Shown here one piece after another: positions 1 to 64,000 of a DNA stretch of 64,000 nt. The position numbers were made by a program, and so were the translations under genes. Each line of letters opens with the position of its first letter. The stretch's first letter is position 1. The stretch comes from Alphaproteobacteria bacterium bin52. GTDB lineage: Bacteria > Pseudomonadota > Alphaproteobacteria > Thalassobaculales > Thalassobaculaceae. A model generated the notes under the pieces. It searched no databases. It was not told where the DNA came from and worked only from the letters and a program-made list of their open reading frames with translations. The stretch lies in the NCBI GenBank assembly GCA_002238645.1, contig MPMT01000004.1, forward strand, positions 1-64,000, in the 5' to 3' direction.

Positions 1-471
1 CTTGGTGCGAGCCCGGCATGCGGGGCATTCCTTGACCTCGGCATCGACGCGGCGCTCGACGACCTCGAACACGATGTCGTAGAGGATGCGGCGTTCCCGG
101 TCGATCGCATCGACGTCTGCGAGGTCGCCGCCGCAGGCCTCGCAGGCCTCGACGGTGACCGTCTCCTCGATGGTGGTCTTGCGCAGACCGGTGCCGGTCT
201 GCAGGTTCTGCTTCGCGCCCTTGGGGCTGCTGGCGTCGCGCCGTGCAGTCTCATCCTTGTCCGTCTGCGACGGCGGGAGGCTGGAGTTCTTCGACCCCTT
301 GCGGGTCGTCCTTTCCAACAGGACGGTGATCAGGATACCCAACAGGGTGACGAGGAGGCGGACCACGGCATCGACTTCTGCGGACATCTTGCCGTGCGCG
401 CGCAATGCCTCGATGCGGGCCTTGGCGTCCTCGAACTCATCGCGCAGAGAGGCCGCATTCACCGTGGCCAT
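1..471 (-). CDS. IS66-family transposase, N-terminal part (runs off the window)
   Basis: The first 157 codons are visible and the rest lies beyond base 1. The sequence has the layout of IS66 TnpC proteins: a helical start, then a Ser/Pro-rich stretch (NSSLPPSQTD) after a basic segment, then a zinc-finger-like region with CEACGG and CPAC pairs. This is the zf-IS66 region that precedes the DDE catalytic domain. A hydrophobic segment (VRLLVTLLGILITVLL) lies where IS66 proteins have a coiled coil. The ATG overlaps the TGA of the upstream methylase gene by one base (TGATG), so translation is probably coupled. The usual IS66 partners TnpA and TnpB are not upstream; the methylase sits there instead. 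The family call is fairly safe, but activity cannot be judged because the catalytic part is missing. Confidence 0.75.
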   Translation of the reverse strand, partial: MATVNAASLRDEFEDAKARIEALRAHGKMSAEVDAVVRLLVTLLGILITVLLERTTRKGSKNSSLPPSQTDKDETARRDASSPKGAKQNLQTGTGLRKTTIEETVTVEACEACGGDLADVDAIDRERRILYDIVFEVVERRVDAEVKECPACRARTK

Positions 472-1133
472 CACGCGGCCTCCACCGCCATGACCGCCGC
501 CAGCACGGCGAGGCGCTCGCCCGGCGGCATCGCCCGGTAGCGCCGCGCCCAGCTGGCCGCATTGCGCTTGATGCGCTGACGATCGGTGAAGTTCCGGCCC
601 GCACAGCTGTGCCAGTGCACCCGGCCCGGGGCAAAGTTGAACCAGATCTTCTCCGTCACCACCCCGGCCTGGTTCATCACCTGAACCGACACGCTGTGCC
701 AGTCCGCCAGAACCCTCTCATAAAGAGCCGAGGGGTAGCCCGACACCATCACCGAACAGGGCAGGCCCCTGAGCAACTCAAGCAGGGCCTCGTGATCCGC
801 GTCGGTGTAGTCATACCGGTAGCGACGCTGCGACTTGCGGGTACTCATCAGATAGGGCGGATCACTGTAGACCAGTTCGTCCCCCTCGAACCGGTAGTCG
901 GCCAGGAACCGGTGGCAGCAGCCGTGAACCAGTTCCACCTCATGGTCGCAGCAAAACGTCCTGATGGACCGGGCATTCAGGTCAATGCCGATCGAGCGCA
1001 GTGCCGGGGGCTTGCGCTTCATGATCGCACCGCCCCCCAGGTGTGTTTCGAGATACACGCGATGGGGCGGCATCAGGCTGACAATGGCCTGACTGAGCCC
1101 CATCGTCGCCTTTGAACCATACCATGCGCCCAT
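471..1133 (-). CDS. D12-class (Dam-like) adenine-specific DNA methyltransferase
   Basis: 220 aa. The protein probably transfers a methyl group from S-adenosylmethionine to the N6 of adenine in DNA. The N-terminus (WYGSK, then HRVYLETHLGGGAIM at about residues 24-38) matches the SAM-binding region of D12 enzymes, and the catalytic motif DPPY is at 91-94. The length is short for the family (about 260-280 aa), so the target-recognition region is probably reduced. The start at 1133 has GGGGACGG upstream and begins directly before the WYGSK motif. The stop overlaps the start of the IS66-like transposase. No cognate restriction enzyme is adjacent; a broken endonuclease-like gene lies about 3 kb away. 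It may be an orphan methylase carried by a mobile element or prophage. Confidence 0.8.
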   Translation of the reverse strand: MGAWYGSKATMGLSQAIVSLMPPHRVYLETHLGGGAIMKRKPPALRSIGIDLNARSIRTFCCDHEVELVHGCCHRFLADYRFEGDELVYSDPPYLMSTRKSQRRYRYDYTDADHEALLELLRGLPCSVMVSGYPSALYERVLADWHSVSVQVMNQAGVVTEKIWFNFAPGRVHWHSCAGRNFTDRQRIKRNAASWARRYRAMPPGERLAVLAAVMAVEAA

Positions 1134-1253
1134 CGCAAACGCCGTCCCCGAACCATCCGGGAGCAGACATAGAGCGCCCGTTCCATGGTGTCAAACGGAA
1201 TCGTCAGCGCCCCGACATGACAGCCAGAACAACCACCTCAAGGGAAGACACGG

Positions 1254-2522
1254 TCAGATCAACGCACCAGAACCCACAGCCAGCCGACGTTCCCGGCGCC
1301 ATTGGCATGCAAAACGCAACTCACCGGAAGGGGGGTGAGCAGTTACCGAATTCGTATCGTTCAGGGTCGTCGAAGTGATCCGGGTCTCATCAGCACTCGA
1401 CTGCGGCGCGAAAAACTGCCTGCGGAACACACCGACTTCGCTCCTCGCCGCCGTCGCGAGCGCCTCAACGTCATCGGGCAAGGCAAGACTTATGGTTTCG
1501 TTCTTTGGCCTCAGTCCAGGCTGCCAGGTTGCCTTTACTCGCGGTGCGGACTTGGGAGGAACCCTGAGGCCGCCCAAATCCTCCAGTTCTCGAGCTTCGA
1601 CAAGATAGAGCTCGAGATCAATCTTTCGTCCATCGGCGGAGCTGACCAGATCAACGGCATGATGAGCGAAGCACGCGTCGAGGTCCCACTCGACACGAGA
1701 GCCGAGATGGCCGCGCAAACACCGGAGCTCGAACCGAAAGAGTTTCTGGACGCCGGCATCAAGCCGCTCCCAGAAAATCGCCTTGTTGTGTTGGGTGGTA
1801 CGAACGAGAACACGCGGATCGTCCATGTCGGGGAGCTTGTCTGAGCCCGCGATGATCAATGCCTCGAAGCCGTCCGCGAACGCCGACATGAGATCGTGGC
1901 TGATGACCTCCTTGGAAAAGAGGCGCCGGTGCCAAGCCTTGAACATACGTATGGCGTGCGGGTGGTTCAGCCGGTCCTGCCACCTTGCGAAGAACTCGAC
2001 TTCCTCGTCCCTGGGCTCTCTTGGTACTGTGTCCTTCAAGTCCTTGAGAAGCTGTCGATCCTCGTCGGTGACGTCGTCGCCGTGGTTCCCTTCGATGAAG
2101 TCGAGGGTCTGGCCGCCCAGCTTGCGGCGCGTGGTCCTGCGCCCGCCAGAAAAGAGCGAAGAGCCAACACGGTCCCATGGGACGAATTTGCAGAAATTCT
2201 CCTGGCTCTCACGCCACGCACCCGGGCGGAGCTTGTGTTCGTCGTCGAGAAGAGCCCTCACAGCGTCGAGCGCTGCAAGGACGTTCTCTTCCCCTTGATG
2301 GTCGAACGACTCGACGGCGGTCCGTACGGCCTGTGTGTCCACAGGCTCCTGCTTGGGCGTCATTAGGCCAGCGAAGACGCCGACTTCGGTTTGCGCGAGT
2401 TGGAAGGCAGATCGGAAGTGCTGGGCACGCGCCTTCGGATTGCCAGCCTGCTTGTAGGCCGGGAGTTTCGTAATACCGTCGCGCGGAATTCTGAGCGCCG
2501 GTGCAGCATTCTGGATCCGCAA
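1254..2522 (-). CDS. hypothetical protein, possibly the N-terminal part of a larger protein
   Basis: 422 aa from a TTG codon, the first possible start after an in-frame TAG. I do not recognise the family. The protein is soluble, charged and mostly helical by eye, with no signal peptide or membrane segment. The last 30 residues (after TSTTLNDTNS) differ in character and are rich in Arg, so the frame may run into unrelated DNA and the gene may be truncated. It is divergent from the 466 aa ImmA/IrrE-like gene, with 98 bp between the starts. The setting, next to a DNA methylase and endonuclease debris, fits a defence or mobile-element region, but no function can be assigned. Its reality rests on the long open frame and protein-like composition. 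Confidence 0.5.
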   Translation of the reverse strand: MRIQNAAPALRIPRDGITKLPAYKQAGNPKARAQHFRSAFQLAQTEVGVFAGLMTPKQEPVDTQAVRTAVESFDHQGEENVLAALDAVRALLDDEHKLRPGAWRESQENFCKFVPWDRVGSSLFSGGRRTTRRKLGGQTLDFIEGNHGDDVTDEDRQLLKDLKDTVPREPRDEEVEFFARWQDRLNHPHAIRMFKAWHRRLFSKEVISHDLMSAFADGFEALIIAGSDKLPDMDDPRVLVRTTQHNKAIFWERLDAGVQKLFRFELRCLRGHLGSRVEWDLDACFAHHAVDLVSSADGRKIDLELYLVEARELEDLGGLRVPPKSAPRVKATWQPGLRPKNETISLALPDDVEALATAARSEVGVFRRQFFAPQSSADETRITSTTLNDTNSVTAHPPSGELRFACQWRRERRLAVGSGALI

Positions 2523-2620
2523 ATGGACCGGGACCGCAAAGCCCTGCTACGAAGGACGGCTAGTCAACCGCACGACAGGCTCCTACAAGGGGTATCCACT
2601 GGACGGGCCGGAGTGGTCGG

Positions 2621-4021
2621 ATGGTGTTTAGGGATGCCGGGACACGCATCGAGTTCGAATTTGACTGGATGAGTGCGCATGGAGTTGAGGGCCCTGAACT
2701 GGCGGCGACCTGGGCATCCCTTCGCATCCACGTGGGAGAGTCGACCATTACCAGGGTGCTCGATGAACGTTCCAGAACGATTCGAGACATGGTCTTTGTT
2801 TCACTTTACCCGCTCGCCGAATGGCTGGTCAGCAATTGGTGGTTTCTCCTGTACGAGTTTGAAAACCCCGACAAGGAGAACGATCGGGAATTTGATCGTC
2901 GACATTCCCTGAGGTTCGGTCGGGAAGGATATGGCTATCCTGACCTGCAGATTGTCTCTTCGGGACATCTGGTGCGTCTCGTGTGGAAGCGCGACGATCC
3001 CAACTGGTTCCGTCACGCAAGTCTTGAGCAGGGTTGGACGTGGATCGACAGAGCATCCTGGCACAAGAGTTGCGCAAACCTGATCGACAGTGTGATCGCT
3101 CGCCTTCATGAGTTCCACATTCACAATACACTGCTGGAACAGGACTGGTCGGCAATTCAGTCTGCTGACAAAGAGGAAACCGAATTCTGCAAGACGGCAG
3201 GCGGACTTGGTTGGGATCCGTACGCACTGAACGACGATGCACTCGCGTCTGTCGCGCGTTTGGGCGAAGTCCTGACGGGGGATGCTCTTGAAGAAGCGGC
3301 GGCTGTTTTTTCAGCGAAGAACCTCATCGCAGACATCGCCGACTTTCGGAAAGCCGTCGGACGTGCAAGACGAAACAGCCTCGGTCTCAAGAGGATCGTG
3401 ACCGAGGTTCTGCACAACGGGTTTGTGTCTGAAACTCGATCGGATCCAGACGCTGAGTTGACGTGGTATGCCGATGCCGGAATACAGGTGCCGCCCAATC
3501 CCTGGAAGGAGGGATATGCTCTGGCGCGAAGTCTGCGCCAGTCACTGGAACTTGGCAACGATCCGTTACCCACGTGGGATACTCTGGCACGTGCACTTGG
3601 GGAACCTCCGGAACAGGTAGAGAAGGCAACACGTCCCACATCTCTCGGCAACTTGCACATGTTGGAGGGCGTGATCTCCCGCGTTGATGACGGGAAATTC
3701 ACATTCGCTTTTTCGGCGAAGAGGGCAAGCAGCCGGCGATTCCTGTTTTGTCGTGCTCTGGCTGATGTCCGGGTGGCTTCAGAACCAAGCTCCGTGTTGA
3801 CCAGAGCCCGATCTTGGCGACAACAACGTGGCCGGGCCTTTGCGGCCGAGTTTCTGGTCCCGGCTCATGCAATTCGGAACAGAATATCCTCGCACGTCAT
3901 CCTGGCAGATGACATCGATCTGCTGGCCAGAGAGTTCGGCGTCTCATGGCTTGTCATCAGACACCAGGTCGACAACCACGATATTGCTCGAATCTGGTCA
4001 GAAGCCCGAAGTCACTGGTAG
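2621..4021 (+). CDS. protein with C-terminal ImmA/IrrE-like domain lacking HExxH
   Basis: 466 aa. The first 340 residues are unfamiliar: they include aromatic-rich stretches (EWLVSNWWFLLYEF near 65-80) and are mainly helical. The last 110 residues follow the C-terminal half of ImmA/IrrE (DUF955) metallopeptidases: GRAFAAEFLVPA, then DDIDLLAREFGVSW and a final helix. In that family the zinc motif HELGH precedes this part, but here the corresponding stretch reads RRFLFCRALADV, so the metal-binding histidines and glutamate are absent. It may therefore act as a sensor or binding protein rather than a protease. The start is the first ATG after an in-frame stop at 2561. By eye the base composition is less GC-rich than the flanking chromosome, which suggests transfer. 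The domain call is motif-based; the overall function is unknown. Confidence 0.6.
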   Translation: MVFRDAGTRIEFEFDWMSAHGVEGPELAATWASLRIHVGESTITRVLDERSRTIRDMVFVSLYPLAEWLVSNWWFLLYEFENPDKENDREFDRRHSLRFGREGYGYPDLQIVSSGHLVRLVWKRDDPNWFRHASLEQGWTWIDRASWHKSCANLIDSVIARLHEFHIHNTLLEQDWSAIQSADKEETEFCKTAGGLGWDPYALNDDALASVARLGEVLTGDALEEAAAVFSAKNLIADIADFRKAVGRARRNSLGLKRIVTEVLHNGFVSETRSDPDAELTWYADAGIQVPPNPWKEGYALARSLRQSLELGNDPLPTWDTLARALGEPPEQVEKATRPTSLGNLHMLEGVISRVDDGKFTFAFSAKRASSRRFLFCRALADVRVASEPSSVLTRARSWRQQRGRAFAAEFLVPAHAIRNRISSHVILADDIDLLAREFGVSWLVIRHQVDNHDIARIWSEARSHW

Positions 4022-4253
4022 GGCCTCGGTTATCAGCATGAAAGTCGTCTGCCGAACCGGGTTCGTTCAAGAGTCACCGTCTGCGTCTGCACTTCGACAT
4101 CGCAGACGTCGGTTCGACGCGAAGCACCCCTGATCTTGGTCGTTCTGCCCCACACGAGGGCAAGATGTTCTCGATGCAGACCCTTTCCGCCCGTAATTCC
4201 CCGCCGGTGCCGACTCTGGAAGAACCTTCGCTGCGGACCACCCTCCCCCCGTC

Positions 4254-4792
4254 TCATCCCGAAGCGAAACACCGGGCCAGGCTGCGGTTGATCATACTCC
4301 GTGGGGCAGTGAGCATTGGATAGCGTTCCAGGTAAAGACTCCACACGGTGCCGCGGTCGGTCGTGCAGGTCTTGAACCTGATGATGTCGGGCGGGAAGTT
4401 CGCCGGCACCGGGATCCAGTCGGGTTCGTCGAGGAAGAACGGCCGGGTCAGGATGCGGCAGCCGATGACAAAGTCACTGCGGTCGCTCTGGTCCGCCTTG
4501 CGACGTATGGAGATGAGCATGCGCATCTCGTCTGCGGACCCGGCGCCGTTCGATGCGCCGAACGCCTTCCATGCGAGCGAACACGGCAGCAGGTTGGCGT
4601 GGACGAACATGCCGCCACCGACGATCGCTGGACGAGTGGCCTTCAGCTTGAACAGGAACAGTTCGCCCGGCCGCAGGCCTTGAAGGCCCGCGGCGAGGGC
4701 GACCAGAAATTGACCTCGCGAAGGTCCGGGCGCTGTCGCAGGTGGCTGAACCAGTCGCTGTCGGTGACCGCGATGACGAGCTTGATGCCCAT
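4254..4792 (-). pseudogene. remnant of HNH-type restriction-endonuclease-like protein (frameshifted)
   Basis: Two reading frames together give a family-like N-terminal domain. The first starts with ATG at 4792 and reads MGIKLVIAVTDSDWF, then EVNFWSPSPRAFKA. The second continues from about 4680 with LRPGELFLFKLK, RPAIVGGGMFVHA, SLAWKAFGASNGA, IGCRILTRPFFLDE and WIPVPANFPPDII. The first frame ends a few codons after the break, and one extra C in AAGGCCTGCGG would join the two. The pattern resembles the N-terminal domain of 'putative restriction endonuclease/HNH endonuclease' proteins. The reading stops about 40 residues later with no HNH domain, so the gene looks both frameshifted and 3'-truncated. 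It lies 100 bp downstream of the LLM gene on the same strand. Confidence 0.65.
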
Positions 4793-4891
4793 GATCAGCC
4801 GTTTGCCTCCCCTGTCGGGCCGGGCGGATACACGGGCCGCGGTGTCCTCCCGCGGGAATGACTTCCCGGGAGACCTCGCGGTCCCGGCCGC

Positions 4892-6067
4892 CTACTCCGC
4901 TGCTGCCGACGCCGGCTTGCGGAACGCGGGCATCACTCCTTCCGCCACCCGGTGGTACTGCTCGAGCATCATCTGCTCCGGCGTTCCCATCGGACACGAA
5001 AGGTTGATCAGCTCCATTCCCGGGTAGCGCGCCTCCAGCGTCTTCAGGTGCTCGACCAGCTGTTCGGCGGTTCCGGCAAACCAGGCGCCGAGATCCATGA
5101 AGTGCTGCACCCGCGGTACGCCGGCCTCGTACCAGCCGCCTCGACCCTGGGTGATGGAGACCTGCTCCGGTGTCAGTCCGGGAACAAAGCCGAGCGGCCC
5201 GAACATCTTCACGTGTTCCTCGTAGAGCGGCGTGATTTCCTCGAGCGCCTGCTCCGGCGTGTCGGCGAGGTGGCAGAAAATGCCCACGGTCAGGTTCTCG
5301 CCCAGTGCCAGCTCCTGGCCGGCGCGGGCGGCGGCATCCCGGTAGGCCTGAATCGGACCGTCCGACATGGTCGCAGCACCCCCGCCGACCGCACCCTTGA
5401 TGCCGTGACGGATCATGAAGTCGAGCCCGCGCGGGTTGGCGCTGACCACAGGCTGCCAGCATTCCACCGGCAGGTTGACCGGACGCGGCACCAGGGTGAT
5501 TTCCTCAAGCTCGTAGCCGCGGTAGGGGACCCGTGGCGGCAGGGTGTAGTGCTGGCCCCGGTGCGAGAAGGACTCCTGATTGAAGGCCTTGAACATGATC
5601 TCGACCTGTTCCTCGAACAGGTCCCGGTTGGCGGTCTGGTCCTGCATCGGGGCGCCGAAGGTCTCGACCTCGCGGGTGTGGTAGCCGCGGCCGACGCCGA
5701 AGACGGTCCGTCCCCCGGTGAGCACGTCGGCGGTGGCAAAGTCCTCGGCCAGACGCAGCGGATGCCACATCGGGGTGATGTTGAAGCCGCAGCCGATTCT
5801 GAGCCTGGGTGTGACATGCGCGAGATGGACCGCCATCATCAGGATGTTCGGAATGACCTCGTAGCCCTCGTGCTGGAAATGGTGCTCGGCCAGCCACAGC
5901 ATTTCGTAGCCGCAGGCGTCCATGGTCTTCGCGATGTTCTCGGTCTTGGCGAAGACGCTGGCCAGGTGGTCGTTGTCGTAGCGACGTTCGTTCGCCGGCG
6001 TTGTGTGCTGGCCGATATCCGGCAGGTCGACGTGACCGGCATAGACGGTGGTAAACTTGCTGATCAT
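4892..6067 (-). CDS. LLM-class flavin-dependent oxidoreductase
   Basis: 391 aa, full length for bacterial luciferase-like monooxygenases, which use reduced flavin and O2 to oxidise organic substrates in the cytoplasm. Family marks are WLAEHHF (58-64), IGCGFNITPMWHPLRLAEDFATADVLTGGR and GVGRGYHTREVETFG in the N-terminal half, and a SANPRGLDF region followed by a late domain with TAEQLVEHLKTLE. It follows the SDR gene by 33 bp on the same strand, so the two are probably co-transcribed and may act on the same substrate. The substrate cannot be read from sequence. The start codon lies just ahead of the conserved beta strand. Confidence 0.85.
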   Translation of the reverse strand: MISKFTTVYAGHVDLPDIGQHTTPANERRYDNDHLASVFAKTENIAKTMDACGYEMLWLAEHHFQHEGYEVIPNILMMAVHLAHVTPRLRIGCGFNITPMWHPLRLAEDFATADVLTGGRTVFGVGRGYHTREVETFGAPMQDQTANRDLFEEQVEIMFKAFNQESFSHRGQHYTLPPRVPYRGYELEEITLVPRPVNLPVECWQPVVSANPRGLDFMIRHGIKGAVGGGAATMSDGPIQAYRDAAARAGQELALGENLTVGIFCHLADTPEQALEEITPLYEEHVKMFGPLGFVPGLTPEQVSITQGRGGWYEAGVPRVQHFMDLGAWFAGTAEQLVEHLKTLEARYPGMELINLSCPMGTPEQMMLEQYHRVAEGVMPAFRKPASAAAE

Positions 6068-6100
6068 TCTCCGACTCCTGTCATGTAAGGGGCGACAGGC

Positions 6101-6901
6101 CTACTGCGCTGTCACGCCGCCGTCGATCACCAGTTCGCTGCCGGTGACCCAGGAGGACTCGTCGCCCGCGAGATACAGGCAGCCGAGCGCTATGTCACGC
6201 GGCGTTCCGAAGCGACCGAGCGGTGTGGCGGCGAGCCGGACCCGGGCGACCTCGTTGTTCGAATGGCCCGGTCGCGTCATCGGCGTGTCGACGAAACCCG
6301 GGTGGATGGAATTCGCCCGGATACCGTCAACTGCATGCTGGACCGCCGTCGCCTTGGTGAAGATCCGTACAGCTCCCTTGGAAGCGTGGTAGACGGCGTT
6401 GCCGAAACTGCCGACCAGACCGCAAATCGACGAGATGTTGATGATCGACCCGCCGCCGGAACTGCGCATCGGCGGTATCGCGGCCCTGGTCCCCAGGTAG
6501 ACGCCGGTCACGTTGACCGACATCACCCGCTCCCAGATCTCGGGCGTGGTGTCCTCGATGGTCGGTCCCGGCGTGATCGTGGTCTGCAGCGCCATCGCCG
6601 GATCGCGGCCGGACACGCCGGCGATATTGCCGAGCACGTGCAGCCCGCCCCACAGCGAGACCGTGTCCGCGACTATCTCCTCCCAGGCTCCGGCATCGAC
6701 CACGTCGAGACGCTTCCAGACCGCCTCGCCGCCGGCCGCGGCGATCCCGGCGACAACATCTTCACCGAGTTCGTCCTGGACGTCGGCGACCACGACCCTG
6801 GCTCCCTCGGCGGCAAAACAGCGCGCGGTTTCCGCGCCGATACCCGAGGCGCCGCCGGTCACGATCGCGACCTTGCCCTCAAGCCGTGTGCCGGATGCCA
6901 T
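6101..6901 (-). CDS. SDR-family NAD(P)-dependent oxidoreductase
   Basis: 266 aa. A classical short-chain dehydrogenase that interconverts alcohols and ketones with NAD(P). The Rossmann motif TGGASGIG is at 15-22, an acidic residue after the second strand (VVADVQDE) favours NAD, the NAG-like motif is NIAGVSG, and the catalytic YHASK is near 171. The C-terminus ends in VTGSELVIDGGVTAQ as is typical. A longer frame opens 14 codons upstream, but the start at 6901 has GGAGGA seven bases before it and begins right at the SDR fold. Divergent from the GMC oxidoreductase (219 bp between), and upstream of the LLM gene. Confidence 0.87.
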   Translation of the reverse strand: MASGTRLEGKVAIVTGGASGIGAETARCFAAEGARVVVADVQDELGEDVVAGIAAAGGEAVWKRLDVVDAGAWEEIVADTVSLWGGLHVLGNIAGVSGRDPAMALQTTITPGPTIEDTTPEIWERVMSVNVTGVYLGTRAAIPPMRSSGGGSIINISSICGLVGSFGNAVYHASKGAVRIFTKATAVQHAVDGIRANSIHPGFVDTPMTRPGHSNNEVARVRLAATPLGRFGTPRDIALGCLYLAGDESSWVTGSELVIDGGVTAQ

Positions 6902-7120
6902 GCGCTCCTCCTCCAAGCTGTCCTGATGCTCTGCAGGCTCCATCCCTATCGGCTTGCGCCTGCCGTGTCACCCGTGTTCGCGCGGCGGCCCGTCCGCCGG
7001 GGCGACCATCCGGGGCATGATGACAACGAGAAACCTGCGAAGCGCAATTCCATTGCCGGCGTTTTGCGGGCAGTCTTGTGCGCTGGCCTTGATAGCGACA
7101 GCGGGAGGGACGGAAAGGCG

Positions 7121-8731
7121 ATGGCATACGATTACATCATCATCGGGGCAGGATCCGCCGGGTGCGTGATGGCGAACCGCCTGAGCGAGGATCCGGGGAC
7201 CAGCGTGCTGCTGCTCGAGGCCGGAGGCAAGGACACCAACCCGTGGATCCATATCCCGGTCGGGTTTACCCGAACGCTCAACAACCGGAAGGTCAACTGG
7301 TGTTTCGAGACCGAACCGGACGAGGCGCTGGCGGGGCGGACCATCCCGATCCCGCGTGGACGGGTGCTGGGGGGATCGAGTTCGATCAACGGCATGCTCT
7401 ACGTCCGCGGCCAGGCCTTCGACTACGACGTCTGGGCCCAGCTCGGGAACCGCGGCTGGTCGTATACCGACGTCCTTCCGTATTTCCGCAAGGCGGAATC
7501 CTTCGAACGCGGCGGCGACGAGTACCGCGGGGACGGCGGGCCGATGAACGTGGCCGACATGTACGAGCGCCACGAGATCGTCGATGCCTTCATCGAGGCC
7601 GGAGAGGAACTCGGCTATCCGCGCAACCCCGACTACAACGGCGCCAGCCAGGACGGATTCGGCTACTACCAGATAACCCAGCGCAATGGCCGGCGCGAGA
7701 GCACGGCCCGCGCCTTCCTGGACCCGGTGCGCGGCAGGCAGAACCTGCGGATCGAGCCGAATGCCCATGTCACCCGCATCGAAATGGAGGGAACGCGGGT
7801 CACCGGTGTGACCTGGTCGCAGAACGGCCAGTCCCGTACCGAGACCGCGAACCTCGAGGTCGTCGTATGCGCCGGTGCGGTGCAGTCGCCGCAGATCCTC
7901 GAACTGTCCGGCATCGGTCAGCCGGAACTGCTGCGCGAACACGGTATCGAGGTCCGTCATGCCCTGTCCGGCGTTGGCGAGAACTACCGCGACCACTATG
8001 CCGCGAGGATGAACTGGCGGGTGAACCGGCCGATCACCCTCAACGAGCAGACCCGCGGGCTGCGGCTGGTCGGCGAGGTCGCGAAGTATGTTCTCACCCG
8101 ACGCGGCGCACTGACCTGGACGGCCGGTATCGGTCACGGATTCGTCCGAACCCGGCCGGAACTGGAGACACCTGACATCCAGTTCTTCTTTGCCCACGCC
8201 AGCTTCGGCTCGATCCGGGACCGGGTGCTCGAACGCGAGCCCGGCATGACGCTTGCGGTCTACCAGTGCCGTCCCGAGAGTGTCGGCTCAATTCATCTCG
8301 GCGGCCCGGACCCGTTCGCGGCGCCGAAGATCCATCCGAACTTCCTGACGGTGGAACTCGACCAGCAGACCCTGGTCTCGGGCCTGCACGTGTGTCGGGC
8401 GCTCGGCCAGACCAGGGCACTCGGACGCTACATCGACCACGAAATGAACCCGGGAGCGGACTGCGTCAGCGATGCCGATATGCTGGCGTTTGCGCGCGGG
8501 ACCGGCGCGACGACCTACCACCCGATGGGAACCTGCAAGATGGGTCATGACCCGATGGCGGTGGTCGACGACAGGCTCAGGGTCCATGGTCTCGAGGGTC
8601 TGCGCGTCGTCGACGCCTCGATCTTTCCGACCATGCCGTCGGGCAACATCAACGCGCCGGTGATCATGGCGGCGGAGAAGGGCGCCGACATGATCAGGGA
8701 GGACCGCCAGGCACGCGCCGCCGCGGCCTGA
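7121..8731 (+). CDS. GMC-family FAD-dependent oxidoreductase (choline dehydrogenase-like)
   Basis: 536 aa, normal size for the glucose-methanol-choline family, which oxidises primary alcohols with FAD. The FAD-binding motif IIIGAGSAGCVMANRL is at 6-21, followed by the GMC signature GRVLGGSSSINGMLYVRG near 82-99, a second signature with GAVQSPQILELSGIG, and the C-terminal catalytic His/Asn pair in HPMGTCKMG and GNINAP. The open frame extends far upstream, but ATG 7121 starts the Rossmann strand and has GGGAGGGA about 12 bases upstream. Neighbours do not include betaine aldehyde dehydrogenase or a choline transporter, so a generic alcohol dehydrogenase is safer than BetA. Confidence 0.87.
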   Translation: MAYDYIIIGAGSAGCVMANRLSEDPGTSVLLLEAGGKDTNPWIHIPVGFTRTLNNRKVNWCFETEPDEALAGRTIPIPRGRVLGGSSSINGMLYVRGQAFDYDVWAQLGNRGWSYTDVLPYFRKAESFERGGDEYRGDGGPMNVADMYERHEIVDAFIEAGEELGYPRNPDYNGASQDGFGYYQITQRNGRRESTARAFLDPVRGRQNLRIEPNAHVTRIEMEGTRVTGVTWSQNGQSRTETANLEVVVCAGAVQSPQILELSGIGQPELLREHGIEVRHALSGVGENYRDHYAARMNWRVNRPITLNEQTRGLRLVGEVAKYVLTRRGALTWTAGIGHGFVRTRPELETPDIQFFFAHASFGSIRDRVLEREPGMTLAVYQCRPESVGSIHLGGPDPFAAPKIHPNFLTVELDQQTLVSGLHVCRALGQTRALGRYIDHEMNPGADCVSDADMLAFARGTGATTYHPMGTCKMGHDPMAVVDDRLRVHGLEGLRVVDASIFPTMPSGNINAPVIMAAEKGADMIREDRQARAAAA

Positions 8732-8740
8732 CGGGAGCCA

Positions 8741-11386
8741 CTACGCGGCGCCGAGCCTGCGCAGGGCCTCCTTCAGCTGCTCGCGCTTCTGGCGTTCGGC
8801 GGCCAGGCGCTGCCGGTTGGTGTCCAGCACCTCGCGCGGCGCCCGGTCCCGGAACGCCGGGTTGGCAAGCTTGCGTCTCAGCCCGGCAATGCCGCTTCGC
8901 GCCTTGGCAAGATCCCTGGAGAGCCGAGTTCGTTCCCGGTCGAGATCAATGATGTCGGCAAGCGGCAAGACCAAGGTTGCCTCGTCGAGCAGGCTCTGTG
9001 CCGCGCCGTGCGGAACCTGGCCGGTGAGCGGGCTGATGGATGCGAGCCGTGCGAGGCGCATGATCATGGTTCGGTGGGTATCGAGACGGGCGAGCGTGTC
9101 CGCCGAGGCACCTTCGAGGAACAGGTCGACCTCGGCGCGGGGCGGCACGTTCATTTCCGAACGGATTGAGCGCACTTCCGTGATCAGGCGAATCACCCAG
9201 TCCATCTCGTGTGCAGCCCCGGCATCGACGGTGAGCCGGTCGAGGTCCGGCCACGGGGTGGTGATGAGCGCCGCCTTCCCTCCGAGCCGTTCCCACAGTT
9301 CCTCGGTCAGGTACGGCATCAGTGGATTGAGTACGTTCAGCATCTGCTGAAGCACCCAGGCACTCGTCGCACGGGTCTCGGCTGCCGCCTCCTCGTTCTC
9401 GCCGGCCAGCAGCGGTTTGGTGAACTCGAGGTACCAGTCGCAGAAGATGTTCCAGCAGAACCGATAGACCGAACCGGCCGCCTCGTTGAACCGGTAGGAC
9501 TCGATGGCGCCGGCGACCTCGCGCGAAACCCGGGCGGTCTCGCCCACGATCCAGCGGTTGACCGTGTGGCTACACTCCGCCGGGTCCCAGCTGTCGACCG
9601 GGGCACAGCCGTTCATCATGGCGTACCGGGTCGCGTTCCACAGCTTGGTGGCAAAGTTGCGGTAGCCCTGGATCCGTCCTTCGGCCAGCTTGATGTCACG
9701 GCCCTGGGCCGCCATGGCCGCCAGGGTGAAACGGAGTGCGTCGGTGCCGTAGGTGGCAACCAGGTCCAGGGGATCCATCACGTTGCCCTTGGACTTCGAC
9801 ATCTTCTGTCCGTGCTGGTCGCGCACCAGTGCGTGGATGTAGACGGTGTGGAACGGCACCTCGTTCATGAAATGCATGCCCATCATCATCATCCGCGCAA
9901 CCCAGAAGAAGATGATGTCGAACCCGGTGACCAGGACGTCGCCCGGGTAGTAGCGCCCCAGCTCCCCCGTGCGTTCCGGCCAGCCCAGGGTGGAGAACGG
10001 CCACAGCGCCGAAGAGAACCAGGTGTCGAGGACATCCTCGTCACGGACCAGATCCCGGTCCTCGCCATAGTGGGCCCGGGCCGCGGCACGGGCCTCCTGC
10101 TCTGTCTGTTCCACGAACACGGTGCCGTCCGGACCGTACCAGGCCGGAATCTGATGTCCCCACCACAGCTGGCGCGAAATGCACCACGGCTGGATGTTGC
10201 GCATCCACTCGAAGTAGGTGTTCTCCCAGTTCTTCGGCACGAACCGGGTGCGCCCGTCTTCGACCGCCTCGATGGCGGGACGCGCGAGGGTGGCGGCATC
10301 GCAGTACCACTGGTCGGTGAGCCAAGGCTCCAGCGGCGCGCCGGACCGGTCGCCATGCGGAACCGCATGAACGGTGGACTCCACCTTCTCAAGCAGGCCC
10401 AGAGCCTCCATGTCGCTGATCACCTGCTCACGGGCCTCGTAGCGGTCAAGCCCGCGGTATGGCTCAGGCACGGCGTCGTTGAGACGTGCGTGCCGGTCAA
10501 AAATGTTGACCAGTTCGAGCCCGTGGCGGCGGCCGACCTCGAAGTCGTTGAAGTCGTGGGCCGGAGTCATCTTGACCGCTCCGGTCCCCTTCTCCATGTC
10601 GGAGTACTCGTCAGCGACGATGGGTATCACCCGTCCCACCAGCGGCAGGACGGCGTTGCGCCCGACCAGGTCGCGGTAACGCGGGTCGTCGGGGTGAACC
10701 GCGACACCCGTGTCCCCGAGCATGGTCTCGGGCCTGGTGGTTGCGACGGTGATGAACCGGTCCGGCTCGCCCTCGATGGGGTAGCGGAAGTACCACAGCG
10801 AGCCCTGGACCTCGACCTGCTGCACCTCCAGGTCCGAAATTGCCGTAAGCAGCACCGGGTCCCAGTTGACCAGGCGCTTGTCCCGGTAGATCAGGCCCTG
10901 GCGATGCAGATCGACAAAGACCCGCGTGACGGCCGCGGACAGGCCCTCGTCCATGGTAAACCGTTCCCGGCGCCAGTCGGCGGTCGCCCCGAGCGAGCGA
11001 AGCTGGCGCATGATCATGCCGCCGGACTCCGCCTTCCATTCCCAGACCGTGTCGACGAAGCGGTCGCGTCCAAGGTCGCGCCGGTCGACGCCCTTCTCTG
11101 ACAACTGGCGTTCGACCACCATCTGGGTCGCGATCCCGGCATGGTCCATGCCGGGCTGCCACAACGCATCCCGGCCGGCCTTGCGGTGATAGCGGATCAA
11201 GATGTCCTGCAGGGTGAAGGTGAGCGCGTGACCCATGTGCAGGCTGCCGGTCACGTTCGGCGGCGGCATCATGATCGTATACGGCGCCATGTTGGAGTCG
11301 ACATGTGCCTCGAACGCTCCAGCTTGCTCCCACTGGCTGTAGTGCCGGGCCTCAAGCGCAGTCGGGTCGTAGGTCTTCTCTAGCAT
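8741..11386 (-). CDS. valS: valine--tRNA ligase
   Basis: 881 aa. A class I aminoacyl-tRNA synthetase charging tRNA-Val. The HIGH motif is HMGH at 50-53 within PPPNVTGSLHMGHAL. The editing domain follows (TTRPETMLGDTGVAVHP), and KMSKSKGN lies near 528. The anticodon-binding domain leads into a C-terminal coiled coil (DLDRERTRLSRDLAKARSG ... REQLKEALRRL) that is typical of ValS. It is the last gene of the pcm - tolC - popZ - valS block and converges on the GMC gene with only 9 bp between stop codons. Confidence 0.97.
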   Translation of the reverse strand: MLEKTYDPTALEARHYSQWEQAGAFEAHVDSNMAPYTIMMPPPNVTGSLHMGHALTFTLQDILIRYHRKAGRDALWQPGMDHAGIATQMVVERQLSEKGVDRRDLGRDRFVDTVWEWKAESGGMIMRQLRSLGATADWRRERFTMDEGLSAAVTRVFVDLHRQGLIYRDKRLVNWDPVLLTAISDLEVQQVEVQGSLWYFRYPIEGEPDRFITVATTRPETMLGDTGVAVHPDDPRYRDLVGRNAVLPLVGRVIPIVADEYSDMEKGTGAVKMTPAHDFNDFEVGRRHGLELVNIFDRHARLNDAVPEPYRGLDRYEAREQVISDMEALGLLEKVESTVHAVPHGDRSGAPLEPWLTDQWYCDAATLARPAIEAVEDGRTRFVPKNWENTYFEWMRNIQPWCISRQLWWGHQIPAWYGPDGTVFVEQTEQEARAAARAHYGEDRDLVRDEDVLDTWFSSALWPFSTLGWPERTGELGRYYPGDVLVTGFDIIFFWVARMMMMGMHFMNEVPFHTVYIHALVRDQHGQKMSKSKGNVMDPLDLVATYGTDALRFTLAAMAAQGRDIKLAEGRIQGYRNFATKLWNATRYAMMNGCAPVDSWDPAECSHTVNRWIVGETARVSREVAGAIESYRFNEAAGSVYRFCWNIFCDWYLEFTKPLLAGENEEAAAETRATSAWVLQQMLNVLNPLMPYLTEELWERLGGKAALITTPWPDLDRLTVDAGAAHEMDWVIRLITEVRSIRSEMNVPPRAEVDLFLEGASADTLARLDTHRTMIMRLARLASISPLTGQVPHGAAQSLLDEATLVLPLADIIDLDRERTRLSRDLAKARSGIAGLRRKLANPAFRDRAPREVLDTNRQRLAAERQKREQLKEALRRLGAA

Positions 11387-11434
11387 GGCTACCTTCGCGC
11401 GCGTGTGTGCTGAACCGTCGGCCGGCTGACGGGC

Positions 11435-11986
11435 CTATCGGCCGGACAACCGGCTGATTTCCTCGCGGACCAGACGTTCGACCAGGACCGGGAGATGCTC
11501 GTCCAGCCATGCCTTGAGCGTCGGGCGAAGCATCTCGCGGACCAGCTGTTCCACGGTGATGCCCGGGGTGCCGGGAACAGGCTCGTTCTGGTGCGCCGCC
11601 AGGGTCGCGCCCAGTTCCGAGAACATCTGCGCGGCGGCCTGGGCCCGATCCTGCGAAATCAGACCCGGGTCCGCCCTCTCCTCGCTGTCCCCGCCGTGGC
11701 CTTCAGTGGCGGGGCGGGGCGGGCTTGTATCCGCGCCGGATGCCGGGGCCGGCCTCGCCCGCGGATCAACCACCTCAGGTGGCGTGGCGGTCTTGCCGGC
11801 CGCCGCCTGTGCAGCCACCGGCACGACGTCCGGCCGGCCGGCGGTTTCGGGGACCGGCAGCGGCGGCCGGGTCCCTGTATCCCGCTCTGGTTCAACCGCA
11901 CTCTGGGCATCCCCGGTCTTGCCGATGATGCGGCGGATAGACGCCAGGATGTCCTCCATGGACTGTTCTGTATCGCGCTCGTTCAT
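11435..11986 (-). CDS. popZ: PopZ-family (DUF2497) polar organising protein
   Basis: 183 aa. PopZ forms a matrix at the cell pole that anchors the chromosome centromere and signalling proteins in Alphaproteobacteria. The conserved N-terminal helix is SMEDILASIRRIIG (9-22). A long Pro/Ala/acidic disordered spacer follows, with few hydrophobic residues (about 25-105). The C-terminal oligomerisation helices include VREMLRPTLKAWLDEHLPVL and VERLVREEISRL (about 148-181). GAGGA precedes the start. Its place between tolC and valS is the usual alphaproteobacterial order and supports the name. Confidence 0.88.
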   Translation of the reverse strand: MNERDTEQSMEDILASIRRIIGKTGDAQSAVEPERDTGTRPPLPVPETAGRPDVVPVAAQAAAGKTATPPEVVDPRARPAPASGADTSPPRPATEGHGGDSEERADPGLISQDRAQAAAQMFSELGATLAAHQNEPVPGTPGITVEQLVREMLRPTLKAWLDEHLPVLVERLVREEISRLSGR

Positions 11987-12033
11987 TCCTCAGTCACTCG
12001 TCATGCCGGTCGTCCCGGCGAGCGCCGGCGGGC

Positions 12034-13422
12034 TCAGTCAGGAGACAGGCCGGTGCCGATGTACCGGCCGCGGACTTCGAGGAAATGCCGGTCCACATCG
12101 TACAGTGTCACCGGAAGGTCGAGCGCCTGGGCGGTCAGGCGTCCCATGGCGAACTGCAGTTGCAGTGCCGCGATGAAGGCGTCGCGCTCGGATTGAACGC
12201 GCCTGACCTGGGCATCGAGGAGTGCCTGTTCCGCATCCAGCACGTCCAGCACCGTCCGGGCCCCGACCGTTGCCTCCTGCTCCACTCCTTCGAGCGCGAT
12301 CCGGGCCGACTCCTCCTCCTTGACCAGCGACTCGGTGCGCGCGAGCGATGTGGTCAGATTCTCGTAGGTTCGTGCCGCTCCCTCGATCGCCGATCGCCGG
12401 TATGACTCGACGATGATGCGGCGCCGGTTGGCTTCCTCCTTCGCCGCTCGCACCTGCGAGAATACGACGCCGCCACGGTAGATCGGGACCCGCAGGTCAA
12501 GTTGCACCGCGGCGGTGTTGTAGCTGTTGTCACTGCTGCCGTTGGTGTTCTGTGCCCGCTGGGCCGTGGCGGAAAGCCCGGCTGCGGGCAGCAGCTCCGC
12601 CTCGATATCGGCAACCCGCTCATTCGCGGCGCGTGCCTGGAACTTGGTCGTGATCAGGGAGAAGTTTCCCTCCAGCGCCGTCGCGACCGCTTCCTCCTGG
12701 CTCGCGGGTATCCAGGAGGCCGGCAGATCGGGCTGGGTCAGGGTTCCGGGAAGTTCGCCCATGACCCGTTCGAAGACCATGTGCGACGACACGAGGTCAC
12801 CCTCCGCCCTGGTCCTGTCGGCCTGGGCGCGCGCGACGCGGGACTCGGCCTGGGCCACGTCGGTCCGGGTGACCTCGCCAACGGCAAACCGGTCACGCGT
12901 TGCCTGCAGCTGCTTTTCCAGCCGCTCCAGGTTGTTGATCCGCAGCGCCAGAACCGATTCATCACGCAGCACGTTGACATAGGCCGCAGACGCGTCGAGC
13001 AGCACCTGCTGTTCGGCGGCGCCCAGCCGGGCCCGTTCGGCCTGGATCTCGTTGATGGCCACGCGCTCACGTGCCGTTCTGCGTCCGCCATCGTAGATCG
13101 TCTGGTCGACCCTGAGCTGGCCCAGCAGTGGATAGGAACGGGTCTTCAGTCTGTTTGCCCTGTTTTCGCCGTGGGTGTAGGTGGCCCCCGCCTGGAACAG
13201 CGAGGAAACAGTCGGCAGCCAGGCGCCGTCGGCCTGGGCGATGCGCTCGTTGGTTGTCCGCAGGGCGGCACGTGCCGCCTGAAGGTCGGGGTTGCCTTCA
13301 TAGGCCATGACCAGGGCTTCTTCGAAGGTCTGGGCGCCCGGAGAACCGGCAAGGCCCACGCAACCGGCGACGAGGCCGATCGCCATGCAGAACCGCGCGC
13401 CACGCCTGATGTTGCCGTTCAT
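12034..13422 (-). CDS. tolC: TolC-family outer membrane efflux/secretion protein
   Basis: 462 aa. Trimeric outer-membrane channel for type I secretion or RND efflux. An N-terminal signal peptide (FCMAIGLVAGCVGLAGSPGAQ, cleavage near 30) is followed by the first OEP repeat beginning TFEEALVMAYEGNPDLQAARA. The second repeat includes TKFQARAANERVADIEAELLP near 235. Pairs of long Arg/Gln-rich helices (ERLEKQLQATRDRFAVGEVTRTD) form the periplasmic tunnel. It is separated from the RND pumps at 55-64 kb and may be the shared outer-membrane partner for them. Downstream of pcm with 101 bp between. Confidence 0.92.
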   Translation of the reverse strand: MNGNIRRGARFCMAIGLVAGCVGLAGSPGAQTFEEALVMAYEGNPDLQAARAALRTTNERIAQADGAWLPTVSSLFQAGATYTHGENRANRLKTRSYPLLGQLRVDQTIYDGGRRTARERVAINEIQAERARLGAAEQQVLLDASAAYVNVLRDESVLALRINNLERLEKQLQATRDRFAVGEVTRTDVAQAESRVARAQADRTRAEGDLVSSHMVFERVMGELPGTLTQPDLPASWIPASQEEAVATALEGNFSLITTKFQARAANERVADIEAELLPAAGLSATAQRAQNTNGSSDNSYNTAAVQLDLRVPIYRGGVVFSQVRAAKEEANRRRIIVESYRRSAIEGAARTYENLTTSLARTESLVKEEESARIALEGVEQEATVGARTVLDVLDAEQALLDAQVRRVQSERDAFIAALQLQFAMGRLTAQALDLPVTLYDVDRHFLEVRGRYIGTGLSPD

Positions 13423-13523
13423 CTCGCTACTTCCCCGATTCCGCCCGGCAAGCGGGCACCTGTCCGCGGCCCACCGCTGCGCGGATGACTGTTACCGACT
13501 TGCCACGATGGCACGAACCGGCC

Positions 13524-14183
13524 CTAGAACACAAAACCGGGCCCTCGCGCGAACCCCGGAAGCAGCGGGGTCATTGCGTCGAACACAGTGCGCCGGCCGA
13601 TGGTACCGCCGATCTTCTCGAAGATCACGGCCCGCCCGACCCGATCCTGATTCTCGTAAAGAACCGTGACAAGCCGGCCACCTTCCGACAGCTGGTCGAG
13701 CAGTGTTTCCGGCACGAACCCCACGCCGCCGGCAAGGAGGATCAGGCTGAACGGCTGCTGGCTGCCGCACCCGTCGGCGGCCGGACCGGTGATGACGGCG
13801 GCGTTGTCCATCTCCAGGGCGGCCAGATGGGCGTTCCCCGCCGTTGCGAGGTCGGGGTCCTCCTCGACCGCCACCACGCTGGAGACCAGCTGCGAGAGGA
13901 TCGCGGTGGTGTAGGCGGGTCCGCAGGCGATGTCGAGCGCAGCGTCGCCGGGCTGCGGCAGCGCAGTCTGCAGCAGCCGGGCCAGCACCATGGGCTCGAT
14001 CAGGAACCGGCCGTTGCCGAGATCGAGATCCTTGTCCGCATAGGCAATTGCGCGCAGTCTATCGGGAACAAAGCGCTCCCGCGGGACCGCCTCGAACGCC
14101 TCGAGAATCGCCGGATCGGTGACCCTGTTGGTCCGGATCTGGTTCGCCACCATGGTGCGGCGCGTTGCGACATAGTCGACCAT
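13524..14183 (-). CDS. pcm: protein-L-isoaspartate O-methyltransferase-like protein
   Basis: 219 aa. Family enzymes repair isoaspartyl residues using SAM. The N-terminus MVDYVATRRTMVANQIRTNRV and AVPRERFVPDRLR are characteristic, as is LIEPMVLARLLQ. The SAM motif I is DIACGPAYTTAIL, followed by VVAVEEDPDL. Motif I is unusual (CGPAY where canonical PCMT has GTGSGY), which is typical of the alphaproteobacterial paralogue beside tolC; catalytic repair activity is therefore not certain. First gene of the core block. Confidence 0.85.
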   Translation of the reverse strand: MVDYVATRRTMVANQIRTNRVTDPAILEAFEAVPRERFVPDRLRAIAYADKDLDLGNGRFLIEPMVLARLLQTALPQPGDAALDIACGPAYTTAILSQLVSSVVAVEEDPDLATAGNAHLAALEMDNAAVITGPAADGCGSQQPFSLILLAGGVGFVPETLLDQLSEGGRLVTVLYENQDRVGRAVIFEKIGGTIGRRTVFDAMTPLLPGFARGPGFVF

Positions 14184-14249
14184 GAGTCGTCCGTGCGTCC
14201 CTCGCTGCGGCCGGGCAGGATCCCGATATACGCCCGCACCCGTACAAAC

Positions 14250-15902
14250 TCAATCGGACCGTGCAGTCGGGAGCACGTGGTCGGCGAACTGCTGGCGCAG
14301 GTCCAGTTTCGACAGCTTGCCGGTGGCCGTGTGCGGCAGCTCGTCGACGAATGCGACGTCGTCTGGCAGCCACCATCTGGCGACCTTGTCCGACAGGAAC
14401 GCGTGGATGTCCTCGAGCGTGGCGCTCCGGCCCTCCTCCAGTCGCGCGATCAGGAACGGGCGTTCGTCCCACTTCGGGTGCGGCATGGCGATGACGGCAC
14501 ACTCGGCGATGGCCGGGTGGCCGAGAGCCGCGTTTTCCAGGTCGATCGAACTGATCCACTCGCCGCCGGACTTGATCACGTCCTTGGTCCTGTCGACGAG
14601 CGTGAGCGTTCCGTCCTGGTCGATGCGGGCGACGTCGCCCGTGCGCAGCCAGCCGTCAGACGACATCGCCTGTGCGCTCGCCTCCTCGTCGCTGTGGTAG
14701 CCATCGACCACTCCGTGTCCCCGGACCTGCAGTTCCCCGAAGCTGACGCCGTCGTGCGCCAGGGCGGAACCCGTCTCGTCGACGATACGCATCTCGACCG
14801 TGAACATCCTCCGGCCCTGCCGGGTCTTGCGCTCGATCCTGTCGTCGGGTTCGAGCCCCGCCTCCGAGCGCAGCTGGACGCTCGACGTGGTGCCGACCGG
14901 GCTCATCTCGGTCATCCCCCAGCCGTGGATCACGGAGACCGAGTACTCGCGCTCGAACTCCTCGATCATGGCGCGCGAGACCGCGGAACCGCCGGAGAGC
15001 ACATACTCGAACCCGTCGGGCTTTCGCCCCCGCCGGCGCATTTCCGCCAGCATGCCGAGCCAGACCGTGGGTACGCCCCAGGCCGAGCGCACCTTCTCGG
15101 CATCCATCAGGTCGAACACGCTCTTGCCGTCGAGCCGGGGCCCCGGAAACACCAGGTTGGCCCCGAGCAGGGGCGCGATGTACGGCAGTCCCCAGGCGTT
15201 GGCATGAAACAGCGGAACCACAGGCAGCAGGGCGGCGTTGTCCCCGAGTCCGGTACCGGGAACCAGGGTCAGCATTCCGAGCGTGTGCAGGAAGGTCGAC
15301 CGGTGGGAATAGAGGACGCCCTTGGGGTTGCCGGTGGTCCCGGATGTATAGCAGAGACTTGAGGCCGCCCTCTCGTCGAACTGGGGCCAGTCGATGGTGT
15401 CCGCCTCGACCCCGATGCGTTCCTCGTAGCACAGTGCACCGGGCGGGGCCGCCTCGGGCATCTCCCCCGGGTCGCACAGGACGATCACCCGCAGGTCGCG
15501 CGGCAGGTGCTCGCCCAGTGCCGCGAGCAGCGGCAGGAAAGTAACGTCGAGGAACAGAAGTCGGTCCCGGGCGTGGTTGATCACGTAGGCGAGCTGGCCC
15601 GGGTGCAGGCGCGGGTTCAGCGTGTGGCAGACCGCGCCGATGCCGGAAATCGCGTAGTAGAGCTCGAAGTGCCGGTAGCCGTTCCAGGCCATGGTTGCGA
15701 CACGGTCGCCGTAGCCGATATCGAGGCGGCGCAAGGCGTGCGCAAGCCGGGCGGTTCGTCGCGCGGCATCGGCGTAGGTATAGCGATGCACGTCTCCCTC
15801 GGTCCGCCTCGAGACGATCTCGTAGTCCCTGCGCGCATCCGCGGCGTATTCGAGGATGCTCGAGATCATCATCGGCATGTCCATCATTCGACCAGCAAGC
15901 AT
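14250..15902 (-). CDS. acyl-CoA synthetase (AMP-dependent, long/medium-chain type)
   Basis: 550 aa. Activates a carboxylic acid to its CoA thioester with ATP through an acyl-AMP. The AMP-binding loop CYTSGTTGNPKG is near 184-195, the second core motif GWGMTEMSP lies in the middle, and the C-terminal domain carries GWLRTGDVARID and DRTKDVIKSGGEWIS with the late lysine motif TATGKLSKLDLR. A longer frame begins 16 codons upstream, but ATG 15902 has AAGGAGG closely before it. It could feed the acyl-CoA dehydrogenase and thiolase genes at 23-30 kb. Substrate chain length cannot be assigned. Confidence 0.9.
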   Translation of the reverse strand: MLAGRMMDMPMMISSILEYAADARRDYEIVSRRTEGDVHRYTYADAARRTARLAHALRRLDIGYGDRVATMAWNGYRHFELYYAISGIGAVCHTLNPRLHPGQLAYVINHARDRLLFLDVTFLPLLAALGEHLPRDLRVIVLCDPGEMPEAAPPGALCYEERIGVEADTIDWPQFDERAASSLCYTSGTTGNPKGVLYSHRSTFLHTLGMLTLVPGTGLGDNAALLPVVPLFHANAWGLPYIAPLLGANLVFPGPRLDGKSVFDLMDAEKVRSAWGVPTVWLGMLAEMRRRGRKPDGFEYVLSGGSAVSRAMIEEFEREYSVSVIHGWGMTEMSPVGTTSSVQLRSEAGLEPDDRIERKTRQGRRMFTVEMRIVDETGSALAHDGVSFGELQVRGHGVVDGYHSDEEASAQAMSSDGWLRTGDVARIDQDGTLTLVDRTKDVIKSGGEWISSIDLENAALGHPAIAECAVIAMPHPKWDERPFLIARLEEGRSATLEDIHAFLSDKVARWWLPDDVAFVDELPHTATGKLSKLDLRQQFADHVLPTARSD

Positions 15903-15978
15903 GGTCCCCTCCTTCTGCCCGGGATCTGGCGCCGGAACTATAGCGTCCACCGGCCGGCAGTGCCGCGCGCCGTGTGGA

Positions 15979-16770
15979 TCAGTGTTGCCGGTCGATGGAC
16001 AGGCCGGCCAGGGCGTCGAGCCCCGCCCTGTCAGTCACATCGTGCCCGAGCGGCGTGACCGAGACCGCGTTGCGCCGCAGCACCGCGATGTCCTCGTCCG
16101 CTTCCGGCCTGTCGTTCTGCTTTCGCATGTAGATCCAGTAGTAGTCCTGATCCCTCAGGTCGACCCGGCGCTCGACGAACGGGATCACGGTGGCGGAATG
16201 TCCCTGGCGTGTCACCTCGATACCGGTCACCCCGTCGGGTCCGATGGCCGGCACATTCACGTTCGGGACGAACGACCACGGCCAGGCGTCGGTCGCGATC
16301 AGCCGGCGGACCACCTCCGGCAGCCAGGCCCGGGACGTCTGCCACGGGATGTCGTGGCGCGAACCCTTCCAGGCCTGGCTGAGCGCAATGGCCGGAATTC
16401 CGAGGATGCGCGCGCTCATCGCCGCGCCAACGGTACCGCTGAACCCGACGTCGCCGCCTATGTTGACCCCGGCATTCACCCCGGAGATCACCAGGTCCGG
16501 AGGCGTGTCGGCGAGTATCGAGCCCAGGGCAACAAACACGCAGTCGGCCGGCGACCCGTCGAGCCCGAAGCGCCGGTCGCCCGCCGGTGTCAACCGAAGC
16601 GGGTGATGAAGGTTAAGCTGTCGCGACCCGCCGCTGTAGTCGCCCGCCGGTGCCACGGTCCAGACCTCGTCGGCCACAGAGGCGGCAATGGTTTCGGCGA
16701 CGGTTATTCCGGGCGCATCGATGCCGTCATCGTTGGTAACGAGGACCCGGCCCAGGCGAGGAGTGCTCAT
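15979..16770 (-). CDS. surE: 5'/3'-nucleotidase SurE
   Basis: 263 aa. Divalent-metal-dependent nucleoside monophosphatase. The metal-binding NDDG is at 13-16 (VLVTNDDGIDAPG), followed by VAPAGDYSGGSR, the SGVNAG loop near 103-108 and FSGTVGAAMSA. The C-terminal DITDxxAL-like end (DVTDRAGLDALAG) is typical. The open frame extends 49 codons upstream, but the 16770 start has GGGGAGAGAG before it and sits at the first strand. Divergent from an SDR gene. Here surE is not beside pcm, unlike in enterobacteria. Confidence 0.92.
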   Translation of the reverse strand: MSTPRLGRVLVTNDDGIDAPGITVAETIAASVADEVWTVAPAGDYSGGSRQLNLHHPLRLTPAGDRRFGLDGSPADCVFVALGSILADTPPDLVISGVNAGVNIGGDVGFSGTVGAAMSARILGIPAIALSQAWKGSRHDIPWQTSRAWLPEVVRRLIATDAWPWSFVPNVNVPAIGPDGVTGIEVTRQGHSATVIPFVERRVDLRDQDYYWIYMRKQNDRPEADEDIAVLRRNAVSVTPLGHDVTDRAGLDALAGLSIDRQH

Positions 16771-16996
16771 CGGCTCTCTCCCCGCCGGGCGTCTGCGGGA
16801 ACCTGGCGCCGCAGCGGTGGTCGGGCGACGGTCGGTGGAATGGCGTGCATGGGATGGGTCCTTGTCGGGGATCGGAAGTTCGCGGCGACAGATACCCGCT
16901 GGCCGGTCGGCCGGCAACGTGCTTGCCGCCGGTTTCTCGACAGTGCTGCCGGCGCGGCCTATAAGCCTGATGTCCGATCAGCCGGAGAAACCGGGA

Positions 16997-17779
16997 ATGT
17001 CCGCAAGCATGTCGAGTCGCTTCGCTGACAGGGTCGCGCTGGTGACCGGTGCCGCTTCCGGCATCGGTCTTGCAACCAGTCGCCTGTTCGCGGCCCGGGG
17101 CGCCCTGGTGGTGCTCACCGACATCGCGTCCGAAGCCGGCGAGGAAGCAGCCCGGTCCCTGCGCGAGGAAGGTCACGACGCCGGGTTCCTGTACCACGAC
17201 GTGACCGGTGAGGAGAGCTGGCAACGCGTGATTGACACGGTGCGTGAACGCCATGGCCGGCTCGATATCCTGGTCAACAACGCGGGTGTCGGTACCGGCG
17301 GCTCGATCGAGGAGGCCACGCTCGAGGAATGGCGGGCGGTTCACGCCGTCAACGCCGAGGGACCGTTTCTCGGCTGCAAGCACGCGATCGGGCTGATGAA
17401 GCAGACCGGCGGGTCGATCATCAACGTCTCGAGCGTTGCCGGCATCATCGGCGCCCCGCAGCTTGCGGCCTACTGCTCTTCAAAGGGAGCGGTGCGACTG
17501 CTGACCAAGTCTGTGGCCCTGCATTGCGCGCGCCAAGGCTACGGCATCCGGTGCAATTCGGTCCACCCGTCCTATACCGACACGCCAATGGTGGCCAGGA
17601 TGGTGGGCGGGCACCGTGATCCGGAGCGGTACCGCCAGCGGCTCGAGAGCGCATCGCCCGCGGGAAGGCTCGGAGACCCGGACGATGTCGCCGGTGCGAT
17701 CCTGTATCTTGCAAGTGATGACGCGGCATTCGTCAACGGTGCCGAGATCGTGGTCGACGGCGGCCTGACCGCGACCTGA
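16997..17779 (+). CDS. SDR-family oxidoreductase (first gene of SDR-SDR-kinase operon)
   Basis: 260 aa. Classical SDR with TGAASGIG at 17-24, an Asp after strand 2 (VVLTDIASE) indicating NAD preference, NNAG (LDILVNNAGVG), Ser in NVSSVAGI and catalytic YCSSK near 158. It ends VNGAEIVVDGGLTAT. The start is uncertain: ATG 16970, 16997 and 17009 are in frame. 16997 has GGAG about ten bases upstream. The next SDR begins 17 bp after its stop and the APH-like gene follows, so the three are one operon, probably for oxidising a hydroxy-acid or hydroxyacyl-CoA. Confidence 0.85.
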   Translation: MSASMSSRFADRVALVTGAASGIGLATSRLFAARGALVVLTDIASEAGEEAARSLREEGHDAGFLYHDVTGEESWQRVIDTVRERHGRLDILVNNAGVGTGGSIEEATLEEWRAVHAVNAEGPFLGCKHAIGLMKQTGGSIINVSSVAGIIGAPQLAAYCSSKGAVRLLTKSVALHCARQGYGIRCNSVHPSYTDTPMVARMVGGHRDPERYRQRLESASPAGRLGDPDDVAGAILYLASDDAAFVNGAEIVVDGGLTAT

Positions 17780-17796
17780 ACCGGGGGGCCCGGAAC

Positions 17797-18561
17797 ATGT
17801 TCGAACTGCACGGCAAGGTCGCGGTGGTCACCGGGTCCACCAAGGGGATCGGCCGGTCGATCGCGGAGTGCATGGCGGCTCTCGGGGCGCGGGTCGTGAT
17901 CTCGAGCCGCAAGGCCGACATGTGCGACCAGGTTGCCGCCGGTATCCGGGAAAAGGGACAGGAGGCCGTCGCGATCCCGTGCCATATCGGCAGCAAGGAC
18001 GCGCTCGAGCACCTGGTGACGCGCACCCGCGAGACCTGGGGGCAGATCGACATCCTGGTGTGCAACGCCGCGACCAACCCGGTCTACGGCCCGATGCGCG
18101 ACGCCGATGACCGGGCGTACGAGAAGATCATGGATACCAACGTGAAGAGCGTGTTCTGGATCGCCAACATGGTCTGCCCGGAAATGGCCGAACGGCGCGA
18201 TGGCGTGGTGATCGTGATTTCGAGCATCGGCGGATTCAAGGGCAGCCGCAATCTCGGGCTCTATGCCCTGTCGAAGGCGGCGGAACAGCAGCTGGTCCGC
18301 AACCTCGCGGTGGAATGGGGTCCGCACAACATCCGGGTCAACGCGATTGCTCCCGGACTGATCCGCACCGACTTCGCCCGCGAACTGTGGGAAGACCCGA
18401 AGAAGACGGCCGCGGTGGAGCGCATTACTCCCTTGGGACGCCTCGGGGATCCGGACGACATCGGCATGCTTGCGGCCGCCATGGCCGGTCCCGCCGGACG
18501 CTACCTGACCGGACAGACCATCACCATCGACGGCGGGCGCATGATCACCGACCCGTCCTGA
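17797..18561 (+). CDS. SDR-family oxidoreductase
   Basis: 254 aa. TGSTKGIG at 12-19, the second-strand end VVISSRK (basic residues favour NADP or a mixed preference), CNAATNP in place of NNAG, Ser in VISSIGG, and catalytic YALSK near 156. It ends LTGQTITIDGGRMITDPS. It resembles DHRS4-type SDRs, which reduce or oxidise ketones and retinoid-like alcohols, but the substrate is not readable. Middle gene of the operon: 17 bp after the first SDR and 10 bp before the kinase-like gene, with GGAGG between. Confidence 0.87.
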   Translation: MFELHGKVAVVTGSTKGIGRSIAECMAALGARVVISSRKADMCDQVAAGIREKGQEAVAIPCHIGSKDALEHLVTRTRETWGQIDILVCNAATNPVYGPMRDADDRAYEKIMDTNVKSVFWIANMVCPEMAERRDGVVIVISSIGGFKGSRNLGLYALSKAAEQQLVRNLAVEWGPHNIRVNAIAPGLIRTDFARELWEDPKKTAAVERITPLGRLGDPDDIGMLAAAMAGPAGRYLTGQTITIDGGRMITDPS

Positions 18562-18571
18562 GGAGGACGAC

Positions 18572-19624
18572 ATGGCAACCCCGGGTCCGGTCAGCAGCAC
18601 CCACAGGTTCGACGAGGCGGCACTTGCGCGTTACCTGGACAGCCAGGGAATGCCGGGGTTCGGTGCCGGGATCGCGGTCCGCCAGTACCAGGGCGGACAG
18701 TCGAACCCGACCTTCGAGATCACCGCCGGCCCGCACCGCTACGTGCTGCGCAAGAAGCCGCCGGGCAGGCTGCTTCCGTCCGCGCATCTCGTCGAGCGCG
18801 AGTACCGGGTGATGAAGGCGCTTGCCGGGACCGCAGTCCCGGTGCCGGTCATGCATCACCTGTGCGAGGACGCGGAGGTCATCGGCACCCCGTTCTTCCT
18901 GATGGACCATCTCGACGGCCGGGTCGTCGACGACACGTCGCTGCCGGGAACCTTCACACCCGACGAGCGCGCCGTGATCTACGACTCCATGAACCAGGTG
19001 CTGGCGGCCCTGCACCAGGTGGACCTGGCGGCGGTGGGACTGGGGGACTTCGGCAGGACCGGCGCCTACGTCCAGCGTCAGATCGACCGCTGGACCCGCC
19101 AGTTCGAGGCAGCGAAGACCGATCCGATGCCGGACATGGACGCGCTCATGGCCTGGCTGCCGGCCCATGTTCCCGACCATGACGAAACCTCGATCGTTCA
19201 CGGTGACTTCCGGATGGGCAACCTGATGCTCCATCCCGTCGAGCCGCGGGTGGTCGCGGTGCTCGACTGGGAGCTGTCGACGCTAGGCCATCCGCTGTCG
19301 GACCTCGCCTACAACGTGATGCCCTGGGTCCTGCCCCACGACGGTACGTCACTGAACGGGCTGGTCGGACTGGATCTGGCGGCCGAGGGCATTCCGGCGA
19401 TGGAAGCCTACGTGCAGGCCTATGCCCGACGGACCGGGCGCGGCGTTATCGACAGTTTCAGTTTCTTCCTCGCGTTCTCGTGTTTTCGGCTCGCCTCGAT
19501 CTGCCAGGGCGTCTATGCCCGCGGTCTTCAGGGCAATGCCAGTTCCGACAACGCCGTCGAGGTGGGTGCCAAGGCGCCGCGCCTGGCCCGGGTCGGCTGG
19601 GAAATCGCCCGTTCCATCGATTGA
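18572..19624 (+). CDS. APH-like phosphotransferase (ACAD10/11 N-domain type)
   Basis: 350 aa. Aminoglycoside-phosphotransferase-fold kinase. The ATP-site strand GQSNPTFEITAGPHRYVLRKKP lies in the first 70 residues, the Brenner motif HGDFRMGN near 210, and the metal-binding DWELSTLGHPLSDLAY near 231. This subtype is found next to, or fused to, acyl-CoA dehydrogenases (ACAD10/11) and phosphorylates hydroxyacyl-CoAs so that the phosphate can be eliminated. It is not an antibiotic-resistance gene by its sequence neighbourhood. Preceded by AGGAGGA, last gene of the SDR operon. The ACAD11-like gene at 23156 is a natural partner. Confidence 0.85.
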   Translation: MATPGPVSSTHRFDEAALARYLDSQGMPGFGAGIAVRQYQGGQSNPTFEITAGPHRYVLRKKPPGRLLPSAHLVEREYRVMKALAGTAVPVPVMHHLCEDAEVIGTPFFLMDHLDGRVVDDTSLPGTFTPDERAVIYDSMNQVLAALHQVDLAAVGLGDFGRTGAYVQRQIDRWTRQFEAAKTDPMPDMDALMAWLPAHVPDHDETSIVHGDFRMGNLMLHPVEPRVVAVLDWELSTLGHPLSDLAYNVMPWVLPHDGTSLNGLVGLDLAAEGIPAMEAYVQAYARRTGRGVIDSFSFFLAFSCFRLASICQGVYARGLQGNASSDNAVEVGAKAPRLARVGWEIARSID

Positions 19625-19954
19625 ACGGCGCCGCGCGCCGGTTGCGGCCGACCACCTGCAGATCGGCCATGTGTCGCGTCATCGCGACCAGACGGGAGGT
19701 TGTGCGCGGTACAGGAGACGCGGAGTGTTCATTCGGGCCAGGGCCCGGATCCGAACGGAGGCCGGGGCGCGGGTCGGGCGATACCGCCGCGCCCTGCCGT
19801 CGCCCGGGGATGGCTGTCGTCCGGTCAGGTCCCGGACGCAGGCCGGCCAGAACCGGTTTGCCGCGTTCAACCGGGGCGGGTGACGTTGGCCGGCCGCGAA
19901 AGCGCCCGGCGCAACCGGCAACGACGCATACCGGATCACTCTTGCGGCGCGGTG
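19625..19954 (+). other. intergenic stretch between convergent genes
   Basis: 330 bp between the stop codons of the kinase-like gene and the TonB receptor. The first 25 bases are a GC-only inverted-repeat-like run (cggcgccgcgcgccgg) that could terminate either transcript, but it has no U tract. No protein-like frame was recognised in the rest. Confidence 0.4.
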
Positions 19955-22420
19955 TCAGAACTGCACGCTGAGGGTTGCGAAGAACGTGCGTCCCCAGTCG
20001 GCTTCCGTGGGTCCGTCCACGCTGCTGGGATTGGCGGTATTCACCGAGAGACCGGCGTCGGTCACGTTGAATATCCCCGCGGAAAGCCGCGCGCCTTGCA
20101 GCAGGGGGTCCGTCCAGTCCAGCGTCACGTCGTGCCCGAGCCAGGACTTGAACTGTCCCGAACCCGTCCTGTAGCCGGCACGGTAACTGACCGCCCACGT
20201 GGCGGTGACCTCGCCGCGCCTTGCCAGGATACCGACACGGGCGGCGTTCCTGGGAATGGCCAGCTCCCGCTCTGTGCCCGCGATGTCGGCCGTGGCGTCT
20301 GTGACGTGCCGCCATACCCCGCGCACGCCGACCAGTCCCCAATCTGTGAGCGCACCCCAGCCGAACCGGAGATTGCCGCCGGTAAGCTCGGTGTCGACGA
20401 CGTTTTGGTAACTGTCGTGGATGGTGATGTCCGCACCAGTGCGCTCGATGCAGTCGGTCGTGTTGTCGTGCGCGCACTCGGGCAGGTTCAGCATGGCCCA
20501 GTCGGCCCTGTTCTGCCCCGGCAGTCCGGACCGGGAAAGCCGGTACAGTTCCATACCCACGAAGAGCGGACCCCTGCGGGCCTCCGCACCGACGGCGAAC
20601 CTGTCGGCATCCGAGGGATCGAGATCCGGGTTGCCTTGGGTCACACGCGGCACCTGCCGGGGGTTGGCGCCAGCAGCGCAGGAGCGGGGCGGAGCTCCAG
20701 GCCCCGGGTCGCATTCGACATAGGGATGATCCTGCGACTCGACGGCGTAGAGATGCAGCATCGAGGGCGCCCTCTGTCCCGTGCTCCAGGAGCTGCGAAG
20801 CGTGACCAGGTCGGTCAACCGGTATTCCGCTCCGACGCGCCAGGAGCGCATGTCGCCGATATCGTCGTACTCGGCCCCGCGCGCCCCGGCCCTGATGTCA
20901 AGGTCCGCGGTCAGCGGCAGCGACATCTCCGCGAAGGCCGCGGCACCTTCGCGTTCGCCGGCGTAACTGACCCCGCCGGATCCGAGCACCTCGTCGACGC
21001 CGTAGGTCATTCCGTCGTTGCCGTGGAACTGCAGTTTTCGGTGCGCCTTCCCTCTCCCGAGTTCGACCCCCGCGGTCCATGCCGCGTCACGGTCGCCGAT
21101 CCCGAACCCGGAACCTTCCAGCGCCAGCCGGACGTCCTGACCGCTCGACCCCGCCCTGTTGTCCTCCCGCACGCTGCTGTTCCTGATGGCCTCAAGGTGC
21201 GCGGGGTCGGTCGAGAACGGATCCTCCAGGTCGTAGTTGCCCGACAGGATTTCCGACTGGATCGTCGCGGTGTGCACGAAGGTGTTGCCGTTCTCGGAGA
21301 CATTCCACTCGTAGGCGCTGACCCTGACCTCGTAGCCGAGATCATCGGTGAGCCGACCCTCGACACTCGCCGCGACATCGAACTCGTCGAAGTCCGATTT
21401 CCAGTCCCGGTTCCCGTGCCCGACGAAGCGATGTCCCACGCCGAACAGGTCATTGCCGTCCGCGATCGTCGAGCCGGCGGATTCGTTGATGGCGTCAAGC
21501 AGGTCCTGGTCCGGGACAAAGGCAAAGGCGCCCACCGGCGGCGCGTACCGGAACACGCTATCGCTCTTTACGAAAATTCCGTCCACGTGGAGGCTGGCGT
21601 CTTCGTCGAGCGGGTGCTCCAGGTCCAGGAACGCACTGTGCTGCCTGTACCTTGTGCTGTTCCACATGATGTCCCCGTAGGCGAAACCACAGCCCTGGTC
21701 ACCGTTGCGGATGCCCGGTGGATTGGTAAGCGGCCCGGTATAGCCGTTCGCCGGGTCGCACTCGCCAAGGGCGGCCGACCGCAGCCCGGCAAACTCTCCC
21801 TCCTCGTCCAGTTGGACCACATAGACGGTGTTGCCGCCGAGGCTGACGTTCTGCGCCTGGCTGAACGAGCCGCCTGGCTGCCAGGCGGAGCGGCTGTACT
21901 CGCGACTGCGCGCGGTGATCTGCTCGCGATACAGGCTGTCCACGCCAAGCGTCAGGCGTCCCTCCCCGACCGCACCGCCCCAGAGGACGCTGCCCTGCGA
22001 GCCGTCACCACCATCCTGGGTCGGCATCCGTGCGAGCGCCCGGGTTTCGAAACCGTTCAGACTGTTCCGCAGCACGACGTTGATCGCGCCGCGAACCGCG
22101 CTGCCGCCAAGGGTGCCCAGGCTTTCACCACTGATGATCTCGATACGCTCGATGGCCGAAATGGGCAGGGTTTCCAGTTCGGATGCAGTTGTCGCATAGG
22201 GTCTGCCGTTGACCAGGACGAGCACCGGTTGTCCGCCGGTGAGGAAGTAGCGGGAGATGCCGGTGTCCAGCAGTTCCTCAAGCGTCTGGGCACCGGAACG
22301 CCCCAGGAAGTCGCGTTCGTAGGTGGCGACGACGCGCGGCTGGGGCGCGAGGGAACCGGCATGGGCCGCGGTCACGGTCAACGCGGCGAAAACGGCTAGC
22401 GAAGCCAGTACCGATCTCAT
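19955..22420 (-). CDS. TonB-dependent outer-membrane receptor
   Basis: 821 aa. A 22-stranded outer-membrane barrel with N-terminal plug, importing a scarce ligand using TonB energy. A signal peptide (MRSVLASLAVFAALTVTAAHAG) is followed by a plug with LEELLDTGISRYF, VLVLVNGRPY, LPISAIERIEIISG and GGSAVRGAINVVLR. Many alternating aromatic/charged strands lie in the barrel and the C-terminus FFATLSVQF ends in Phe as required for Bam assembly. The open frame extends 58 codons upstream; the start at 22420 is fixed by the signal peptide and GGAGG before it. No TonB/ExbBD or siderophore genes are nearby, so the ligand is unknown. Confidence 0.9.
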   Translation of the reverse strand: MRSVLASLAVFAALTVTAAHAGSLAPQPRVVATYERDFLGRSGAQTLEELLDTGISRYFLTGGQPVLVLVNGRPYATTASELETLPISAIERIEIISGESLGTLGGSAVRGAINVVLRNSLNGFETRALARMPTQDGGDGSQGSVLWGGAVGEGRLTLGVDSLYREQITARSREYSRSAWQPGGSFSQAQNVSLGGNTVYVVQLDEEGEFAGLRSAALGECDPANGYTGPLTNPPGIRNGDQGCGFAYGDIMWNSTRYRQHSAFLDLEHPLDEDASLHVDGIFVKSDSVFRYAPPVGAFAFVPDQDLLDAINESAGSTIADGNDLFGVGHRFVGHGNRDWKSDFDEFDVAASVEGRLTDDLGYEVRVSAYEWNVSENGNTFVHTATIQSEILSGNYDLEDPFSTDPAHLEAIRNSSVREDNRAGSSGQDVRLALEGSGFGIGDRDAAWTAGVELGRGKAHRKLQFHGNDGMTYGVDEVLGSGGVSYAGEREGAAAFAEMSLPLTADLDIRAGARGAEYDDIGDMRSWRVGAEYRLTDLVTLRSSWSTGQRAPSMLHLYAVESQDHPYVECDPGPGAPPRSCAAGANPRQVPRVTQGNPDLDPSDADRFAVGAEARRGPLFVGMELYRLSRSGLPGQNRADWAMLNLPECAHDNTTDCIERTGADITIHDSYQNVVDTELTGGNLRFGWGALTDWGLVGVRGVWRHVTDATADIAGTERELAIPRNAARVGILARRGEVTATWAVSYRAGYRTGSGQFKSWLGHDVTLDWTDPLLQGARLSAGIFNVTDAGLSVNTANPSSVDGPTEADWGRTFFATLSVQF

Positions 22421-22821
22421 CACCACTCTCCTCCCTGTTGGACGACACGGTCTGCGAACGTTCTTCAAGAAATCAGACGTCTTTATGTCACGCGGTGAAC
22501 CCCGGGCCGCTTCCTCCGGCCCCGCCTGTACCCCTGCGCAACGGTTCAGGTCCCGGAGCATCACAGAATACCCATTTCGTATTGGTCTCGCCAAATGCTA
22601 CCCGGCCCGGTGCAATTCACACCCGGTTGCCAGACCGGCAGGCTGCGTGATCGGGGCCGTCACCGGCAGTCCGGGAGGTGCGCGGCGGTAGTTTCCGGGA
22701 CCGGCGACCAACGGTTCTCGCACCATGTCGCCGGCACGGGCTTCCGCACCCCCCCGAATCGCCGCCGGGGCACCGCCCGGACGAACACGATGCCTGCCGA
22801 AGACGGTGCATGGTGTCGTTC
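22421..22821 (-). other. intergenic stretch upstream of the TonB receptor
   Basis: About 400 bp. The part nearest the receptor holds its ribosome site (GGGAGGAGAG) and a locally AT-richer segment (22460-22490 and 22560-22600) that would suit a promoter. No regulator binding site (for example a Fur box) could be recognised. Confidence 0.35.
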
Positions 22822-23103
22822 CTGACCCCCGTCGAGGGTGTCGAGGCCGGCATTGCCGTTGATGAACTCGTCGCCATACCCGCCGTCCATGGTGTCGCGG
22901 TCGTTCTCGTCGCTGTAGCTCCGCGACCGGTCGTCGCTCGCCGTGTTGTTCCGGTTCGTCCAGCAGGCGCCGTTGCCCTTGAGCGTGTCGTCACCGTGCC
23001 CGCCCGCGACGGAGTCGGCGCCGATGCTGCCGACGTACACGTCGTGCGCCAGGTAGTCGTCGGCCACCGGGGTGCCGCTGCTGTCCGTGTCGCGCCATGA
23101 AAT
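22822..23103 (-). pseudogene. RTX (haemolysin-type Ca-binding repeat) protein remnant
   Basis: In one minus-strand frame the translation contains RTX nonapeptide-like repeats: SVAGGHGDDTLKGNG, TMDGGYGDEFINGNAGLDTLDGGQ, with an ordinary RTX-style lead (SWRDTDSSGTPVADD ... GSIGAD). RTX proteins bind calcium through GGxGxDxLx repeats and are exported by type I systems. Here only about 95 residues of repeats exist, without a convincing start, and the upstream reading merges into the acyl-CoA dehydrogenase gene in another frame. It is best read as a decayed 3' fragment. The TolC homologue at 12034 could have served such a protein. Confidence 0.6.
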
Positions 23104-23155
23104 CGCCCACGGCGTGGCCTCGAACAGGCGCCCGGGCCCGAGGGCGCGCCGGTGT

Positions 23156-24361
23156 TCAGGCGTTGCGGCGAAACTCCTGCTTTGCGATTGCCTCGAGATG
23201 CACTTCGTCGGGGCCGTCGGCGATCCGCAGCACACGGGCATGTCCGTAGGATTTCGCCAGTCGGAATTCCTGGCTGACACCACCTCCGCCATGCACCTGG
23301 ATCGCCTCGTCGATGATGTCGGTGGCCATGCGGGTGGCCATGACCTTGATCATGGCGATTTCCTTGCGTGCCGCCTTGTTGCCGACGGTGTCCATCTTGT
23401 GTGCCGCGTGCAGGACCATCAGCCGGGTGGAGTCGATCCTGATCCGTGCCTCCGCCACCTTGTGGCGCAACGCGCCCATCTCCGACAACTGCACGCCGAA
23501 GGCGGTCCGCGACCGCGCGCGTTCCTTCATCGCCTCGAGCGCGCGCTCCGCCTGGCCGATGCAGCGCATGCAGTGATGAATCCGGCCCGGTCCGAGGCGA
23601 CCCTGGGCGATCTCGAACCCCCTGCCCTCTCCGAGCAGCATGTTCTCCGCCGGGACCCGGACATCGGTAAAGGTCACGTCACCGTGACCATGGGGCGCGT
23701 GGTCGTAGCCGTAGACGGTCAGCGCCCGGTTGATGGTGATGCCCGGCGTGTCGACCGGTACCAGAATCATCGACTGCTGCAGGTGACGCGGCGCGCCCGG
23801 GTCGGTCTTGCCCATGAAGATCATGATCTTGCACCGCCGGTCCAGGATGCCCGAGGTCCACCACTTCCGCCCGTTGATCACGTAGTGCTCGCCATCGCGC
23901 ACGATCGAGGACTCGATGTTGGTGGCATCGGACGAGGCCACGGCCGGTTCGGTCATCGCGAAGGCGGAGCGGATTTCGCCGGCAAGCAGCGGCGTCAGCC
24001 AGCGTTGCCTGTTCTCCTCGCTGGCATAGCGCTCCAGCACTTCCATGTTGCCGGTATCCGGTGCCGAGCAGTTGAACACCTCCGAACCGAAGGACACCCG
24101 ACCCATCACCTCGGAAATCGGCGCGTACTCCAGGTTGGTCAGCCCCGCTCCCCTGTCGGATTCGGGCAGAAACAGGTTCCACAGCCCCTGTTCCCGGGCC
24201 TTCGCCTTGAGTTCATCGAGGATCGGGGGACAGTCCCAGCGATCATCGGCCTCGTCGATCTGGCGGTAGTAGAGTTCCTCGTTCGGATAGACGTGCTCGT
24301 CCATGAACTCCTGGACCCGGGCCCGCAGGTGCTCGGCGCGCTCACTGATTTCCGGAATCAT
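23156..24361 (-). CDS. acyl-CoA dehydrogenase (ACAD11-like)
   Basis: 401 aa. FAD enzyme making the 2,3-double bond of an acyl-CoA. The signature [15 protein letters not shown] is at 134-148, a WWTSG motif near 167-171 and the C-terminal [12 protein letters not shown]. The length and [16 protein letters not shown] segment resemble the ACAD10/11 C-terminal domain, which fits the APH-like kinase gene at 18572. ATG 24361 has GGAGA upstream; a longer open frame that continues upstream is ignored. Downstream gene of the minus-strand catabolic run, 47 bp after the second dehydrogenase. Confidence 0.9.
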
Positions 24362-24408
24362 GGCAGTCTCCCTGTGCTGCGGCCCGACATGTGGCCGCGG
24401 TGACCCGC

Positions 24409-25542
24409 TCACGCCAGGGCGGCGAAGCGACGGACGTGATGATCGGTGTTGCCGAACTGGGCGTCGATGGTGGAGAGGCGCTTGAAGTAGTGGCCGATGG
24501 CCATCTCGTCGGTCATGCCCATGCCACCGTGCAGCTGCACCGCTTCCTGGCCGACCATGCGGCCGGCGCGGCCGGCCTCCACCTTGGCTGCCGAGGCTGC
24601 CCTGGCGCGCTCGTGAGGGTCGGCGCCATCGACGACACCGGCGGCCCGGTACATCAGCGCGCGAGCAAACTGCTGGGCGCCCAGCATGTCCACCGCCCGA
24701 TGCTGCAGGCTCTGGAACGAGCCGATGGGGACGCCGAACTGCCTGCGTTCCTTCAGGTACGCCGTGGTGAGCCTGACGGCGGCATCCATGGCTCCGGCCG
24801 CCTCGGCGCACAGCAGCACGCAGGCCCTGTCGACAACGGCCTCGATAGCCGATAGTGCATCCTCGGCCTCGCCGAGTACCGCCTCGTCTCCGACCGTGAC
24901 CCCGTCGAGCGTGACTTCCGAGGCGCGCATGCCGTCAACCGTCGGGTAGGAGCGCAACGACACGCCCTCGGCGTTGCGAGCCACGAGGAACAGGCTGATC
25001 CCCTCCCGGTCGGTCGTCGCGCCGGCACTGCGTGCCGAGACGACAAGAGTGTCCGCGGTCTCGGCGTTGTGCACCACTGCCTTCGCACCTTCGAGCCGCC
25101 AGCCGGACCCGTCGCGGGTCGCGGTGGTCTCGACATGCGAGAGTGCATACCGTGAGCGCGGTTCGACATGGGCAAGCGCGAGCAGATGTTCACCGGCTGC
25201 AACCGCCGGAAGTATCCGGTGCCTCTGCTCGGTCGAGCCGGCAGTCGTGACACAGCCGGCTCCGAGCACGATCGAGGACTGGTAGGGTTCGACGACAAGG
25301 CCGCGCCCGAGCGACTCGAGAAGCACCGCGACATCGACCGTCGAGCCGCCGAGCCCGTCACAGTCCTCGGGGAACGGCAGGGCCAGCCAGCCGAGTTCGG
25401 CGAAGGTGTTCCAGGTCTCCCTGCTGAAACCGCCATCCCGCGCCATGGCCTCGCGCCTGGCGGAAAAGTCGTACTCGTTCTCGACAAACCGGTCGGCGCT
25501 TTCGGCCAGCAGCCTCTGGTCTTCGGTGAAGGTGAAGCTCAT
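24409..25542 (-). CDS. acyl-CoA dehydrogenase
   Basis: 377 aa. Starts [20 protein letters not shown], the usual N-terminal helix. The substrate and FAD region around [12 protein letters not shown] is less conserved than in the paralogue at 25591. The C-terminal part has [21 protein letters not shown], typical of the family. Pairs of one ~400 aa and one ~375 aa acyl-CoA dehydrogenase are found in bacteria as heteromeric enzymes for branched or cyclic CoA esters (for example steroid side chains), so this and the 25591 product may form one complex. The start at 25542 is chosen over an upstream one because it begins the helix and has GGAGC nearby. Confidence 0.88.
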
Positions 25543-25590
25543 CGGTCTTGCTGCTCCGGGCTGCGGTGGATTCGACAATGGCGGAGCAGG

Positions 25591-26787
25591 TCAGAGCCCG
25601 AGAACCGCCTTGGCAATGATGTTCTTCTGGATCTCGTTCGACCCGCCGTAGATCGACGCCTTGCGCCAGTTGAAGTAGTGCGGAGCGATGGCGGCCGCGT
25701 GTTCCGGCCCCACCGGATCCTCGTTCCAGCCGGTCTGCATCGCTTCGGGAATGTACGGGTGCGCATAGTTGCCCACCGCCTCGAACAGGAGTTCGGTGAT
25801 CCCCTGCTGCAACCGGGTTCCGCGGATCTTGAGAAACGACGCCTCCGGTCCCGGTCCCTTGCCGGCAGTCTCGTCCGACAGTACCCGCAGCACCAGGGCT
25901 TCAAGTGCGAGCAGGTCGATTTCCAGGCCGGCGATCTTCTCGCGGAACCGCTCGTCCTCGAGCAGTGGCCTTCCGTCGCTCATCTCGACCGACGAGACCT
26001 GCCGCAGCCGCCGCAGCTGCGCCTTGGACCGGCCGACCGCGGCGATACCGGTTCGCTCGTGGCCAAGCAGGTACTTGGCATAGGTCCAGCCGCGGTTTTC
26101 CTCACCGACCCGGTCGTGCACGGGGACCCGGACGTCCTCGAGGAATACGTCGTTGATCTCGGTGCTGCCGTCGATGGTGCGGATCGGGTATACGGTGACT
26201 CCCGGCTGGTCCATGTCGATCAGCAGGAACGAGATGCCCTCCTGGCGCTTGCCCTCGCTGGAGGTCCGTACCAGGCAGAACATCCTGTTGGCGTGCTGTG
26301 CGAGCGACGTCCAGGTCTTCTGCCCGTTCACCACGTAGTGGTCGCCCTTCAGCTCGGCGCGCGTCTGCAGCGATGCGAGGTCGGATCCCGACCCCGGTTC
26401 GGAGTAGCCCTGGCACCACCAGTCGTCCGAACGCAGGATGCGCGGAAGGTAGTACTCCTTCTGCCACCGGCTGCCGAAGGCCATCAGCACCGGTGCGACC
26501 ATGACCACGCCGAAAGCGATGACCGGCGGGGCCCCGGCCAGCGCACACTCCTCCTCGAAGATGTGCTTCTGCATCGGTGTCCAGCCTGTGCCACCGTGCT
26601 CGACCGGCCAGCCGGGCGCGATCCAGCCGCGTTCGTACAGCTGTTTCTGCCAGGCGACATGTTCTTCCCTGCTCAACCGGTACCCGGTCATGGTCTTGCG
26701 CCGGATGTCGTCGGTCACGGCGTCCTCGAGGAACCCCCGCACCTCATCACGGAATGCCTGTTCGTCGGGTGTCAGGACCAGCTCCAT
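25591..26787 (-). CDS. acyl-CoA dehydrogenase
   Basis: 398 aa. Starts MELVLTPDEQAFRDEVRGFLEDAV. The FAD/substrate signature is CQGYSEPGSGSDLASLQTRA and the nearby loop NGQKTWTSLAQHANRMFCLVRTS. It has the later motif GGSNEIQKNIIAKAVLGL, where the GGSNEI-like end carries the FAD-contacting residues. Its layout matches FadE17/FadE28-type subunits that pair with a second, shorter dehydrogenase, here the gene 48 bp downstream. The ribosome site is GAGAGGGAG. 13 bp separate it from the thiolase gene upstream. Confidence 0.9.
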   Translation of the reverse strand: MELVLTPDEQAFRDEVRGFLEDAVTDDIRRKTMTGYRLSREEHVAWQKQLYERGWIAPGWPVEHGGTGWTPMQKHIFEEECALAGAPPVIAFGVVMVAPVLMAFGSRWQKEYYLPRILRSDDWWCQGYSEPGSGSDLASLQTRAELKGDHYVVNGQKTWTSLAQHANRMFCLVRTSSEGKRQEGISFLLIDMDQPGVTVYPIRTIDGSTEINDVFLEDVRVPVHDRVGEENRGWTYAKYLLGHERTGIAAVGRSKAQLRRLRQVSSVEMSDGRPLLEDERFREKIAGLEIDLLALEALVLRVLSDETAGKGPGPEASFLKIRGTRLQQGITELLFEAVGNYAHPYIPEAMQTGWNEDPVGPEHAAAIAPHYFNWRKASIYGGSNEIQKNIIAKAVLGL

Positions 26788-26800
26788 GTCACGCTCCCTC

Positions 26801-27982
26801 TCAGAGGACCTCGAACAGGCCCGCAACACCCATGCCGCCACCGACGCACATCGTGACCACGACGTGCCTGGCGCCCCGGCGCTTGCCCTCGATCAGGATG
26901 TGACCGGTCATGCGGGCACCGCTCATCCCGTAGGGGTGGCCGATGGAGATCGAGCCGCCATTGACGTTGAGCCTGTCGTCGGGGATTCCGAGCTGGTCGC
27001 GGCAGTACAGTACCTGTACGGCGAAGGCTTCGTTCAGTTCCCACAGGTCGATGTCGTCGATGCCGAGCCCGTGGCGTTCAAGCAGGCGGGGGACCGCGAA
27101 GACCGGACCGATCCCCATCTCGTCCGGTTCGCAGCCGGCGACCGCCAGGCCCTTGTAGAGGCCGAGCGGCTCGAGGTTGCGGCGCTCGGCGAGGCGCGCG
27201 TCCATGACCACGCAGGCCGAGGCACCGTCGGACAGCTGGCTGGCGTTGCCGGCGGTCACGAAGTGCTCCGGTCCGCGAACCGGTTCGAGTGCCGTCAGTC
27301 CCTCCATGTTGGTCCCCGGCCGGTTGCCCTCGTCGCGGTCCAGCACGACGTCGCGCGAGCTGATCTCGCCGGTGTCCCGGTCCTTGACCAGCATGGTGGA
27401 TGGCAGCGGCACGATCTCGTCATCGAACCGTCCGGCCTGCTGGGCGATCGCGGTCCGCCGCTGGCTCTCGCAGGCATAGGTATCCTGTGCCTCGCGGGAC
27501 ACGCCGTAGCGGTGCCCGACCGTGTCCGCGGTCTCGATCATCGGCATCCAGAGCTCGGGCTTGGTCTCCATGAGCCCGTCCTCGGTCAGGCCGTTCTGAT
27601 TCATGTTCGGCGAGACCAGACTGATCGACTCGAGTCCGCCGGCGACCATCACCGGGACCTGGTCCATGACCACCCGCTGGGCCGCCATCGATATGGTCTG
27701 CAACCCGGAACTGCAGAACCGGTTGACCGTGGTGGCGCTGCTGGTGACCGGCAATCCCGCCTTGATCGCGCACTGGCGCGCGATGTTGAAGCCGGTGGCG
27801 CCCTCGGGGAAGCCGCAGCCGATGATGACGTCCTCGACCTCACCCGGCTCGACCCCGGCCCTCTCGACAGCATGACGGACCGCATGGCCTCCCATCACCG
27901 CTCCGTGGGTGTTGTTGAACGCGCCGCGAAACGCCTTGCCGATCGGTGTCCGCGCCGTCGAGACGATGACTGCTTCCCGCAT
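26801..27982 (-). CDS. acetyl-CoA C-acyltransferase (thiolase)
   Basis: 393 aa, standard length. Cleaves 3-ketoacyl-CoA with CoA, the last step of beta-oxidation. The nucleophile is Cys90 in [10 protein letters not shown]; the base motif [10 protein letters not shown] and the second active-site Cys in [10 protein letters not shown] are both present. Start 27982 ([18 protein letters not shown]) is the canonical thiolase N-terminus and has GGAGGA before it; a longer open frame upstream is not used. It is followed by the acyl-CoA dehydrogenase genes and preceded by the bifunctional hydratase/dehydrogenase (52 bp). Confidence 0.93.
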
Positions 27983-28034
27983 GGTTTCCTCCCTGTTCGC
28001 CGCTGTCCCCGGCGGTCGTGTGTCCCGTCCGGAT

Positions 28035-30131
28035 TCAGGCGCCGAGACTGGCGAACCCCCTGCCCTCGCGGACAAGGCGTTCGAGCAGCGGCGCCGGCCG
28101 CATCCATTCGCCGTGTTCCCGATGCCACCGCTGCATGGCCTCGAGGATCCGGTCAAGGCCGACACTGTCGGCCCAGAACATCGGACCGCCCCGCCAGCGT
28201 GGGAAACCGTAGCCGTGAATCCAGATCACGTCGATATCAGAGGGACGGATCGCCAGCCCTTCCTCCAGGATCTTGGCCGCCTCGTTGACCAGCGGGTACA
28301 TGCAGCGTTCCAGGATCTCCCCGTCAGGGATGTCGCGGCGCTCGATACCCGCCTGCTGCGAGGCGGCAACGATGAGCCGCTCGATGTCCGGGTCCGGAAC
28401 CGGCACCCGGCTGCCCGTTTCGTAGCGATACCAGCCCGCTCCGGTCTTCTGGCCGAAACGGCCCTGTTCGCAGATCCGGTCGGCGACGTCCGAATAGCGC
28501 ATGTTACTCGGCCGCTCGGCACGTTTGCGCTGGCGGATCCGCCAGCCCACATCCAGGCCCGCCAGGTCGCCCATGGCGAAGGGGCCCATCGGAAACCCGA
28601 AATCGTAGATCACCCGGTCGACCTGTTGCGGCAGGGCGCCCTCCTCGATCAGGAAGCCGGCCTCGCGCCCGTACTGGTGCAGCATGCGATTGCCCACGAA
28701 TCCGTCGCAAACGCCAACGAGAACCCCGACCTTGCCGATGGTGCGCGCCATGTCCATGACGGTGGCGATGGTCTCGTGCGACGAACGGACGCCGCGCACG
28801 TTCTCCAGCAGCCGCATGACATTGGCCGGGCTGAAGAAATGGGTCCCGATCACGTCCTCCGGGCGGCCGGTCACCGCCGCGATCTCGTCGACGTCGAGCG
28901 TCGAGGTGTTGGTGGCCAGGATCGCGCCGGACCGACACACCCCGTCGAGCGCACGGAACACCTCTTTCTTCAGTTCCATTTCCTCGAACACCGCCTCGAT
29001 GACGATGTCGGCGCTCCCCACGTCAGCCAGTTCGGTCGAACCGGTGATCAGTGACATGCGCCGTTCCATCTCGTCCGCCGCCAGCCGGCCGCGCGAGACG
29101 GTGGTGGCATAGGTATTGCGCACCCGCTCAAGACCGGCATCGAGTGCTGCGCGCTCGGTTTCGACCACGGTGACCGGAATCCCGGCGTTGGCAAAATTCA
29201 TCGCGATGCCGCCGCCCATGGTCCCGCATCCGACGACGGCTGCGGTCCCGATGGTCCGTCCCCGGGTCTCGCGGGGCAGGTCCGGGATGCGCCCGCACTC
29301 GCGCTCGGCGAAGAATGCGTGACGCAGTGACCGGGATTCGGGCGCGGCGACCAGTGACACGAATGTCTCGCGCTCGAACCGCAGCCCCTCGTCGAACGGC
29401 CTGTTGACTGCCGCCTCGACACAGTCGACACAGGCATACGGCGCGTTGCGGCCGCGCGCCGAGCGTGCCATGCCGGCACGGAAGGTCTCGAACAGCTCCG
29501 GAGTGGCGCGGGCCGCGGCGAGTGCGTCGTCGCAGTCGCGGACACGGCGCACCGTCCCGTCGGCGGCGAGCCGCCTTGCCGCCGCGACAGAAGCTTCGAG
29601 CAGGTCGCCGTCCGCCACCTCGTCGATGATGCCGAGTTCGCGGGCCTGGTCGGCGCCGATCAGCCGGCCCGAAACAATGAGCTCGAGCGCCGCTTCCGTC
29701 CCGATCAGCCTCGGCAGCCGCTGGGTTCCCCCGGCGCCCGGGACAATGCCGAGCGTCACCTCGGGCAGCCCGACCCGGCTTCCGGGTGCCGCAACCCGGT
29801 AGTGGGTCCCGAGCGCGAGTTCGAGCCCGCCACCGGCCGCGACCCCGTGGATGGCCGAGACCACGGGCCGTTCGGACCCTTCGAGCGCCGCGATCACCTG
29901 GTTGAGGTCCGGTGTCCCCGGCGGCGGGGTGGAGTTGAATTCACGGATGTCGGCGCCGGCGCTGTACATCCGTCCCTCGCCGATCAGCACGATGGCCTCA
30001 ACCGCGGGATCGAGTCCCGCGATCGCGTCCGCGAGCCCGCTGCGCAGTGGCGCACCGAGGCCGTTGACCGGGGGATTGTTCATGCGGAGGACCGCGACCG
30101 GTCCGTGGCGTTCGGATGTGACTGCACTCAT
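28035..30131 (-). CDS. bifunctional enoyl-CoA hydratase / 3-hydroxyacyl-CoA dehydrogenase
   Basis: 698 aa. Does two beta-oxidation steps: hydration of enoyl-CoA and NAD oxidation of the 3-hydroxyacyl-CoA. The N-terminal crotonase fold (1-190) has [24 protein letters not shown] and [35 protein letters not shown] with the catalytic Glu pair region. The NAD motif [14 protein letters not shown] is near 297-310, [12 protein letters not shown] and [15 protein letters not shown] follow, and the C-terminal domain has GFVGNRML. The layout is like the peroxisomal MFE1/FadJ type. ATG 30131 is preceded by a weak purine run and starts the crotonase domain; the longer open frame upstream is not coding in style. 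Confidence 0.92.
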
Positions 30132-30220
30132 GGTCTTCGGTCTCCGTCCCTCTGCGTGCCGGCGGCAGGGCCGGCACCGTGCGCCAGCCCGTCCGTCCGG
30201 GCCAGTGTCTCCCCGCCAGC

Positions 30221-31186
30221 CTATCCGTGCGAGAGTTCGGCCTCGAGTGCCCGGCCCACCGCCTGCTGGGCGGTTTCCGCCTCGTCGATGATCCCGACCA
30301 GGCCGAAAAACGCGTGCAGCACGCCCGGATACTCGATGAACGACACCGATACCCCGGCCTCGATAAGGCTGGTGGAATAGGCTCTCGCGTCGTCCCGCAG
30401 CACATCGCAGCCGGCGGCGATCACGATGGCGGGCGGCAGACCGGCGAGCGAGGGCGCGAGCAGCGGCGATGCCCGCCAGTCCGCGTGGCGGGCCGGGTCG
30501 GATCCGAGGTAGTGCTGCTGGAACCAGGTCATGGTGTCGGCCTCGAGGATTCCGTAACCGGTTCCGAACTGTCGGTAGCTCCCGCTCTCGCACCGGTAGT
30601 CGGACACCGGATAGACCAGGACCTGAAGCCGCAGCGGCGGACCGCCCGCGTCGCGGGCCATGATGGCCACCACCGCGGCAAGATTGCCGCCGGCGCTGTC
30701 GCCGCCGACCGCGATGCGTTCCGGATCGATGCCGAAACGCTCAGCGTTCTCCGCCGCCCATTGCAGCGCCGCGTAACTGTCCTCCACCGCCGCTGGGAAC
30801 ACATGTTCGGGTGCGAGACGGTAGTCGACGGACAGGACCGCGACATTGCCGTGGTGGCAGAGACCGCGGGCGACGCCGTCATGGCTGTACAGGCTGCCGA
30901 TGACGTGACCACCGCCGTGGTAGTAGACCAGCAGTCCCGGCCTGTGGGCCCAGCGCGGCAGGTACAGCCGGGCCGGGATCAGGCCCGCCGGTCCCGGCAG
31001 GCGCAGCTCAACGGTCGATCCCACTTCCGGAGGCAGGACCTCGCGCGCGGCGACCGCGCGCTCCATCTGTTCACGGGCGACCGCAACCGACAGCGAGGTC
31101 ATCGGGGGCAGGTCGAGAGCTGCGAGCTTGCTCAGGAATTCTGCAGTCTGCGGGGTGACGTCTGCAGGGGGCGTGTAGCGTGTCAT
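30221..31186 (-). CDS. alpha/beta hydrolase (HSL-type lipase/esterase)
   Basis: 321 aa. Hydrolyses short or medium acyl esters. The oxyanion-hole motif HGGG is at 90-93 (YYHGGGHVIGS), the nucleophile Ser is in GDSAGG (162-167), the Asp in CDVLRDDARAY near 264, and the His in GVLHAFF near 293, all in HSL-family order. Start ATG overlaps the stop of the next upstream gene by four bases (ATGA), so it is translationally coupled. It probably releases the carboxylic acid or alcohol that the neighbouring beta-oxidation genes process. Confidence 0.9.
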   Translation of the reverse strand: MTRYTPPADVTPQTAEFLSKLAALDLPPMTSLSVAVAREQMERAVAAREVLPPEVGSTVELRLPGPAGLIPARLYLPRWAHRPGLLVYYHGGGHVIGSLYSHDGVARGLCHHGNVAVLSVDYRLAPEHVFPAAVEDSYAALQWAAENAERFGIDPERIAVGGDSAGGNLAAVVAIMARDAGGPPLRLQVLVYPVSDYRCESGSYRQFGTGYGILEADTMTWFQQHYLGSDPARHADWRASPLLAPSLAGLPPAIVIAAGCDVLRDDARAYSTSLIEAGVSVSFIEYPGVLHAFFGLVGIIDEAETAQQAVGRALEAELSHG

Positions 31187-31977
31187 GCTTCGGTCTCCAG
31201 GAACGCGACGAGAGCGGCTGCAACGTCATCGGGCCGGTCGAAGTCGGCCTGATGACCGGCGCCTTCGATTACGGTCTCGGATACCGGTCCCCCGGGGCCG
31301 TCACGGTAGAGGCGGCGATGGCCGGGTGGAACCATCCGGTCCTCCGCTCCCCAGACGACGAGGGTCGGGCAGGTGATGCGGCCGATGCGCCCTCCCAGAC
31401 CGGTCTCGCCGTTTGGCCACAGCAGCCGGGCGGCAGCCTCGTTGGCGCGGATCTGCGAGACATCCCACTCGATCTCGTCGGCGTCGGGCGGCATCCGGCG
31501 GTACTGCTCGAGTACCCCGGGGCAGGAGGAAAGCAGGGCCAGCTGCTCGGAATGGGTGGCGCCCCAGTGATCGGCGATGACCGTGTCGCCATCGTTGATG
31601 CCCAGTGGCGAGACCAGCACGAGGCGCCGGACCATGTCGGGCCAGACCGCGGCGACATCGGCCGCCAGCGCCGCACCGAGCGACACTCCCGCCAGGTCGG
31701 CACCGGAAAGCCCGCTGGCGGCCAGCAGGTCCTGGGTCCGCAGCAACCAGTCGAGCTGGGTGTCGAGTTCGACATGTGCCCGCCCGCCGCCGCCCGGAAA
31801 CCCCGGCAGCGAGGGGACGACCACTGTGCGATGGCGGGCCAGGCGGGCGAGAAACGGGGTCCAGTGCAGGAACCCGCCGAAGCCCGCGAGGACGCCGAGC
31901 GGTGCTCCGGTGCCTGCGGTCCAGACCCGATACGGAGCGCCCGCGACCTCGACGGTCGTCTCGTGCTCCGGGCTCAT
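31183..31977 (-). CDS. alpha/beta hydrolase
   Basis: 264 aa. Small soluble hydrolase of the BioH/MhpC style. The nucleophile elbow GVSLG is at 97-101 (Ser99), the oxyanion region LAGFGGFLHWTPF near 30-42, and the catalytic His in GAGHQADF near 243. The start overlaps the LLM stop (ATGA) and the stop overlaps the next hydrolase start, so three consecutive genes are coupled. Such hydrolases near flavin monooxygenases often cleave C-C or ester bonds of ring-opened or oxygenated products; that role here is an inference from context. Confidence 0.85.
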   Translation of the reverse strand: MSPEHETTVEVAGAPYRVWTAGTGAPLGVLAGFGGFLHWTPFLARLARHRTVVVPSLPGFPGGGGRAHVELDTQLDWLLRTQDLLAASGLSGADLAGVSLGAALAADVAAVWPDMVRRLVLVSPLGINDGDTVIADHWGATHSEQLALLSSCPGVLEQYRRMPPDADEIEWDVSQIRANEAAARLLWPNGETGLGGRIGRITCPTLVVWGAEDRMVPPGHRRLYRDGPGGPVSETVIEGAGHQADFDRPDDVAAALVAFLETEA

Positions 31978-33242
31978 TCCGCCGCTGCCAGGGTGCCGGA
32001 GAGGCCGGCGTCGGGCACGGCACGCTCCGCTGCCGGCAGCGGATTCGGCCACCAGTGATTCTGCCAGCGGTCATCGAAGTGGTCGGCAAGCTGGGGCATC
32101 ACGCGGGTTGCGAACATGCGGGTGTTGTAGGCGGTCAGGTCGCGGTCCATGTTTCCGTACTGGCACAGCAGCATCAGGTGGCCGACATTCATCTCGGTCA
32201 CGGCATGTCGCAGCTGCTCTGCGACCTCGTCGGGACTTCCGACAATGACGTAGCCCTGCTCGACAATGTCCTCCATCGCGGTCGCCGTGCGTGCGCGGGC
32301 GGTTGCCTTGCGCGCCGCGGCGGCGACCTGTCCCTCGACGCGGGCGCGGATCGTCGCCTCGGTGGTGTAGCCGGGCGGTTGCACGAACCGCGGGTCCAGA
32401 TGCAGGCAGCGGCCGTAGAAGTACTCGGCCGGTTCGCGGTACAGCCGGATCGCCTCCTCCCGGGTCTCGGCGACGCCGACGAACTGCAGGAAACCGGCAC
32501 GGTACGGGTTGCGGTCCTTGCCGAGGCGATCCATCTCGTTCCAGAACCCGCGCATGGTCGACAGCCCGATCCGGTAGCCGAAGTAGGACAGGTAGCAGTA
32601 GACGTAGTCCATCTCGGCGCACCACCTCCAGGTCTCCACCGACCCGCCGCCCGGGATCCAGATCGGGGGATGCGGCTTCTGCAGCGTGTGCGGCCAGATG
32701 TTGACGTACCGCAGCTGGTTGTAGCGGCCGTTGAACGAAAAGACCCGGCGTTCGGTCCAGGCCCGTTTGACCAGGTCGTGCGCCTCGAGGTAGCGGTCCC
32801 GCAGCATGCTCGGGTTCTGCCCGTAGGCGTAGCAGGTGTCCATCGGCGTGCCGACCGGGAAGCCGGCGATCAGGCGACCGCCGGAGATGCAGTCGATCAT
32901 GGCCATTTCCTCGGCTACCCGGGTCGGCGGGTTGTAGAGTGCGAGGCTGTTGCCCATGACGCAGATCATGGTCTCGGACGTGCTCCGCGCCAGCGACGAG
33001 GCGATCAGGTTCGGCGACGGCATCAGCCCGTAGCCGTTGGCGTGATGCTCGTTGACACAGACGGCGTCGAAACCGCAGGTTCCGGCGTATTCGAGTTCGT
33101 CCATGAAGTCGTTGTACATCACGTGGGCGCGGCGGGGATCGAACAGTGTGGAGTCGATGTTCACCCACACGCCGGGATTGCGCTCCCGGAAGTCATCGGG
33201 CAGTTCGGTGTAGGGCATCAGGTGAAACCACAGGAACTTCAT
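31974..33242 (-). CDS. LLM-class flavin-dependent oxidoreductase
   Basis: 422 aa. Luciferase-like monooxygenase with NEHHANGYG (64-72), an N-terminal strand MKFLWFHLMPY, and the conserved SGGRLIAGFPVGTPMD region near 120-135. The C-terminal part has VGSPDEVAEQLRH. It is only distantly like the LLM protein at 4892. First gene of the minus-strand catabolic run; the following hydrolase start overlaps its stop. ATG 33242 is chosen over a frame extending 21 codons upstream because the strand begins there. 138 bp upstream lies the divergent ogt gene. Confidence 0.88.
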   Translation of the reverse strand: MKFLWFHLMPYTELPDDFRERNPGVWVNIDSTLFDPRRAHVMYNDFMDELEYAGTCGFDAVCVNEHHANGYGLMPSPNLIASSLARSTSETMICVMGNSLALYNPPTRVAEEMAMIDCISGGRLIAGFPVGTPMDTCYAYGQNPSMLRDRYLEAHDLVKRAWTERRVFSFNGRYNQLRYVNIWPHTLQKPHPPIWIPGGGSVETWRWCAEMDYVYCYLSYFGYRIGLSTMRGFWNEMDRLGKDRNPYRAGFLQFVGVAETREEAIRLYREPAEYFYGRCLHLDPRFVQPPGYTTEATIRARVEGQVAAAARKATARARTATAMEDIVEQGYVIVGSPDEVAEQLRHAVTEMNVGHLMLLCQYGNMDRDLTAYNTRMFATRVMPQLADHFDDRWQNHWWPNPLPAAERAVPDAGLSGTLAAAE

Positions 33243-33380
33243 GCTAGTCTCCCGCGTCGCCGGTCTGTTGCCGCAAGTCATGCCCGAGAACGGGACGCCG
33301 GACAAGCGTTCCGGGGAACGCCGAATGGCCGGATCACCGACCTGATGAGCGATGAAACGGTGGCAGGAGGAGGATGACTA

Positions 33381-33890
33381 ATGACGCATGCAAGCGCCCG
33401 ACACGTGACATGCTACGCCATGCTGGACACGCCGGTCGGTCCGCTGCTGATCGGCGGCGACGGGAGCGATGTGCTGCTGATCGGGTTTTCCGGTGGCTCG
33501 CGAGCGGTCGCGCCCGGGCGGGACTGGCGGCGGGACGACAGCCTGTATCCCGAGGCGCGGACGCAGATCGCCGAGTATTTCGGCGGAGGGCGCACCCGTT
33601 TCGACTTCCCCATGCGCATGGTCGGAACCCCGTTCCAGCGAGCGGTATGGCAGGCGCTGCTCGATGTTCCCTACGGGAGCACCGCGGCCTACAGGGACCT
33701 TGCGGCCGCCGTCGGCAGGCCGGGAGCGAACCAGGCGGTCGGGGCCGCGAACGGCGCCAATCCGCTGCCGCTTGCCGTGCCGTGTCATCGGGTGATCGGG
33801 GCGGACGGCTCGCTGACTGGCTACGGTGGCGGGCTCGACGTCAAGCGGATGCTGCTCGCCCACGAACAGCAGCACGCGGCCGGCGTGTGA
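33381..33890 (+). CDS. ogt: methylated-DNA--protein-cysteine methyltransferase
   Basis: 169 aa. Suicide repair protein moving the methyl group from O6-methylguanine to its own Cys. The acceptor Cys135 is in PCHRV (134-138), followed by GADGSLTGYGGGLDVKRMLLAHE. The helix-turn-helix region GTPFQRAVWQALLDVPYGSTAAYRDLAAAVGRP comes before it. Preceded by AGGAGGA. The last codons lie in a 34 bp tandem duplication. It is an isolated repair gene between two catabolic clusters. Confidence 0.93.
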   Translation: MTHASARHVTCYAMLDTPVGPLLIGGDGSDVLLIGFSGGSRAVAPGRDWRRDDSLYPEARTQIAEYFGGGRTRFDFPMRMVGTPFQRAVWQALLDVPYGSTAAYRDLAAAVGRPGANQAVGAANGANPLPLAVPCHRVIGADGSLTGYGGGLDVKRMLLAHEQQHAAGV

Positions 33891-33934
33891 CCCGCCGCAC
33901 CAGCAGCACGCGGCCGGCGTGTGACCCGCCGCAC
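33867..33934 (+). repeat. perfect 34-bp tandem duplication across the ogt stop codon
   Basis: Bases 33867-33900 (beginning cagcagcacgcgg and ending cccgccgcac) are repeated exactly at 33901-33934, with a further cagca at the start of a third copy. The first copy contains the last codons and the TGA of ogt; the second lies in the gap before the M20 amidohydrolase. A recent slippage or unequal crossover event. Confidence 0.95.
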
Positions 33935-33988
33935 CAGCAACCGGCGGGCCGCGACCGGCGGCGCGCGAACCGGGAGAGATGAAGGTCC

Positions 33989-35164
33989 ATGCCGATTCAC
34001 AATCGAATAGCCGAATACCATGACGACCTGACGGCGACGCGCCGCGACATCCATGCCAATCCGGAGCTCGGGTTCAAGGAACACCGGACCTCGGCATTGG
34101 TTGCCGAACAGCTGGAGTCCTGGGGCATCGAGGTGCACCGCGGGCTTGCGGGCACCGGTGTTGTCGGCGTGCTCAGGGGCCGCGGGTCGGAGTCCCGCGC
34201 CATCGGCATCCGTGCCGATATGGATGCGCTGCCGATGCAGGAGGAAGGCGACGTGCCGCACCGCTCGACGGTTGACGGCAGGATGCACGCCTGCGGCCAT
34301 GACGGGCATACCACCATCCTGCTCGGGGCGGCGCGCTACCTCGCCGAGACACGGAATTTCGACGGAACGGTGAACTTCATCTTCCAGCCGGCCGAGGAAG
34401 GCGGCGGCGGCGGCAGGGTGATGGTCGAGGACGGGCTGTTCGAGAAGTTTCCGTGCGAGGCCGTGTGGGGCCTGCACAACGCTCCGGACCTGCCGGCGGG
34501 AACCATTGCCGCGGCACCCGGGCCGATCATGGCGGCGGCCGATGGCTGCAAGATCACCATCGAGGCACGCGGCTCGCATGCCGCGATGCCGCACTACTCG
34601 ATCGATCCGATCGCAATCGCGGTGCAGCTGTACACCGCCATGCAGACCATCGTGTCCCGCAATGTCGACCCCCTGAAGTCGGCGGTGGTCAGCGTCACCA
34701 CTTTCCACGCCGGATCAGCGCACAACGTGATCCCGGAGACCGCGGAACTCTCGGCAACGATTCGAACCTTCGATCCGGAAGTCCGTGAACTGATCAGGAA
34801 GCGGATCAGCGAACTGTGCGCCGGAATGGAGGCGATGCACGGGGCCTCGGTCCGGGCCGAGTACACCTACGGCTATCCGCCGACCGTCAACCACGAGGCC
34901 CAGACCCGGATCGCGCTCGACATCGCACGCGACGTGGCCGGAGAGGCGATGACCCGGGACGACGTTCCGCCGGTCATGGGCAGTGAGGACTTCTCCTACA
35001 TGCTCGAGGCGCGGCCGGGAGCGTTCCTGTGGCTCGGTTCCGGCAGGACCGACTCCGATCCCGGACTGCACCATCCGCGCTACGACTTCAATGACGAGGT
35101 GCTGACCCTGGGGGCATCCTACTGGGCGCGGCTGGTGGAGTCCGCCCTGCCCCGTGCCGGGTGA
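33989..35164 (+). CDS. M20-family metallo-amidohydrolase (hippurate hydrolase-like)
   Basis: 391 aa. Cleaves an N-acyl amide bond with two metal ions. Metal ligands are visible in RADMDALPMQEE, HACGHDGHTTILL, PAEEGGGGGRVMVEDGLF and the late MGSEDFSYML; the lid domain with HAAMPHYSIDPI interrupts it. Full length for the HipO/IAA-amino-acid hydrolase group. It stands alone on the plus strand, 180 bp ahead of the molybdenum hydroxylase genes, and may prepare the substrate for that enzyme, although this is an inference. The ribosome site is GAGAGATGAAGG. Confidence 0.92.
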   Translation: MPIHNRIAEYHDDLTATRRDIHANPELGFKEHRTSALVAEQLESWGIEVHRGLAGTGVVGVLRGRGSESRAIGIRADMDALPMQEEGDVPHRSTVDGRMHACGHDGHTTILLGAARYLAETRNFDGTVNFIFQPAEEGGGGGRVMVEDGLFEKFPCEAVWGLHNAPDLPAGTIAAAPGPIMAAADGCKITIEARGSHAAMPHYSIDPIAIAVQLYTAMQTIVSRNVDPLKSAVVSVTTFHAGSAHNVIPETAELSATIRTFDPEVRELIRKRISELCAGMEAMHGASVRAEYTYGYPPTVNHEAQTRIALDIARDVAGEAMTRDDVPPVMGSEDFSYMLEARPGAFLWLGSGRTDSDPGLHHPRYDFNDEVLTLGASYWARLVESALPRAG

Positions 35165-35345
35165 CCCGGCATTGACCGTGACCGGCCGCTGCCGCACACT
35201 GCGGCCTGGCCGGAGACGGTGGCGAGCGCTGCCGTGACGGGGGTGCCGTGTGCGCACCGAATGCTTGCACCACGCTCGTGTCCCGTATAACCAAGGCCAC
35301 GGATACAGCCCAGAGCGAACATCCCAGACGGAGAACGGAATCAAC

Positions 35346-36218
35346 ATGCAGTCAGTCCAATTCGAGGCGCCCGGCACTGTCGAGCAGGCGGTGGCGCTGC
35401 TGGCGGGTGCCACGGGCGACGCCCGTGTTCTGGCCGGGGGAACCGATCTCCTGGTCCAGCTGCGCTCCCACCTGGTCGATCCGGCCCTGGTGGTCGACAT
35501 CAAGCACATCGAGGAAACCCGTACCCTGGTCCGCAACGCCGACGGCAGCTACACCATCGGTTCCGCGGTGGCCGGTGCCGAGGCGCACGAGAACGCGCAG
35601 TTCGTGGCTGACTGGCCGGGCGTGATGGAAGCCTGGGACCTGATCGGGTCGACCCAGATCCAAGGACGCGCCTCGCTCGGCGGCAACCTGTGCAACGCAT
35701 CGCCGGCCGCCGACAGCGTGCCGGCCATGATCGTCGCCGGCATGACGGCCAATATTGCCGGGCCCGGCGGGCGGCGCAGCGTTCCCGTCGGGGAGGTCCC
35801 GGTGGCACCTGGCCGGACCAGCCTGGCGAACGGTGAGTTCGTCGTGAGTTTCACCCTGCCGGCCCGCCCGGCCGGTGGCGGAGACGCCTATCTCCGGCTC
35901 ATCCCGCGGACCGAAATGGACATCGCCGTCGTCGGGTGCGGCGTCGCCCTTGTTCTCGATGGGGGCGGGACCGTGACCTCGGCACGGGTGTCGCTCGGCG
36001 CGGTGGCGCCCACGGTACTCCTGGTCGAGGACGCGGCACGGGCAATCATCGGGACCACGCTTGATGACGATGCTCTTGCGGCGCTTGATGCGGCCTGCCA
36101 GGCGGCGTGCAGCCCGATCAACGACAAGCGGGGTACGATCGTGTACCGAACCCAGGTCGCCGGCGTACTCGCCCGCCGTGCGGCACGTATCGCAGCCGAA
36201 CGCGCAGGGAGCCGATAG
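35346..36218 (+). CDS. molybdenum hydroxylase FAD-binding subunit (CoxM/XdhB-like)
   Basis: 290 aa. Medium subunit passing electrons from the [2Fe-2S] subunit to FAD. The FAD-binding LAGGTDLLVQLR (26-37 region) and GSTQIQGRASLGGNLCNASPAAD match the family. The C-terminal domain IGTTLDDDALAALDAACQAACSPINDKRG is usual. The open frame starts further upstream, but ATG 35346 begins the domain and has GGAGAAC upstream. Followed by the small and large subunits, so the order is M-S-L as in CO-dehydrogenase-type operons. Confidence 0.9.
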   Translation: MQSVQFEAPGTVEQAVALLAGATGDARVLAGGTDLLVQLRSHLVDPALVVDIKHIEETRTLVRNADGSYTIGSAVAGAEAHENAQFVADWPGVMEAWDLIGSTQIQGRASLGGNLCNASPAADSVPAMIVAGMTANIAGPGGRRSVPVGEVPVAPGRTSLANGEFVVSFTLPARPAGGGDAYLRLIPRTEMDIAVVGCGVALVLDGGGTVTSARVSLGAVAPTVLLVEDAARAIIGTTLDDDALAALDAACQAACSPINDKRGTIVYRTQVAGVLARRAARIAAERAGSR

Positions 36219-36221
36219 GAC

Positions 36222-36704
36222 ATGGCCAAGCATCACGTAACCACGACCATCAACGGAGAGCCGGTCGAGTTCCTCTGCTCCACGCGGCAGACGCTGCTCG
36301 ATGTCCTGCGCGACGAACTGAACCTGACCGGCAGCAAGGAAGGCTGCGCATCGGGCGACTGCGGCGCATGCAGCGTCGTGCTTGACGGCCGGCTGGTCTG
36401 TTCCTGCCTGGTGCTTGGCGCCGAGGCGGAAGGCAAGACGGTCGAGACCATCGAGGGAATGGCGCAGGGCGACAGCCTGCACCCGCTGCAGCAGAACTTC
36501 CTCGAGGATGCGGCACTGCAGTGCGGGATCTGCACCCCCGGGTTCCTGGTTGCCGCCAAGGCGCTGCTCGAGCGCAATCCGGACCCGACGGAGACGGAGG
36601 TCCGCTACTGGCTGGCCGGCAATCTCTGCCGGTGTACCGGGTACGACAAGATCATTCGCGCGGTGATGAGAACCGCCGACGAGGTGAGGGGAGAGGCGTC
36701 ATGA
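36222..36704 (+). CDS. molybdenum hydroxylase [2Fe-2S] subunit (CoxS/XdhC-like)
   Basis: 160 aa. Small subunit carrying two [2Fe-2S] clusters. The first cluster has Cys42, Cys47, Cys50 and Cys62 (GCASGDCGACSVVLDGRLVC region); the second has Cys101, Cys104, Cys136 and Cys138 (QCGICTPGF and NLCRCTGY). Its TGA overlaps the ATG of the large subunit (ATGA), so the two are translationally coupled; it begins 3 bp after the M subunit stop. Confidence 0.95.
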   Translation: MAKHHVTTTINGEPVEFLCSTRQTLLDVLRDELNLTGSKEGCASGDCGACSVVLDGRLVCSCLVLGAEAEGKTVETIEGMAQGDSLHPLQQNFLEDAALQCGICTPGFLVAAKALLERNPDPTETEVRYWLAGNLCRCTGYDKIIRAVMRTADEVRGEAS

Positions 36705-38980
36705 CCGGCGAGAAGACCGAATTCAAGTGGGTCGGCACCCGTGCGATCCGTCCGGACGGTCACGACAAGGTAACGGGCCGGGCAAAGTTCGGCTCCGACT
36801 TCGCGCTGCCCGGAATGCTGCAGGGGCGCGTCCTGCGCAGCCCACATGCCCATGCCCGGATCAGGTCGATCGACACTTCCGCGGCCGAGGCGCTGCCCGG
36901 GGTCAAGGGCGTGATCACCTCGGCGGACTTTGCCGACCAGTCGTCCGAACTGGCGGCCGCCGGCGAGGCGCTGGTGAACTACCGCGACATGGTCCGCAAC
37001 GTGATGGCACGCGAGAAGGCGCTCTACGACGGCCACGCGGTCGCGGCCGTGGCGGCCACCTCGGCGGAGATCGCCGAGGCGGCGCTCGAACTGATCTCCG
37101 TCGACTACGAGGTGCTTGACCACGTGATCGACGTCGATCTCGCCATGGAGCCCGGCGCACCGATCCTCGACGAGGAACTCGAGCCCGCGGGCATGGAGGC
37201 GTCCGGACCCACCAACATTGCCAAGCGGGTGGATTTCGATCTGGGCGATGTCGAGGAGGGATTCGCGAAGGCCGAGGTGGTGCTCGAGCGTTCCTACACC
37301 ACTGCCGCGGTGCACCAGGGATACATCGAGCCGCATGCGGCGGTCGCCAGCGTGTCGGAGGACGGGCAGGCGCAGATCTGGTGCTGCACCCAGGGGCAGT
37401 TCATGGTCCGGGCCTACACCGCCCGGCTGTGCGGGATGGAAACCTCGCAGATCCGGGTGACCCCGTCGGAGATCGGTGGCGGTTTCGGTGGCAAGACGGT
37501 GGTCTACCTCGAGCCGCTGGCGACCGCCCTTTCGCGCAAGACCGGCCGGCCGGTGAAGATGATCATGAGCCGCGAGGAGGTCTTCCGGGCCAGCGGTCCG
37601 ACCTCGGCCGGGTCGATGACCTACCGGATCGGGGCGACCCGGGACGGCGTCATCACCGCCTTCGAGGGCACCATCAGGCTCGAGGCCGGGGCCTTTCCGG
37701 GCTCGCCGGTGCAGCCGGCCTGCATGTGCGCGGTCGCACCCTACGACATCAAGAACGTGCGCCTGACCGGCTATGACGTGGTGGTGAACCGGCCCAAGGT
37801 CGCGGCCTACCGGGCTCCCGGTGCGCCGATCTCGGCTTTCGGCGCCGAGAGCATCATCGACGAACTCGCGAAGGAGCTCGGTTTCGATCCGCTGCAGCTG
37901 CGCCTGAAGAACGCGGCGAAACAGGGGACCAAGGCGGCCTACGGTCCGACCTTCCGACGCATCGGGTTCGAGGAGACGGTCGAGGAGGCCGTTGCCAGCG
38001 AGCACTACTCCGCACCGCTTGGCCCGAACCAGGGTCGCGGCGTCGCGTCCGGGTTCTGGTTCAATATCGGTGGCGAATCCGCGGCGACCGTCAACATCAC
38101 CGAGGACGGGACCGCGGTTGTGGTGTCGGGGAATCCGGATATCGGCGGTTCACGGGCATCGCTGGCCCTGATGGCGGCCGAGGAACTCGGCATCGACTAC
38201 TCCAAGGTGCGCCCCATCGTGGGTGATACCTCGTCGGTCGGCTACAACTTCCTGACCGGCGGTTCCCGCGTGACCTTCGCAACCGGGCTTGCCGTGGTCG
38301 AGGCGGCCCGCGATGCGGTTCGCCAGCTGTGCGAACGGGCTGCAAAGATCTGGGAGGTCGAGTCCGATGGCGTGATCTGGCGTGACGGCCATGCGGTGCC
38401 GGCCAGCAGCAACGTCGGCGACTTCGAACCGCTGTCGCTTGCCGACATCGCCGGCCAGTCACCGAAGACCGGTGGTCCGATCTGCGGGCACAACGCCCAG
38501 AACGTCCAGGGGGCGGGTCCCGGCTTTGCGACCCATATCTGTGACGTTGAGGTCGATCCGGAGACCGGCCGGGTCACGATCCTGCGCTACACCGCGGTGC
38601 AGGATGTCGGCCGCGCGATCCATCCGTCCTACGTCGAGGGCCAGATCCAGGGCGGTGCGGTCCAGGGAATCGGCTGGGCGCTCAACGAGGAATACATCTA
38701 CAACGAGCGGGGCCAGCTCGAAAACCCGGGTTTCCTCGACTACCGGATCCCGGTGGCCTCGGACCTGCCGATGATCGAGACCGTGGTGGTGGAGGTTCCC
38801 AACGACCGTCATCCCTACGGGGTGCGCGGTGTCGGCGAGGTTCCGATCGTCCCACCGATGGCGGCGGTCGCCAACGCGATCGAGAACGCGACCGGTGTCC
38901 GGATGGAGCACCTGCCGATGTCGCCGCCGCGCCTGTTGGCGGCCCTGGATGCGGCCCGTCTGCCGGAGGCGGCCGAGTAG
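36701..38980 (+). CDS. molybdenum hydroxylase large, molybdopterin-binding subunit
   Basis: 759 aa. Catalytic subunit of a xanthine-oxidase-family hydroxylase. The cofactor domain starts RPDGHDKVTGRAKFGSDFALPGML and has EIGGGFGGKTVVYLE, QGQFMVR and GDTSSVG. The active-site loop is AAYRAPGAP (about 368-376) and the catalytic Glu is at 713 in GVGEVPIVPP. It does not carry the form I CO-dehydrogenase loop AYxCSFR nor form II AYRGAGR, so despite the M-S-L order it should not be named CO dehydrogenase. The real substrate is likely an aromatic, heterocyclic or CoA-bound compound. A long open frame continues upstream; ATG 36701 coupled to the S subunit is the start. Confidence 0.92.
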   Translation: MTGEKTEFKWVGTRAIRPDGHDKVTGRAKFGSDFALPGMLQGRVLRSPHAHARIRSIDTSAAEALPGVKGVITSADFADQSSELAAAGEALVNYRDMVRNVMAREKALYDGHAVAAVAATSAEIAEAALELISVDYEVLDHVIDVDLAMEPGAPILDEELEPAGMEASGPTNIAKRVDFDLGDVEEGFAKAEVVLERSYTTAAVHQGYIEPHAAVASVSEDGQAQIWCCTQGQFMVRAYTARLCGMETSQIRVTPSEIGGGFGGKTVVYLEPLATALSRKTGRPVKMIMSREEVFRASGPTSAGSMTYRIGATRDGVITAFEGTIRLEAGAFPGSPVQPACMCAVAPYDIKNVRLTGYDVVVNRPKVAAYRAPGAPISAFGAESIIDELAKELGFDPLQLRLKNAAKQGTKAAYGPTFRRIGFEETVEEAVASEHYSAPLGPNQGRGVASGFWFNIGGESAATVNITEDGTAVVVSGNPDIGGSRASLALMAAEELGIDYSKVRPIVGDTSSVGYNFLTGGSRVTFATGLAVVEAARDAVRQLCERAAKIWEVESDGVIWRDGHAVPASSNVGDFEPLSLADIAGQSPKTGGPICGHNAQNVQGAGPGFATHICDVEVDPETGRVTILRYTAVQDVGRAIHPSYVEGQIQGGAVQGIGWALNEEYIYNERGQLENPGFLDYRIPVASDLPMIETVVVEVPNDRHPYGVRGVGEVPIVPPMAAVANAIENATGVRMEHLPMSPPRLLAALDAARLPEAAE

Positions 38981-39187
38981 GCACGGGGGAGTCTGCCCCA
39001 CCCTCACCCGGGGGCGACCCCGGCGGGATGCGGCGAAACCAGGCGGCGGGCGTTGCGTGCCGCCTGGAAACACTCCGGACAGCGCCGGGAACCGGCGCTG
39101 CCGCGCGGGGCGGGTATCACCATCGGGTACCCGCCGCCCGGACCGGAAGCCGGTTGTGACTGTTCGATGGAGGTCGCCCGGGGTGCA

Positions 39188-39439
39188 ATGGCCAGGATCC
39201 TGCTGACCGACTCGCTCAGCAAGCAGTTCACCGGCGGAGTGGCAGAATTCGAGGTCGTCGCCCCCACGGTGCGCGCTCTCATTCGCGAACTAGAGGAGCG
39301 CTACCCCGGCCTCGGCGCCCAGGTGCGCGACGGCTTCATCTCGGTCGCGATCGACGGCGACATCCACCAGGATGCGTTTCTCGAGGAAATCGGCGAAAAC
39401 AGTGAGGTCGCGTTCCTGCCGGCCATACGCGGCGGCTGA
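39188..39439 (+). CDS. MoaD/ThiS-family sulfur-carrier-like protein
   Basis: 83 aa. Ubiquitin-like fold, residues FTGGVAEFEVVAPTVRALIRELEERYPGLGAQVRDGFISVAIDG, ending in the Gly-Gly tail (AIRGG) that is adenylated in sulfur carriers. It is the last gene after the molybdenum hydroxylase, 207 bp from its stop, and could supply sulfur for the molybdopterin or the sulfido ligand; no MoaE or MoeB is nearby, so the role is inferred. The start is uncertain (ATG 39188 or ATG 39167); 39188 begins the strand and follows GGAGG. Confidence 0.8.
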   Translation: MARILLTDSLSKQFTGGVAEFEVVAPTVRALIRELEERYPGLGAQVRDGFISVAIDGDIHQDAFLEEIGENSEVAFLPAIRGG

Positions 39440-39751
39440 ACCCGCCCCTGCCCCGCCATCAATGATCGAGCCCCTGTCCCGCGGACCATGGTGGGTCGCG
39501 GGAGCGTTCCGGTCCCTCCACGAGAGCCCGGGAGCATGCCCTGATCCCGCGTGATCCGCGCCGGGTGGGTCATGACCGGGACAGTACGCGGCAAGACCCT
39601 TATCCTCAGAGTGCGCCGGACGGGCCGGACAGATATCGGTGACAGCCGAGACAGTGCTGCGTGCCTGCTGCAGGCCGGGCAGCCCGCGGGTATATGGAAA
39701 ATCACCGGATTCCCGCTTTCCCGGGACCGTCCGCCCGTGAGAGGGTGAGGC
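39440..39751 (+). other. intergenic stretch before the ParB-like gene
   Basis: 312 bp. A short GC-rich hairpin-like stretch (tcccg ... cggga at 39711-39726) resembles dispersed palindromic repeats but is too weak to call. No protein-like frame was recognised. Confidence 0.4.
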
Positions 39752-40000
39752 ATGCTGAAAGATCAGGTCTTCAGAATCGCTGACGTCTATGTTCCGGTGA
39801 GGCGCCGCCGCACCCTCGATCCTGCAGCCGTCGAGGCGATCGCCGAGAGCATGCTGGAAGAGGGCCAGCGCACGCCGGTCCTGTTACGCCAGGACGGCGA
39901 GCGCCTGGTGCTGGTCGAAGGCCTTCAGCGCCTTGAGGCTTGCCGGTCCCTGGGCGAGGAAACCATCGTCGGCGTGCTCGTCCGGGGGCGGAGGCAATAG
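39752..40000 (+). CDS. small ParB N-terminal-domain-like protein
   Basis: 82 aa. Contains the ParB/Srx-fold start, VPVRRRRTLDPAAVEAIAESMLEEGQRTPVLLRQDG, and a degenerate CTPase-box motif LVEGLQRLEACRSLGE in the place of GERR. There is no DNA-binding HTH or dimerisation domain, so it is not a partition protein. Preceded by GAGAGGGTGAGG. Alphaproteobacterial genomes carry many such solo domains, often near mobile elements. Function is unknown; the start is clear from the ribosome site. Confidence 0.75.
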   Translation: MLKDQVFRIADVYVPVRRRRTLDPAAVEAIAESMLEEGQRTPVLLRQDGERLVLVEGLQRLEACRSLGEETIVGVLVRGRRQ

Positions 40001-40307
40001 GTGCGTCGAGGCCGACTGCGGCGCGTCCCGTTGCCGCCTGACACGAACGGCCATCGAGGCGGAATACGTGGACGGCAGCTGGCGATCGTCTGCGCTGATT
40101 GCCGACGCTCTTCTCCCGCCTGGTGAAGAGACGGCCGAAATCGCACTGGTCCGGGCCGCAGTGACCTTCATCACCGCGCCGCGCACCTTCGCCAAGCTGA
40201 ACCGGCAGGCACTGTGGGCGATGAAAGGCCCGGGCCGGCGTCTCTACGTCGAGTTCGCAAACAAGAAGCACCTGAACCGGACAGAGTACCCATTCTCACC
40301 AACGTAG
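40001..40307 (+). other. short open frame running into the IS21-like end, unassigned
   Basis: The plus-strand frame overlapping the end of the ParB-like gene is open to 40307. From about 40056 it reads protein-like (EAEYVDGSWRSSALIADALL, VRAAVTFITAPRTFAKLN, MKGPGRRLYVEFANKKHLN), then enters the terminal repeats with TEYPFSPT. It may be the end of a host gene cut off by an insertion element. No start codon can be chosen and no family was recognised. Confidence 0.25.
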
Positions 40308-40354
40308 CCGGCGGTTCTCGATCAACGTAGCCACCCTTTCTCGCCAAGGTAGCC
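40288..40354 (-). mobile_element. three terminal repeats, likely IS21-type end remnant
   Basis: Three near-identical 22 bp units occur at 40288-40309, 40311-40332 and 40333-40354. Each ends in gtagcc and shares ttctcnncaacgtagcc with few changes. Multiple terminal repeats of this kind, written on the minus strand as ggctacgttg...gagaa, are characteristic of IS21-family insertion sequence ends. No istA or istB is present beside them, so only an end remains. It borders the accessory Hsp70 cassette. Confidence 0.6.
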
Positions 40355-40871
40355 GCCCCGGAGCGAAGCGACGCGATCACGACATTGTCGGCAGGTCTCC
40401 TTTCGGGATTCCGATTTCCGCGATACCACCCCCGAAGGGTTGGGGGCAAGGCGGTGGGGCATGGTGCGCGCGCGACGTGTGACCCCTCACGCGTCGGAGC
40501 GGCGCGCGGGCACCTTCCTTGTCTGTTCCAGAAGACAGACTACGGCTGCGCCCCGACAACACAAAGCGCCGCAAGACGAACGCTTCCCACAGTCGCCCGC
40601 CATCCCGGGCAATCCATCAACCCCTCAATGTGGGAAAATCGCCTGCGCTTCTAACGAACGAATGCGGGAGACAACACCGTGACCGAGAGGCGGGACGCCG
40701 CAAGGCTCCCGTCTACCCGGCCCGCTGACGCGTCTGAAACTCGGGCCATGGTGCTCTATTCGGATGCGGGATCAATGAAAATTACCCGCCAACGCACCAC
40801 CTGATGTTCAGGACAGATAACCGTTCCCGGTCCGAGATCTGGCGGTCACATCCTCGTCATCATGGAGACTT
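40355..40871 (-). other. intergenic stretch downstream of the Hsp70 cassette
   Basis: About 520 bp between the IS21-like end and the zinc-ribbon gene stop. A minus-strand frame at 40377-40574 ends IAEIGIPKGDLPTMS next to the repeats and could be part of the deleted element. Nothing else recognisable was seen. Confidence 0.35.
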
Positions 40872-41249
40872 TCAGTCGCGGCTCCGGAAGCGATAGTCCG
40901 GCCGGGTATGGGGCGTCTGCCGGTAGGCGTTCGCATCAGTGCACCGGATTTCCCGCCACAGTCGCAGTGCCAGGTCGAACTCGCGCTCCGCCAGGGCCAC
41001 CACGGCGAGCAGTTCCAGGGACGCACGCGACCTGTGAAGGTGACATGCCCGTTCGGCATATGCCCGTGCCTTGCACATGTCTTCCGGTCCGGAAGCCCTG
41101 GACACTTCGCGGGCGCCACGCTGTCGCCACCATGCCGCAGTTCGTTCCACTGCCCGCATCTCGCGCAGATCGGTGTTGCAACGACGGCAGAACAGGTCCT
41201 CGACGGCCCGGGTGCCACAGGTCGGGCATTGAAGCGCCACCTGACTCAC
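40872..41249 (-). CDS. zinc-ribbon protein of the accessory Hsp70 cassette
   Basis: 125 aa. The N-terminal zinc ribbon is CPTC (8-11) and CRRC (21-24). It is followed by about 90 residues of helices ([59 protein letters not shown]), which look like two TPR-type pairs. Its start ATG overlaps the Hsp70 stop (ATGA), so it is the coupled last gene of the cassette. It may be a client or membrane adaptor for the chaperone; function unknown. Confidence 0.65.
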
Positions 41250-42994
41250 TCCAGGTAGAACAGGATCTCGTCAAGGTTCTGGCGGATCATTTCCGCATCA
41301 TCGCTGCGCCTCTCGCTCACGGCATTCCTCGCCTGCGCGATCAGAGCCGAGATCTCCTCACGATCGGCGGTGGACGCGTCATCGAGGATTCGCGTGGCCC
41401 GCATCAGGGTGTCTTCCATAGCCTCAGATGCGGTGCCGGACGCGGCGTCAGCGTCGCTGCTCACGGAGGCGTCCGCCAGTGGTTGCCAGAGCGTCTCGAG
41501 ACGCTGGCGAGAGGCTTCGATAGCGTCACGATCATTCAGGGCGTTCTCGACCACACCGTTGATCTCTCGACCTGTCGCCCGTTCCACCAGATGGATCTTC
41601 AGCAGCCCATCAAGATCGAGATGATAGGTACACAGCAGTCCCTGCTCGTACGCAGCCTCGCTCTGCAACAGTCCCTCGAACAGGAACGACCCGATTTCGA
41701 CATTCTTCAGGGCATCGGGATCCTCGCCTTGATAGATCTTGAATTCGACACTGTGCTGCTCTTCGAACATCTTGAAGAACGGTTCGGTCCTGCTCGCGGG
41801 CAGTCTGCTGTTACGTCGGATGAGAGGAACAAACTGGTGCGTGTAGGGTTGGCCGTAGAGCTCACCGACCATGCTGGTACCGAAGGTATACGGCGTGACG
41901 TCGACCAAGACCGCCTCCATATCCAGGCCCATCTCCATTCCGGCCTGAACTCCCGCACCAAGTGCGACACAAAGGTCCGGATCGATTTCGCCGTGAGGTT
42001 CTTGGCCCAGACGCTCGGCCAAGAGCCGCGTGACGCGCGGAATGCGCGTCGATCCGCCAACCAGCAGGACACGGTCAAGTTGGCTGGGGCGCACATCGGC
42101 ATCGTTCAGCGCCATGGTGACGGATCGCATGGTCTTGGACAGCAGCTCATCGATGCCGTGTTCGAATTCGGCCTGGTCAAGTTCGAGGGACAGATGCTTC
42201 GCCTCACCGTCGATCACGGCGACGTGATCTTCCTCGATCCGCACATAGGGCTGGTCTGACAGCTCGATCTTGGCCTGTTCGGCAGCCCGACGCAGTCGTG
42301 CCTGTACGACCCTGTCGTCACCGACTTCGGCCTTACCCATGTCCTTGAGCTCCTGGTTGAGCCTGTCGACAATGATCTGGTCAAAGTCGTCACCGCCCAG
42401 ATGGTTGTCTCCGGTGGAGGAGAGCACTTCGACCACCCCGTCCTCGATCTGCACGACCGAGACGTCGAAGGTTCCGCCACCGAGGTCGTAGACCAGAACT
42501 TTGCGAGTATCCTCTCCGCCGCCTTCGTAGCTGAGGGCTGCGGCAGTGGGCTCGTTGATGATCCGCACCACATCAAGCCCGGCAATCGCGCCTGCCTCCC
42601 GAGTGGATTGTCGCTGCACGTCGGTAAAGTATGCCGGAACAGTAATGACCGCCCTGCCGACATCATGGCCGAGTGCACGTGAAGCCCTCTCGCGCAATGC
42701 CTTGAGAATGAAGGCCGAGATCTCCTGCGGCAGATACGTGCCGGAGCCCATGGCGATCGGCTCGGCAGAGCCCATGAGGCGCTTGACGGAAACAACTGTC
42801 CTGTCGGGCGCCGCTGCCCATTGGTTGCGGGCTTGTTGTCCGACGATGATGGCGCCCGCTTCATCCACTCCGACACATGAAGGCAACAGTGCCTCACCGC
42901 CTTCACGCACAACCTCTGGCCTGCCATTGCGTACGATTGCCACCTCGGAGTTCGTAGTGCCAAGATCGATTCCGATGATCGTTTCCGCGTTCAT
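41246..42994 (-). CDS. Hsp70-family chaperone (accessory DnaK/HscC-like)
   Basis: 582 aa, shorter than DnaK (about 640). ATPase that binds exposed peptides. The phosphate-1 motif IDLGTTNS is at 9-16, NEPTAAAL near 146-153, [15 protein letters not shown] near 170-184, and the adenosine motif [11 protein letters not shown] near 306-316. The substrate-binding beta domain begins [11 protein letters not shown]. The C-terminus is a coiled coil with no lid extension like DnaK's EEVD-type tail. AGGAAGG precedes the start. Fourth gene in the cassette; 22 bp after grpE-like, and coupled to the zinc-ribbon gene. It is not the housekeeping DnaK (no dnaJ beside it in the usual order). Confidence 0.9.
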
Positions 42995-43016
42995 TCAGAC
43001 TGACCTTCCTGTTATG

Positions 43017-43673
43017 CTAAAGGCGGTTCACGATGACTTCCGCAAGCTGCAGCACTTCATCGCCGCGGATGTACCCGCACTGCAGTTCCTCCACCACAAA
43101 CCCGTCGGGAACATTGTCGATCCGACGAGCTTCCACAGCATGCATGACGCGTGGATCAAACAGCTTTCCGATGGTTTCGAGGCGAACGACGCCAAATCCG
43201 GAAAGCATGCGATCAAAGCGTCGAAGTGCAATTCCGTAGCCTTCGGCCACGCCGTCGATGCCGCGCGGGTGCCGGACCAGGAACCCGCGACGTTTACTGA
43301 CCTCCTCCGCCGCCGCCAGGCCCCGCGCCAGGACGTCGTACAGATCTAGCATCGAGCGCAGACACCGGTTTTCGGCGGCGCGGGTCGTACGCTGTTCGAA
43401 GGCCGTCAGCTCGCGCCCGTGCACCGTCATCGACTCGACCGCCGTATCGTAGCGCTCCACTGCCCGCGCGAGTTCCCGTCCGGCCTTTGCCTGTTCGCGG
43501 TTTTGCAGGCGAAGTTCCTGACGCAGGGCCGCGAACTCCGCGTAGAGATCTCTCAGATCCGGTTCCGGAGGGGACGGCTCGAAACCTGTCGCATCAGCCT
43601 GGCTGCAGGCATGGATCCAGCACCGGAAATCGTCGAGGATCCCGTCCTTCCAGTCGGTGACCGGTTCAGTCAT
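43017..43673 (-). CDS. GrpE-like nucleotide-exchange factor
   Basis: 218 aa. A long N-terminal helix (DLYAEFAALRQELRLQNREQAKAGRELARAVERYDTAVES) as in GrpE, then a helical bundle around LDLYDVLARGLAAAEEV and a C-terminal beta wing: VRLETIGKLFDPRVMHAVEA, then GFVVEELQCGYIRGDEVLQLAEVIVN, matching the GrpE pattern (FDP.xHxA, GY.xGDxVLRxAxV). It would release ADP from the Hsp70 downstream. Its start overlaps the J-protein stop by eight bases. Sequence is divergent from housekeeping GrpE, so it is probably dedicated to this Hsp70. Confidence 0.8.
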   Translation of the reverse strand: MTEPVTDWKDGILDDFRCWIHACSQADATGFEPSPPEPDLRDLYAEFAALRQELRLQNREQAKAGRELARAVERYDTAVESMTVHGRELTAFEQRTTRAAENRCLRSMLDLYDVLARGLAAAEEVSKRRGFLVRHPRGIDGVAEGYGIALRRFDRMLSGFGVVRLETIGKLFDPRVMHAVEARRIDNVPDGFVVEELQCGYIRGDEVLQLAEVIVNRL

Positions 43674-43971
43674 CCCGAAGCCCTTCCGCCACCAACAGTG
43701 ACTGAAGGCCAGTGGTCAGGTGCCGTTCCCCACGTGCCTTGAGCAGCGCATCGAGCGCCAGTTCGCAATCCTTGTACTGGCCAATACCGTACAGGGCCGA
43801 GTGCACGCGGGAACGTTCGTCACTCAGCGCCTCCCAGGCCGTCATGATCTGCTGAGCGCGATCCGGTTCCCGGCTTGGAGGGTGGGCACGGATCAGGGTG
43901 AGGTAGCGTTTCCTGATCTCCTGGCGCGAAGCGGTGGGCGGAAGACCAAGGACAAGATAGGGCATCAGCAT
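43666..43971 (-). CDS. short J-domain protein with HPP in place of HPD
   Basis: 101 aa from ATG 43971. The helix I/II pattern MPYLVLGLPPTASRQEIRKRYLTLIRAHP fits a J domain, and helix III is AQQIMTAWEALSDERSRVHSALYG. The loop that is HPD in J proteins, and is essential for ATPase stimulation, reads HPP here (30-32), followed by SREPDR. An alternative start (TTG 43983) lies four codons upstream. HPP-type J proteins are seen beside Hsp70/GrpE operons, so this may be a working variant, but that is an inference. The remaining 40 residues are helical with no G/F or zinc-finger region. Confidence 0.75.
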   Translation of the reverse strand: MLMPYLVLGLPPTASRQEIRKRYLTLIRAHPPSREPDRAQQIMTAWEALSDERSRVHSALYGIGQYKDCELALDALLKARGERHLTTGLQSLLVAEGLRDD

Positions 43972-44114
43972 CGCAGCTTCCAACGGTCGACAATGTACTC
44001 GGGGAAGAGAAACAGGCGACTTCCCCCATCAGCCAGGCATCCAGACCGGCATCCCTCACCGTGCGCATGATCGCGTCCGCGCAGGGCCGATTCCGGATAT
44101 CTTTCCTCGATCTG

Positions 44115-46505
44115 TCAAATAAAATTCGCAAGTTCCTCGGCGAATACGTCGTACGCCATCGGACCGAAGAGGTCCGGATCGGGGTATTCGAGCCCATCGA
44201 AGTTGAAACTGAGCAGAGCCTCACGCAGTCTGCCGCTTGCCCGGCGTGCCATGCGCGCCGCACACGTCCTCAGTGTCTCACGCTCGGACGGGCTTGCACC
44301 ATCAAGGGCTTCGCGGAAACGCTTTGAGTTCCAGTCGTCACCAGACTGGTAGCGGATCACCGCCAGATACAGCAGGAGTGGCCGGTTGCGCTCGCCCTCG
44401 TCCGCGCTGGTCAGTCGGCGCGTGATCTCGGAGCGGACCACTGGACTGACGTTATCGCACTCAAGCAGGGTATCGAAGGCGTCCAGCAGCTGATCACCGT
44501 CCAGCCGAATCAGGATCGCGGGCCAGCAGTGGCGCAGGATCGGCGCGATGTTGAGTCTCTTGTAGAGAACCTGAAGGTCACGGGCCAGCGGGGTAATCAG
44601 CCCGGCCGCCTCGCTGGCGTCGAGGCCGTCGATGACTGCCGCCTTCGCGGCCAGCATGCGGCGCAGTCCGGCCGCCATTTCCGGTAGCACGATGTGTAGG
44701 TGGCTGTTCTCGTCCAGATCGTGGATCAACAGGACCAGCATCCTGATCTGGCCGGAAGGCGCAAGTCGTTCGATATGTGGCGCTGCAATGGCGACCGCAT
44801 CTCCGCTGGATGACACGATCTCCAGCAGAATGCGCTTTGCGGCGATAATGTCGGCGAGCCCTGATCGGTTCAGCGCCGCCGCCCGATCGATGTCCCGGTC
44901 CGCCAGTTCGAACCGTCCGCGGTTACGGCTCCGGTCAGAGGAGTTGAGGAATCCCGTGGCCTGCATGTCCAGTATGCGCTCGTCATACGGAGCCCGGCGC
45001 CGTGCCTCCCTCAGAGAGGTTTCGGCGCGGCGGTGTGCATTGGACGAAAAATGCAGCCGGGTCAGTTCGACATGGGGTTCGGCATCCTCGGGAAACTGGG
45101 CCGCCATGCGTTCGAGCACGTTCCGCTTGCGCGCCTTCTCCGCGTTTCCCCAACCGGGAAGGTCGATCAGGAACCGGTATCCGTCCCGGTTGTCGGGATC
45201 GGCGGCGAGGCTCGATTCCATCAGGTCGGCACAGAGCGAAAGCCCCTCATTCGGCTGGTGTCCCAGCAATTTCGACACTGTTTTCTTCATACTGGGGGAC
45301 AGCATATAGATCCTTCTGGAGCGACGGCCGATTCTGGCGAGAGTATCGAACACTCTGGCCCGAACCAGGTCGTGGTCTGTCTGGAACGGGAACTCCGTCG
45401 GAAGGCGGGAAAGGAGAATTTCCGCAGGAGCAGGGTTCCAGGCGATCAGATCCGCTTGCTGAAGTGCGTGGTCAACCCGTGCCAGTACACCCAGCACCCG
45501 CTTCGGCGGCAGGGTCCGCTGCGCCAGTTCGGACACGGTGTGCGGAGCAATATATTCCTGCGCGGCGGCGATACCCGCAATCGTGATCAGATCCACTAGG
45601 GCCGGAACCGGATCGTCAGGGCAGAGCGCCCGTGCCAGGCGGTTGGAGAGGTCGATGATGGTACGCGGGCGTCCGTTCCTCTTCAGGAGGGCGCAGAGGT
45701 CCCGGCCCAGCCTGGATATGGTGATGCTGTCCGTGCCCAGCGCCGCCTGTACCCGTGCAGATCCCTCCCGGCCGCCGCCCCGTCCACTGACGCGACGGAG
45801 TTCGGCGAGAGTATCGGCAAGGACGAAGTCGTCGGGAAGCTCGTCGAGAAACCCGGCCAGCGCCCTGTTGTCACCGTCGCTGTATGAACTCATCGCGCCG
45901 CAGAACAGGCTCCAGGCGCGGTAGGGAGACTGCGGCGGCAGGCGACGCAGTTTTTCGGTGCAGGAGTGCCAGTCACCACGATCCATGGCCTCGACACTGC
46001 CGATGACATCGTCTGCGTTCCGCTTCAGTGCAGTATTCTCGTCGAGCGCAGCGAGCGCATCCCAGCACCGGTGGATCACCAGTTGATCGGCCAGACAGCG
46101 CTCGATATCGCTATTCGACGCCCCCGACTGTCCTGACGCCGCATACGCAGCGATCGCGTCACTTCCCTCAAGGTGCTTCAGATAAAGGTGCAGATCCTCC
46201 TCGCCCAGATGGTCGGCACGAACGGCCCCGCGGTGTTCCGCCGCCCGTGAGCGCATGAGTGTCGCTTCCCTTTTCTGACCCTGCCGGTCGAATTCCCGCG
46301 CCCTGCGAGTGAACGCGCAAAATCGCAGCAAGGCGCTGTCGAGACTTTCGTTCTTGCCGGCCGGAAGCCGTTTCAATACAGCAAGGGTGGCCCGTGCATC
46401 GTTGCGGTGAAAGAGCCGTCGCGCTTCCCGAATGACGTCGGCGTTGGTCTTCAGTACCGGGGTCTTTTTCCGGTTCTTTCCGCGATTCCTGTTTCGTGCT
46501 GCCAT
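44115..46505 (-). CDS. large helical-repeat (TPR/HEAT-like) protein of the Hsp70 cassette
   Basis: 796 aa. First gene of the cassette. After a basic tail (MAARNRNRGKNRKKTP) the sequence is almost all helix. Two weak TPR-like zones are seen: residues 25-110 (DARATLAVLKRLPA ... EFDRQGQKREATLMRSRAAEHRG) and 440-560 (NVLERMAAQFPEDAEPHVELTRLHFSSNAHRRAETSLREARRRAPYDERIL). No signal peptide or membrane segment. I recognise no named family. Large TPR proteins often act as a client-binding or scaffold component next to Hsp70s; here the only support is the operon. The start has only a weak ribosome site (GGCGGTCCGGA). Confidence 0.75.
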   Translation of the reverse strand: MAARNRNRGKNRKKTPVLKTNADVIREARRLFHRNDARATLAVLKRLPAGKNESLDSALLRFCAFTRRAREFDRQGQKREATLMRSRAAEHRGAVRADHLGEEDLHLYLKHLEGSDAIAAYAASGQSGASNSDIERCLADQLVIHRCWDALAALDENTALKRNADDVIGSVEAMDRGDWHSCTEKLRRLPPQSPYRAWSLFCGAMSSYSDGDNRALAGFLDELPDDFVLADTLAELRRVSGRGGGREGSARVQAALGTDSITISRLGRDLCALLKRNGRPRTIIDLSNRLARALCPDDPVPALVDLITIAGIAAAQEYIAPHTVSELAQRTLPPKRVLGVLARVDHALQQADLIAWNPAPAEILLSRLPTEFPFQTDHDLVRARVFDTLARIGRRSRRIYMLSPSMKKTVSKLLGHQPNEGLSLCADLMESSLAADPDNRDGYRFLIDLPGWGNAEKARKRNVLERMAAQFPEDAEPHVELTRLHFSSNAHRRAETSLREARRRAPYDERILDMQATGFLNSSDRSRNRGRFELADRDIDRAAALNRSGLADIIAAKRILLEIVSSSGDAVAIAAPHIERLAPSGQIRMLVLLIHDLDENSHLHIVLPEMAAGLRRMLAAKAAVIDGLDASEAAGLITPLARDLQVLYKRLNIAPILRHCWPAILIRLDGDQLLDAFDTLLECDNVSPVVRSEITRRLTSADEGERNRPLLLYLAVIRYQSGDDWNSKRFREALDGASPSERETLRTCAARMARRASGRLREALLSFNFDGLEYPDPDLFGPMAYDVFAEELANFI

Positions 46506-46965
46506 TTTCCGGACCGCCTGATTTCAGTACGTTCGGTGCACCTGAGCCACAGGGCACCCGCCCGCACCATGCTACAAAGTTCGAAAGGCGGCACAATGAC
46601 AGGTTATCGTCAACCGGGCCCATCGGTCGTGCCCGCTCCTGTGGGGACGGGGTTCGGCGCGCTGAGGACGACGGGCCGGACATCGCGTCACCAACCTGAC
46701 GACTGAAGGGTCAGGGTACCCGCGCGTTAAGCATTTCACAAGCCCCTGAAATCTTTCATCTTCCGAGCCTCTTGCAAGATTGCGAGCTCAGATTGGTGGG
46801 AGACACACTGACCGGTCTTCATGGAGGTGGTTGGCGGCGATTTTTCGTTCCTGGCCGCGCATCCGGGGCCTGATCTGGCGGATGTGGCCCGATTCGGCAG
46901 AATCCGGGCGGGGGTGACCGCTGCTTGCGCGGGAAGCGACCGGAATCGGTTTGCAGACGGGAAGT
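46506..46965 (-). other. intergenic stretch between the broken transposon and the Hsp70 cassette
   Basis: 460 bp. It should hold the promoter of the cassette, whose first gene starts at 46505. A segment at about 46730-46790 is locally AT-richer (catttcacaagcccctgaaa). One end of the broken transposon is probably here: CAGATTGG at 46789-46796. No coding frame was recognised. Confidence 0.4.
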
Positions 46966-48251
46966 TCAGAGCAGGAGACGCTGCAGTTGCTCGACGGTCA
47001 GTGCGAGGATGGCGAACATGAGGTGGCAGGACACCTTTGCCGCCCCACGGACCCGGACATGACGGCCACCGTAGTCATCCTTCAGACGGGCATTCACCCT
47101 CTCGCTGTTGGTGCGTTCGGCGTAGCGGACCGCCCGTCGCATCCCGATAGTTGAGTGCCCGTTGCGCCTTCGCGTCCTGGCGCAAGGCCTCCTTGAGCGC
47201 CGCGTCGCGACGAGGATTGGGGTCGATAATCGCGACATGACCCATGCTCTTGCTGAATTCGTGGACCTGCTTCGCGTCGTAGGCTGCGTCCATCAACTCG
47301 TACAGGTACGTCACCCTCTGCCCGGTCTGTGTCGCCAACGGGATCGCGGCCTGGCTGTCGTGCAGTGACGCCGAGGTCAGAAGGCACCCGATCGGGATGC
47401 CACCGTCCGCCGAGTCGGCAAGATACACCGTGGGGGGCGCCTCGATCGAGCGTGCCGGCACGGCGCACAGCCGCGGCTTCCAGTCCGCCGCCAGCGGCTT
47501 CATCCAGACGGCGAGCCGGCGCCCGGGCTGCGTCTGTCCGGGCGGAACGCCACTGGTGAGCTCGTCGCAGCGCTCCCAGCCCGCAGCGGCATGGCAACTG
47601 CCGGCATGCTCCGGAGCGACATAGGTGTAGACCAGCAGCGGGCGGCATCCGCCCGCCGCCTCCCAGTCATCGGCCAGGAGCGCCGTGGCCATGGCAAGCA
47701 CATGCGACGCCAGGTTCGGCACGTGAACCCAGGGACACAGCAGGTATCTCTGGTTGCAGACGATTTCGTCGAGATGCGCCACCCGGGCGTCGTCGCACCA
47801 GCCGATCCAGCGGTCACGCGCCTTCTGGTGCCAAGAGGCCGGCGCAAACCCGATGCCGCCGAGAAGCCCGTGGCACGACGACTCGATCCAGTAGCACGCC
47901 TGTCGACCCGGCGAGCGGGCCCAGCCCAGAGAGTTCCAGGCAGCGATCATCGCTTCCCGACGACGCCGTGACGCCTGGTCCTCGACCGGAACCAGCCGGA
48001 CCGTGCCAGGTTCCTCCAGAGTGCACCGGATCTCCCGGGCAATCGCGGCCCCCGGGGCCGGCAGGATGATCGACAGCCGAGCCGCCAGGCGCGGCAACAG
48101 CTTGCGGGCCGATGCCTCGGCGCGTGCGCCCGACCGCTCACGCCAGCCTGAGGGGTCACACGGATCCCGAGCCAGACTGCTGCGCGTTGCCCCCGGCTGA
48201 GTCTCGCAGCCACTCCAGCGTGCCCGCATCAAACTGACGGAACCCAATCTG
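46789..48251 (-). mobile_element. probable IS-like element with DruA-domain transposase (decayed)
   Basis: CAGATTGG at 46789-46796 has its exact inverse CCAATCTG at 48244-48251, just upstream of the transposase ATG (48229). The distance, about 1.46 kb, suits a single-gene insertion sequence. The match is only eight bases and no target-site duplication was seen, so the boundaries are tentative. Confidence 0.35.
46966..48229 (-). pseudogene. transposase with N-terminal DruA-like (DUF4338) domain, frameshifted
   Basis: The first frame, from ATG 48229, has a DruA/DUF4338-like domain (ARDRWIGWCDDARVAHLDEIV, RYLLCPWVHVPNLASHVLAM, HAGSCHAAAGWERC) and then a DDE transposase of IS4/IS5 type (GIPIGCLLTSASLHDSQAAI, LYELMDAAYDAKQVHEFSKSMGH, DPNPRRDAALKEALR). 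About 47135 the frame is lost; the rest of the transposase (RYAERTNSERVNARLKDD, GGRHVRVRGAAKVSCHLMF, ALTVEQL) continues in another frame to a stop at 46966. Pasting the two gives a full C-terminus, so this looks like a single frameshift in an otherwise intact gene. An alternative start lies 15 codons upstream. Confidence 0.7.
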
Positions 48252-48542
48252 CATGCCGGACTACATACGACCAATAGATCTCAGAGTTCACAGTGGATCG
48301 ATGAAAGCCCTGCAATACAGGCACTCCATGGCGCGTGCTCCGGGCCGGCAGCAGCATTGAACCTTCGCAGGCCTTGCCCTGTGCAGCCTGGCATGCGGAG
48401 GAACCTGTCGGTGATGACGCGTTGCGTCGGGGCAAGTCGTCCAACAGCAGGTGGTCTGCCACTTGCGGTGATGGTTCCCGAATCATGCGTGCTCACCCCC
48501 GTCGCGCCAGTGCCGGCAAGCCGGAGTGCGCGGCCCCAGGCG

Positions 48543-49526
48543 TCATCCATCGTTCAGGTGACAGGCCGCATGTCGGCCGGATGCGATTTGGCGCAGAACG
48601 GGCGCCTCATGTCGGCAGCGAGGCATGGCATGGGGACAACGGGGATGGAAGTGACACCCGCCCGGCGGGTCGAGCGGCGAGGGAATCTCGCCCATGACCG
48701 GTTCGTAGACCCGCCGGCGGGCGTCGAGCTTGGGCGCGCCGGCCAGCAGGGCACGGGTGTAGGGATGGTTGGGGGTGTCGAACAACTCCCCGCTCGGAGC
48801 CGATTCGACCACCCGGCCCAGGTACATGATTACCACCCGGTCGGAGATGTGCTCGACCACGCTCAGGTCATGACTGATGAACAGGTAGGTCAGGTCGAGG
48901 TCGCGGCGCAGGTCCATGAACAGGTTCAGGACCTGGGCCTGGATCGAGACGTCGAGTGCGGCGACCGCCTCGTCGCAGACCAGGAATTCCGGCTGGACTG
49001 CAAGCGCCCGCGCGATGCCGATGCGCTGGCGCTGGCCGCCGGAAAACTGGTGCGGGTAGCGTCGCTTGAAGGCCGGATCGAGACCGACCCGCCTCATGGT
49101 GGCGTCGACGTAGCCGTCGCGCTCCTGCTTCGCGACGATTCCGTGCAGCAGCGGTGCCTCGCCGATGATGTTCTCGACCCGCATGCGCGGATTCAGCGAG
49201 GCGAACGGGTCCTGGAAGATCATCTGTACCTCGAGTGCGGCCTCGCGGGCCTCTGCACCCTGCAGTGTCGTCAGGTCCCGGCCCCGGTAGAGGATCGTTC
49301 CTTCCGTCGGCTCCATGATCCCGGCGACGATGCGCCCGAAGGTCGACTTGCCGCAGCCGGATTCACCGACCAGGCCCACTACTTCGCCGCGCTCCACGGT
49401 GATCGACACACCGTCGAGCGCATGGACCGTCTCTTCGCGTACCGAGGCGCCGAGGCGCCCGGCAATCCGGGCCGCAAGGTCGAGTGACTTCACGAACCGC
49501 TTGCTGATTGACCGGGCCTCGATCAT
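48543..49526 (-). CDS. ABC peptide/nickel-type importer ATP-binding protein (DppF-like)
   Basis: 327 aa. ATPase of a dipeptide/oligopeptide importer. Walker A GLVGESGCGKST, the signature FSGGQRQRIGIARAL, Walker B EFLVCDEAVAALD, and the C-terminal oligopeptide domain with cysteines GCHFHPRCPHAMPRC. Its start overlaps the DppD-like stop (ATGA). Last gene of the importer operon. A 270 bp gap separates it from the broken transposon. Confidence 0.93.
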   Translation of the reverse strand: MIEARSISKRFVKSLDLAARIAGRLGASVREETVHALDGVSITVERGEVVGLVGESGCGKSTFGRIVAGIMEPTEGTILYRGRDLTTLQGAEAREAALEVQMIFQDPFASLNPRMRVENIIGEAPLLHGIVAKQERDGYVDATMRRVGLDPAFKRRYPHQFSGGQRQRIGIARALAVQPEFLVCDEAVAALDVSIQAQVLNLFMDLRRDLDLTYLFISHDLSVVEHISDRVVIMYLGRVVESAPSGELFDTPNHPYTRALLAGAPKLDARRRVYEPVMGEIPSPLDPPGGCHFHPRCPHAMPRCRHEAPVLRQIASGRHAACHLNDG

Positions 49527-50506
49527 TGCGCGACCTCCAGAACCGGGTGGTGGCATCGCAGCACCCGCCCGGGCAGCGGATGCGACGGCTCCGGCTCGGC
49601 CAGGCAGGTGTCGTCGGCAACGGAGCATCTCTCCCGGAACGCGCATCCCGGCGCCAGGTTCAGCAGCGAGGGTGTCATGCCGGGAATCTGGAACAGCCTG
49701 TCGCCGCGGGTGTTGCGGCTCGGGACCGAGCCGATCAGGCCACGGGTATAGGGATGCGCCGGCTGGTCGATGATGTCGGCGGTTGTCCCCTGCTCGACGA
49801 TGCGCCCGGCATACATTACCGAGATCCGGTCGGCGATACCGGCTACCACGGCGAGATCGTGTGTGATCCAGATCATCGACGCACCGGTCTCCCGGCACAG
49901 TTTCTGCGCCTCGTACAGGATCTGTCCCTGGATGGTCACGTCGAGCGCCGTGGTCGGCTCGTCGGCGATGATCAGGCTGGGTCTGTTGAGCAGCGCGATG
50001 GCGATCGCCACCCGCTGGCGCATTCCGCCGGAGAACTGGTGTGGATAGGCGCGCAGGCGTTCGTCCGGTGACGGAATGCCGACCTGGCCCAGCGCGTCAC
50101 GCGCCGCCTCCCGGGCCTGGGCGGCCGGGACCGTGTTGTGGGCCAGCACCGCCTCGACCATCTGGGTTTCGATGCGCAGGACCGGGTTGAGCGTCATCAT
50201 CGGATCCTGGAAGATCATCGCGATGCGGTTGCCGCGCAGCGAGCGCATCTGCTCGTCATCGAGCCCGACCAGGTCGCGGCCATCGTGGATGATGCGGCCC
50301 TCGACCACGCGGCCCGGCGGATCCACCAGGCCGATGATCGAGAACCCGGTCACGGACTTGCCGGACCCGGACTCGCCGACCAGGCCCATGATCTCGCCCT
50401 TGCCCACCTCGAAGCTGACGCCGTCGACCGCCTTGACCACCCCGGCCTTGGTGAAGAAGTGCGTCTTCAGCCCCTCGACAGTGAGCGTGGTTTCGTCACC
50501 CGCCAC
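49523..50506 (-). CDS. ABC peptide/nickel-type importer ATP-binding protein (DppD-like)
   Basis: 327 aa. Walker A GLVGESGSGKS, signature FSGGMRQRVAIAIAL, Walker B SLIIADEPTTALD and the C-terminal Cys motif GCAFRERCSVADDTC. Starts 4 bp after the permease (DppC-like) stop and overlaps DppF by four bases. Confidence 0.93.
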   Translation of the reverse strand: MAGDETTLTVEGLKTHFFTKAGVVKAVDGVSFEVGKGEIMGLVGESGSGKSVTGFSIIGLVDPPGRVVEGRIIHDGRDLVGLDDEQMRSLRGNRIAMIFQDPMMTLNPVLRIETQMVEAVLAHNTVPAAQAREAARDALGQVGIPSPDERLRAYPHQFSGGMRQRVAIAIALLNRPSLIIADEPTTALDVTIQGQILYEAQKLCRETGASMIWITHDLAVVAGIADRISVMYAGRIVEQGTTADIIDQPAHPYTRGLIGSVPSRNTRGDRLFQIPGMTPSLLNLAPGCAFRERCSVADDTCLAEPEPSHPLPGRVLRCHHPVLEVAQ

Positions 50507-50510
50507 GGGG

Positions 50511-51452
50511 CTACTTCTGCAGTCTCGGGTTCAGGACGTCGCGCAGCTGGTCGCCAACGAGGTTGATCGAGACGATGGTGATGAGCAGTGCGACACCGGG
50601 ATAGACGCTGATCCAGTACTTCATGCTCAGCATGTACTCGAAACCGTTGGCAATGAGCAGGCCGAGCGAGGGCTCGGTGATCGGCAGGCCGATGCCGAGG
50701 AAGCTCAGCGTTGCTTCCAATGCGATCGCGTGCGCGGTCTGGACCGTCACCACCACGATCAGCGGTGGCAGGCAGTTCGGCAGCAGGTGACGGAACAGGA
50801 TGCGGCGGTGGCCGAGCGCAAGACAGGTCGCGGCATCGATGTACTCCTTGGAGCGTTCGACCAGCGCACTGGCACGCACCGTGCGCGCATAGTAGGCCCA
50901 CTGCACGGTAATCAGTGCGATCAGGATCTTGTCGACCCCCTTGCCGAGCACCGCCAGCAGGACCAGGGCAACCAGGATCGAGGGGAAGCTCAGCTGGATG
51001 TCGACGATCCGCATGATCACGGTATCGACGCGCCCGCCGAAATACGCTGCCGCCAGACCGACGACGCTGCCGATGGCCATGGCGATGATCCCGCTCATCA
51101 CGCCCACGCCAAGGCTGATGCGCAGCCCGTAGAAGATCGCGCTCAGCAGGTCGCGCCCGGCACCATCCGTGCCCAGCACGAACACCCGGCCGTCGAACGC
51201 GGTGCTGCCTGGCGGCATGTGGGAATCGAGCACGCTGACCTGCGCGAGGTCGTAGGGGTCGGTGGGAGCGATCCAGGGCGCGAACAGGGCGATGAAGGCG
51301 ATGACCGCGAACACCGCGAGTGCCACGGTCGCAATGCGGCTTTCCAGGAAGTCGGAGACAAAGCGGCGAAACGGCGTCTCGACGCTGACATCTTCGGGGC
51401 GCGGTGCGGCCTCGAGGCCGGTCCCGGGCCGCTGTTCCGCCTGGACGGTCAT
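50511..51452 (-). CDS. ABC peptide importer permease (DppC-like)
   Basis: 313 aa. Cytoplasmic-membrane permease with an N-terminal membrane helix (IATVALAVFAVIAFIALFAPW) and the loop GTDGAGRDLLSAIFYGLRISLGVG, then further helices and the coupling EAA-type segment FLGIGLPITEPSLGLLI. Its start overlaps the DppB-like stop (ATGA). Confidence 0.93.
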   Translation of the reverse strand: MTVQAEQRPGTGLEAAPRPEDVSVETPFRRFVSDFLESRIATVALAVFAVIAFIALFAPWIAPTDPYDLAQVSVLDSHMPPGSTAFDGRVFVLGTDGAGRDLLSAIFYGLRISLGVGVMSGIIAMAIGSVVGLAAAYFGGRVDTVIMRIVDIQLSFPSILVALVLLAVLGKGVDKILIALITVQWAYYARTVRASALVERSKEYIDAATCLALGHRRILFRHLLPNCLPPLIVVVTVQTAHAIALEATLSFLGIGLPITEPSLGLLIANGFEYMLSMKYWISVYPGVALLITIVSINLVGDQLRDVLNPRLQK

Positions 51453-52426
51453 GCCCGGGTATCCTGAAGGCGGACCCGGGGGTCCAGGATCGAGTAGACG
51501 ATGTCGACCACGAGGTTGATGATCACGAACATCAGCACCACGATCATCAGGTAGGCGACCACCACCGGCCGGTCGAGTTCATGCAGCGAGTCGATGATGA
51601 GCTTGCCCATGCCGGGCCAGGCGAAGACCGATTCGGTCACCACCGAAAAAGCGACCAGCCCGCCGAATTCGAGACCGAGAACGGTGACCACCGGGATCAT
51701 GATGTTCTTCAGCAGGTGGACCAGTACCACCCGGGTTTCGCTCAGTCCCTTGGCGCGGGCGAACTTGATGTAGTCCTGGTGAATGGCCTCGCGGGTACCG
51801 GCTCGCGCCAGCCTGATGACAAGCGAAAGCTTGAACAGTGACAGGTTGATCGCCGGAAGCAGCAGGTGCGACAACCCGTCCCGGGTGAGGAAACTGACCT
51901 CCACGCCGAGGACGGGCACGGTGTCGCCGCGCCCCGTGGACGGCAGCCAGCCGAGCATCACCGCGAACAGCATGATCATCATGATGCCGACCCAGAAACT
52001 CGGCAGGCTGAAGCCCAGGATCGAGCCGGCCATGATGGTTCGCGACCACCCGGCGTCGGGTCGCAGTCCTGCGAGTACGCCGAGCGGAATGCCGAGCACC
52101 ACGGCGAGCAGCAGTGCTGCGATCGCGAGCTCGAAGGTCGCGGGCATGCGCTCGATGATCAGCTGCAATGCCGGCTGGCCGAAGATGAAGGAATCGCCGA
52201 GGTCTCCCTGGAGCGCGTTGACCACGAAGTAGCCGTACTGCTCGTGTAGCGGCCGGTCGAGCCCCAGGTCCCGAATCACCCGTTCGATCTCCGCCTGATC
52301 GGCTTCCGGGTTGATCAGCATGTCGACCGGATCACCGACGATGTTGACGCCGACGAACACCAGCAGCGACATCACCGCCACGACAACGACGCTCTGCAGC
52401 AGTCGGCGGATAATGAAGACGGTCAT
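51449..52426 (-). CDS. ABC peptide importer permease (DppB-like)
   Basis: 325 aa. Six-helix permease starting IIRRLLQSVVVVAVMSLLVFVGVN, with a periplasmic loop then LPSFWVGIMMIMLFAVMLGWLPSTG, and the EAA loop ... TREAIHQDYIKFARAKG, all typical of DppB/OppB. Gap to the substrate-binding gene is 54 bp. Confidence 0.93.
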   Translation of the reverse strand: MTVFIIRRLLQSVVVVAVMSLLVFVGVNIVGDPVDMLINPEADQAEIERVIRDLGLDRPLHEQYGYFVVNALQGDLGDSFIFGQPALQLIIERMPATFELAIAALLLAVVLGIPLGVLAGLRPDAGWSRTIMAGSILGFSLPSFWVGIMMIMLFAVMLGWLPSTGRGDTVPVLGVEVSFLTRDGLSHLLLPAINLSLFKLSLVIRLARAGTREAIHQDYIKFARAKGLSETRVVLVHLLKNIMIPVVTVLGLEFGGLVAFSVVTESVFAWPGMGKLIIDSLHELDRPVVVAYLMIVVLMFVIINLVVDIVYSILDPRVRLQDTRA

Positions 52427-52480
52427 TGGGTCACCGGGTCCGGCCGGGGGCGGGCGGCAGGACCGCCCGCCCGTTGACCG

Positions 52481-54070
52481 CTACCTGTCGGATGTCACAC
52501 CCATGGCAATGGTGCGTTCATCCGCCCGGGCCGTGTAGGACAGTCCCGTGCGCCCGGCCCAGGTGTTGACCTGGTAGTGAGTCGGGATAATGCCCTGGTT
52601 CCGGCCGATGGCAAGTTCCGTGGCCTTCTGCAGCAGCCCCAGCCGGGCCGTGTCGTCCACGGTGGCAAGCGCGTCCTCGATCAGCGTGTCGATCTCGGCA
52701 TCCGAGTGGCGACCGCGGTTGGAGGCGCCGAAGCCCCGGTCCTTGTCATAGGTGTGGAGCAGCGAGCGCAGCGGCGAGGAGGACTCGCCGGTCCCGGAGC
52801 CCCAGCCGACCAGGATGAAGCTGAACTCCGGCGAGTTGTCGGCCCCGCCCCGGCTTGCGCGCCGGAAGTACACCGCCTTGGGCATGGTCTCGACCGCCGT
52901 GCGGATGCCGATGCGGGAAAGCATCTGGGCCACCGCCTCGCAAATCCTGGCATCGTTGATGTAGCGGTCATTGGGGCCATGGATCGTGAGCTCGAACCCG
53001 TCCGGATGGCCGGCTTCCGCCAGAAGCGCCTTGGCGCCTTCCGGGTCGTAGGGCTCGGGCGACAGGTTGGGCGTGACGCCGAAGAATCCCTCCGGCAGCA
53101 GCTGCCCGGCCTTGATGGCGACGCCTTCCATCACCCGGTCGACGATGGCGTCGCGGTCGATGGCCTTGGAAATCGCCTTGCGCACCCGCACGTCGAGCAG
53201 CGGATTCTTGATCTCGCCGCCGCCGTTCGCCTTCACGAACGGGGAGTCCTCGCGGAACTGGTCCATGTGCAGATAGATCACGCGGCTCGAGACACCCTGG
53301 CTCAGCTGGACCCCCTCTTCGCCCTGCAGGCGCGCGATATCGACCGGCGGGACGTTGTCGATGAAGTCGACGTCACCGGCAAGCAGGGCGGCAACCCGCG
53401 CCGGCCCGGACTTGATCGGCTTGAAGACGATGCGCTCCCACTCCGGCATGGCATCGAAGTAGTCCTCGTTGCGTTCGATCACCAGGCGATCGCCCGGCAC
53501 CCACTCGACGAACCTGTAGGGACCGGTTCCGATGGCGGCCTTGCCCGAGTTGAAGTCGCCGGTGGTGACACCCTCGCCCACATCGGCGGAAATGATGGGG
53601 ACCGCGGCCATGTCGACCGGCATCAGCGGATAGGGCCGCTCGGTGGTGATGTGCAGCGTGTAGTCGTCGACCTTGGTAAACGACTTGCCCTTCAGATAGG
53701 TCGCAAAGCTCGAGGGCGACTTGGGAACGTCCTGAGCCCGTTCGAAGGTGAACATCACGTCGTCCGCGGTGAAGTCTGATCCGTCGTGGAACTTCACGCC
53801 CTGGCGCAGCTTGAACTCCCAGGTGGTGTCGCTGATGGGCTGCCAGGACTCGGCGAGACCGGGCAGCAGGCGCAGCTTGTCATCCTGTTCCACCAGCCGG
53901 CTGAAATAGTGCGCCGCCATCGAGTTATTCGGACCAAGATTGTGATAGTGCGGATCGATCGAGGACGGCTCGGCCTTGAGCCCGACGGTCAGCGTGCCGT
54001 CCTCTCCCCAGGCCGGCGCCGCCATCATTCCGGCGATCGCGCAGCCGATCAGAAACCTGTGAATTTGCAT
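52481..54070 (-). CDS. ABC peptide importer substrate-binding protein (DppA/OppA-like)
   Basis: 529 aa. Periplasmic family 5 solute-binding protein. A signal peptide (MQIHRFLIGCAIAGMMAAPAWGED) without a lipobox precedes EPSSIDPHYHNLGPNNSMAAHYFSRLVEQDDKLRLLPGLAESWQPISDTTWEFKLRQGVKFHDG, the family signature. Ligand specificity cannot be read. AGGAAGG precedes ATG 54070; the alternative upstream Met is not used. 120 bp downstream of the MlrC-like gene. Confidence 0.93.
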   Translation of the reverse strand: MQIHRFLIGCAIAGMMAAPAWGEDGTLTVGLKAEPSSIDPHYHNLGPNNSMAAHYFSRLVEQDDKLRLLPGLAESWQPISDTTWEFKLRQGVKFHDGSDFTADDVMFTFERAQDVPKSPSSFATYLKGKSFTKVDDYTLHITTERPYPLMPVDMAAVPIISADVGEGVTTGDFNSGKAAIGTGPYRFVEWVPGDRLVIERNEDYFDAMPEWERIVFKPIKSGPARVAALLAGDVDFIDNVPPVDIARLQGEEGVQLSQGVSSRVIYLHMDQFREDSPFVKANGGGEIKNPLLDVRVRKAISKAIDRDAIVDRVMEGVAIKAGQLLPEGFFGVTPNLSPEPYDPEGAKALLAEAGHPDGFELTIHGPNDRYINDARICEAVAQMLSRIGIRTAVETMPKAVYFRRASRGGADNSPEFSFILVGWGSGTGESSSPLRSLLHTYDKDRGFGASNRGRHSDAEIDTLIEDALATVDDTARLGLLQKATELAIGRNQGIIPTHYQVNTWAGRTGLSYTARADERTIAMGVTSDR

Positions 54071-54190
54071 CGGTAGACCTTCCTGCTGCAATGAAATCCG
54101 GGGCAGTCCGCATAGACCGCGTCCGGCACGATACGGTGTTGCAACAGGTGCTGCAATCGCTGGAGGTCGCCCGGTGGTGCGTCTGGCGGG

Positions 54191-55732
54191 CTACCAGTCG
54201 GGCGGTGCCCACTCCGTCACGGCATCAAGCGGATAGACCGGGCGCGGCAGGTGCCGCCAGCGGAACCGGTCGAGTACCGGCGAGGTCAGGCCTGCGGTAT
54301 CGACCTCGAACACCTGCGAGGGTGAAAACCACGGCAGGAACCCGGCGCGAAAGTGGCCGCGCGACTTGACGCAGACCACCCGGGCGGCAGCGATGTCGAG
54401 CCCGAAACTCTCGAAGAACATCGGATCCGCCGTCTGTTGGCGGGCGCCGATGACGATGACGACGATACCTTCCGGCCCGCCGATCCGCAGAGCGGCCGAT
54501 GGGCCGAGGTCGACCTGTCGGCCCCGGTAGATTCCGAGCCGACCCACGAACCGGCCATCCGTGACCTTCAGGACCTCCGCCGGCACCCGCAGTTCCTTCG
54601 AGAACTCGGTTTCCCGGTCGCGGTTGAACACGGCCTCGATCCGCGCCCCCTCGCCGGCCCGGTGCGCCTCTTCCGCGAGCTCGGGGTCGAAGAAGGAACC
54701 GTAGAAGACACCGCGCGCACCGGCGGCGACCAGGGCCCGGAGCAGCCAGGTGGTGCGCCCCTCGCCTCCCCCGCCGGGGTTGTCGCCGGCGTCGGAGAAG
54801 ATGACGGCGGGCAGCGCCGGGTCGGCCGCGGTCTCCAGCGCCAGCGCGGCCGCGGCCTCGACCGGCATCAGCTCGCGGCGGAACCGCTCGCGGATCGACC
54901 AGCCGTATTCCGCGATCTCGCGGGCGAGCGCGCGGGCTGCGGCCTCGTCGCTCCGCGCGGTTACCACGATCGACACGCCGTTCTTGGGCGTGTCGGCAAA
55001 CACGAAGCCGCCGAGGATGGTAACGTTGATGATCTCGCCGCCGGACTCGCGCATCCGCCGCTGGCCATGGTCGATCATGTCGGCGTAGGGCCCGGCGGCA
55101 GTGAGCAGGGTCACGCTCGGCGGGGTGAGAGGCAGGCGGATGAAGGCCGATTTCGGGCGCATTCCGGCGAGCATCCGGCGCATGGCGAAGGCGGCCTCCT
55201 CACCCCTGTCGCGCATGTCGACATGGGGATTGGTGGTGTACCCGATCAGCATGTCGCAGGCCTCGACCAACCGTTCGGAGAGATTGGCATGCAGGTCGTG
55301 GGTCACGATGACCGGGACGCCGTTCCCGGCGCATGCGCGCATGCGCGCCACGATCTCGCCATCCGGATCAAGGGTTTCGGTTGAGGTCATGGCTCCGTGA
55401 TTGGCGATGTAGACGCCGTCGACCGGACCCGCATCCGCCAGCATGGCCTCGATCCGGTCCAGGCAGCCGGCGATGAAGGTCCAGTCCGCCGGTCCCCAGG
55501 GCGGGGTGTTGGCGAACAGTAGCGGCACCGGTTCCCAGGGGCCGGTCACGTCCATCGCCTGTACGAAGGCTGCCATTTCGGTCGGGATCGCCGAAACCGG
55601 GGCCCGTGCCTCCTCCAGCAGTGCCTCGCCCTCCCGGTAGTAGTGCCTGTGAAAGTCGTCGCGCGTCGCGACAGGAGCGAAGGCATTGCTCTCGAGCATG
55701 ATGCCAAGCAACGCAATTCGGGGACGGTTCAT
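54191..55732 (-). CDS. M81-family (MlrC-like) metallo-protein
   Basis: 513 aa. MlrC is the last enzyme of microcystin degradation, but its relatives are widespread and mostly unstudied. Family marks: RIALLGIMLESNAFAP, HGAMTSTETLDPDGEIVARMRA, VTHDLHANLSERLVEACDMLIGYTTNPHVDMRDRGEEAA, and the C-terminal part SDAGDNPGGGGEGRTTWLLRAL. The HDLHANLS and NPHVD lines carry the probable metal ligands. The start overlaps the RND pump stop (ATGA); the dipeptide importer follows, so the protein may hydrolyse an imported (cyclic) peptide-like substrate. No other mlr genes were seen. Confidence 0.85.
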   Translation of the reverse strand: MNRPRIALLGIMLESNAFAPVATRDDFHRHYYREGEALLEEARAPVSAIPTEMAAFVQAMDVTGPWEPVPLLFANTPPWGPADWTFIAGCLDRIEAMLADAGPVDGVYIANHGAMTSTETLDPDGEIVARMRACAGNGVPVIVTHDLHANLSERLVEACDMLIGYTTNPHVDMRDRGEEAAFAMRRMLAGMRPKSAFIRLPLTPPSVTLLTAAGPYADMIDHGQRRMRESGGEIINVTILGGFVFADTPKNGVSIVVTARSDEAAARALAREIAEYGWSIRERFRRELMPVEAAAALALETAADPALPAVIFSDAGDNPGGGGEGRTTWLLRALVAAGARGVFYGSFFDPELAEEAHRAGEGARIEAVFNRDRETEFSKELRVPAEVLKVTDGRFVGRLGIYRGRQVDLGPSAALRIGGPEGIVVIVIGARQQTADPMFFESFGLDIAAARVVCVKSRGHFRAGFLPWFSPSQVFEVDTAGLTSPVLDRFRWRHLPRPVYPLDAVTEWAPPDW

Positions 55733-58700
55733 CGGGCCGCAGCCTCCGCCGGGGTTTCGTGCCCATCGCTGCGGCGCGCCACGAGCTGGCGCACGTCCCG
55801 GCCGATGAGCAGCATCGCGGGCATCAGACACAGCACAAGGAGCGTCACCGTCGCAAGTCCCGCAACGATGGTCAGCGCGACCGGTATCAGGAACTGGGCC
55901 TGCAGGCTGGTCTCGAAACAGATCGGAAGCAGGCCGCCGATGGTGGTGAGTGAGGTCAGCAGGACCGCACGCAGCCGGGCGCAGCACGCGTCGACGATCA
56001 CGTCCTGGAACGGGGTGCCGTCGCCTTCGTGATCGCGGATCGCAACCATCAGTATGATCGAGTCGTTGATGACGATACCGGACAGGCCGATCATGCCGAT
56101 CATCGACAGGATGGTCAGGTCGAACCCGGTCAGCAGGTGAGCAAGGCACACGCCGATGAAGCCGAACGGGATCACGGCCATCACCGCCAGCGGCCGGCTG
56201 TAGCTTCCGAAGATCCATGCCAGCACCAGGAACATTCCGATCAGCCCGACCGCGGCGCCGACGCCCATGTCGGCAAAGGTCTCTCCCTCTTCTTCGGCCC
56301 TGCCGGCGAACCGCCATTCGAGTCCCGAATCCGTCGCGTTCCGTGCGAGACCGTCGCGAACAAGGGCCGCAAGCACCTGGGAACTCGTGGTGACGGTCTC
56401 GTCGACATCCGCCGTGACCGCCACCTGCCGCAGGCCCCGCTCGCGGCGGATCACATCGTGGCTTCCCGATGTCGTGACCTCGGCGAGGGTGGTGAGCGGG
56501 ACCTCGGTTCCGCCGGGTCCGAACAGGTACAGGCTGTCCAGTCCGTCCGGGGGCTCGGACAGCCGGACCAGGACCTCCACCTCCGCGTCGCCGCGCGCAA
56601 AGCGTAACGCGGTTTCGCCCTCGAGCGTACCGCGCATCTGCATGCCGGCCCGCGTGGTGTCGAAGCCCAGTGCCCGGCCGGCAGGCGACACCCGAAGCTG
56701 CATTTCCCGGGGACCCGGCGTCAGGTCGTCCTCGATCGCGCTCACGCCCGGGTAGGAGGCAAGCAGGGTCTTCACCCGCTCGGCCGCGGCGTCGAGCTCC
56801 CGCAGACTGTCACCGGACAGCCTGACATCGATCTCGCGTCCCGGTGGGCCGGCCTGCGGAGTGCGGATCGACAGGGTATCGACTCCGACCGGGGAGCCGG
56901 CACGCTCGTTCCAGGCGCGCGCAAACTCATCGGTACGAACGTCGCGCCGGTCCGGAGCCGTCAGGTACAGGGTGACGGTACCGAGCGTGTCGTTGTTGCC
57001 CACCGGACCCAGGTCGGGAGCGCGTGGGCCGGTGCCCACGACAACGGTCGCGTGCCTGATGATGCCGGGCACGCCAAGGGCCCGTGCGGTCGATCTGGCA
57101 GCCTGCTCGATCTCGAACAGCCTCTCGCGGGTCTCCTCGCGCGTCGTGCCCGGGATCATGGTGACGGTGGCGAAGACCTTGTCCGGTTCGACCGACGGGA
57201 AGAAGGTGAAGCCGACACGTCCGCTCGCTGCGATCCCGATGGCGATGAGCAGCAGGCCCGCCCCGGTTGTCACGACCAGGTAACGATGGTCGAGGGCGTG
57301 ACCGACCATGCGCCGGAACGGGCCGTTCCGGAACCTCTCGAATCTCCGCTGGAACTGCTGGTGGAACAGCACGGAACGCCGTCGCCAGCGCACGAGACGC
57401 CTTCCCGACGGCTCGGGAGCCGCGAAGGAATGGTACAGGTGACCCGGAAGCACCAGGAAACACTCCACCAGACTGGCCAGGAGTGCCAGGACCACGATGA
57501 TCGGGATATCGCGCACGATCTGTCCGATGACGCCCCCGATCATCACCAGGGGCAGGAAGGCCGCAACGGTGGTGAGCGTCGTGCTGAACACCGGACCCGC
57601 CATGCGTTCCGCGCCCTTCAGCGCCGCCTGCAACGGAGTGTCGCCCTTCTGCCTGCGGCTGTCGGCGTACTCGGCGACCACGATGGCCTCGTCGACAATC
57701 ATGCCGATGGCGAGGATGGTGCCGAACAGCATGAGCATGTTGATCGACTGGCCGAGCATCCAGGCGAGACCCATTGCCGCCAGGAGCGCGGCGGGAATAC
57801 CCGCGGCAACCCACAGCGCGGTGCGTGTGTCGAGAAAGACGAAGAGCACGAGAAGGACGATGACGAGGCCCCCGAGACCGTTCTTGACCAGCAGATCGAT
57901 GCGCTCTTCGATCAGTTCAGATGTCTGGTCGTAGCGCTCGACCGAGATGCCGGCAGGCAGGGTCGGGACAAAGACGTCCAGGAATTCCCAGGCCGCGGCG
58001 GCCGTCTCCAGCGCGTCCGCCGTCGGCGCCCGCTTCACGACCAGTTCGACGGCCGGGCGCCGGTCGACCCAGACCCGGGGCTGACGCTCGTCCCAGCTCT
58101 CGCGGACGGTGGCGACATCGCCCACGGTCAGTCTGCGGCCGTCCGGGAAGGTCCGGATTTCGACCGCGGAAACCTCCTCCGCGGTCCGGCTCAGTCCGAG
58201 CGAGCGGACACGGGAGACCGTGTCGCGTCCGATCATGCCGCCCGGGATGTCGCGCGAGGCCTCGGCAATGCGACGCGCGACGTCCGGAATCGGCAGGTCG
58301 AGGGCCAGCAGGTCCCGCTGGTGGGCCTCCACGAGGATCCATTCGTCACGGGCCCCGATCAGCTCCACCTCGTCGACGCCGGCGCGGAGCAGCCCATCCC
58401 GCATCCGCCTGGCCCAGGTCTTGAGCGTCCGCTCCTCCATGTCGCCCGATATCGAGACACGCAGCAGGTCCGAGTGTCGGATAACCCGGCGTATCCGGGG
58501 GGTCTCGCTGTCCTCCGGCAGGTTCGTGATACCTGAGACGGCTGATTCGACGTCGGAGAGTGCGGACTGCATGTCGGTTCCGGCCTCGAATTCGATCCGC
58601 AGGCTGGCACTTCCCTCCCGCGAGAGGGCAGTGACGTCCTTAACACCGGCGAGGAACCGGACCTCGGGCTCGATCACCTGGATGATGCCGTTGTCCACAT

Positions 58701-58866
58701 CCTCGGCCCCGGCACCGGGCCAGGCGACTGAAACCGTGATCACGTCGATGCCGAAATCCGGGAAGAACTGCTTGTTCATCCGGGTGAGTGCAAGCAGGCC
58801 GAACAGCAGCATCGCGATCATCAGCAGGTTCGGCGCGGTCGCGTGGCGGGCGAAGAGCGCGATCAC
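55729..58866 (-). CDS. RND efflux transporter permease (HAE-1/AcrB-like)
   Basis: 1045 aa. Proton-driven inner-membrane pump. Starts IALFARHATAPNLLMIAMLLFGLLALTRM, the N-terminal TM helix. The proton-relay region GMIVDEAIVVAEYADSRRQKG is near 395-415, with a large porter domain and the second TM set (FDLTILSMIGMIGLSGIVINDSIILMV) near 935-965. The ATG overlaps the adaptor stop by four bases, and the stop overlaps the MlrC-like start. Confidence 0.93.
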   Translation of the reverse strand: MIALFARHATAPNLLMIAMLLFGLLALTRMNKQFFPDFGIDVITVSVAWPGAGAEDVDNGIIQVIEPEVRFLAGVKDVTALSREGSASLRIEFEAGTDMQSALSDVESAVSGITNLPEDSETPRIRRVIRHSDLLRVSISGDMEERTLKTWARRMRDGLLRAGVDEVELIGARDEWILVEAHQRDLLALDLPIPDVARRIAEASRDIPGGMIGRDTVSRVRSLGLSRTAEEVSAVEIRTFPDGRRLTVGDVATVRESWDERQPRVWVDRRPAVELVVKRAPTADALETAAAAWEFLDVFVPTLPAGISVERYDQTSELIEERIDLLVKNGLGGLVIVLLVLFVFLDTRTALWVAAGIPAALLAAMGLAWMLGQSINMLMLFGTILAIGMIVDEAIVVAEYADSRRQKGDTPLQAALKGAERMAGPVFSTTLTTVAAFLPLVMIGGVIGQIVRDIPIIVVLALLASLVECFLVLPGHLYHSFAAPEPSGRRLVRWRRRSVLFHQQFQRRFERFRNGPFRRMVGHALDHRYLVVTTGAGLLLIAIGIAASGRVGFTFFPSVEPDKVFATVTMIPGTTREETRERLFEIEQAARSTARALGVPGIIRHATVVVGTGPRAPDLGPVGNNDTLGTVTLYLTAPDRRDVRTDEFARAWNERAGSPVGVDTLSIRTPQAGPPGREIDVRLSGDSLRELDAAAERVKTLLASYPGVSAIEDDLTPGPREMQLRVSPAGRALGFDTTRAGMQMRGTLEGETALRFARGDAEVEVLVRLSEPPDGLDSLYLFGPGGTEVPLTTLAEVTTSGSHDVIRRERGLRQVAVTADVDETVTTSSQVLAALVRDGLARNATDSGLEWRFAGRAEEEGETFADMGVGAAVGLIGMFLVLAWIFGSYSRPLAVMAVIPFGFIGVCLAHLLTGFDLTILSMIGMIGLSGIVINDSIILMVAIRDHEGDGTPFQDVIVDACCARLRAVLLTSLTTIGGLLPICFETSLQAQFLIPVALTIVAGLATVTLLVLCLMPAMLLIGRDVRQLVARRSDGHETPAEAAAR

Positions 58867-60179
58867 GGCTCCGTCACCCTGACACCCTGGGAAATTTCCG
58901 GAAACCGCGTGAGCACGATCCGCTGACCGTTCTCGAGCGGACCCTGCACGAGCAGCGTTCCGTCTTCTCGTGCCCTAACGACCACCGGGACGCTCTCGAG
59001 CCGGTTGTCGGCTCCGATCCGGTAGACCCGCTCGTCGTCGAACACGGCCTGCGAGGGCAGGCGTACGCCGTTGCGGATGACCGGGCCTTCAAGGCTGACC
59101 TCGACGAAGGCGCCGGCGCGCAGGCTGTCCTGTCTGCCCGTGTCCTCGAGCCCGGCGAAGACCGCGATGCCGCCGCTCGTCGCATCGATCTCGCCCTCCA
59201 GCCTCAGGATCCGGGCCGCAAAACGGCGGACCGTGTCACCGGTTCGCCACACCGCTTCGAGCTGCCGGCCGATCGCGCCGTCGCGCGAGTCGATTTCGCC
59301 GAAAATCCTGTTGGGGATCGTCATGCGAATCTCGAGCCTCGAGGCATCCACGAGGCGGGCCACGCGCTCGCCGGTGTTGATCCGCTTGCCGACCTCGACG
59401 TCAACATCGACCAGCCAGCCGCCGAAGGGGGCCACGAGCCGGGTTTCCGCGACGTCCCGTTCCGCGCGGGCGAGCGCGGTCTCGGTGCGCAGGACCGCCG
59501 CCTGCTGGCGTTCGACACGGGCCTGCGAGCGCGTGACGGTACTGCGCCTCTGGCTGGTCACCTGCTGCTGGCGGCTGAATGCCAGCACGGCGTCGTCCAG
59601 GGTCTTCTGGGAGATGGCGCCCTGCAGGTGCAGGTGCCGCCTGCGCTCGGCCTCGTTCCTCAGAAGCTCGAGCTGGACGCGATCCTGCACGACCTGCTCC
59701 CTGGCCGCGGCGAGGTCGGCCTCTGCCTCACGCAGTCCGGCCCGGGCTTCCGCGAGGTCCGCGCTCCTCAGGGTTCGTGCGGTCTCGTACTCGAAGGCGT
59801 CGATCGTGAGCAGAAGTTCGCCGCGCGCGACCAGATTGCCTTCGGCAAACCTCGGACCGACCGCGGTGACCCGGCCGGTCACGAGAGGGCGCAGCTCCAC
59901 TGACCGTCCGGCGACGACCTGACCGTACAGGGGGATACGGGCCCGGGTAGTCTCCCGGGTCACGGTTGCGGTCTCGACGGTCCAGACCCGTTCTCCCGGC
60001 GCCTCGGGCCGGAGTGTCACACTGGTCTGCATCAGTGCCGCAAACGCGGAGACCGCGCCACCCAGCACCAGAACGGGAAGTGCGGCGCGTAGCAGGAACC
60101 GCCGGCGCCGCCCGCGCCGGTCGACAGCGACGGGACCGGCCGTTCTCCCGGGTGACGGCCCCTGCCCGCCCACCGGCAT
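58863..60179 (-). CDS. RND efflux periplasmic adaptor (MFP/HlyD-like)
   Basis: 438 aa. Links the pump at 55729 to an outer-membrane channel. An inner-membrane anchor or signal (RRFLLRAALPVLVLGGAVSAFAAL) is followed by a lipoyl half-motif (VRPLVTGRVTAVGPRFAEGN), a long coiled-coil (LADLAAAREQVVQDRVQLELLRNEAERR ... AVLRTETALARAERDVAETRLVAPFGGWLVDVDVEVGKRIN) and the beta-barrel domain to the end. The start at 60179 is uncertain; a longer frame is open to 60320. Translationally coupled to the pump. Confidence 0.9.
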   Translation of the reverse strand: MPVGGQGPSPGRTAGPVAVDRRGRRRRFLLRAALPVLVLGGAVSAFAALMQTSVTLRPEAPGERVWTVETATVTRETTRARIPLYGQVVAGRSVELRPLVTGRVTAVGPRFAEGNLVARGELLLTIDAFEYETARTLRSADLAEARAGLREAEADLAAAREQVVQDRVQLELLRNEAERRRHLHLQGAISQKTLDDAVLAFSRQQQVTSQRRSTVTRSQARVERQQAAVLRTETALARAERDVAETRLVAPFGGWLVDVDVEVGKRINTGERVARLVDASRLEIRMTIPNRIFGEIDSRDGAIGRQLEAVWRTGDTVRRFAARILRLEGEIDATSGGIAVFAGLEDTGRQDSLRAGAFVEVSLEGPVIRNGVRLPSQAVFDDERVYRIGADNRLESVPVVVRAREDGTLLVQGPLENGQRIVLTRFPEISQGVRVTEP

Positions 60180-60574
60180 TGTCACCGGTCGCTCCCCGTG
60201 CTGTGCGCGCAAACGCGCCGCACGGCGCGGATCCGCATGTACCACACTCCCGCGTCGCTGCGCAGCCGGTCCTGTCCGGCGAGTGGGTGCGGCGCGAAAA
60301 GTCTGTGCACGGTCGGGCACCCTTCCGGCCGGTCCGTGCGGGACACCCGGTCCAGGCGGATCGCGGCCATCAGGTGCCGGTCCCCGTACCCGTCACGGCC
60401 CGCCCGGTGTCGCCGGCCCGCAGAACAGTCGAAATCCCGCGTCGCGGGCGTGTCCGCACGGATGCGGCCCGCCGGGCGACCGTCCCGGGGGAAACGCGTG
60501 TTCCGGTCGTGACCTGCCGGAAGTCCTCCGGCTGCGCGCAGTCATCTCCGGTCCTCTGACTGTTGGCAGCGGGG
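60180..60574 (-). other. intergenic stretch between the two RND sets
   Basis: About 395 bp. The minus-strand frame of the adaptor remains open to 60320 but reads as Arg-rich low-complexity sequence, so it is not taken as coding. No gene was recognised; a promoter for the second RND set may lie here. Confidence 0.35.
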
Positions 60575-63500
60575 CTATTCGCGGCGTCCCTCGACCATCA
60601 TGATGGTCGCCGGCAACCCGAACAGGACGAAGATGCTCGAGAAGACAAGGCCTCCGAACATGCTGGCAACGAAGGGCACCATGAAGACCAGTTCGTCGCT
60701 GCGCGCGAACAGCAGCGGCGACAGCCCGAGCACTGTGGTCAGCGTTGTCAGGAAAACCGCCCTGAAACGCGACCGCGTCGCTGCCGCGATTGCCGCGACG
60801 GCCGGGAGATCCGGATCTTCCGACCGCAGTTTCGAGTAGCGATCGAGAAGGACCAGCGCGTCGTTCATGACCACGCCGGAGACGGCAAAGATCCCGAACA
60901 GCGACATGATCCCGAAATCCCAGTTCAGCACGAGGTGCATGACGATACCGCCCGCCAGGCACATGGGAATGCCCAGGACCGCGACCAGTGGCCGCCAGTA
61001 GCTCTTCAGCAGCACCGCCATCAGGCCGTACATCGCCAGGACGGCAAGCGGAAACAGCATCGCCATCAACTGCAACAGCGACTGGATCTTCCTCTGACCG
61101 CCGTCGCGGCTGAACTGGAGCCCGGGCCAGCGATCCTGCAGATCCGGCAGCAGTTCCGTCTCCACTACCCTCATGACGGCACGCGGCAACGCATCAAGTC
61201 CATCCGCGTGGGCGCGGATCTGGACTGCCGGCGTCCCGTCGATGCGGACGATCCGGGGCGTGCCGCGCCGTTCGACCAGCGTGGCCGCTTCATGCAGGGC
61301 CATCTCCCGTCCCGGAGAGATGCGAATGCGTTCACGGGCCAGGTCACCCAGGCTGTCGCGCTGGTTCTCAGGGTACCGCACCATGACACGCAATTCCTCG
61401 CGCCCGCGCTGAATTCGCTGGACCTCGACGCCGTGCAGGTTGGACCGGAGCTGAAGACCGACCTTGGCCGGGGTCAGTCCCGCCACCCTGCCCGCGGGAG
61501 TGAGCCTGACCTCGAACTGACGCTTGCCCAGCCCGAGCCCGTCAGACACGCCGCTCACTCCGGGCATGTCTTCCAGGAACCCGGCGACTTCGCGTGCCGC
61601 GGCGTGCATGGTTTCCCGATCGGGATGCTGCAGCGCGAATGCGATGTTCGGCACCGTCTTGTACCTGGTGCGCTGATAGGTCACCGTTTCAACCTGCGGA
61701 ACATCGCCGACGAGAGCGATCCACGCACTCTCGACGTCCTTGGGAGTGGCGGTCCGTTCCGTGTCGGGGACGAGGCGCAGGCGCACCGACCCGACGTTCT
61801 CTCCGTAACCGCCGGCGGAATGGTCGCCCCGCGCCTTTCCTGCCTGTTCTCCCACGACGATGGTCACGTCCCTGACAAGGCTGCCTTCCGCCGCTGAGCC
61901 GTTGATCGCCTCTCCGGCTGCCGCAAACCGTTCGGCGACCCGTGCAGTCACGCCGACTGGCGATCCCGCGGGCAGGCGGATGTCGGCCTGTACGAAGTCG
62001 GCCCGCATTGATGCCGAGGTGAGGACCAGATTCAGCCGGACCACATCCGCATGCAACAGCGCGAACGCTGCCAGCATGACCAGGCCGGTCAACGACAGCG
62101 ACAGCCAGACGTGCCGGATTGACCAGGAAACGCCGGTGACCACGACAATGTCGCGGAAACGGTCCAGCCGTTGCGAACACCAGCCCTGGATGGTGCTGAG
62201 CGGTCGCAGCGACCAGGGACGGTCGTGCGCCAGGTGGCCCGGAAGCAGCAGGAACGCTTCAAACAGGGAGACGGTCAGGACGAACAGTGCGATGAACGAG
62301 AATATCGCGAGGATCTGGAACTCTTCCTGTTTCACGAAGAAGAACGGGGCCAGCGCGATCAGGGTGGTGATCGTCCCGACCACGATCGGGCCCATGACCG
62401 CCCTGGCTCCGGCCACGGCGGCCGACCTGCCGGACAGGCCCCTCTGGCGTGCGGTCTCGATACTCTCGCCAACGACAACCGCATCATCCACAACGATGCC
62501 GATCATCAGGAAAAAGGCGATCACCGACACCACGTTGATGGTCAGGTCTGCCAGCCCGAACAGCACGAAAGAACCCACGAAGGACAGGACGATTCCGGCT
62601 GTGATCCAGAACGCGGCGCGCAGGTCCAGAACCAGCAACAGGGCAAGAAAGACCAGGACGATGCCGATCACCCCGTTCTCGACAATCCTGGTCAGGCGCC
62701 CGGTTACCGCGGTCGCATTCTCGTCCCAGGTCGTCACGGAGACACCGGACGGCGGTACGTAGGCGTCAAGAAGAGACCTGATCTCGTCGACGATCTCCAG
62801 CATCGATTGCTGTTTCGACGCGCGGACACTCACCAGGATCGCGGGAACCCCGTCGACCCTGACGAACTTGCCGGCTTCGACGAACCCGTCGCGGATCACC
62901 GCCACGTCACCAAGGGTAACAGCGGTTCCGTCTGCTCTGGTGATCAAGGGTATGTCGGCGTACTCGGCGCCGAATGCGCGCCGGGAATCGGTGTGCAGGA
63001 TGACGGTGTCCGAGTCCGTGCGGAATTCGCCGAAGGTGATGTTCGTCGACGTCTCGCGCACGCGTTTGGCTACCTGGCGTGCGGACAGGTCGTATCGGCG
63101 CAGTTGCTCCTCGTCGAGTTCGATGGCGATTTCCCGTTCCCGGGCACCGGTGAACTCGATGTGGGACACCGAGGGAAGCGCGAGAAGACGGTCACGCACC
63201 TCCTCCGCGGCGTTTCGCAGGGTGTTCTCGTCCGCCGAGGGAGAGGAGACGGCAAGCGTCAGGGCATGCAGTGACCAGCGCCAGAACTTGACCTCGGGCG
63301 TTTCGGTATTGGCCGGCAGGAAGGCCTTCAGTGCGTCAACCGCTGTTGCAACGTCGTTGAAGACGGCCTCCGAATCGGCAAAGGAAGCCATCTCGACATC
63401 GATCTCGCCCCTGCCCTCGACAGCCCGGCTGACGACCCGGTCGACACCCGGAAGGCCGACCAACACTTCCTCGACCCGCCGGGTGATGTCCTGCTCCACC

Positions 63501-63721
63501 TGGCGGGGTGCTGCGCCGGGCAGTGTGATCGCGACGCGGACGATCCGCGGGTCCCATTCGGGGAGTTGCTGGACCACGAGCTGGGTCCCGGCAACGAGGC
63601 CACCCACAAGGATGGCAATGTAGAGGAACTTTGCTGCCATCGGGTTCGCGACGAACCAGGCAACGAAACCGTTGTCCCGACCGCTTGCATTCCCGCCACG
63701 GGGCTGCTCGCTACTGGCCAT
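60575..63721 (-). CDS. RND efflux transporter permease (HAE-1-like)
   Basis: 1048 aa. Second pump. N-terminal TM region FVANPMAAKFLYIAILVGGLVAGTQLV; proton-relay segment VVDDAVVVGESIETARQRGLSGRSAAVAGARAVMGPI near 415-450; second TM set LFGIFAVSGVVMNDALVLLDRYSKL near 955-980. Differs in length and motif details from the 1045 aa pump, so the two are paralogues, not copies. 44 bp after the end of its own adaptor. The start codon follows GGGAG. Confidence 0.93.
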   Translation of the reverse strand: MASSEQPRGGNASGRDNGFVAWFVANPMAAKFLYIAILVGGLVAGTQLVVQQLPEWDPRIVRVAITLPGAAPRQVEQDITRRVEEVLVGLPGVDRVVSRAVEGRGEIDVEMASFADSEAVFNDVATAVDALKAFLPANTETPEVKFWRWSLHALTLAVSSPSADENTLRNAAEEVRDRLLALPSVSHIEFTGAREREIAIELDEEQLRRYDLSARQVAKRVRETSTNITFGEFRTDSDTVILHTDSRRAFGAEYADIPLITRADGTAVTLGDVAVIRDGFVEAGKFVRVDGVPAILVSVRASKQQSMLEIVDEIRSLLDAYVPPSGVSVTTWDENATAVTGRLTRIVENGVIGIVLVFLALLLVLDLRAAFWITAGIVLSFVGSFVLFGLADLTINVVSVIAFFLMIGIVVDDAVVVGESIETARQRGLSGRSAAVAGARAVMGPIVVGTITTLIALAPFFFVKQEEFQILAIFSFIALFVLTVSLFEAFLLLPGHLAHDRPWSLRPLSTIQGWCSQRLDRFRDIVVVTGVSWSIRHVWLSLSLTGLVMLAAFALLHADVVRLNLVLTSASMRADFVQADIRLPAGSPVGVTARVAERFAAAGEAINGSAAEGSLVRDVTIVVGEQAGKARGDHSAGGYGENVGSVRLRLVPDTERTATPKDVESAWIALVGDVPQVETVTYQRTRYKTVPNIAFALQHPDRETMHAAAREVAGFLEDMPGVSGVSDGLGLGKRQFEVRLTPAGRVAGLTPAKVGLQLRSNLHGVEVQRIQRGREELRVMVRYPENQRDSLGDLARERIRISPGREMALHEAATLVERRGTPRIVRIDGTPAVQIRAHADGLDALPRAVMRVVETELLPDLQDRWPGLQFSRDGGQRKIQSLLQLMAMLFPLAVLAMYGLMAVLLKSYWRPLVAVLGIPMCLAGGIVMHLVLNWDFGIMSLFGIFAVSGVVMNDALVLLDRYSKLRSEDPDLPAVAAIAAATRSRFRAVFLTTLTTVLGLSPLLFARSDELVFMVPFVASMFGGLVFSSIFVLFGLPATIMMVEGRRE

Positions 63722-63765
63722 GGCCTCGCACTCCCGGGTCCTTCGATCGATTCAGGGCGCGCCGG

Positions 63766-64000
63766 CTACCTGGAGACCGCCGATACCGTCATTCCGTTCC
63801 ATGCCGATGCCGGCGCATTCAGGACAACACCTGCTCCGGCATCGAAGCTCCTGACGATCGCGCCCTCCGACGTCAGCGCCAGCACGTCCACGACAACCGG
63901 AACCAGGGATCCGTCCCTGACCGTCCAGACCCGGTTCTCCGAGCCCAGCACCGCCTCGGGCACGACGAACACGTCGTCGACCGGGGGACCGCTGATGCTG
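63766..64000 (-). CDS. RND periplasmic adaptor, C-terminal end only (runs off the window)
   Basis: 78 codons up to the stop at 63766, with the beginning beyond base 64000. Reads SISGPPVDDVFVVPEAVLG, ENRVWTVRDGSLVPVVVDVLA and GAIVRSFDAGAGVVLNAP, the usual C-terminal membrane-proximal domain of MFP adaptors (VPEAVL ... VW.V.DG). It is directly upstream of, and surely partner to, the second RND pump. Confidence 0.75.
   Translation of the reverse strand, partial: SISGPPVDDVFVVPEAVLGSENRVWTVRDGSLVPVVVDVLALTSEGAIVRSFDAGAGVVLNAPASAWNGMTVSAVSR

Follow-up and report, generated by a model that had tools for sequence, protein, structure and literature searches.

An ImmA/IrrE-like protein with a replaced zinc site in Alphaproteobacteria bacterium bin52, a likely antitoxin-like half of a two-gene cassette whose small partner gene is truncated

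Genes and features at the contig start

The window analysed here is a stretch of 64,000 nucleotides of Alphaproteobacteria bacterium bin52 (assembly GCA_002238645.1, contig MPMT01000004.1, positions 1 to 64,000); since it starts at contig base 1, the left flank is cut off. The features near this end are listed in Table 1. The open reading frame of P0001 was unbroken over all 466 codons, and in a genome-wide search of its own 4.2-Mb genome this locus was the sole match. No HTH match was obtained in the Pfam scan of P0001, the NCBIfam scan assigned no family to P0001 or P0002, and sequence searches of the PDB gave no credible match.

Table 1. Coordinates of the features at the P0001 locus (window positions).
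Feature	Position	Strand	Basis or remark
P0001 ORF, 466 aa, ATG start	2621..4021	+	ORF list, predicted-structure fold comparison, family alignments
N-terminal domain of P0001, residues 8-158	2642..3094	+	Fold similar to CdiI of B. dolosa and Whirly; motif PLYPLAEWL.NWW
M78/ImmA-IrrE-like domain, residues 289-466	3485..4018	+	CapP Z 11.1, PprI Z 8.6, IrrE Z 8.5; M78 in 56/84 aligned proteins
HExxH site, here R-A-L-A-D (378-382)	3752..3766	+	Alignment, 111 rows and two HExxH rows
Q401, at the column holding E in two HExxH relatives	3821-3823	+	Alignment
Small partner gene, truncated 3' tail (~35 codons and stop)	2524..2631	+	Profile positions 94-128 of 131 (2524-2628), E 7.3e-7
P0002, 422-aa ORF	1254-2522	-	ORF list; gene fragment
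sspH fragment (residues 183-583 of 1810), main body of P0002	1341..2546	-	PADLOC SspH, homology to Falsirhodobacter SspH
Repeat supplying the last ~30 codons of P0002	1209..1347	.	Shares 139/140 bases with another contig, G000:C69
D12-class adenine methyltransferase gene, 220 aa, neighbour only	471..1133	-	Family scans

The GC content over 1-4 kb was 0.56-0.60, against about 0.65-0.70 for most of the window, and we infer that this segment is acquired DNA. Another low-GC stretch was seen at 41001-47000 (0.61-0.64), perhaps also acquired. At the left end, window 1-474 on the minus strand held a 158-aa open frame that extends past the contig start; it matched DUF6444 weakly (E 6e-4, below the cut-off), and we take it to resemble the N-terminus of an IS66-type transposase.

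The first-pass annotation had set P0001 beside a divergent gene of 422 aa. This reading frame, P0002, does exist, and it is only a fragment of a gene. It matched the SspH model of PADLOC (E 2.9e-33), and homology to SspH of Falsirhodobacter extended from window 2546 to 1341 with 59-60% identity (59% over 395 columns for the 422-aa ORF). What is left here is an internal piece, residues 183-583 of 1810, and not a full-length FtsK-like SspH in an ssp operon; P0001 is unrelated to SspH. The SspFGH proteins of SspABCD-SspFGH are described as a phosphorothioation-linked anti-phage system (PMC8092258). No further match to P0002 besides the repeat was found in its own genome. The sspH homology joins the stump of the small partner gene at about 2524-2546, where a misassembly may be present.

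The C-terminal domain and its replaced zinc site

The AlphaFold model of P0001 had a mean pLDDT of 91.6 and a pTM of 0.89. In this model residues ~289-466 superposed on CapP with Z 11.1 (rmsd 3.9, 159 aligned) and on IrrE/PprI with Z 8.2-8.6, and Foldseek also placed CapP at the top, with a modest E of 0.0059 and nothing at E <= 0.001. The Pfam M78 profile (PF06114) gave P0001 only 18.1 bits at residues 402-449 (E 0.0025), under the cut-off of 22. It matched 56 of the 84 aligned proteins at E <= 0.01 (best 3.3e-9), and the relative P0008 passed the gathering score with 29.0 bits. Considering the matches of these relatives and the superposition on CapP and IrrE/PprI, the M78 assignment is sound despite the sub-threshold score of P0001. 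The ImmA/IrrE-type C-terminus lacking HExxH, as first read from the sequence, held.

ImmA/IrrE domains are usually viewed as proteases that release repressors or antitoxins. P0001 reads F374-L-F-C-R378-A-L-A-D382 at the zinc site, and HExxH is absent. The family was compared in an alignment of 111 rows, window included, which leaves out L130 and L133 and contains a few identical or near-identical rows (e.g., L006 and L014, L090 and L091); most rows came from 80 loci picked via the pattern RAFAAE[FML][LI]xP, which selects columns 405-414 and not 378, 382 or 401. In this alignment R378 was found in 110 rows and Q401 likewise in 110, column 382 held D or E in 104 and H in two, and HExxH occupied the catalytic columns in 0 of the 111. 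In these rows R-x-x-x-(D/E)...Q stands in place of H-E-x-x-H...E, and P0001 keeps the conserved R378, D382, Q401, R405, E410 and P414. An HExxH string lying off the catalytic columns was present in L081, L086 and L087.

Sequencing error was considered as a cause of the missing motif and rejected, since the site is replaced family-wide; homologues with an intact HExxH, which the first-pass annotation had named as evidence of such an error, were not among the 111 rows. Judged by its sequence, P0001 is no zinc peptidase. The relative on plasmid pTM2 of Tistrella mobilis is annotated as 'ImmA/IrrE family metallo-endopeptidase' and yet has no HExxH.

The N-terminal domain

Residues 8-158 of the model resembled CdiI of Burkholderia dolosa (5ffp_A; Z 7.0, rmsd 3.6, 122 aligned), then Whirly (4koo, Z 5.0), PURA (4.9) and CdiI of E. 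cloacae (4ntq_B, 4.8); Foldseek gave E 0.057 for 5ffp. The Z of 7.0 is moderate and lower than what the comparison tool regards as secure, and a CdiI/Whirly-like fold of these residues is likely. The earlier statement that the first 340 residues were unlike anything known has to be withdrawn in this part. Two A. caldus plasmids carried the N-terminal domain without the M78 part, one of them beside a piece of the small gene.

The small partner gene

Through comparison of the relatives, we found that the true partner is a gene of ~130 codons overlapping the 5' start of the P0001-homologue genes. The overlap was mostly 4-26 nt, and a few pairs abut or have a short gap. The small protein has the conserved motifs YxGSxEHK, C in xCPR, FPRYVW, EARLVN and GEYKGYPL. 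This conserved gene had been overlooked when the 422-aa ORF was chosen as partner, and in the window it is truncated: a complete pair is not present, the stump overlaps the P0001 start by 11 nt, and the open frame 2458-2631 has no in-frame ATG, GTG or TTG.

With the small protein alone as query, 17 of 398 genomes of the phylum matched, and the big gene lay directly downstream in 17/17 (in L130 the contig ends within it). The class search matched 8 of 385 genomes, namely six with full-length small matches adjoining the big gene, the window stump, and a weak match in G371 (L112). One of the six, G380, had a second, broken copy (L113), a remnant of both genes. A strong big-protein match was found in 7/385 class genomes, and 7/7 have the small gene, truncated in that of the window. 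The cassette is sparse in the class. In the pTM2 relative the small partner gene (L006, 5649-6014) is not listed in the gene table of the plasmid.

No Pfam model was found for the small protein. Its predicted structure was of modest quality (pLDDT 75.3), with one helix and then four strands; HigB, CdiA-NC101 and RelE matched it best, all weakly (Z 2.7-2.9; Foldseek E at least 0.6). CdiA-CT of NC101 has been classed as a BECR toxin (PMC9086364). A search of viral contigs with the small protein gave nothing useful.

Distribution and genomic context

By the tool's own test, 431 stretches of the genome collection encode P0001 relatives, the best 80 of which were retained. As in type II toxin-antitoxin systems, two overlapping co-directional genes were found together across distant genomes. 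The tree of 93 rows (15 without a named phylum; L040 and L051 left out) covered 17 phylum-level groups and had 32 label changes against the least possible 16. Such changes are consistent with transfer, and binning of MAGs may also mix labels.

No conserved third gene was revealed among 228 neighbour ORFs (at least 150 aa) scanned around 77 loci, the number being 232 minus L065:7847-9181, a copy of the big gene, and three ORFs of L090 that repeat those of L091. A fixed third gene or a single defence system as the context was rejected, as no Pfam or PADLOC family matched more than three proteins in one part of the neighbour set (115 proteins) or two in the other (113). The neighbour families listed included the defence-type families GajB, BrxL, PglZ, DndD, DarG, SspA/DndA and methylases, with no background rate and no enrichment claimed. 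In a Massilia plasmid the cassette is located downstream of dptFGH on the same strand. The first-pass annotation had suggested a mobile-element control or defence module; a patchily spread two-gene cassette fits this suggestion, and the 422-aa gene has no place in it.

Phages as the main carriers were also rejected, with no match in the phage collection and three loci in viral contigs. These three (L116, L117 and L118) are IMG/VR contigs labelled viral, each with a complete cassette. A Chromatiaceae contig (L065) contained three cassette copies or remnants close together, at 1185-1738, 5343-7290 and 7832-9181.

Divergent relatives that keep HExxH

Two far relatives, L019 (G216) and L144 (G091), keep HExxH and have E at the Q401 column. 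The simplest history would be an HExxH-type ancestor and then one replacement; the rooting is unsure, since the two outgroup rows sit on long branches. The N-terminal-domain HMM matched L019 (E 9e-15), an A. caldus protein (7e-27) and P0009 (4e-6), and failed to find L144 (0.052) or L112 (0.47), which are tied to the family only via each other and via their small partners.

L112 (1408-2575) and L144 (83-2007) compose a second, divergent subfamily of the pair, with small proteins 42.5% identical; one member carries an intact HEICH. The HExxH-type relative P0011 matched 17 of 289 class genomes. Among the matches listed, all except that in L019's own genome covered the M78 part only, and only L144 had a match to the small gene upstream. 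Against plasmids, phages and viral contigs the HExxH-type relative matched in its M78 part only, or gave nothing.

Proposed role of P0001 and alternative explanations

We consider it reasonably likely that P0001 belongs to a two-gene cassette of toxin-antitoxin type as its antitoxin-like half, a pseudo-protease antitoxin that is orphaned here. In the intact cassette the small protein of ~130 aa is encoded first, its gene overlapping that of the big protein, and would probably be the toxin, which might be an RNase with a RelE/CdiA-type fold. The CdiI/Whirly-like N-terminal domain of the big protein would most likely bind and block it, and the M78 domain, lacking zinc ligands, would most likely serve, without proteolysis, as a sensor or a DNA-binding regulator. 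In the bin52 genome, the rearrangement that brought in the sspH fragment would have removed the first ~70% of the toxin gene, with an intact orphan antitoxin as the outcome, which might keep an anti-addiction role.

It is somewhat unlikely that in this genome P0001 is no more than a decaying, functionless remnant, an explanation compatible with the module reading for the relatives. The partner gene is truncated and the flanks are an sspH fragment and a repeat. Compared with its nearest relative (67% identity), P0001 had a dN/dS of 0.23 (NG86) or 0.30 (YN00), values that mostly integrate the time preceding the loss of the partner. Against decay are the 466 codons without a stop, these same ratios, the six conserved residues kept from R378 to P414, and a branch length like the relative's. 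Considering the dN/dS together with the branches in the tree (0.21 for P0001 and 0.16 for the relative), the gene seems to have been maintained until recently, and its sequence gives no clear sign of decay.

Which half of the cassette might be toxic was approached through the decay of the two genes. The 15 small-picked loci classified comprised 12 with both genes full, three with a broken small gene beside a full big gene and none with a full small gene beside a broken big gene; the number of loci is small, some apparent breaks may be MAG frameshifts, and for L133, which is cut at the edge of its stretch, the state was taken from L135, the second record of that locus. In the big-picked set of 83 rows, 61 had both genes full; in 18 the big gene was full and the small gene either broken (12) or undetected (six); one row lay at a contig edge, and three had a partial big gene. 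The 18 become 17 without L040, where a full small ORF runs on into the big gene; as the set was picked on the big gene, it alone cannot prove the asymmetry. Read by eye, some of the 'undetected' small genes showed stumps or pieces. The counts leave out same-locus duplicates and rows with big-gene E > 1e-20, which removes L130. A counter-example is L112, with a full small gene and a big gene that is truncated but retains its N-terminal part.

On a plasmid of Rhizobium etli IE4771 (L009, 5138-7101), a TumE gene (29.2 bits, cut-off 23.4) occupied the place of the small gene, and downstream of it a winged-helix domain was fused to a P0001-like protein, an apparent partner swap. TumE is described as a toxin that targets translation, validated by experiment, and TumA as its antitoxin (PMC10584680). 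Four indirect lines, namely the asymmetric decay, the CdiI-like N-terminal domain, the TumE swap in Rhizobium and the weak fold matches to HigB, CdiA and RelE, favour the small protein as the probable toxin.

We regard it as distinctly unlikely that the roles are reversed or that no toxin-antitoxin pair exists, the big protein then being an effector or defence regulator and the small one its inhibitor or co-factor. The big protein is indeed large and multi-domain, ImmA/IrrE domains are known as regulators, with CapP and PprI as the top matches here, and some cassettes lie near Dnd/Ssp, BREX, Gabija or other defence genes. However, broken small genes recur next to intact big genes, an outcome that a toxic big protein would not permit, and the neighbours vary by locus.

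The resemblance of the N-terminal domain to CdiI of B. dolosa and E. cloacae would also suit a protein that gives immunity to a delivered, CDI-like toxin instead of an intracellular antitoxin. This is highly improbable, since the small gene comes first, overlaps and is a free-standing ORF, and no CdiA/Rhs gene was annotated adjacent in four plasmid contexts. A module of P0001 and the 422-aa protein, as the divergent adjacency in the window had suggested, deserves almost no credence and was rejected, because the 422-aa ORF is an internal SspH fragment ending in a repeat and tblastn over 137 loci (flanks mostly 1.5-6 kb) returned only its own copies, two co-fetched sspH genes and the repeat, with no copy beside any other P0001 relative searched.

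Comparison with known systems

The reading of P0001 as an antitoxin has its closest parallel in RosmerTA, in which an antitoxin with an ImmA domain (RmrA) is combined with diverse RmrT toxins (PMC10440598). The P0001 relatives share with it the two-gene cassette, the ImmA-type domain in the probable antitoxin, varied partners and, as described there, a phage-defence setting (PMC10440598). Such a cassette with an ImmA/M78 gene was found in the relatives, while in the window the partner is truncated. The RmrA profile of PADLOC touched P0001 residues 404-458 with E 0.026, too weak a match for an RmrA-type assignment. The N-terminal domain is CdiI/Whirly-like, in contrast to the small HTH often described in the RosmerTA group; the zinc site is replaced in the P0001 family (111 rows), and the small partner belongs to another family. 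Because of these three differences the P0001 cassette was not filed as a RosmerTA member. In 2009, Xre-COG2856 proteins had been linked to RelE and PIN toxins (PMC2701414), and by analogy the P0001 cassette probably works like RosmerTA and the Xre-COG2856 systems.

The fold of residues 289-466 is that of CapP (CBASS) and of IrrE/PprI (COG2856/M78), but P0001 has no HExxH, and Q replaces the third E. The toxin-first order of TumE-TumA is seen in Rhizobium etli IE4771, with TumE before the winged-helix/P0001-like fusion; the small protein of the main family differs, as no TumE (PF20126) match was listed among 60 members scanned. From CdiI, P0001 differs in sequence (12% identity over 122 residues for B. 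dolosa), in its fusion to an M78-like domain and in the lack of CDI genes in the contexts read. We found no description of the P0001/small-gene pair in the literature searched, and one may exist; in NetFlax, a pruned, unresolved lineage adjoining its ImmA zone, as presented in PMC10440598, might include it.

Significance of the cassette

The annotation 'ImmA/IrrE family metallo-endopeptidase' need not mean a peptidase. A large, multi-phylum set in which the catalytic site is swapped for equally conserved residues offers a system where the reuse of a protease domain as a sensor can be tested, and the small protein adds a probable toxin family without a Pfam model. More tentatively, and we lean slightly against it, the pair may represent an unnamed widespread toxin-antitoxin family whose antitoxin, originally a metallopeptidase, became a non-catalytic ligand or DNA sensor, apparently through a single exchange of the zinc site, with R-x-x-x-(D/E)...Q kept in 17 phylum-level groups and two divergent lineages retaining HExxH and a related small partner. 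If true, one module would show proteolytic toxin control turning into control by binding.

Follow-up and report, generated by a model that had tools for sequence, protein, structure and literature searches.

A family of J-domain proteins without the HPD histidine, likely still docking on an HscC-like Hsp70 of their own

A five-gene chaperone cassette

The window analyzed here is a 64,000-nucleotide stretch of Alphaproteobacteria bacterium bin52 (contig MPMT01000004.1, positions 1 to 64,000). It includes five consecutive genes on the minus strand, for a TPR-like protein, a J-domain protein, a GrpE-like protein, an Hsp70, and a zinc-ribbon-like protein. Their coordinates, and those of the codons at the center of this analysis, are as follows.

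40872..41249, minus strand: small CxxC...CxRC zinc-ribbon-like protein (many related cassettes have a similar one after Hsp70)
41246..42994, minus strand: Hsp70 of 582 aa, in a clade sister to HscC, J-docking residues kept (Pfam HSP70 2.6e-131, alignment, tree)
43017..43673, minus strand: GrpE-like nucleotide exchange factor (Pfam GrpE 1.7e-20; adjoins the J gene in related loci)
43666..43971, minus strand: J-domain protein with HPD replaced by PPS, start perhaps at 43965 (Pfam, AlphaFold model, alignment, DNA)
43873..43881, minus strand: codons CCT CCA AGC for Pro-Pro-Ser, aligned with DnaJ His33-Pro34-Asp35 (ungapped helix-II alignment; DNA)
43884-43882, minus strand: CAC codon, a His at the position of DnaJ Tyr32, preceding PPS (alignment, DNA)
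44115..46505, minus strand: TPR-like protein of 796 aa, upstream of the J gene (weak TPR match; position)

The J and GrpE genes overlap by 8 nt (43666-43673), and the Hsp70 and zinc-ribbon genes by 4 nt. J, GrpE, and Hsp70 occur in a row at 47 non-redundant loci in addition to the window, so that an earlier suggestion made from the sequence alone, that the chaperone set is maintained together, is well supported. The same genome has a complete canonical DnaK/DnaJ/GrpE, and four of its J proteins, counting DnaJ, have an intact HPD; thus the cassette is an additional system.

TPR matches are present in most of the relatives tested, and many related cassettes have a protein of 760-905 aa in this position; little of the window's TPR-like protein (44115-46505) is covered by Pfam. 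The zinc-ribbon-like proteins (window 40872-41249; L097:9757-10062; L072:6620-6973) have the pattern CPxC...CxRCGxDL and an alanine-rich, probably helical tail. The protein with this pattern that comes after Hsp70 in many cassettes has no clear Pfam family.

The nearest Hsp70 is that of a Desulfobacterium, from another phylum, and it is only ~53% identical; a search of 35 other genomes of the window's order found the cassette in none of them. This distribution is compatible with lateral transfer. Alternatively, the contig may be misbinned. The viral contigs that we searched have no relative of the cassette, and the PADLOC models of anti-phage defense have no match among the five cassette proteins. 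The GrpE matches on plasmids were discarded because they belong to canonical or DnaK2-like loci; the locus in Methylorubrum is a different one from this cassette.

Which residues replace HPD?

The J protein is a J domain of 99-101 aa, and its open reading frame runs from 43971 to 43666 on the minus strand. Because the relatives begin at a Met just ahead of a P-[YF] motif, the true start may be 43965. Pfam, the structural model, and Foldseek agree in giving it the helix II / loop / helix III fold of a J domain. The Pfam DnaJ match is above the cutoff (1.9e-8). The AlphaFold model has a pLDDT of ~90 or more across residues 1-50, with helices at 14-27 and 34-48, so that helix II stops at residue 27 (DnaJ Lys31) and helix III starts from residue 34. 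The top Foldseek matches of the model are J domains, 5nro_B among them, none of them with an E-value below 0.001. What the protein does not have is an HPD: the motif is PPS in the window, and [P/S]P[D/E] in 52 relatives.

The sequence-only reading had already recognized a J domain without the canonical HPD, and to that extent it was right. It had described the replacement, from IRAHPPSREPDR, as HPD to HPP, and this register is off by one: the His of "HPP" corresponds to Tyr32, and HPD is replaced by PPS. The translation does include RAHPPSREPDR, and the codons at the motif are CAC CCT CCA AGC. The helix II alignment to E. coli DnaJ has no gaps (EIRKRYLTLIRAH-PPS-R in the window, EIRKAYKRLAMKY-HPD-R in DnaJ), as can be followed residue by residue in E-I-R-K-R-Y-L-T-L-I-R-A-H-P-P-S-R versus E-I-R-K-A-Y-K-R-L-A-M-K-Y-H-P-D-R. 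Therefore, His33 is replaced by Pro, Pro34 is kept, and Asp35 is replaced by Ser. The relatives support this register, as they carry H, F, C, Y, or W at the position of Tyr32. The Ser35 codon, AGC, is two substitutions away from GAC and three from GAA or GAG, and the frame is intact; it takes more than a single miscall to produce this serine.

Is the loss of His33 a property of the family?

We collected relatives in two ways. A scan of named genomes, with patterns built from a subset of the J alignment, resulted in 45 loci, distributed over alpha-, beta-, gamma-, and deltaproteobacteria, Magnetococcales, Planctomycetota, Verrucomicrobiota, Acidobacteriota, and further groups. Since one of its two patterns favored PP[DE], the unbiased set is the other one, obtained by searching 398 genomes of the phylum using the Hsp70 alone, which is free of any J-motif bias and added 15 further cassettes. 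In all 15 of them the J gene adjoins GrpE and His33 is absent. After dropping duplicates and six loci without a cassette, we kept 52 relatives, 47 of which have GrpE and Hsp70 at the same locus, while the contigs of the remaining five end too early.

Including the window, His33 is absent and Pro34 is present in 53/53 J domains. The motif counts for the 52 relatives are PPE 35, PPD 13, SPE 2, and SPD 2, with PPS only in the window. Thus every relative has D or E at residue 35, and Ser is seen there in the window alone, which is also the sole member to have lost Phe47 (Ala47). K26, the basic residue of helix II, is Leu in most family members. Mapped on the Hsp70 tree (44 cassettes), residue 35 requires 11 changes, all of them D/E exchanges apart from the one to Ser in the window; residue 33 requires 3, which are P/S exchanges, and H never appears. 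The isolates Halomonas ventosae, Thiocystis violacea, and Polaromonas glacialis share both the loss of the His and the double Pro.

Aligning the cassette homologs to ask for fixation had been proposed in the sequence-only reading, with homologs that carry HPD taken as a sign of a single mutation in the window. The alignment finds the non-HPD state fixed (His33 missing in 52/52) and HPD in none of the homologs (0/52). As far as these sequences can tell, the loss of His33 is an ancestral, fixed trait of the cassette family and not a stray mutation.

The Hsp70 side

In DnaK, the contacts of the HPD motif are those of His33 with the backbone carbonyl of L391, of Pro34 with P419, and of Asp35 with R167 and Q378 (PMC8215388). 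Has the cassette Hsp70 changed to match its unusual J protein, as had been put forward as an option? At the known contacts, we find no support for that. R167, T173, E217, V218, L391, D393, and P419 are invariant in all 47 cassette Hsp70s (window included), Q378 is kept in 44/47 and N170 in 45/47, and the catalytic K70 and T199 are kept in 47/47. With the contact residues invariant or nearly so, the Hsp70 is unchanged at the known partners of the motif. There are changes in the cassette Hsp70 outside those contacts, for instance at linker position 389 and at residue 477. D477, the partner of J Lys48, is variable among cassette Hsp70s; it is His in the window, where the J48/Hsp70-477 pair is Gln/His. 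A possible co-variation of these two positions was rejected: the Fisher p of 0.014 has no correction for ancestry, and with 6 independent pairs it is not significant.

We built a maximum likelihood tree of the cassette Hsp70s together with proteobacterial and Gram-positive DnaK, HscA, and ten HscCs. The cassette Hsp70s form one clade (100/100), sister to HscC (100/99) and outside of it, as two separate sister clades, and a quick tree agrees; both branches are long, and some mutual attraction is possible. In the alignment, the cassette Hsp70 has the HscC-type deletion in lobe I (around DnaK 76-101), an insertion in the SBD, and a shortened lid, although some other DnaKs have the lobe I deletion too (PMC8215388).

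Comparison with known systems

The closest comparison is HscC with its J proteins DjlB and DjlC. On the Hsp70 side, the two systems are sister clades, with the same 24-residue gap in lobe I, the same SBD insertion region, and the same lid gap. On the J side, they have in common a short loop, an altered HPD, and a D-P-x-x-F pattern. A precedent for a working J protein with a changed motif comes from E. coli, where DjlB and DjlC have HPE and are partners of HscC (PMC8215388, PMC13254874). In a set of 11 HscC-linked J proteins (DjlB and DjlC of E. coli, the rest from nine other genomes), the motifs are HPE 3, RPD 4, GPE 1, DVE 1, DQQ 1, and DQV 1. Since most HscC-adjacent J proteins are also without His, the loss of the histidine is common to both sister systems. 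The loop has 5 residues between positions 35 and 47 in 64/64 J domains, cassette and HscC-linked. A J-domain tree, with 59 columns too small to place the two groups, neither supports nor rejects a single clade with the HscC-linked J proteins (AU p 0.47).

The differences are also clear. The cassette has its own GrpE gene, whereas HscC is thought to do without GrpE (PMC8215388), and it has the TPR and zinc-ribbon neighbors. HscC-linked J proteins are long (open frames of ~480-990 aa) and have motifs such as HPE or RPD, while the cassette J stands alone at ~100 aa with [P/S]P[D/E]. R167 and Q378 are held more strictly in the cassette Hsp70 than in HscC.

With the canonical DnaK/DnaJ/GrpE, the cassette shares the same three types of component and the docking residues of the Hsp70. 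It differs in that its J protein has neither His33 nor any G/F, zinc, or client-binding domain and its loop is short, and in that its Hsp70 belongs to a separate clade.

A type IV (pseudo) J protein is one with a recognizable J domain in which HPD is non-conservatively replaced (PMC13254874), and this describes the J protein in the window. Type IV proteins such as Pam16 and DnaJB13 are alike in the J fold and the non-conservatively replaced motif. Unlike them, the cassette J is fixed across phyla, clustered with its own Hsp70 and GrpE, and retains Pro34 and (in the relatives) the acid at position 35; in Pam16, neither the His nor the Pro is left (DKE/DKS; PMC13254874). We rate the cassette as a variant among the known HscC-like Hsp70 systems and type IV J proteins. 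Our literature search found no paper on this cassette; the main survey of bacterial J proteins, Barriot et al. 2020, was outside the comparison and may list the family.

What does a J protein without the histidine do?

The reading that we favor, with a probability of roughly 55%, is that the J protein is a co-chaperone dedicated to a self-contained HscC-like machine, and that it likely still docks on its own Hsp70 without His33. The J protein would dock at the groove between the linker and the nucleotide-binding domain, with Pro34 packing on P419 and the acid at 35 pairing with R167 and Q378, and the hydrogen bond from His33 to the L391 linker carbonyl would be dispensed with. ATPase stimulation would perhaps be weaker or dependent on the client. 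The cassette GrpE would provide nucleotide exchange, and the TPR and zinc-ribbon proteins, we guess, might bring clients or assemble the machine. In the window copy, Ser35 might either weaken the stimulation further or bond to R167 instead.

Docking without the histidine contact fits the switching of residue 35 between D and E only, the invariant Pro34, and the untouched Hsp70 groove. The pattern at residue 35 is what one expects of selection for acidity, for which a relic that does not dock has no need. Because the relatives keep that acid, a simple loss of ATPase stimulation appears to be the less likely reading for the family. In the window copy, acid 35 and Phe47 are gone, and stimulation may have been lost; with Ser35 and Ala47 in their places, weak activity or a role as a scaffold has to be taken seriously there.

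There are points against a docking J protein. In all of the systems tested, exchanging the His for Gln or the Asp for Asn eliminated the stimulation of Hsp70 (PMC8215388), and a 2026 review has HPE as the only tolerated replacement of HPD (PMC13254874). In the alignments, K26 being mostly Leu counts against it, as do, in the window, the missing acid 35 and Phe47 and the Gln/His pair at J48 and Hsp70-477. In addition, the conserved docking site on the Hsp70 could equally serve the canonical DnaJ of the cell.

Could the cassette J be, instead, a pseudo-J protein that does not stimulate at all? It would then be a docking, scaffold, or regulatory subunit comparable to Pam16 and would link the Hsp70 with the TPR protein, leaving the triggering to an HPD J protein of the cell. 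We find this conceivable, if doubtful. Proteins with a non-conservatively replaced HPD are expected not to stimulate Hsp70 (PMC13254874), the four host HPD J proteins could provide the trigger, and the window copy is missing both His33 and Asp35. On the other hand, a pure scaffold is not expected to keep an acid at position 35 in 52/52 relatives through some ten D/E switches, or to keep Pro34 in all of them when Pam16 kept neither His nor Pro.

It is improbable that the window J alone has been decaying after a lateral transfer, in which case PPS would be drift and would tell us nothing about the family. The window is indeed the only member with Ser35 and Ala47, and its isolation within its order and the distance to its nearest relative would go along with such a history. 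However, none of the five genes is interrupted or shortened, their overlapping junctions are intact, the J core is predicted to fold confidently, and the loss of the His is family-wide. As for a base-calling or assembly error at the motif, which a draft genome of 120 contigs invites and which had been suspected around 43880, we give it hardly any weight, since the loss of His33 (all 52 relatives) and the double Pro are common to independent assemblies, isolates included, and Ser35 requires two or more substitutions.

Returning to the docking co-chaperone, a stronger version of it is one that we hold tentatively, with somewhat more doubt than confidence: a widespread, laterally moving Hsp70 machine, whose J protein would trigger hydrolysis without the histidine, using [P/S]-P-[D/E] on an unchanged groove, and for which the window would indicate that even the acid is dispensable.

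HPD counts as the most conserved sequence of J proteins, and whether replaced motifs are an accident or have been selected has been called enigmatic (PMC13254874). In several phyla, the cassette family ties a non-HPD J protein to an Hsp70 and a GrpE of its own, with the acid kept and the histidine never. As this J family comes with its own Hsp70 and GrpE, the question of accident versus selection could be addressed with three small purified proteins. The rule of chaperone biology that HPD is essential may have a natural exception.

Two minor observations concern the HscC systems themselves. Among the diverse Pseudomonadota L143-L151, the HscC-adjacent J proteins are mostly without His, and the HPE of E. 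coli seems to be in the minority in this small sample. In L146, L149, and L151, a set too small to build on, where the J protein is without the P-[D/E] core, the HscC linker residue L391 is Met, and it is Leu in seven other HscC systems.
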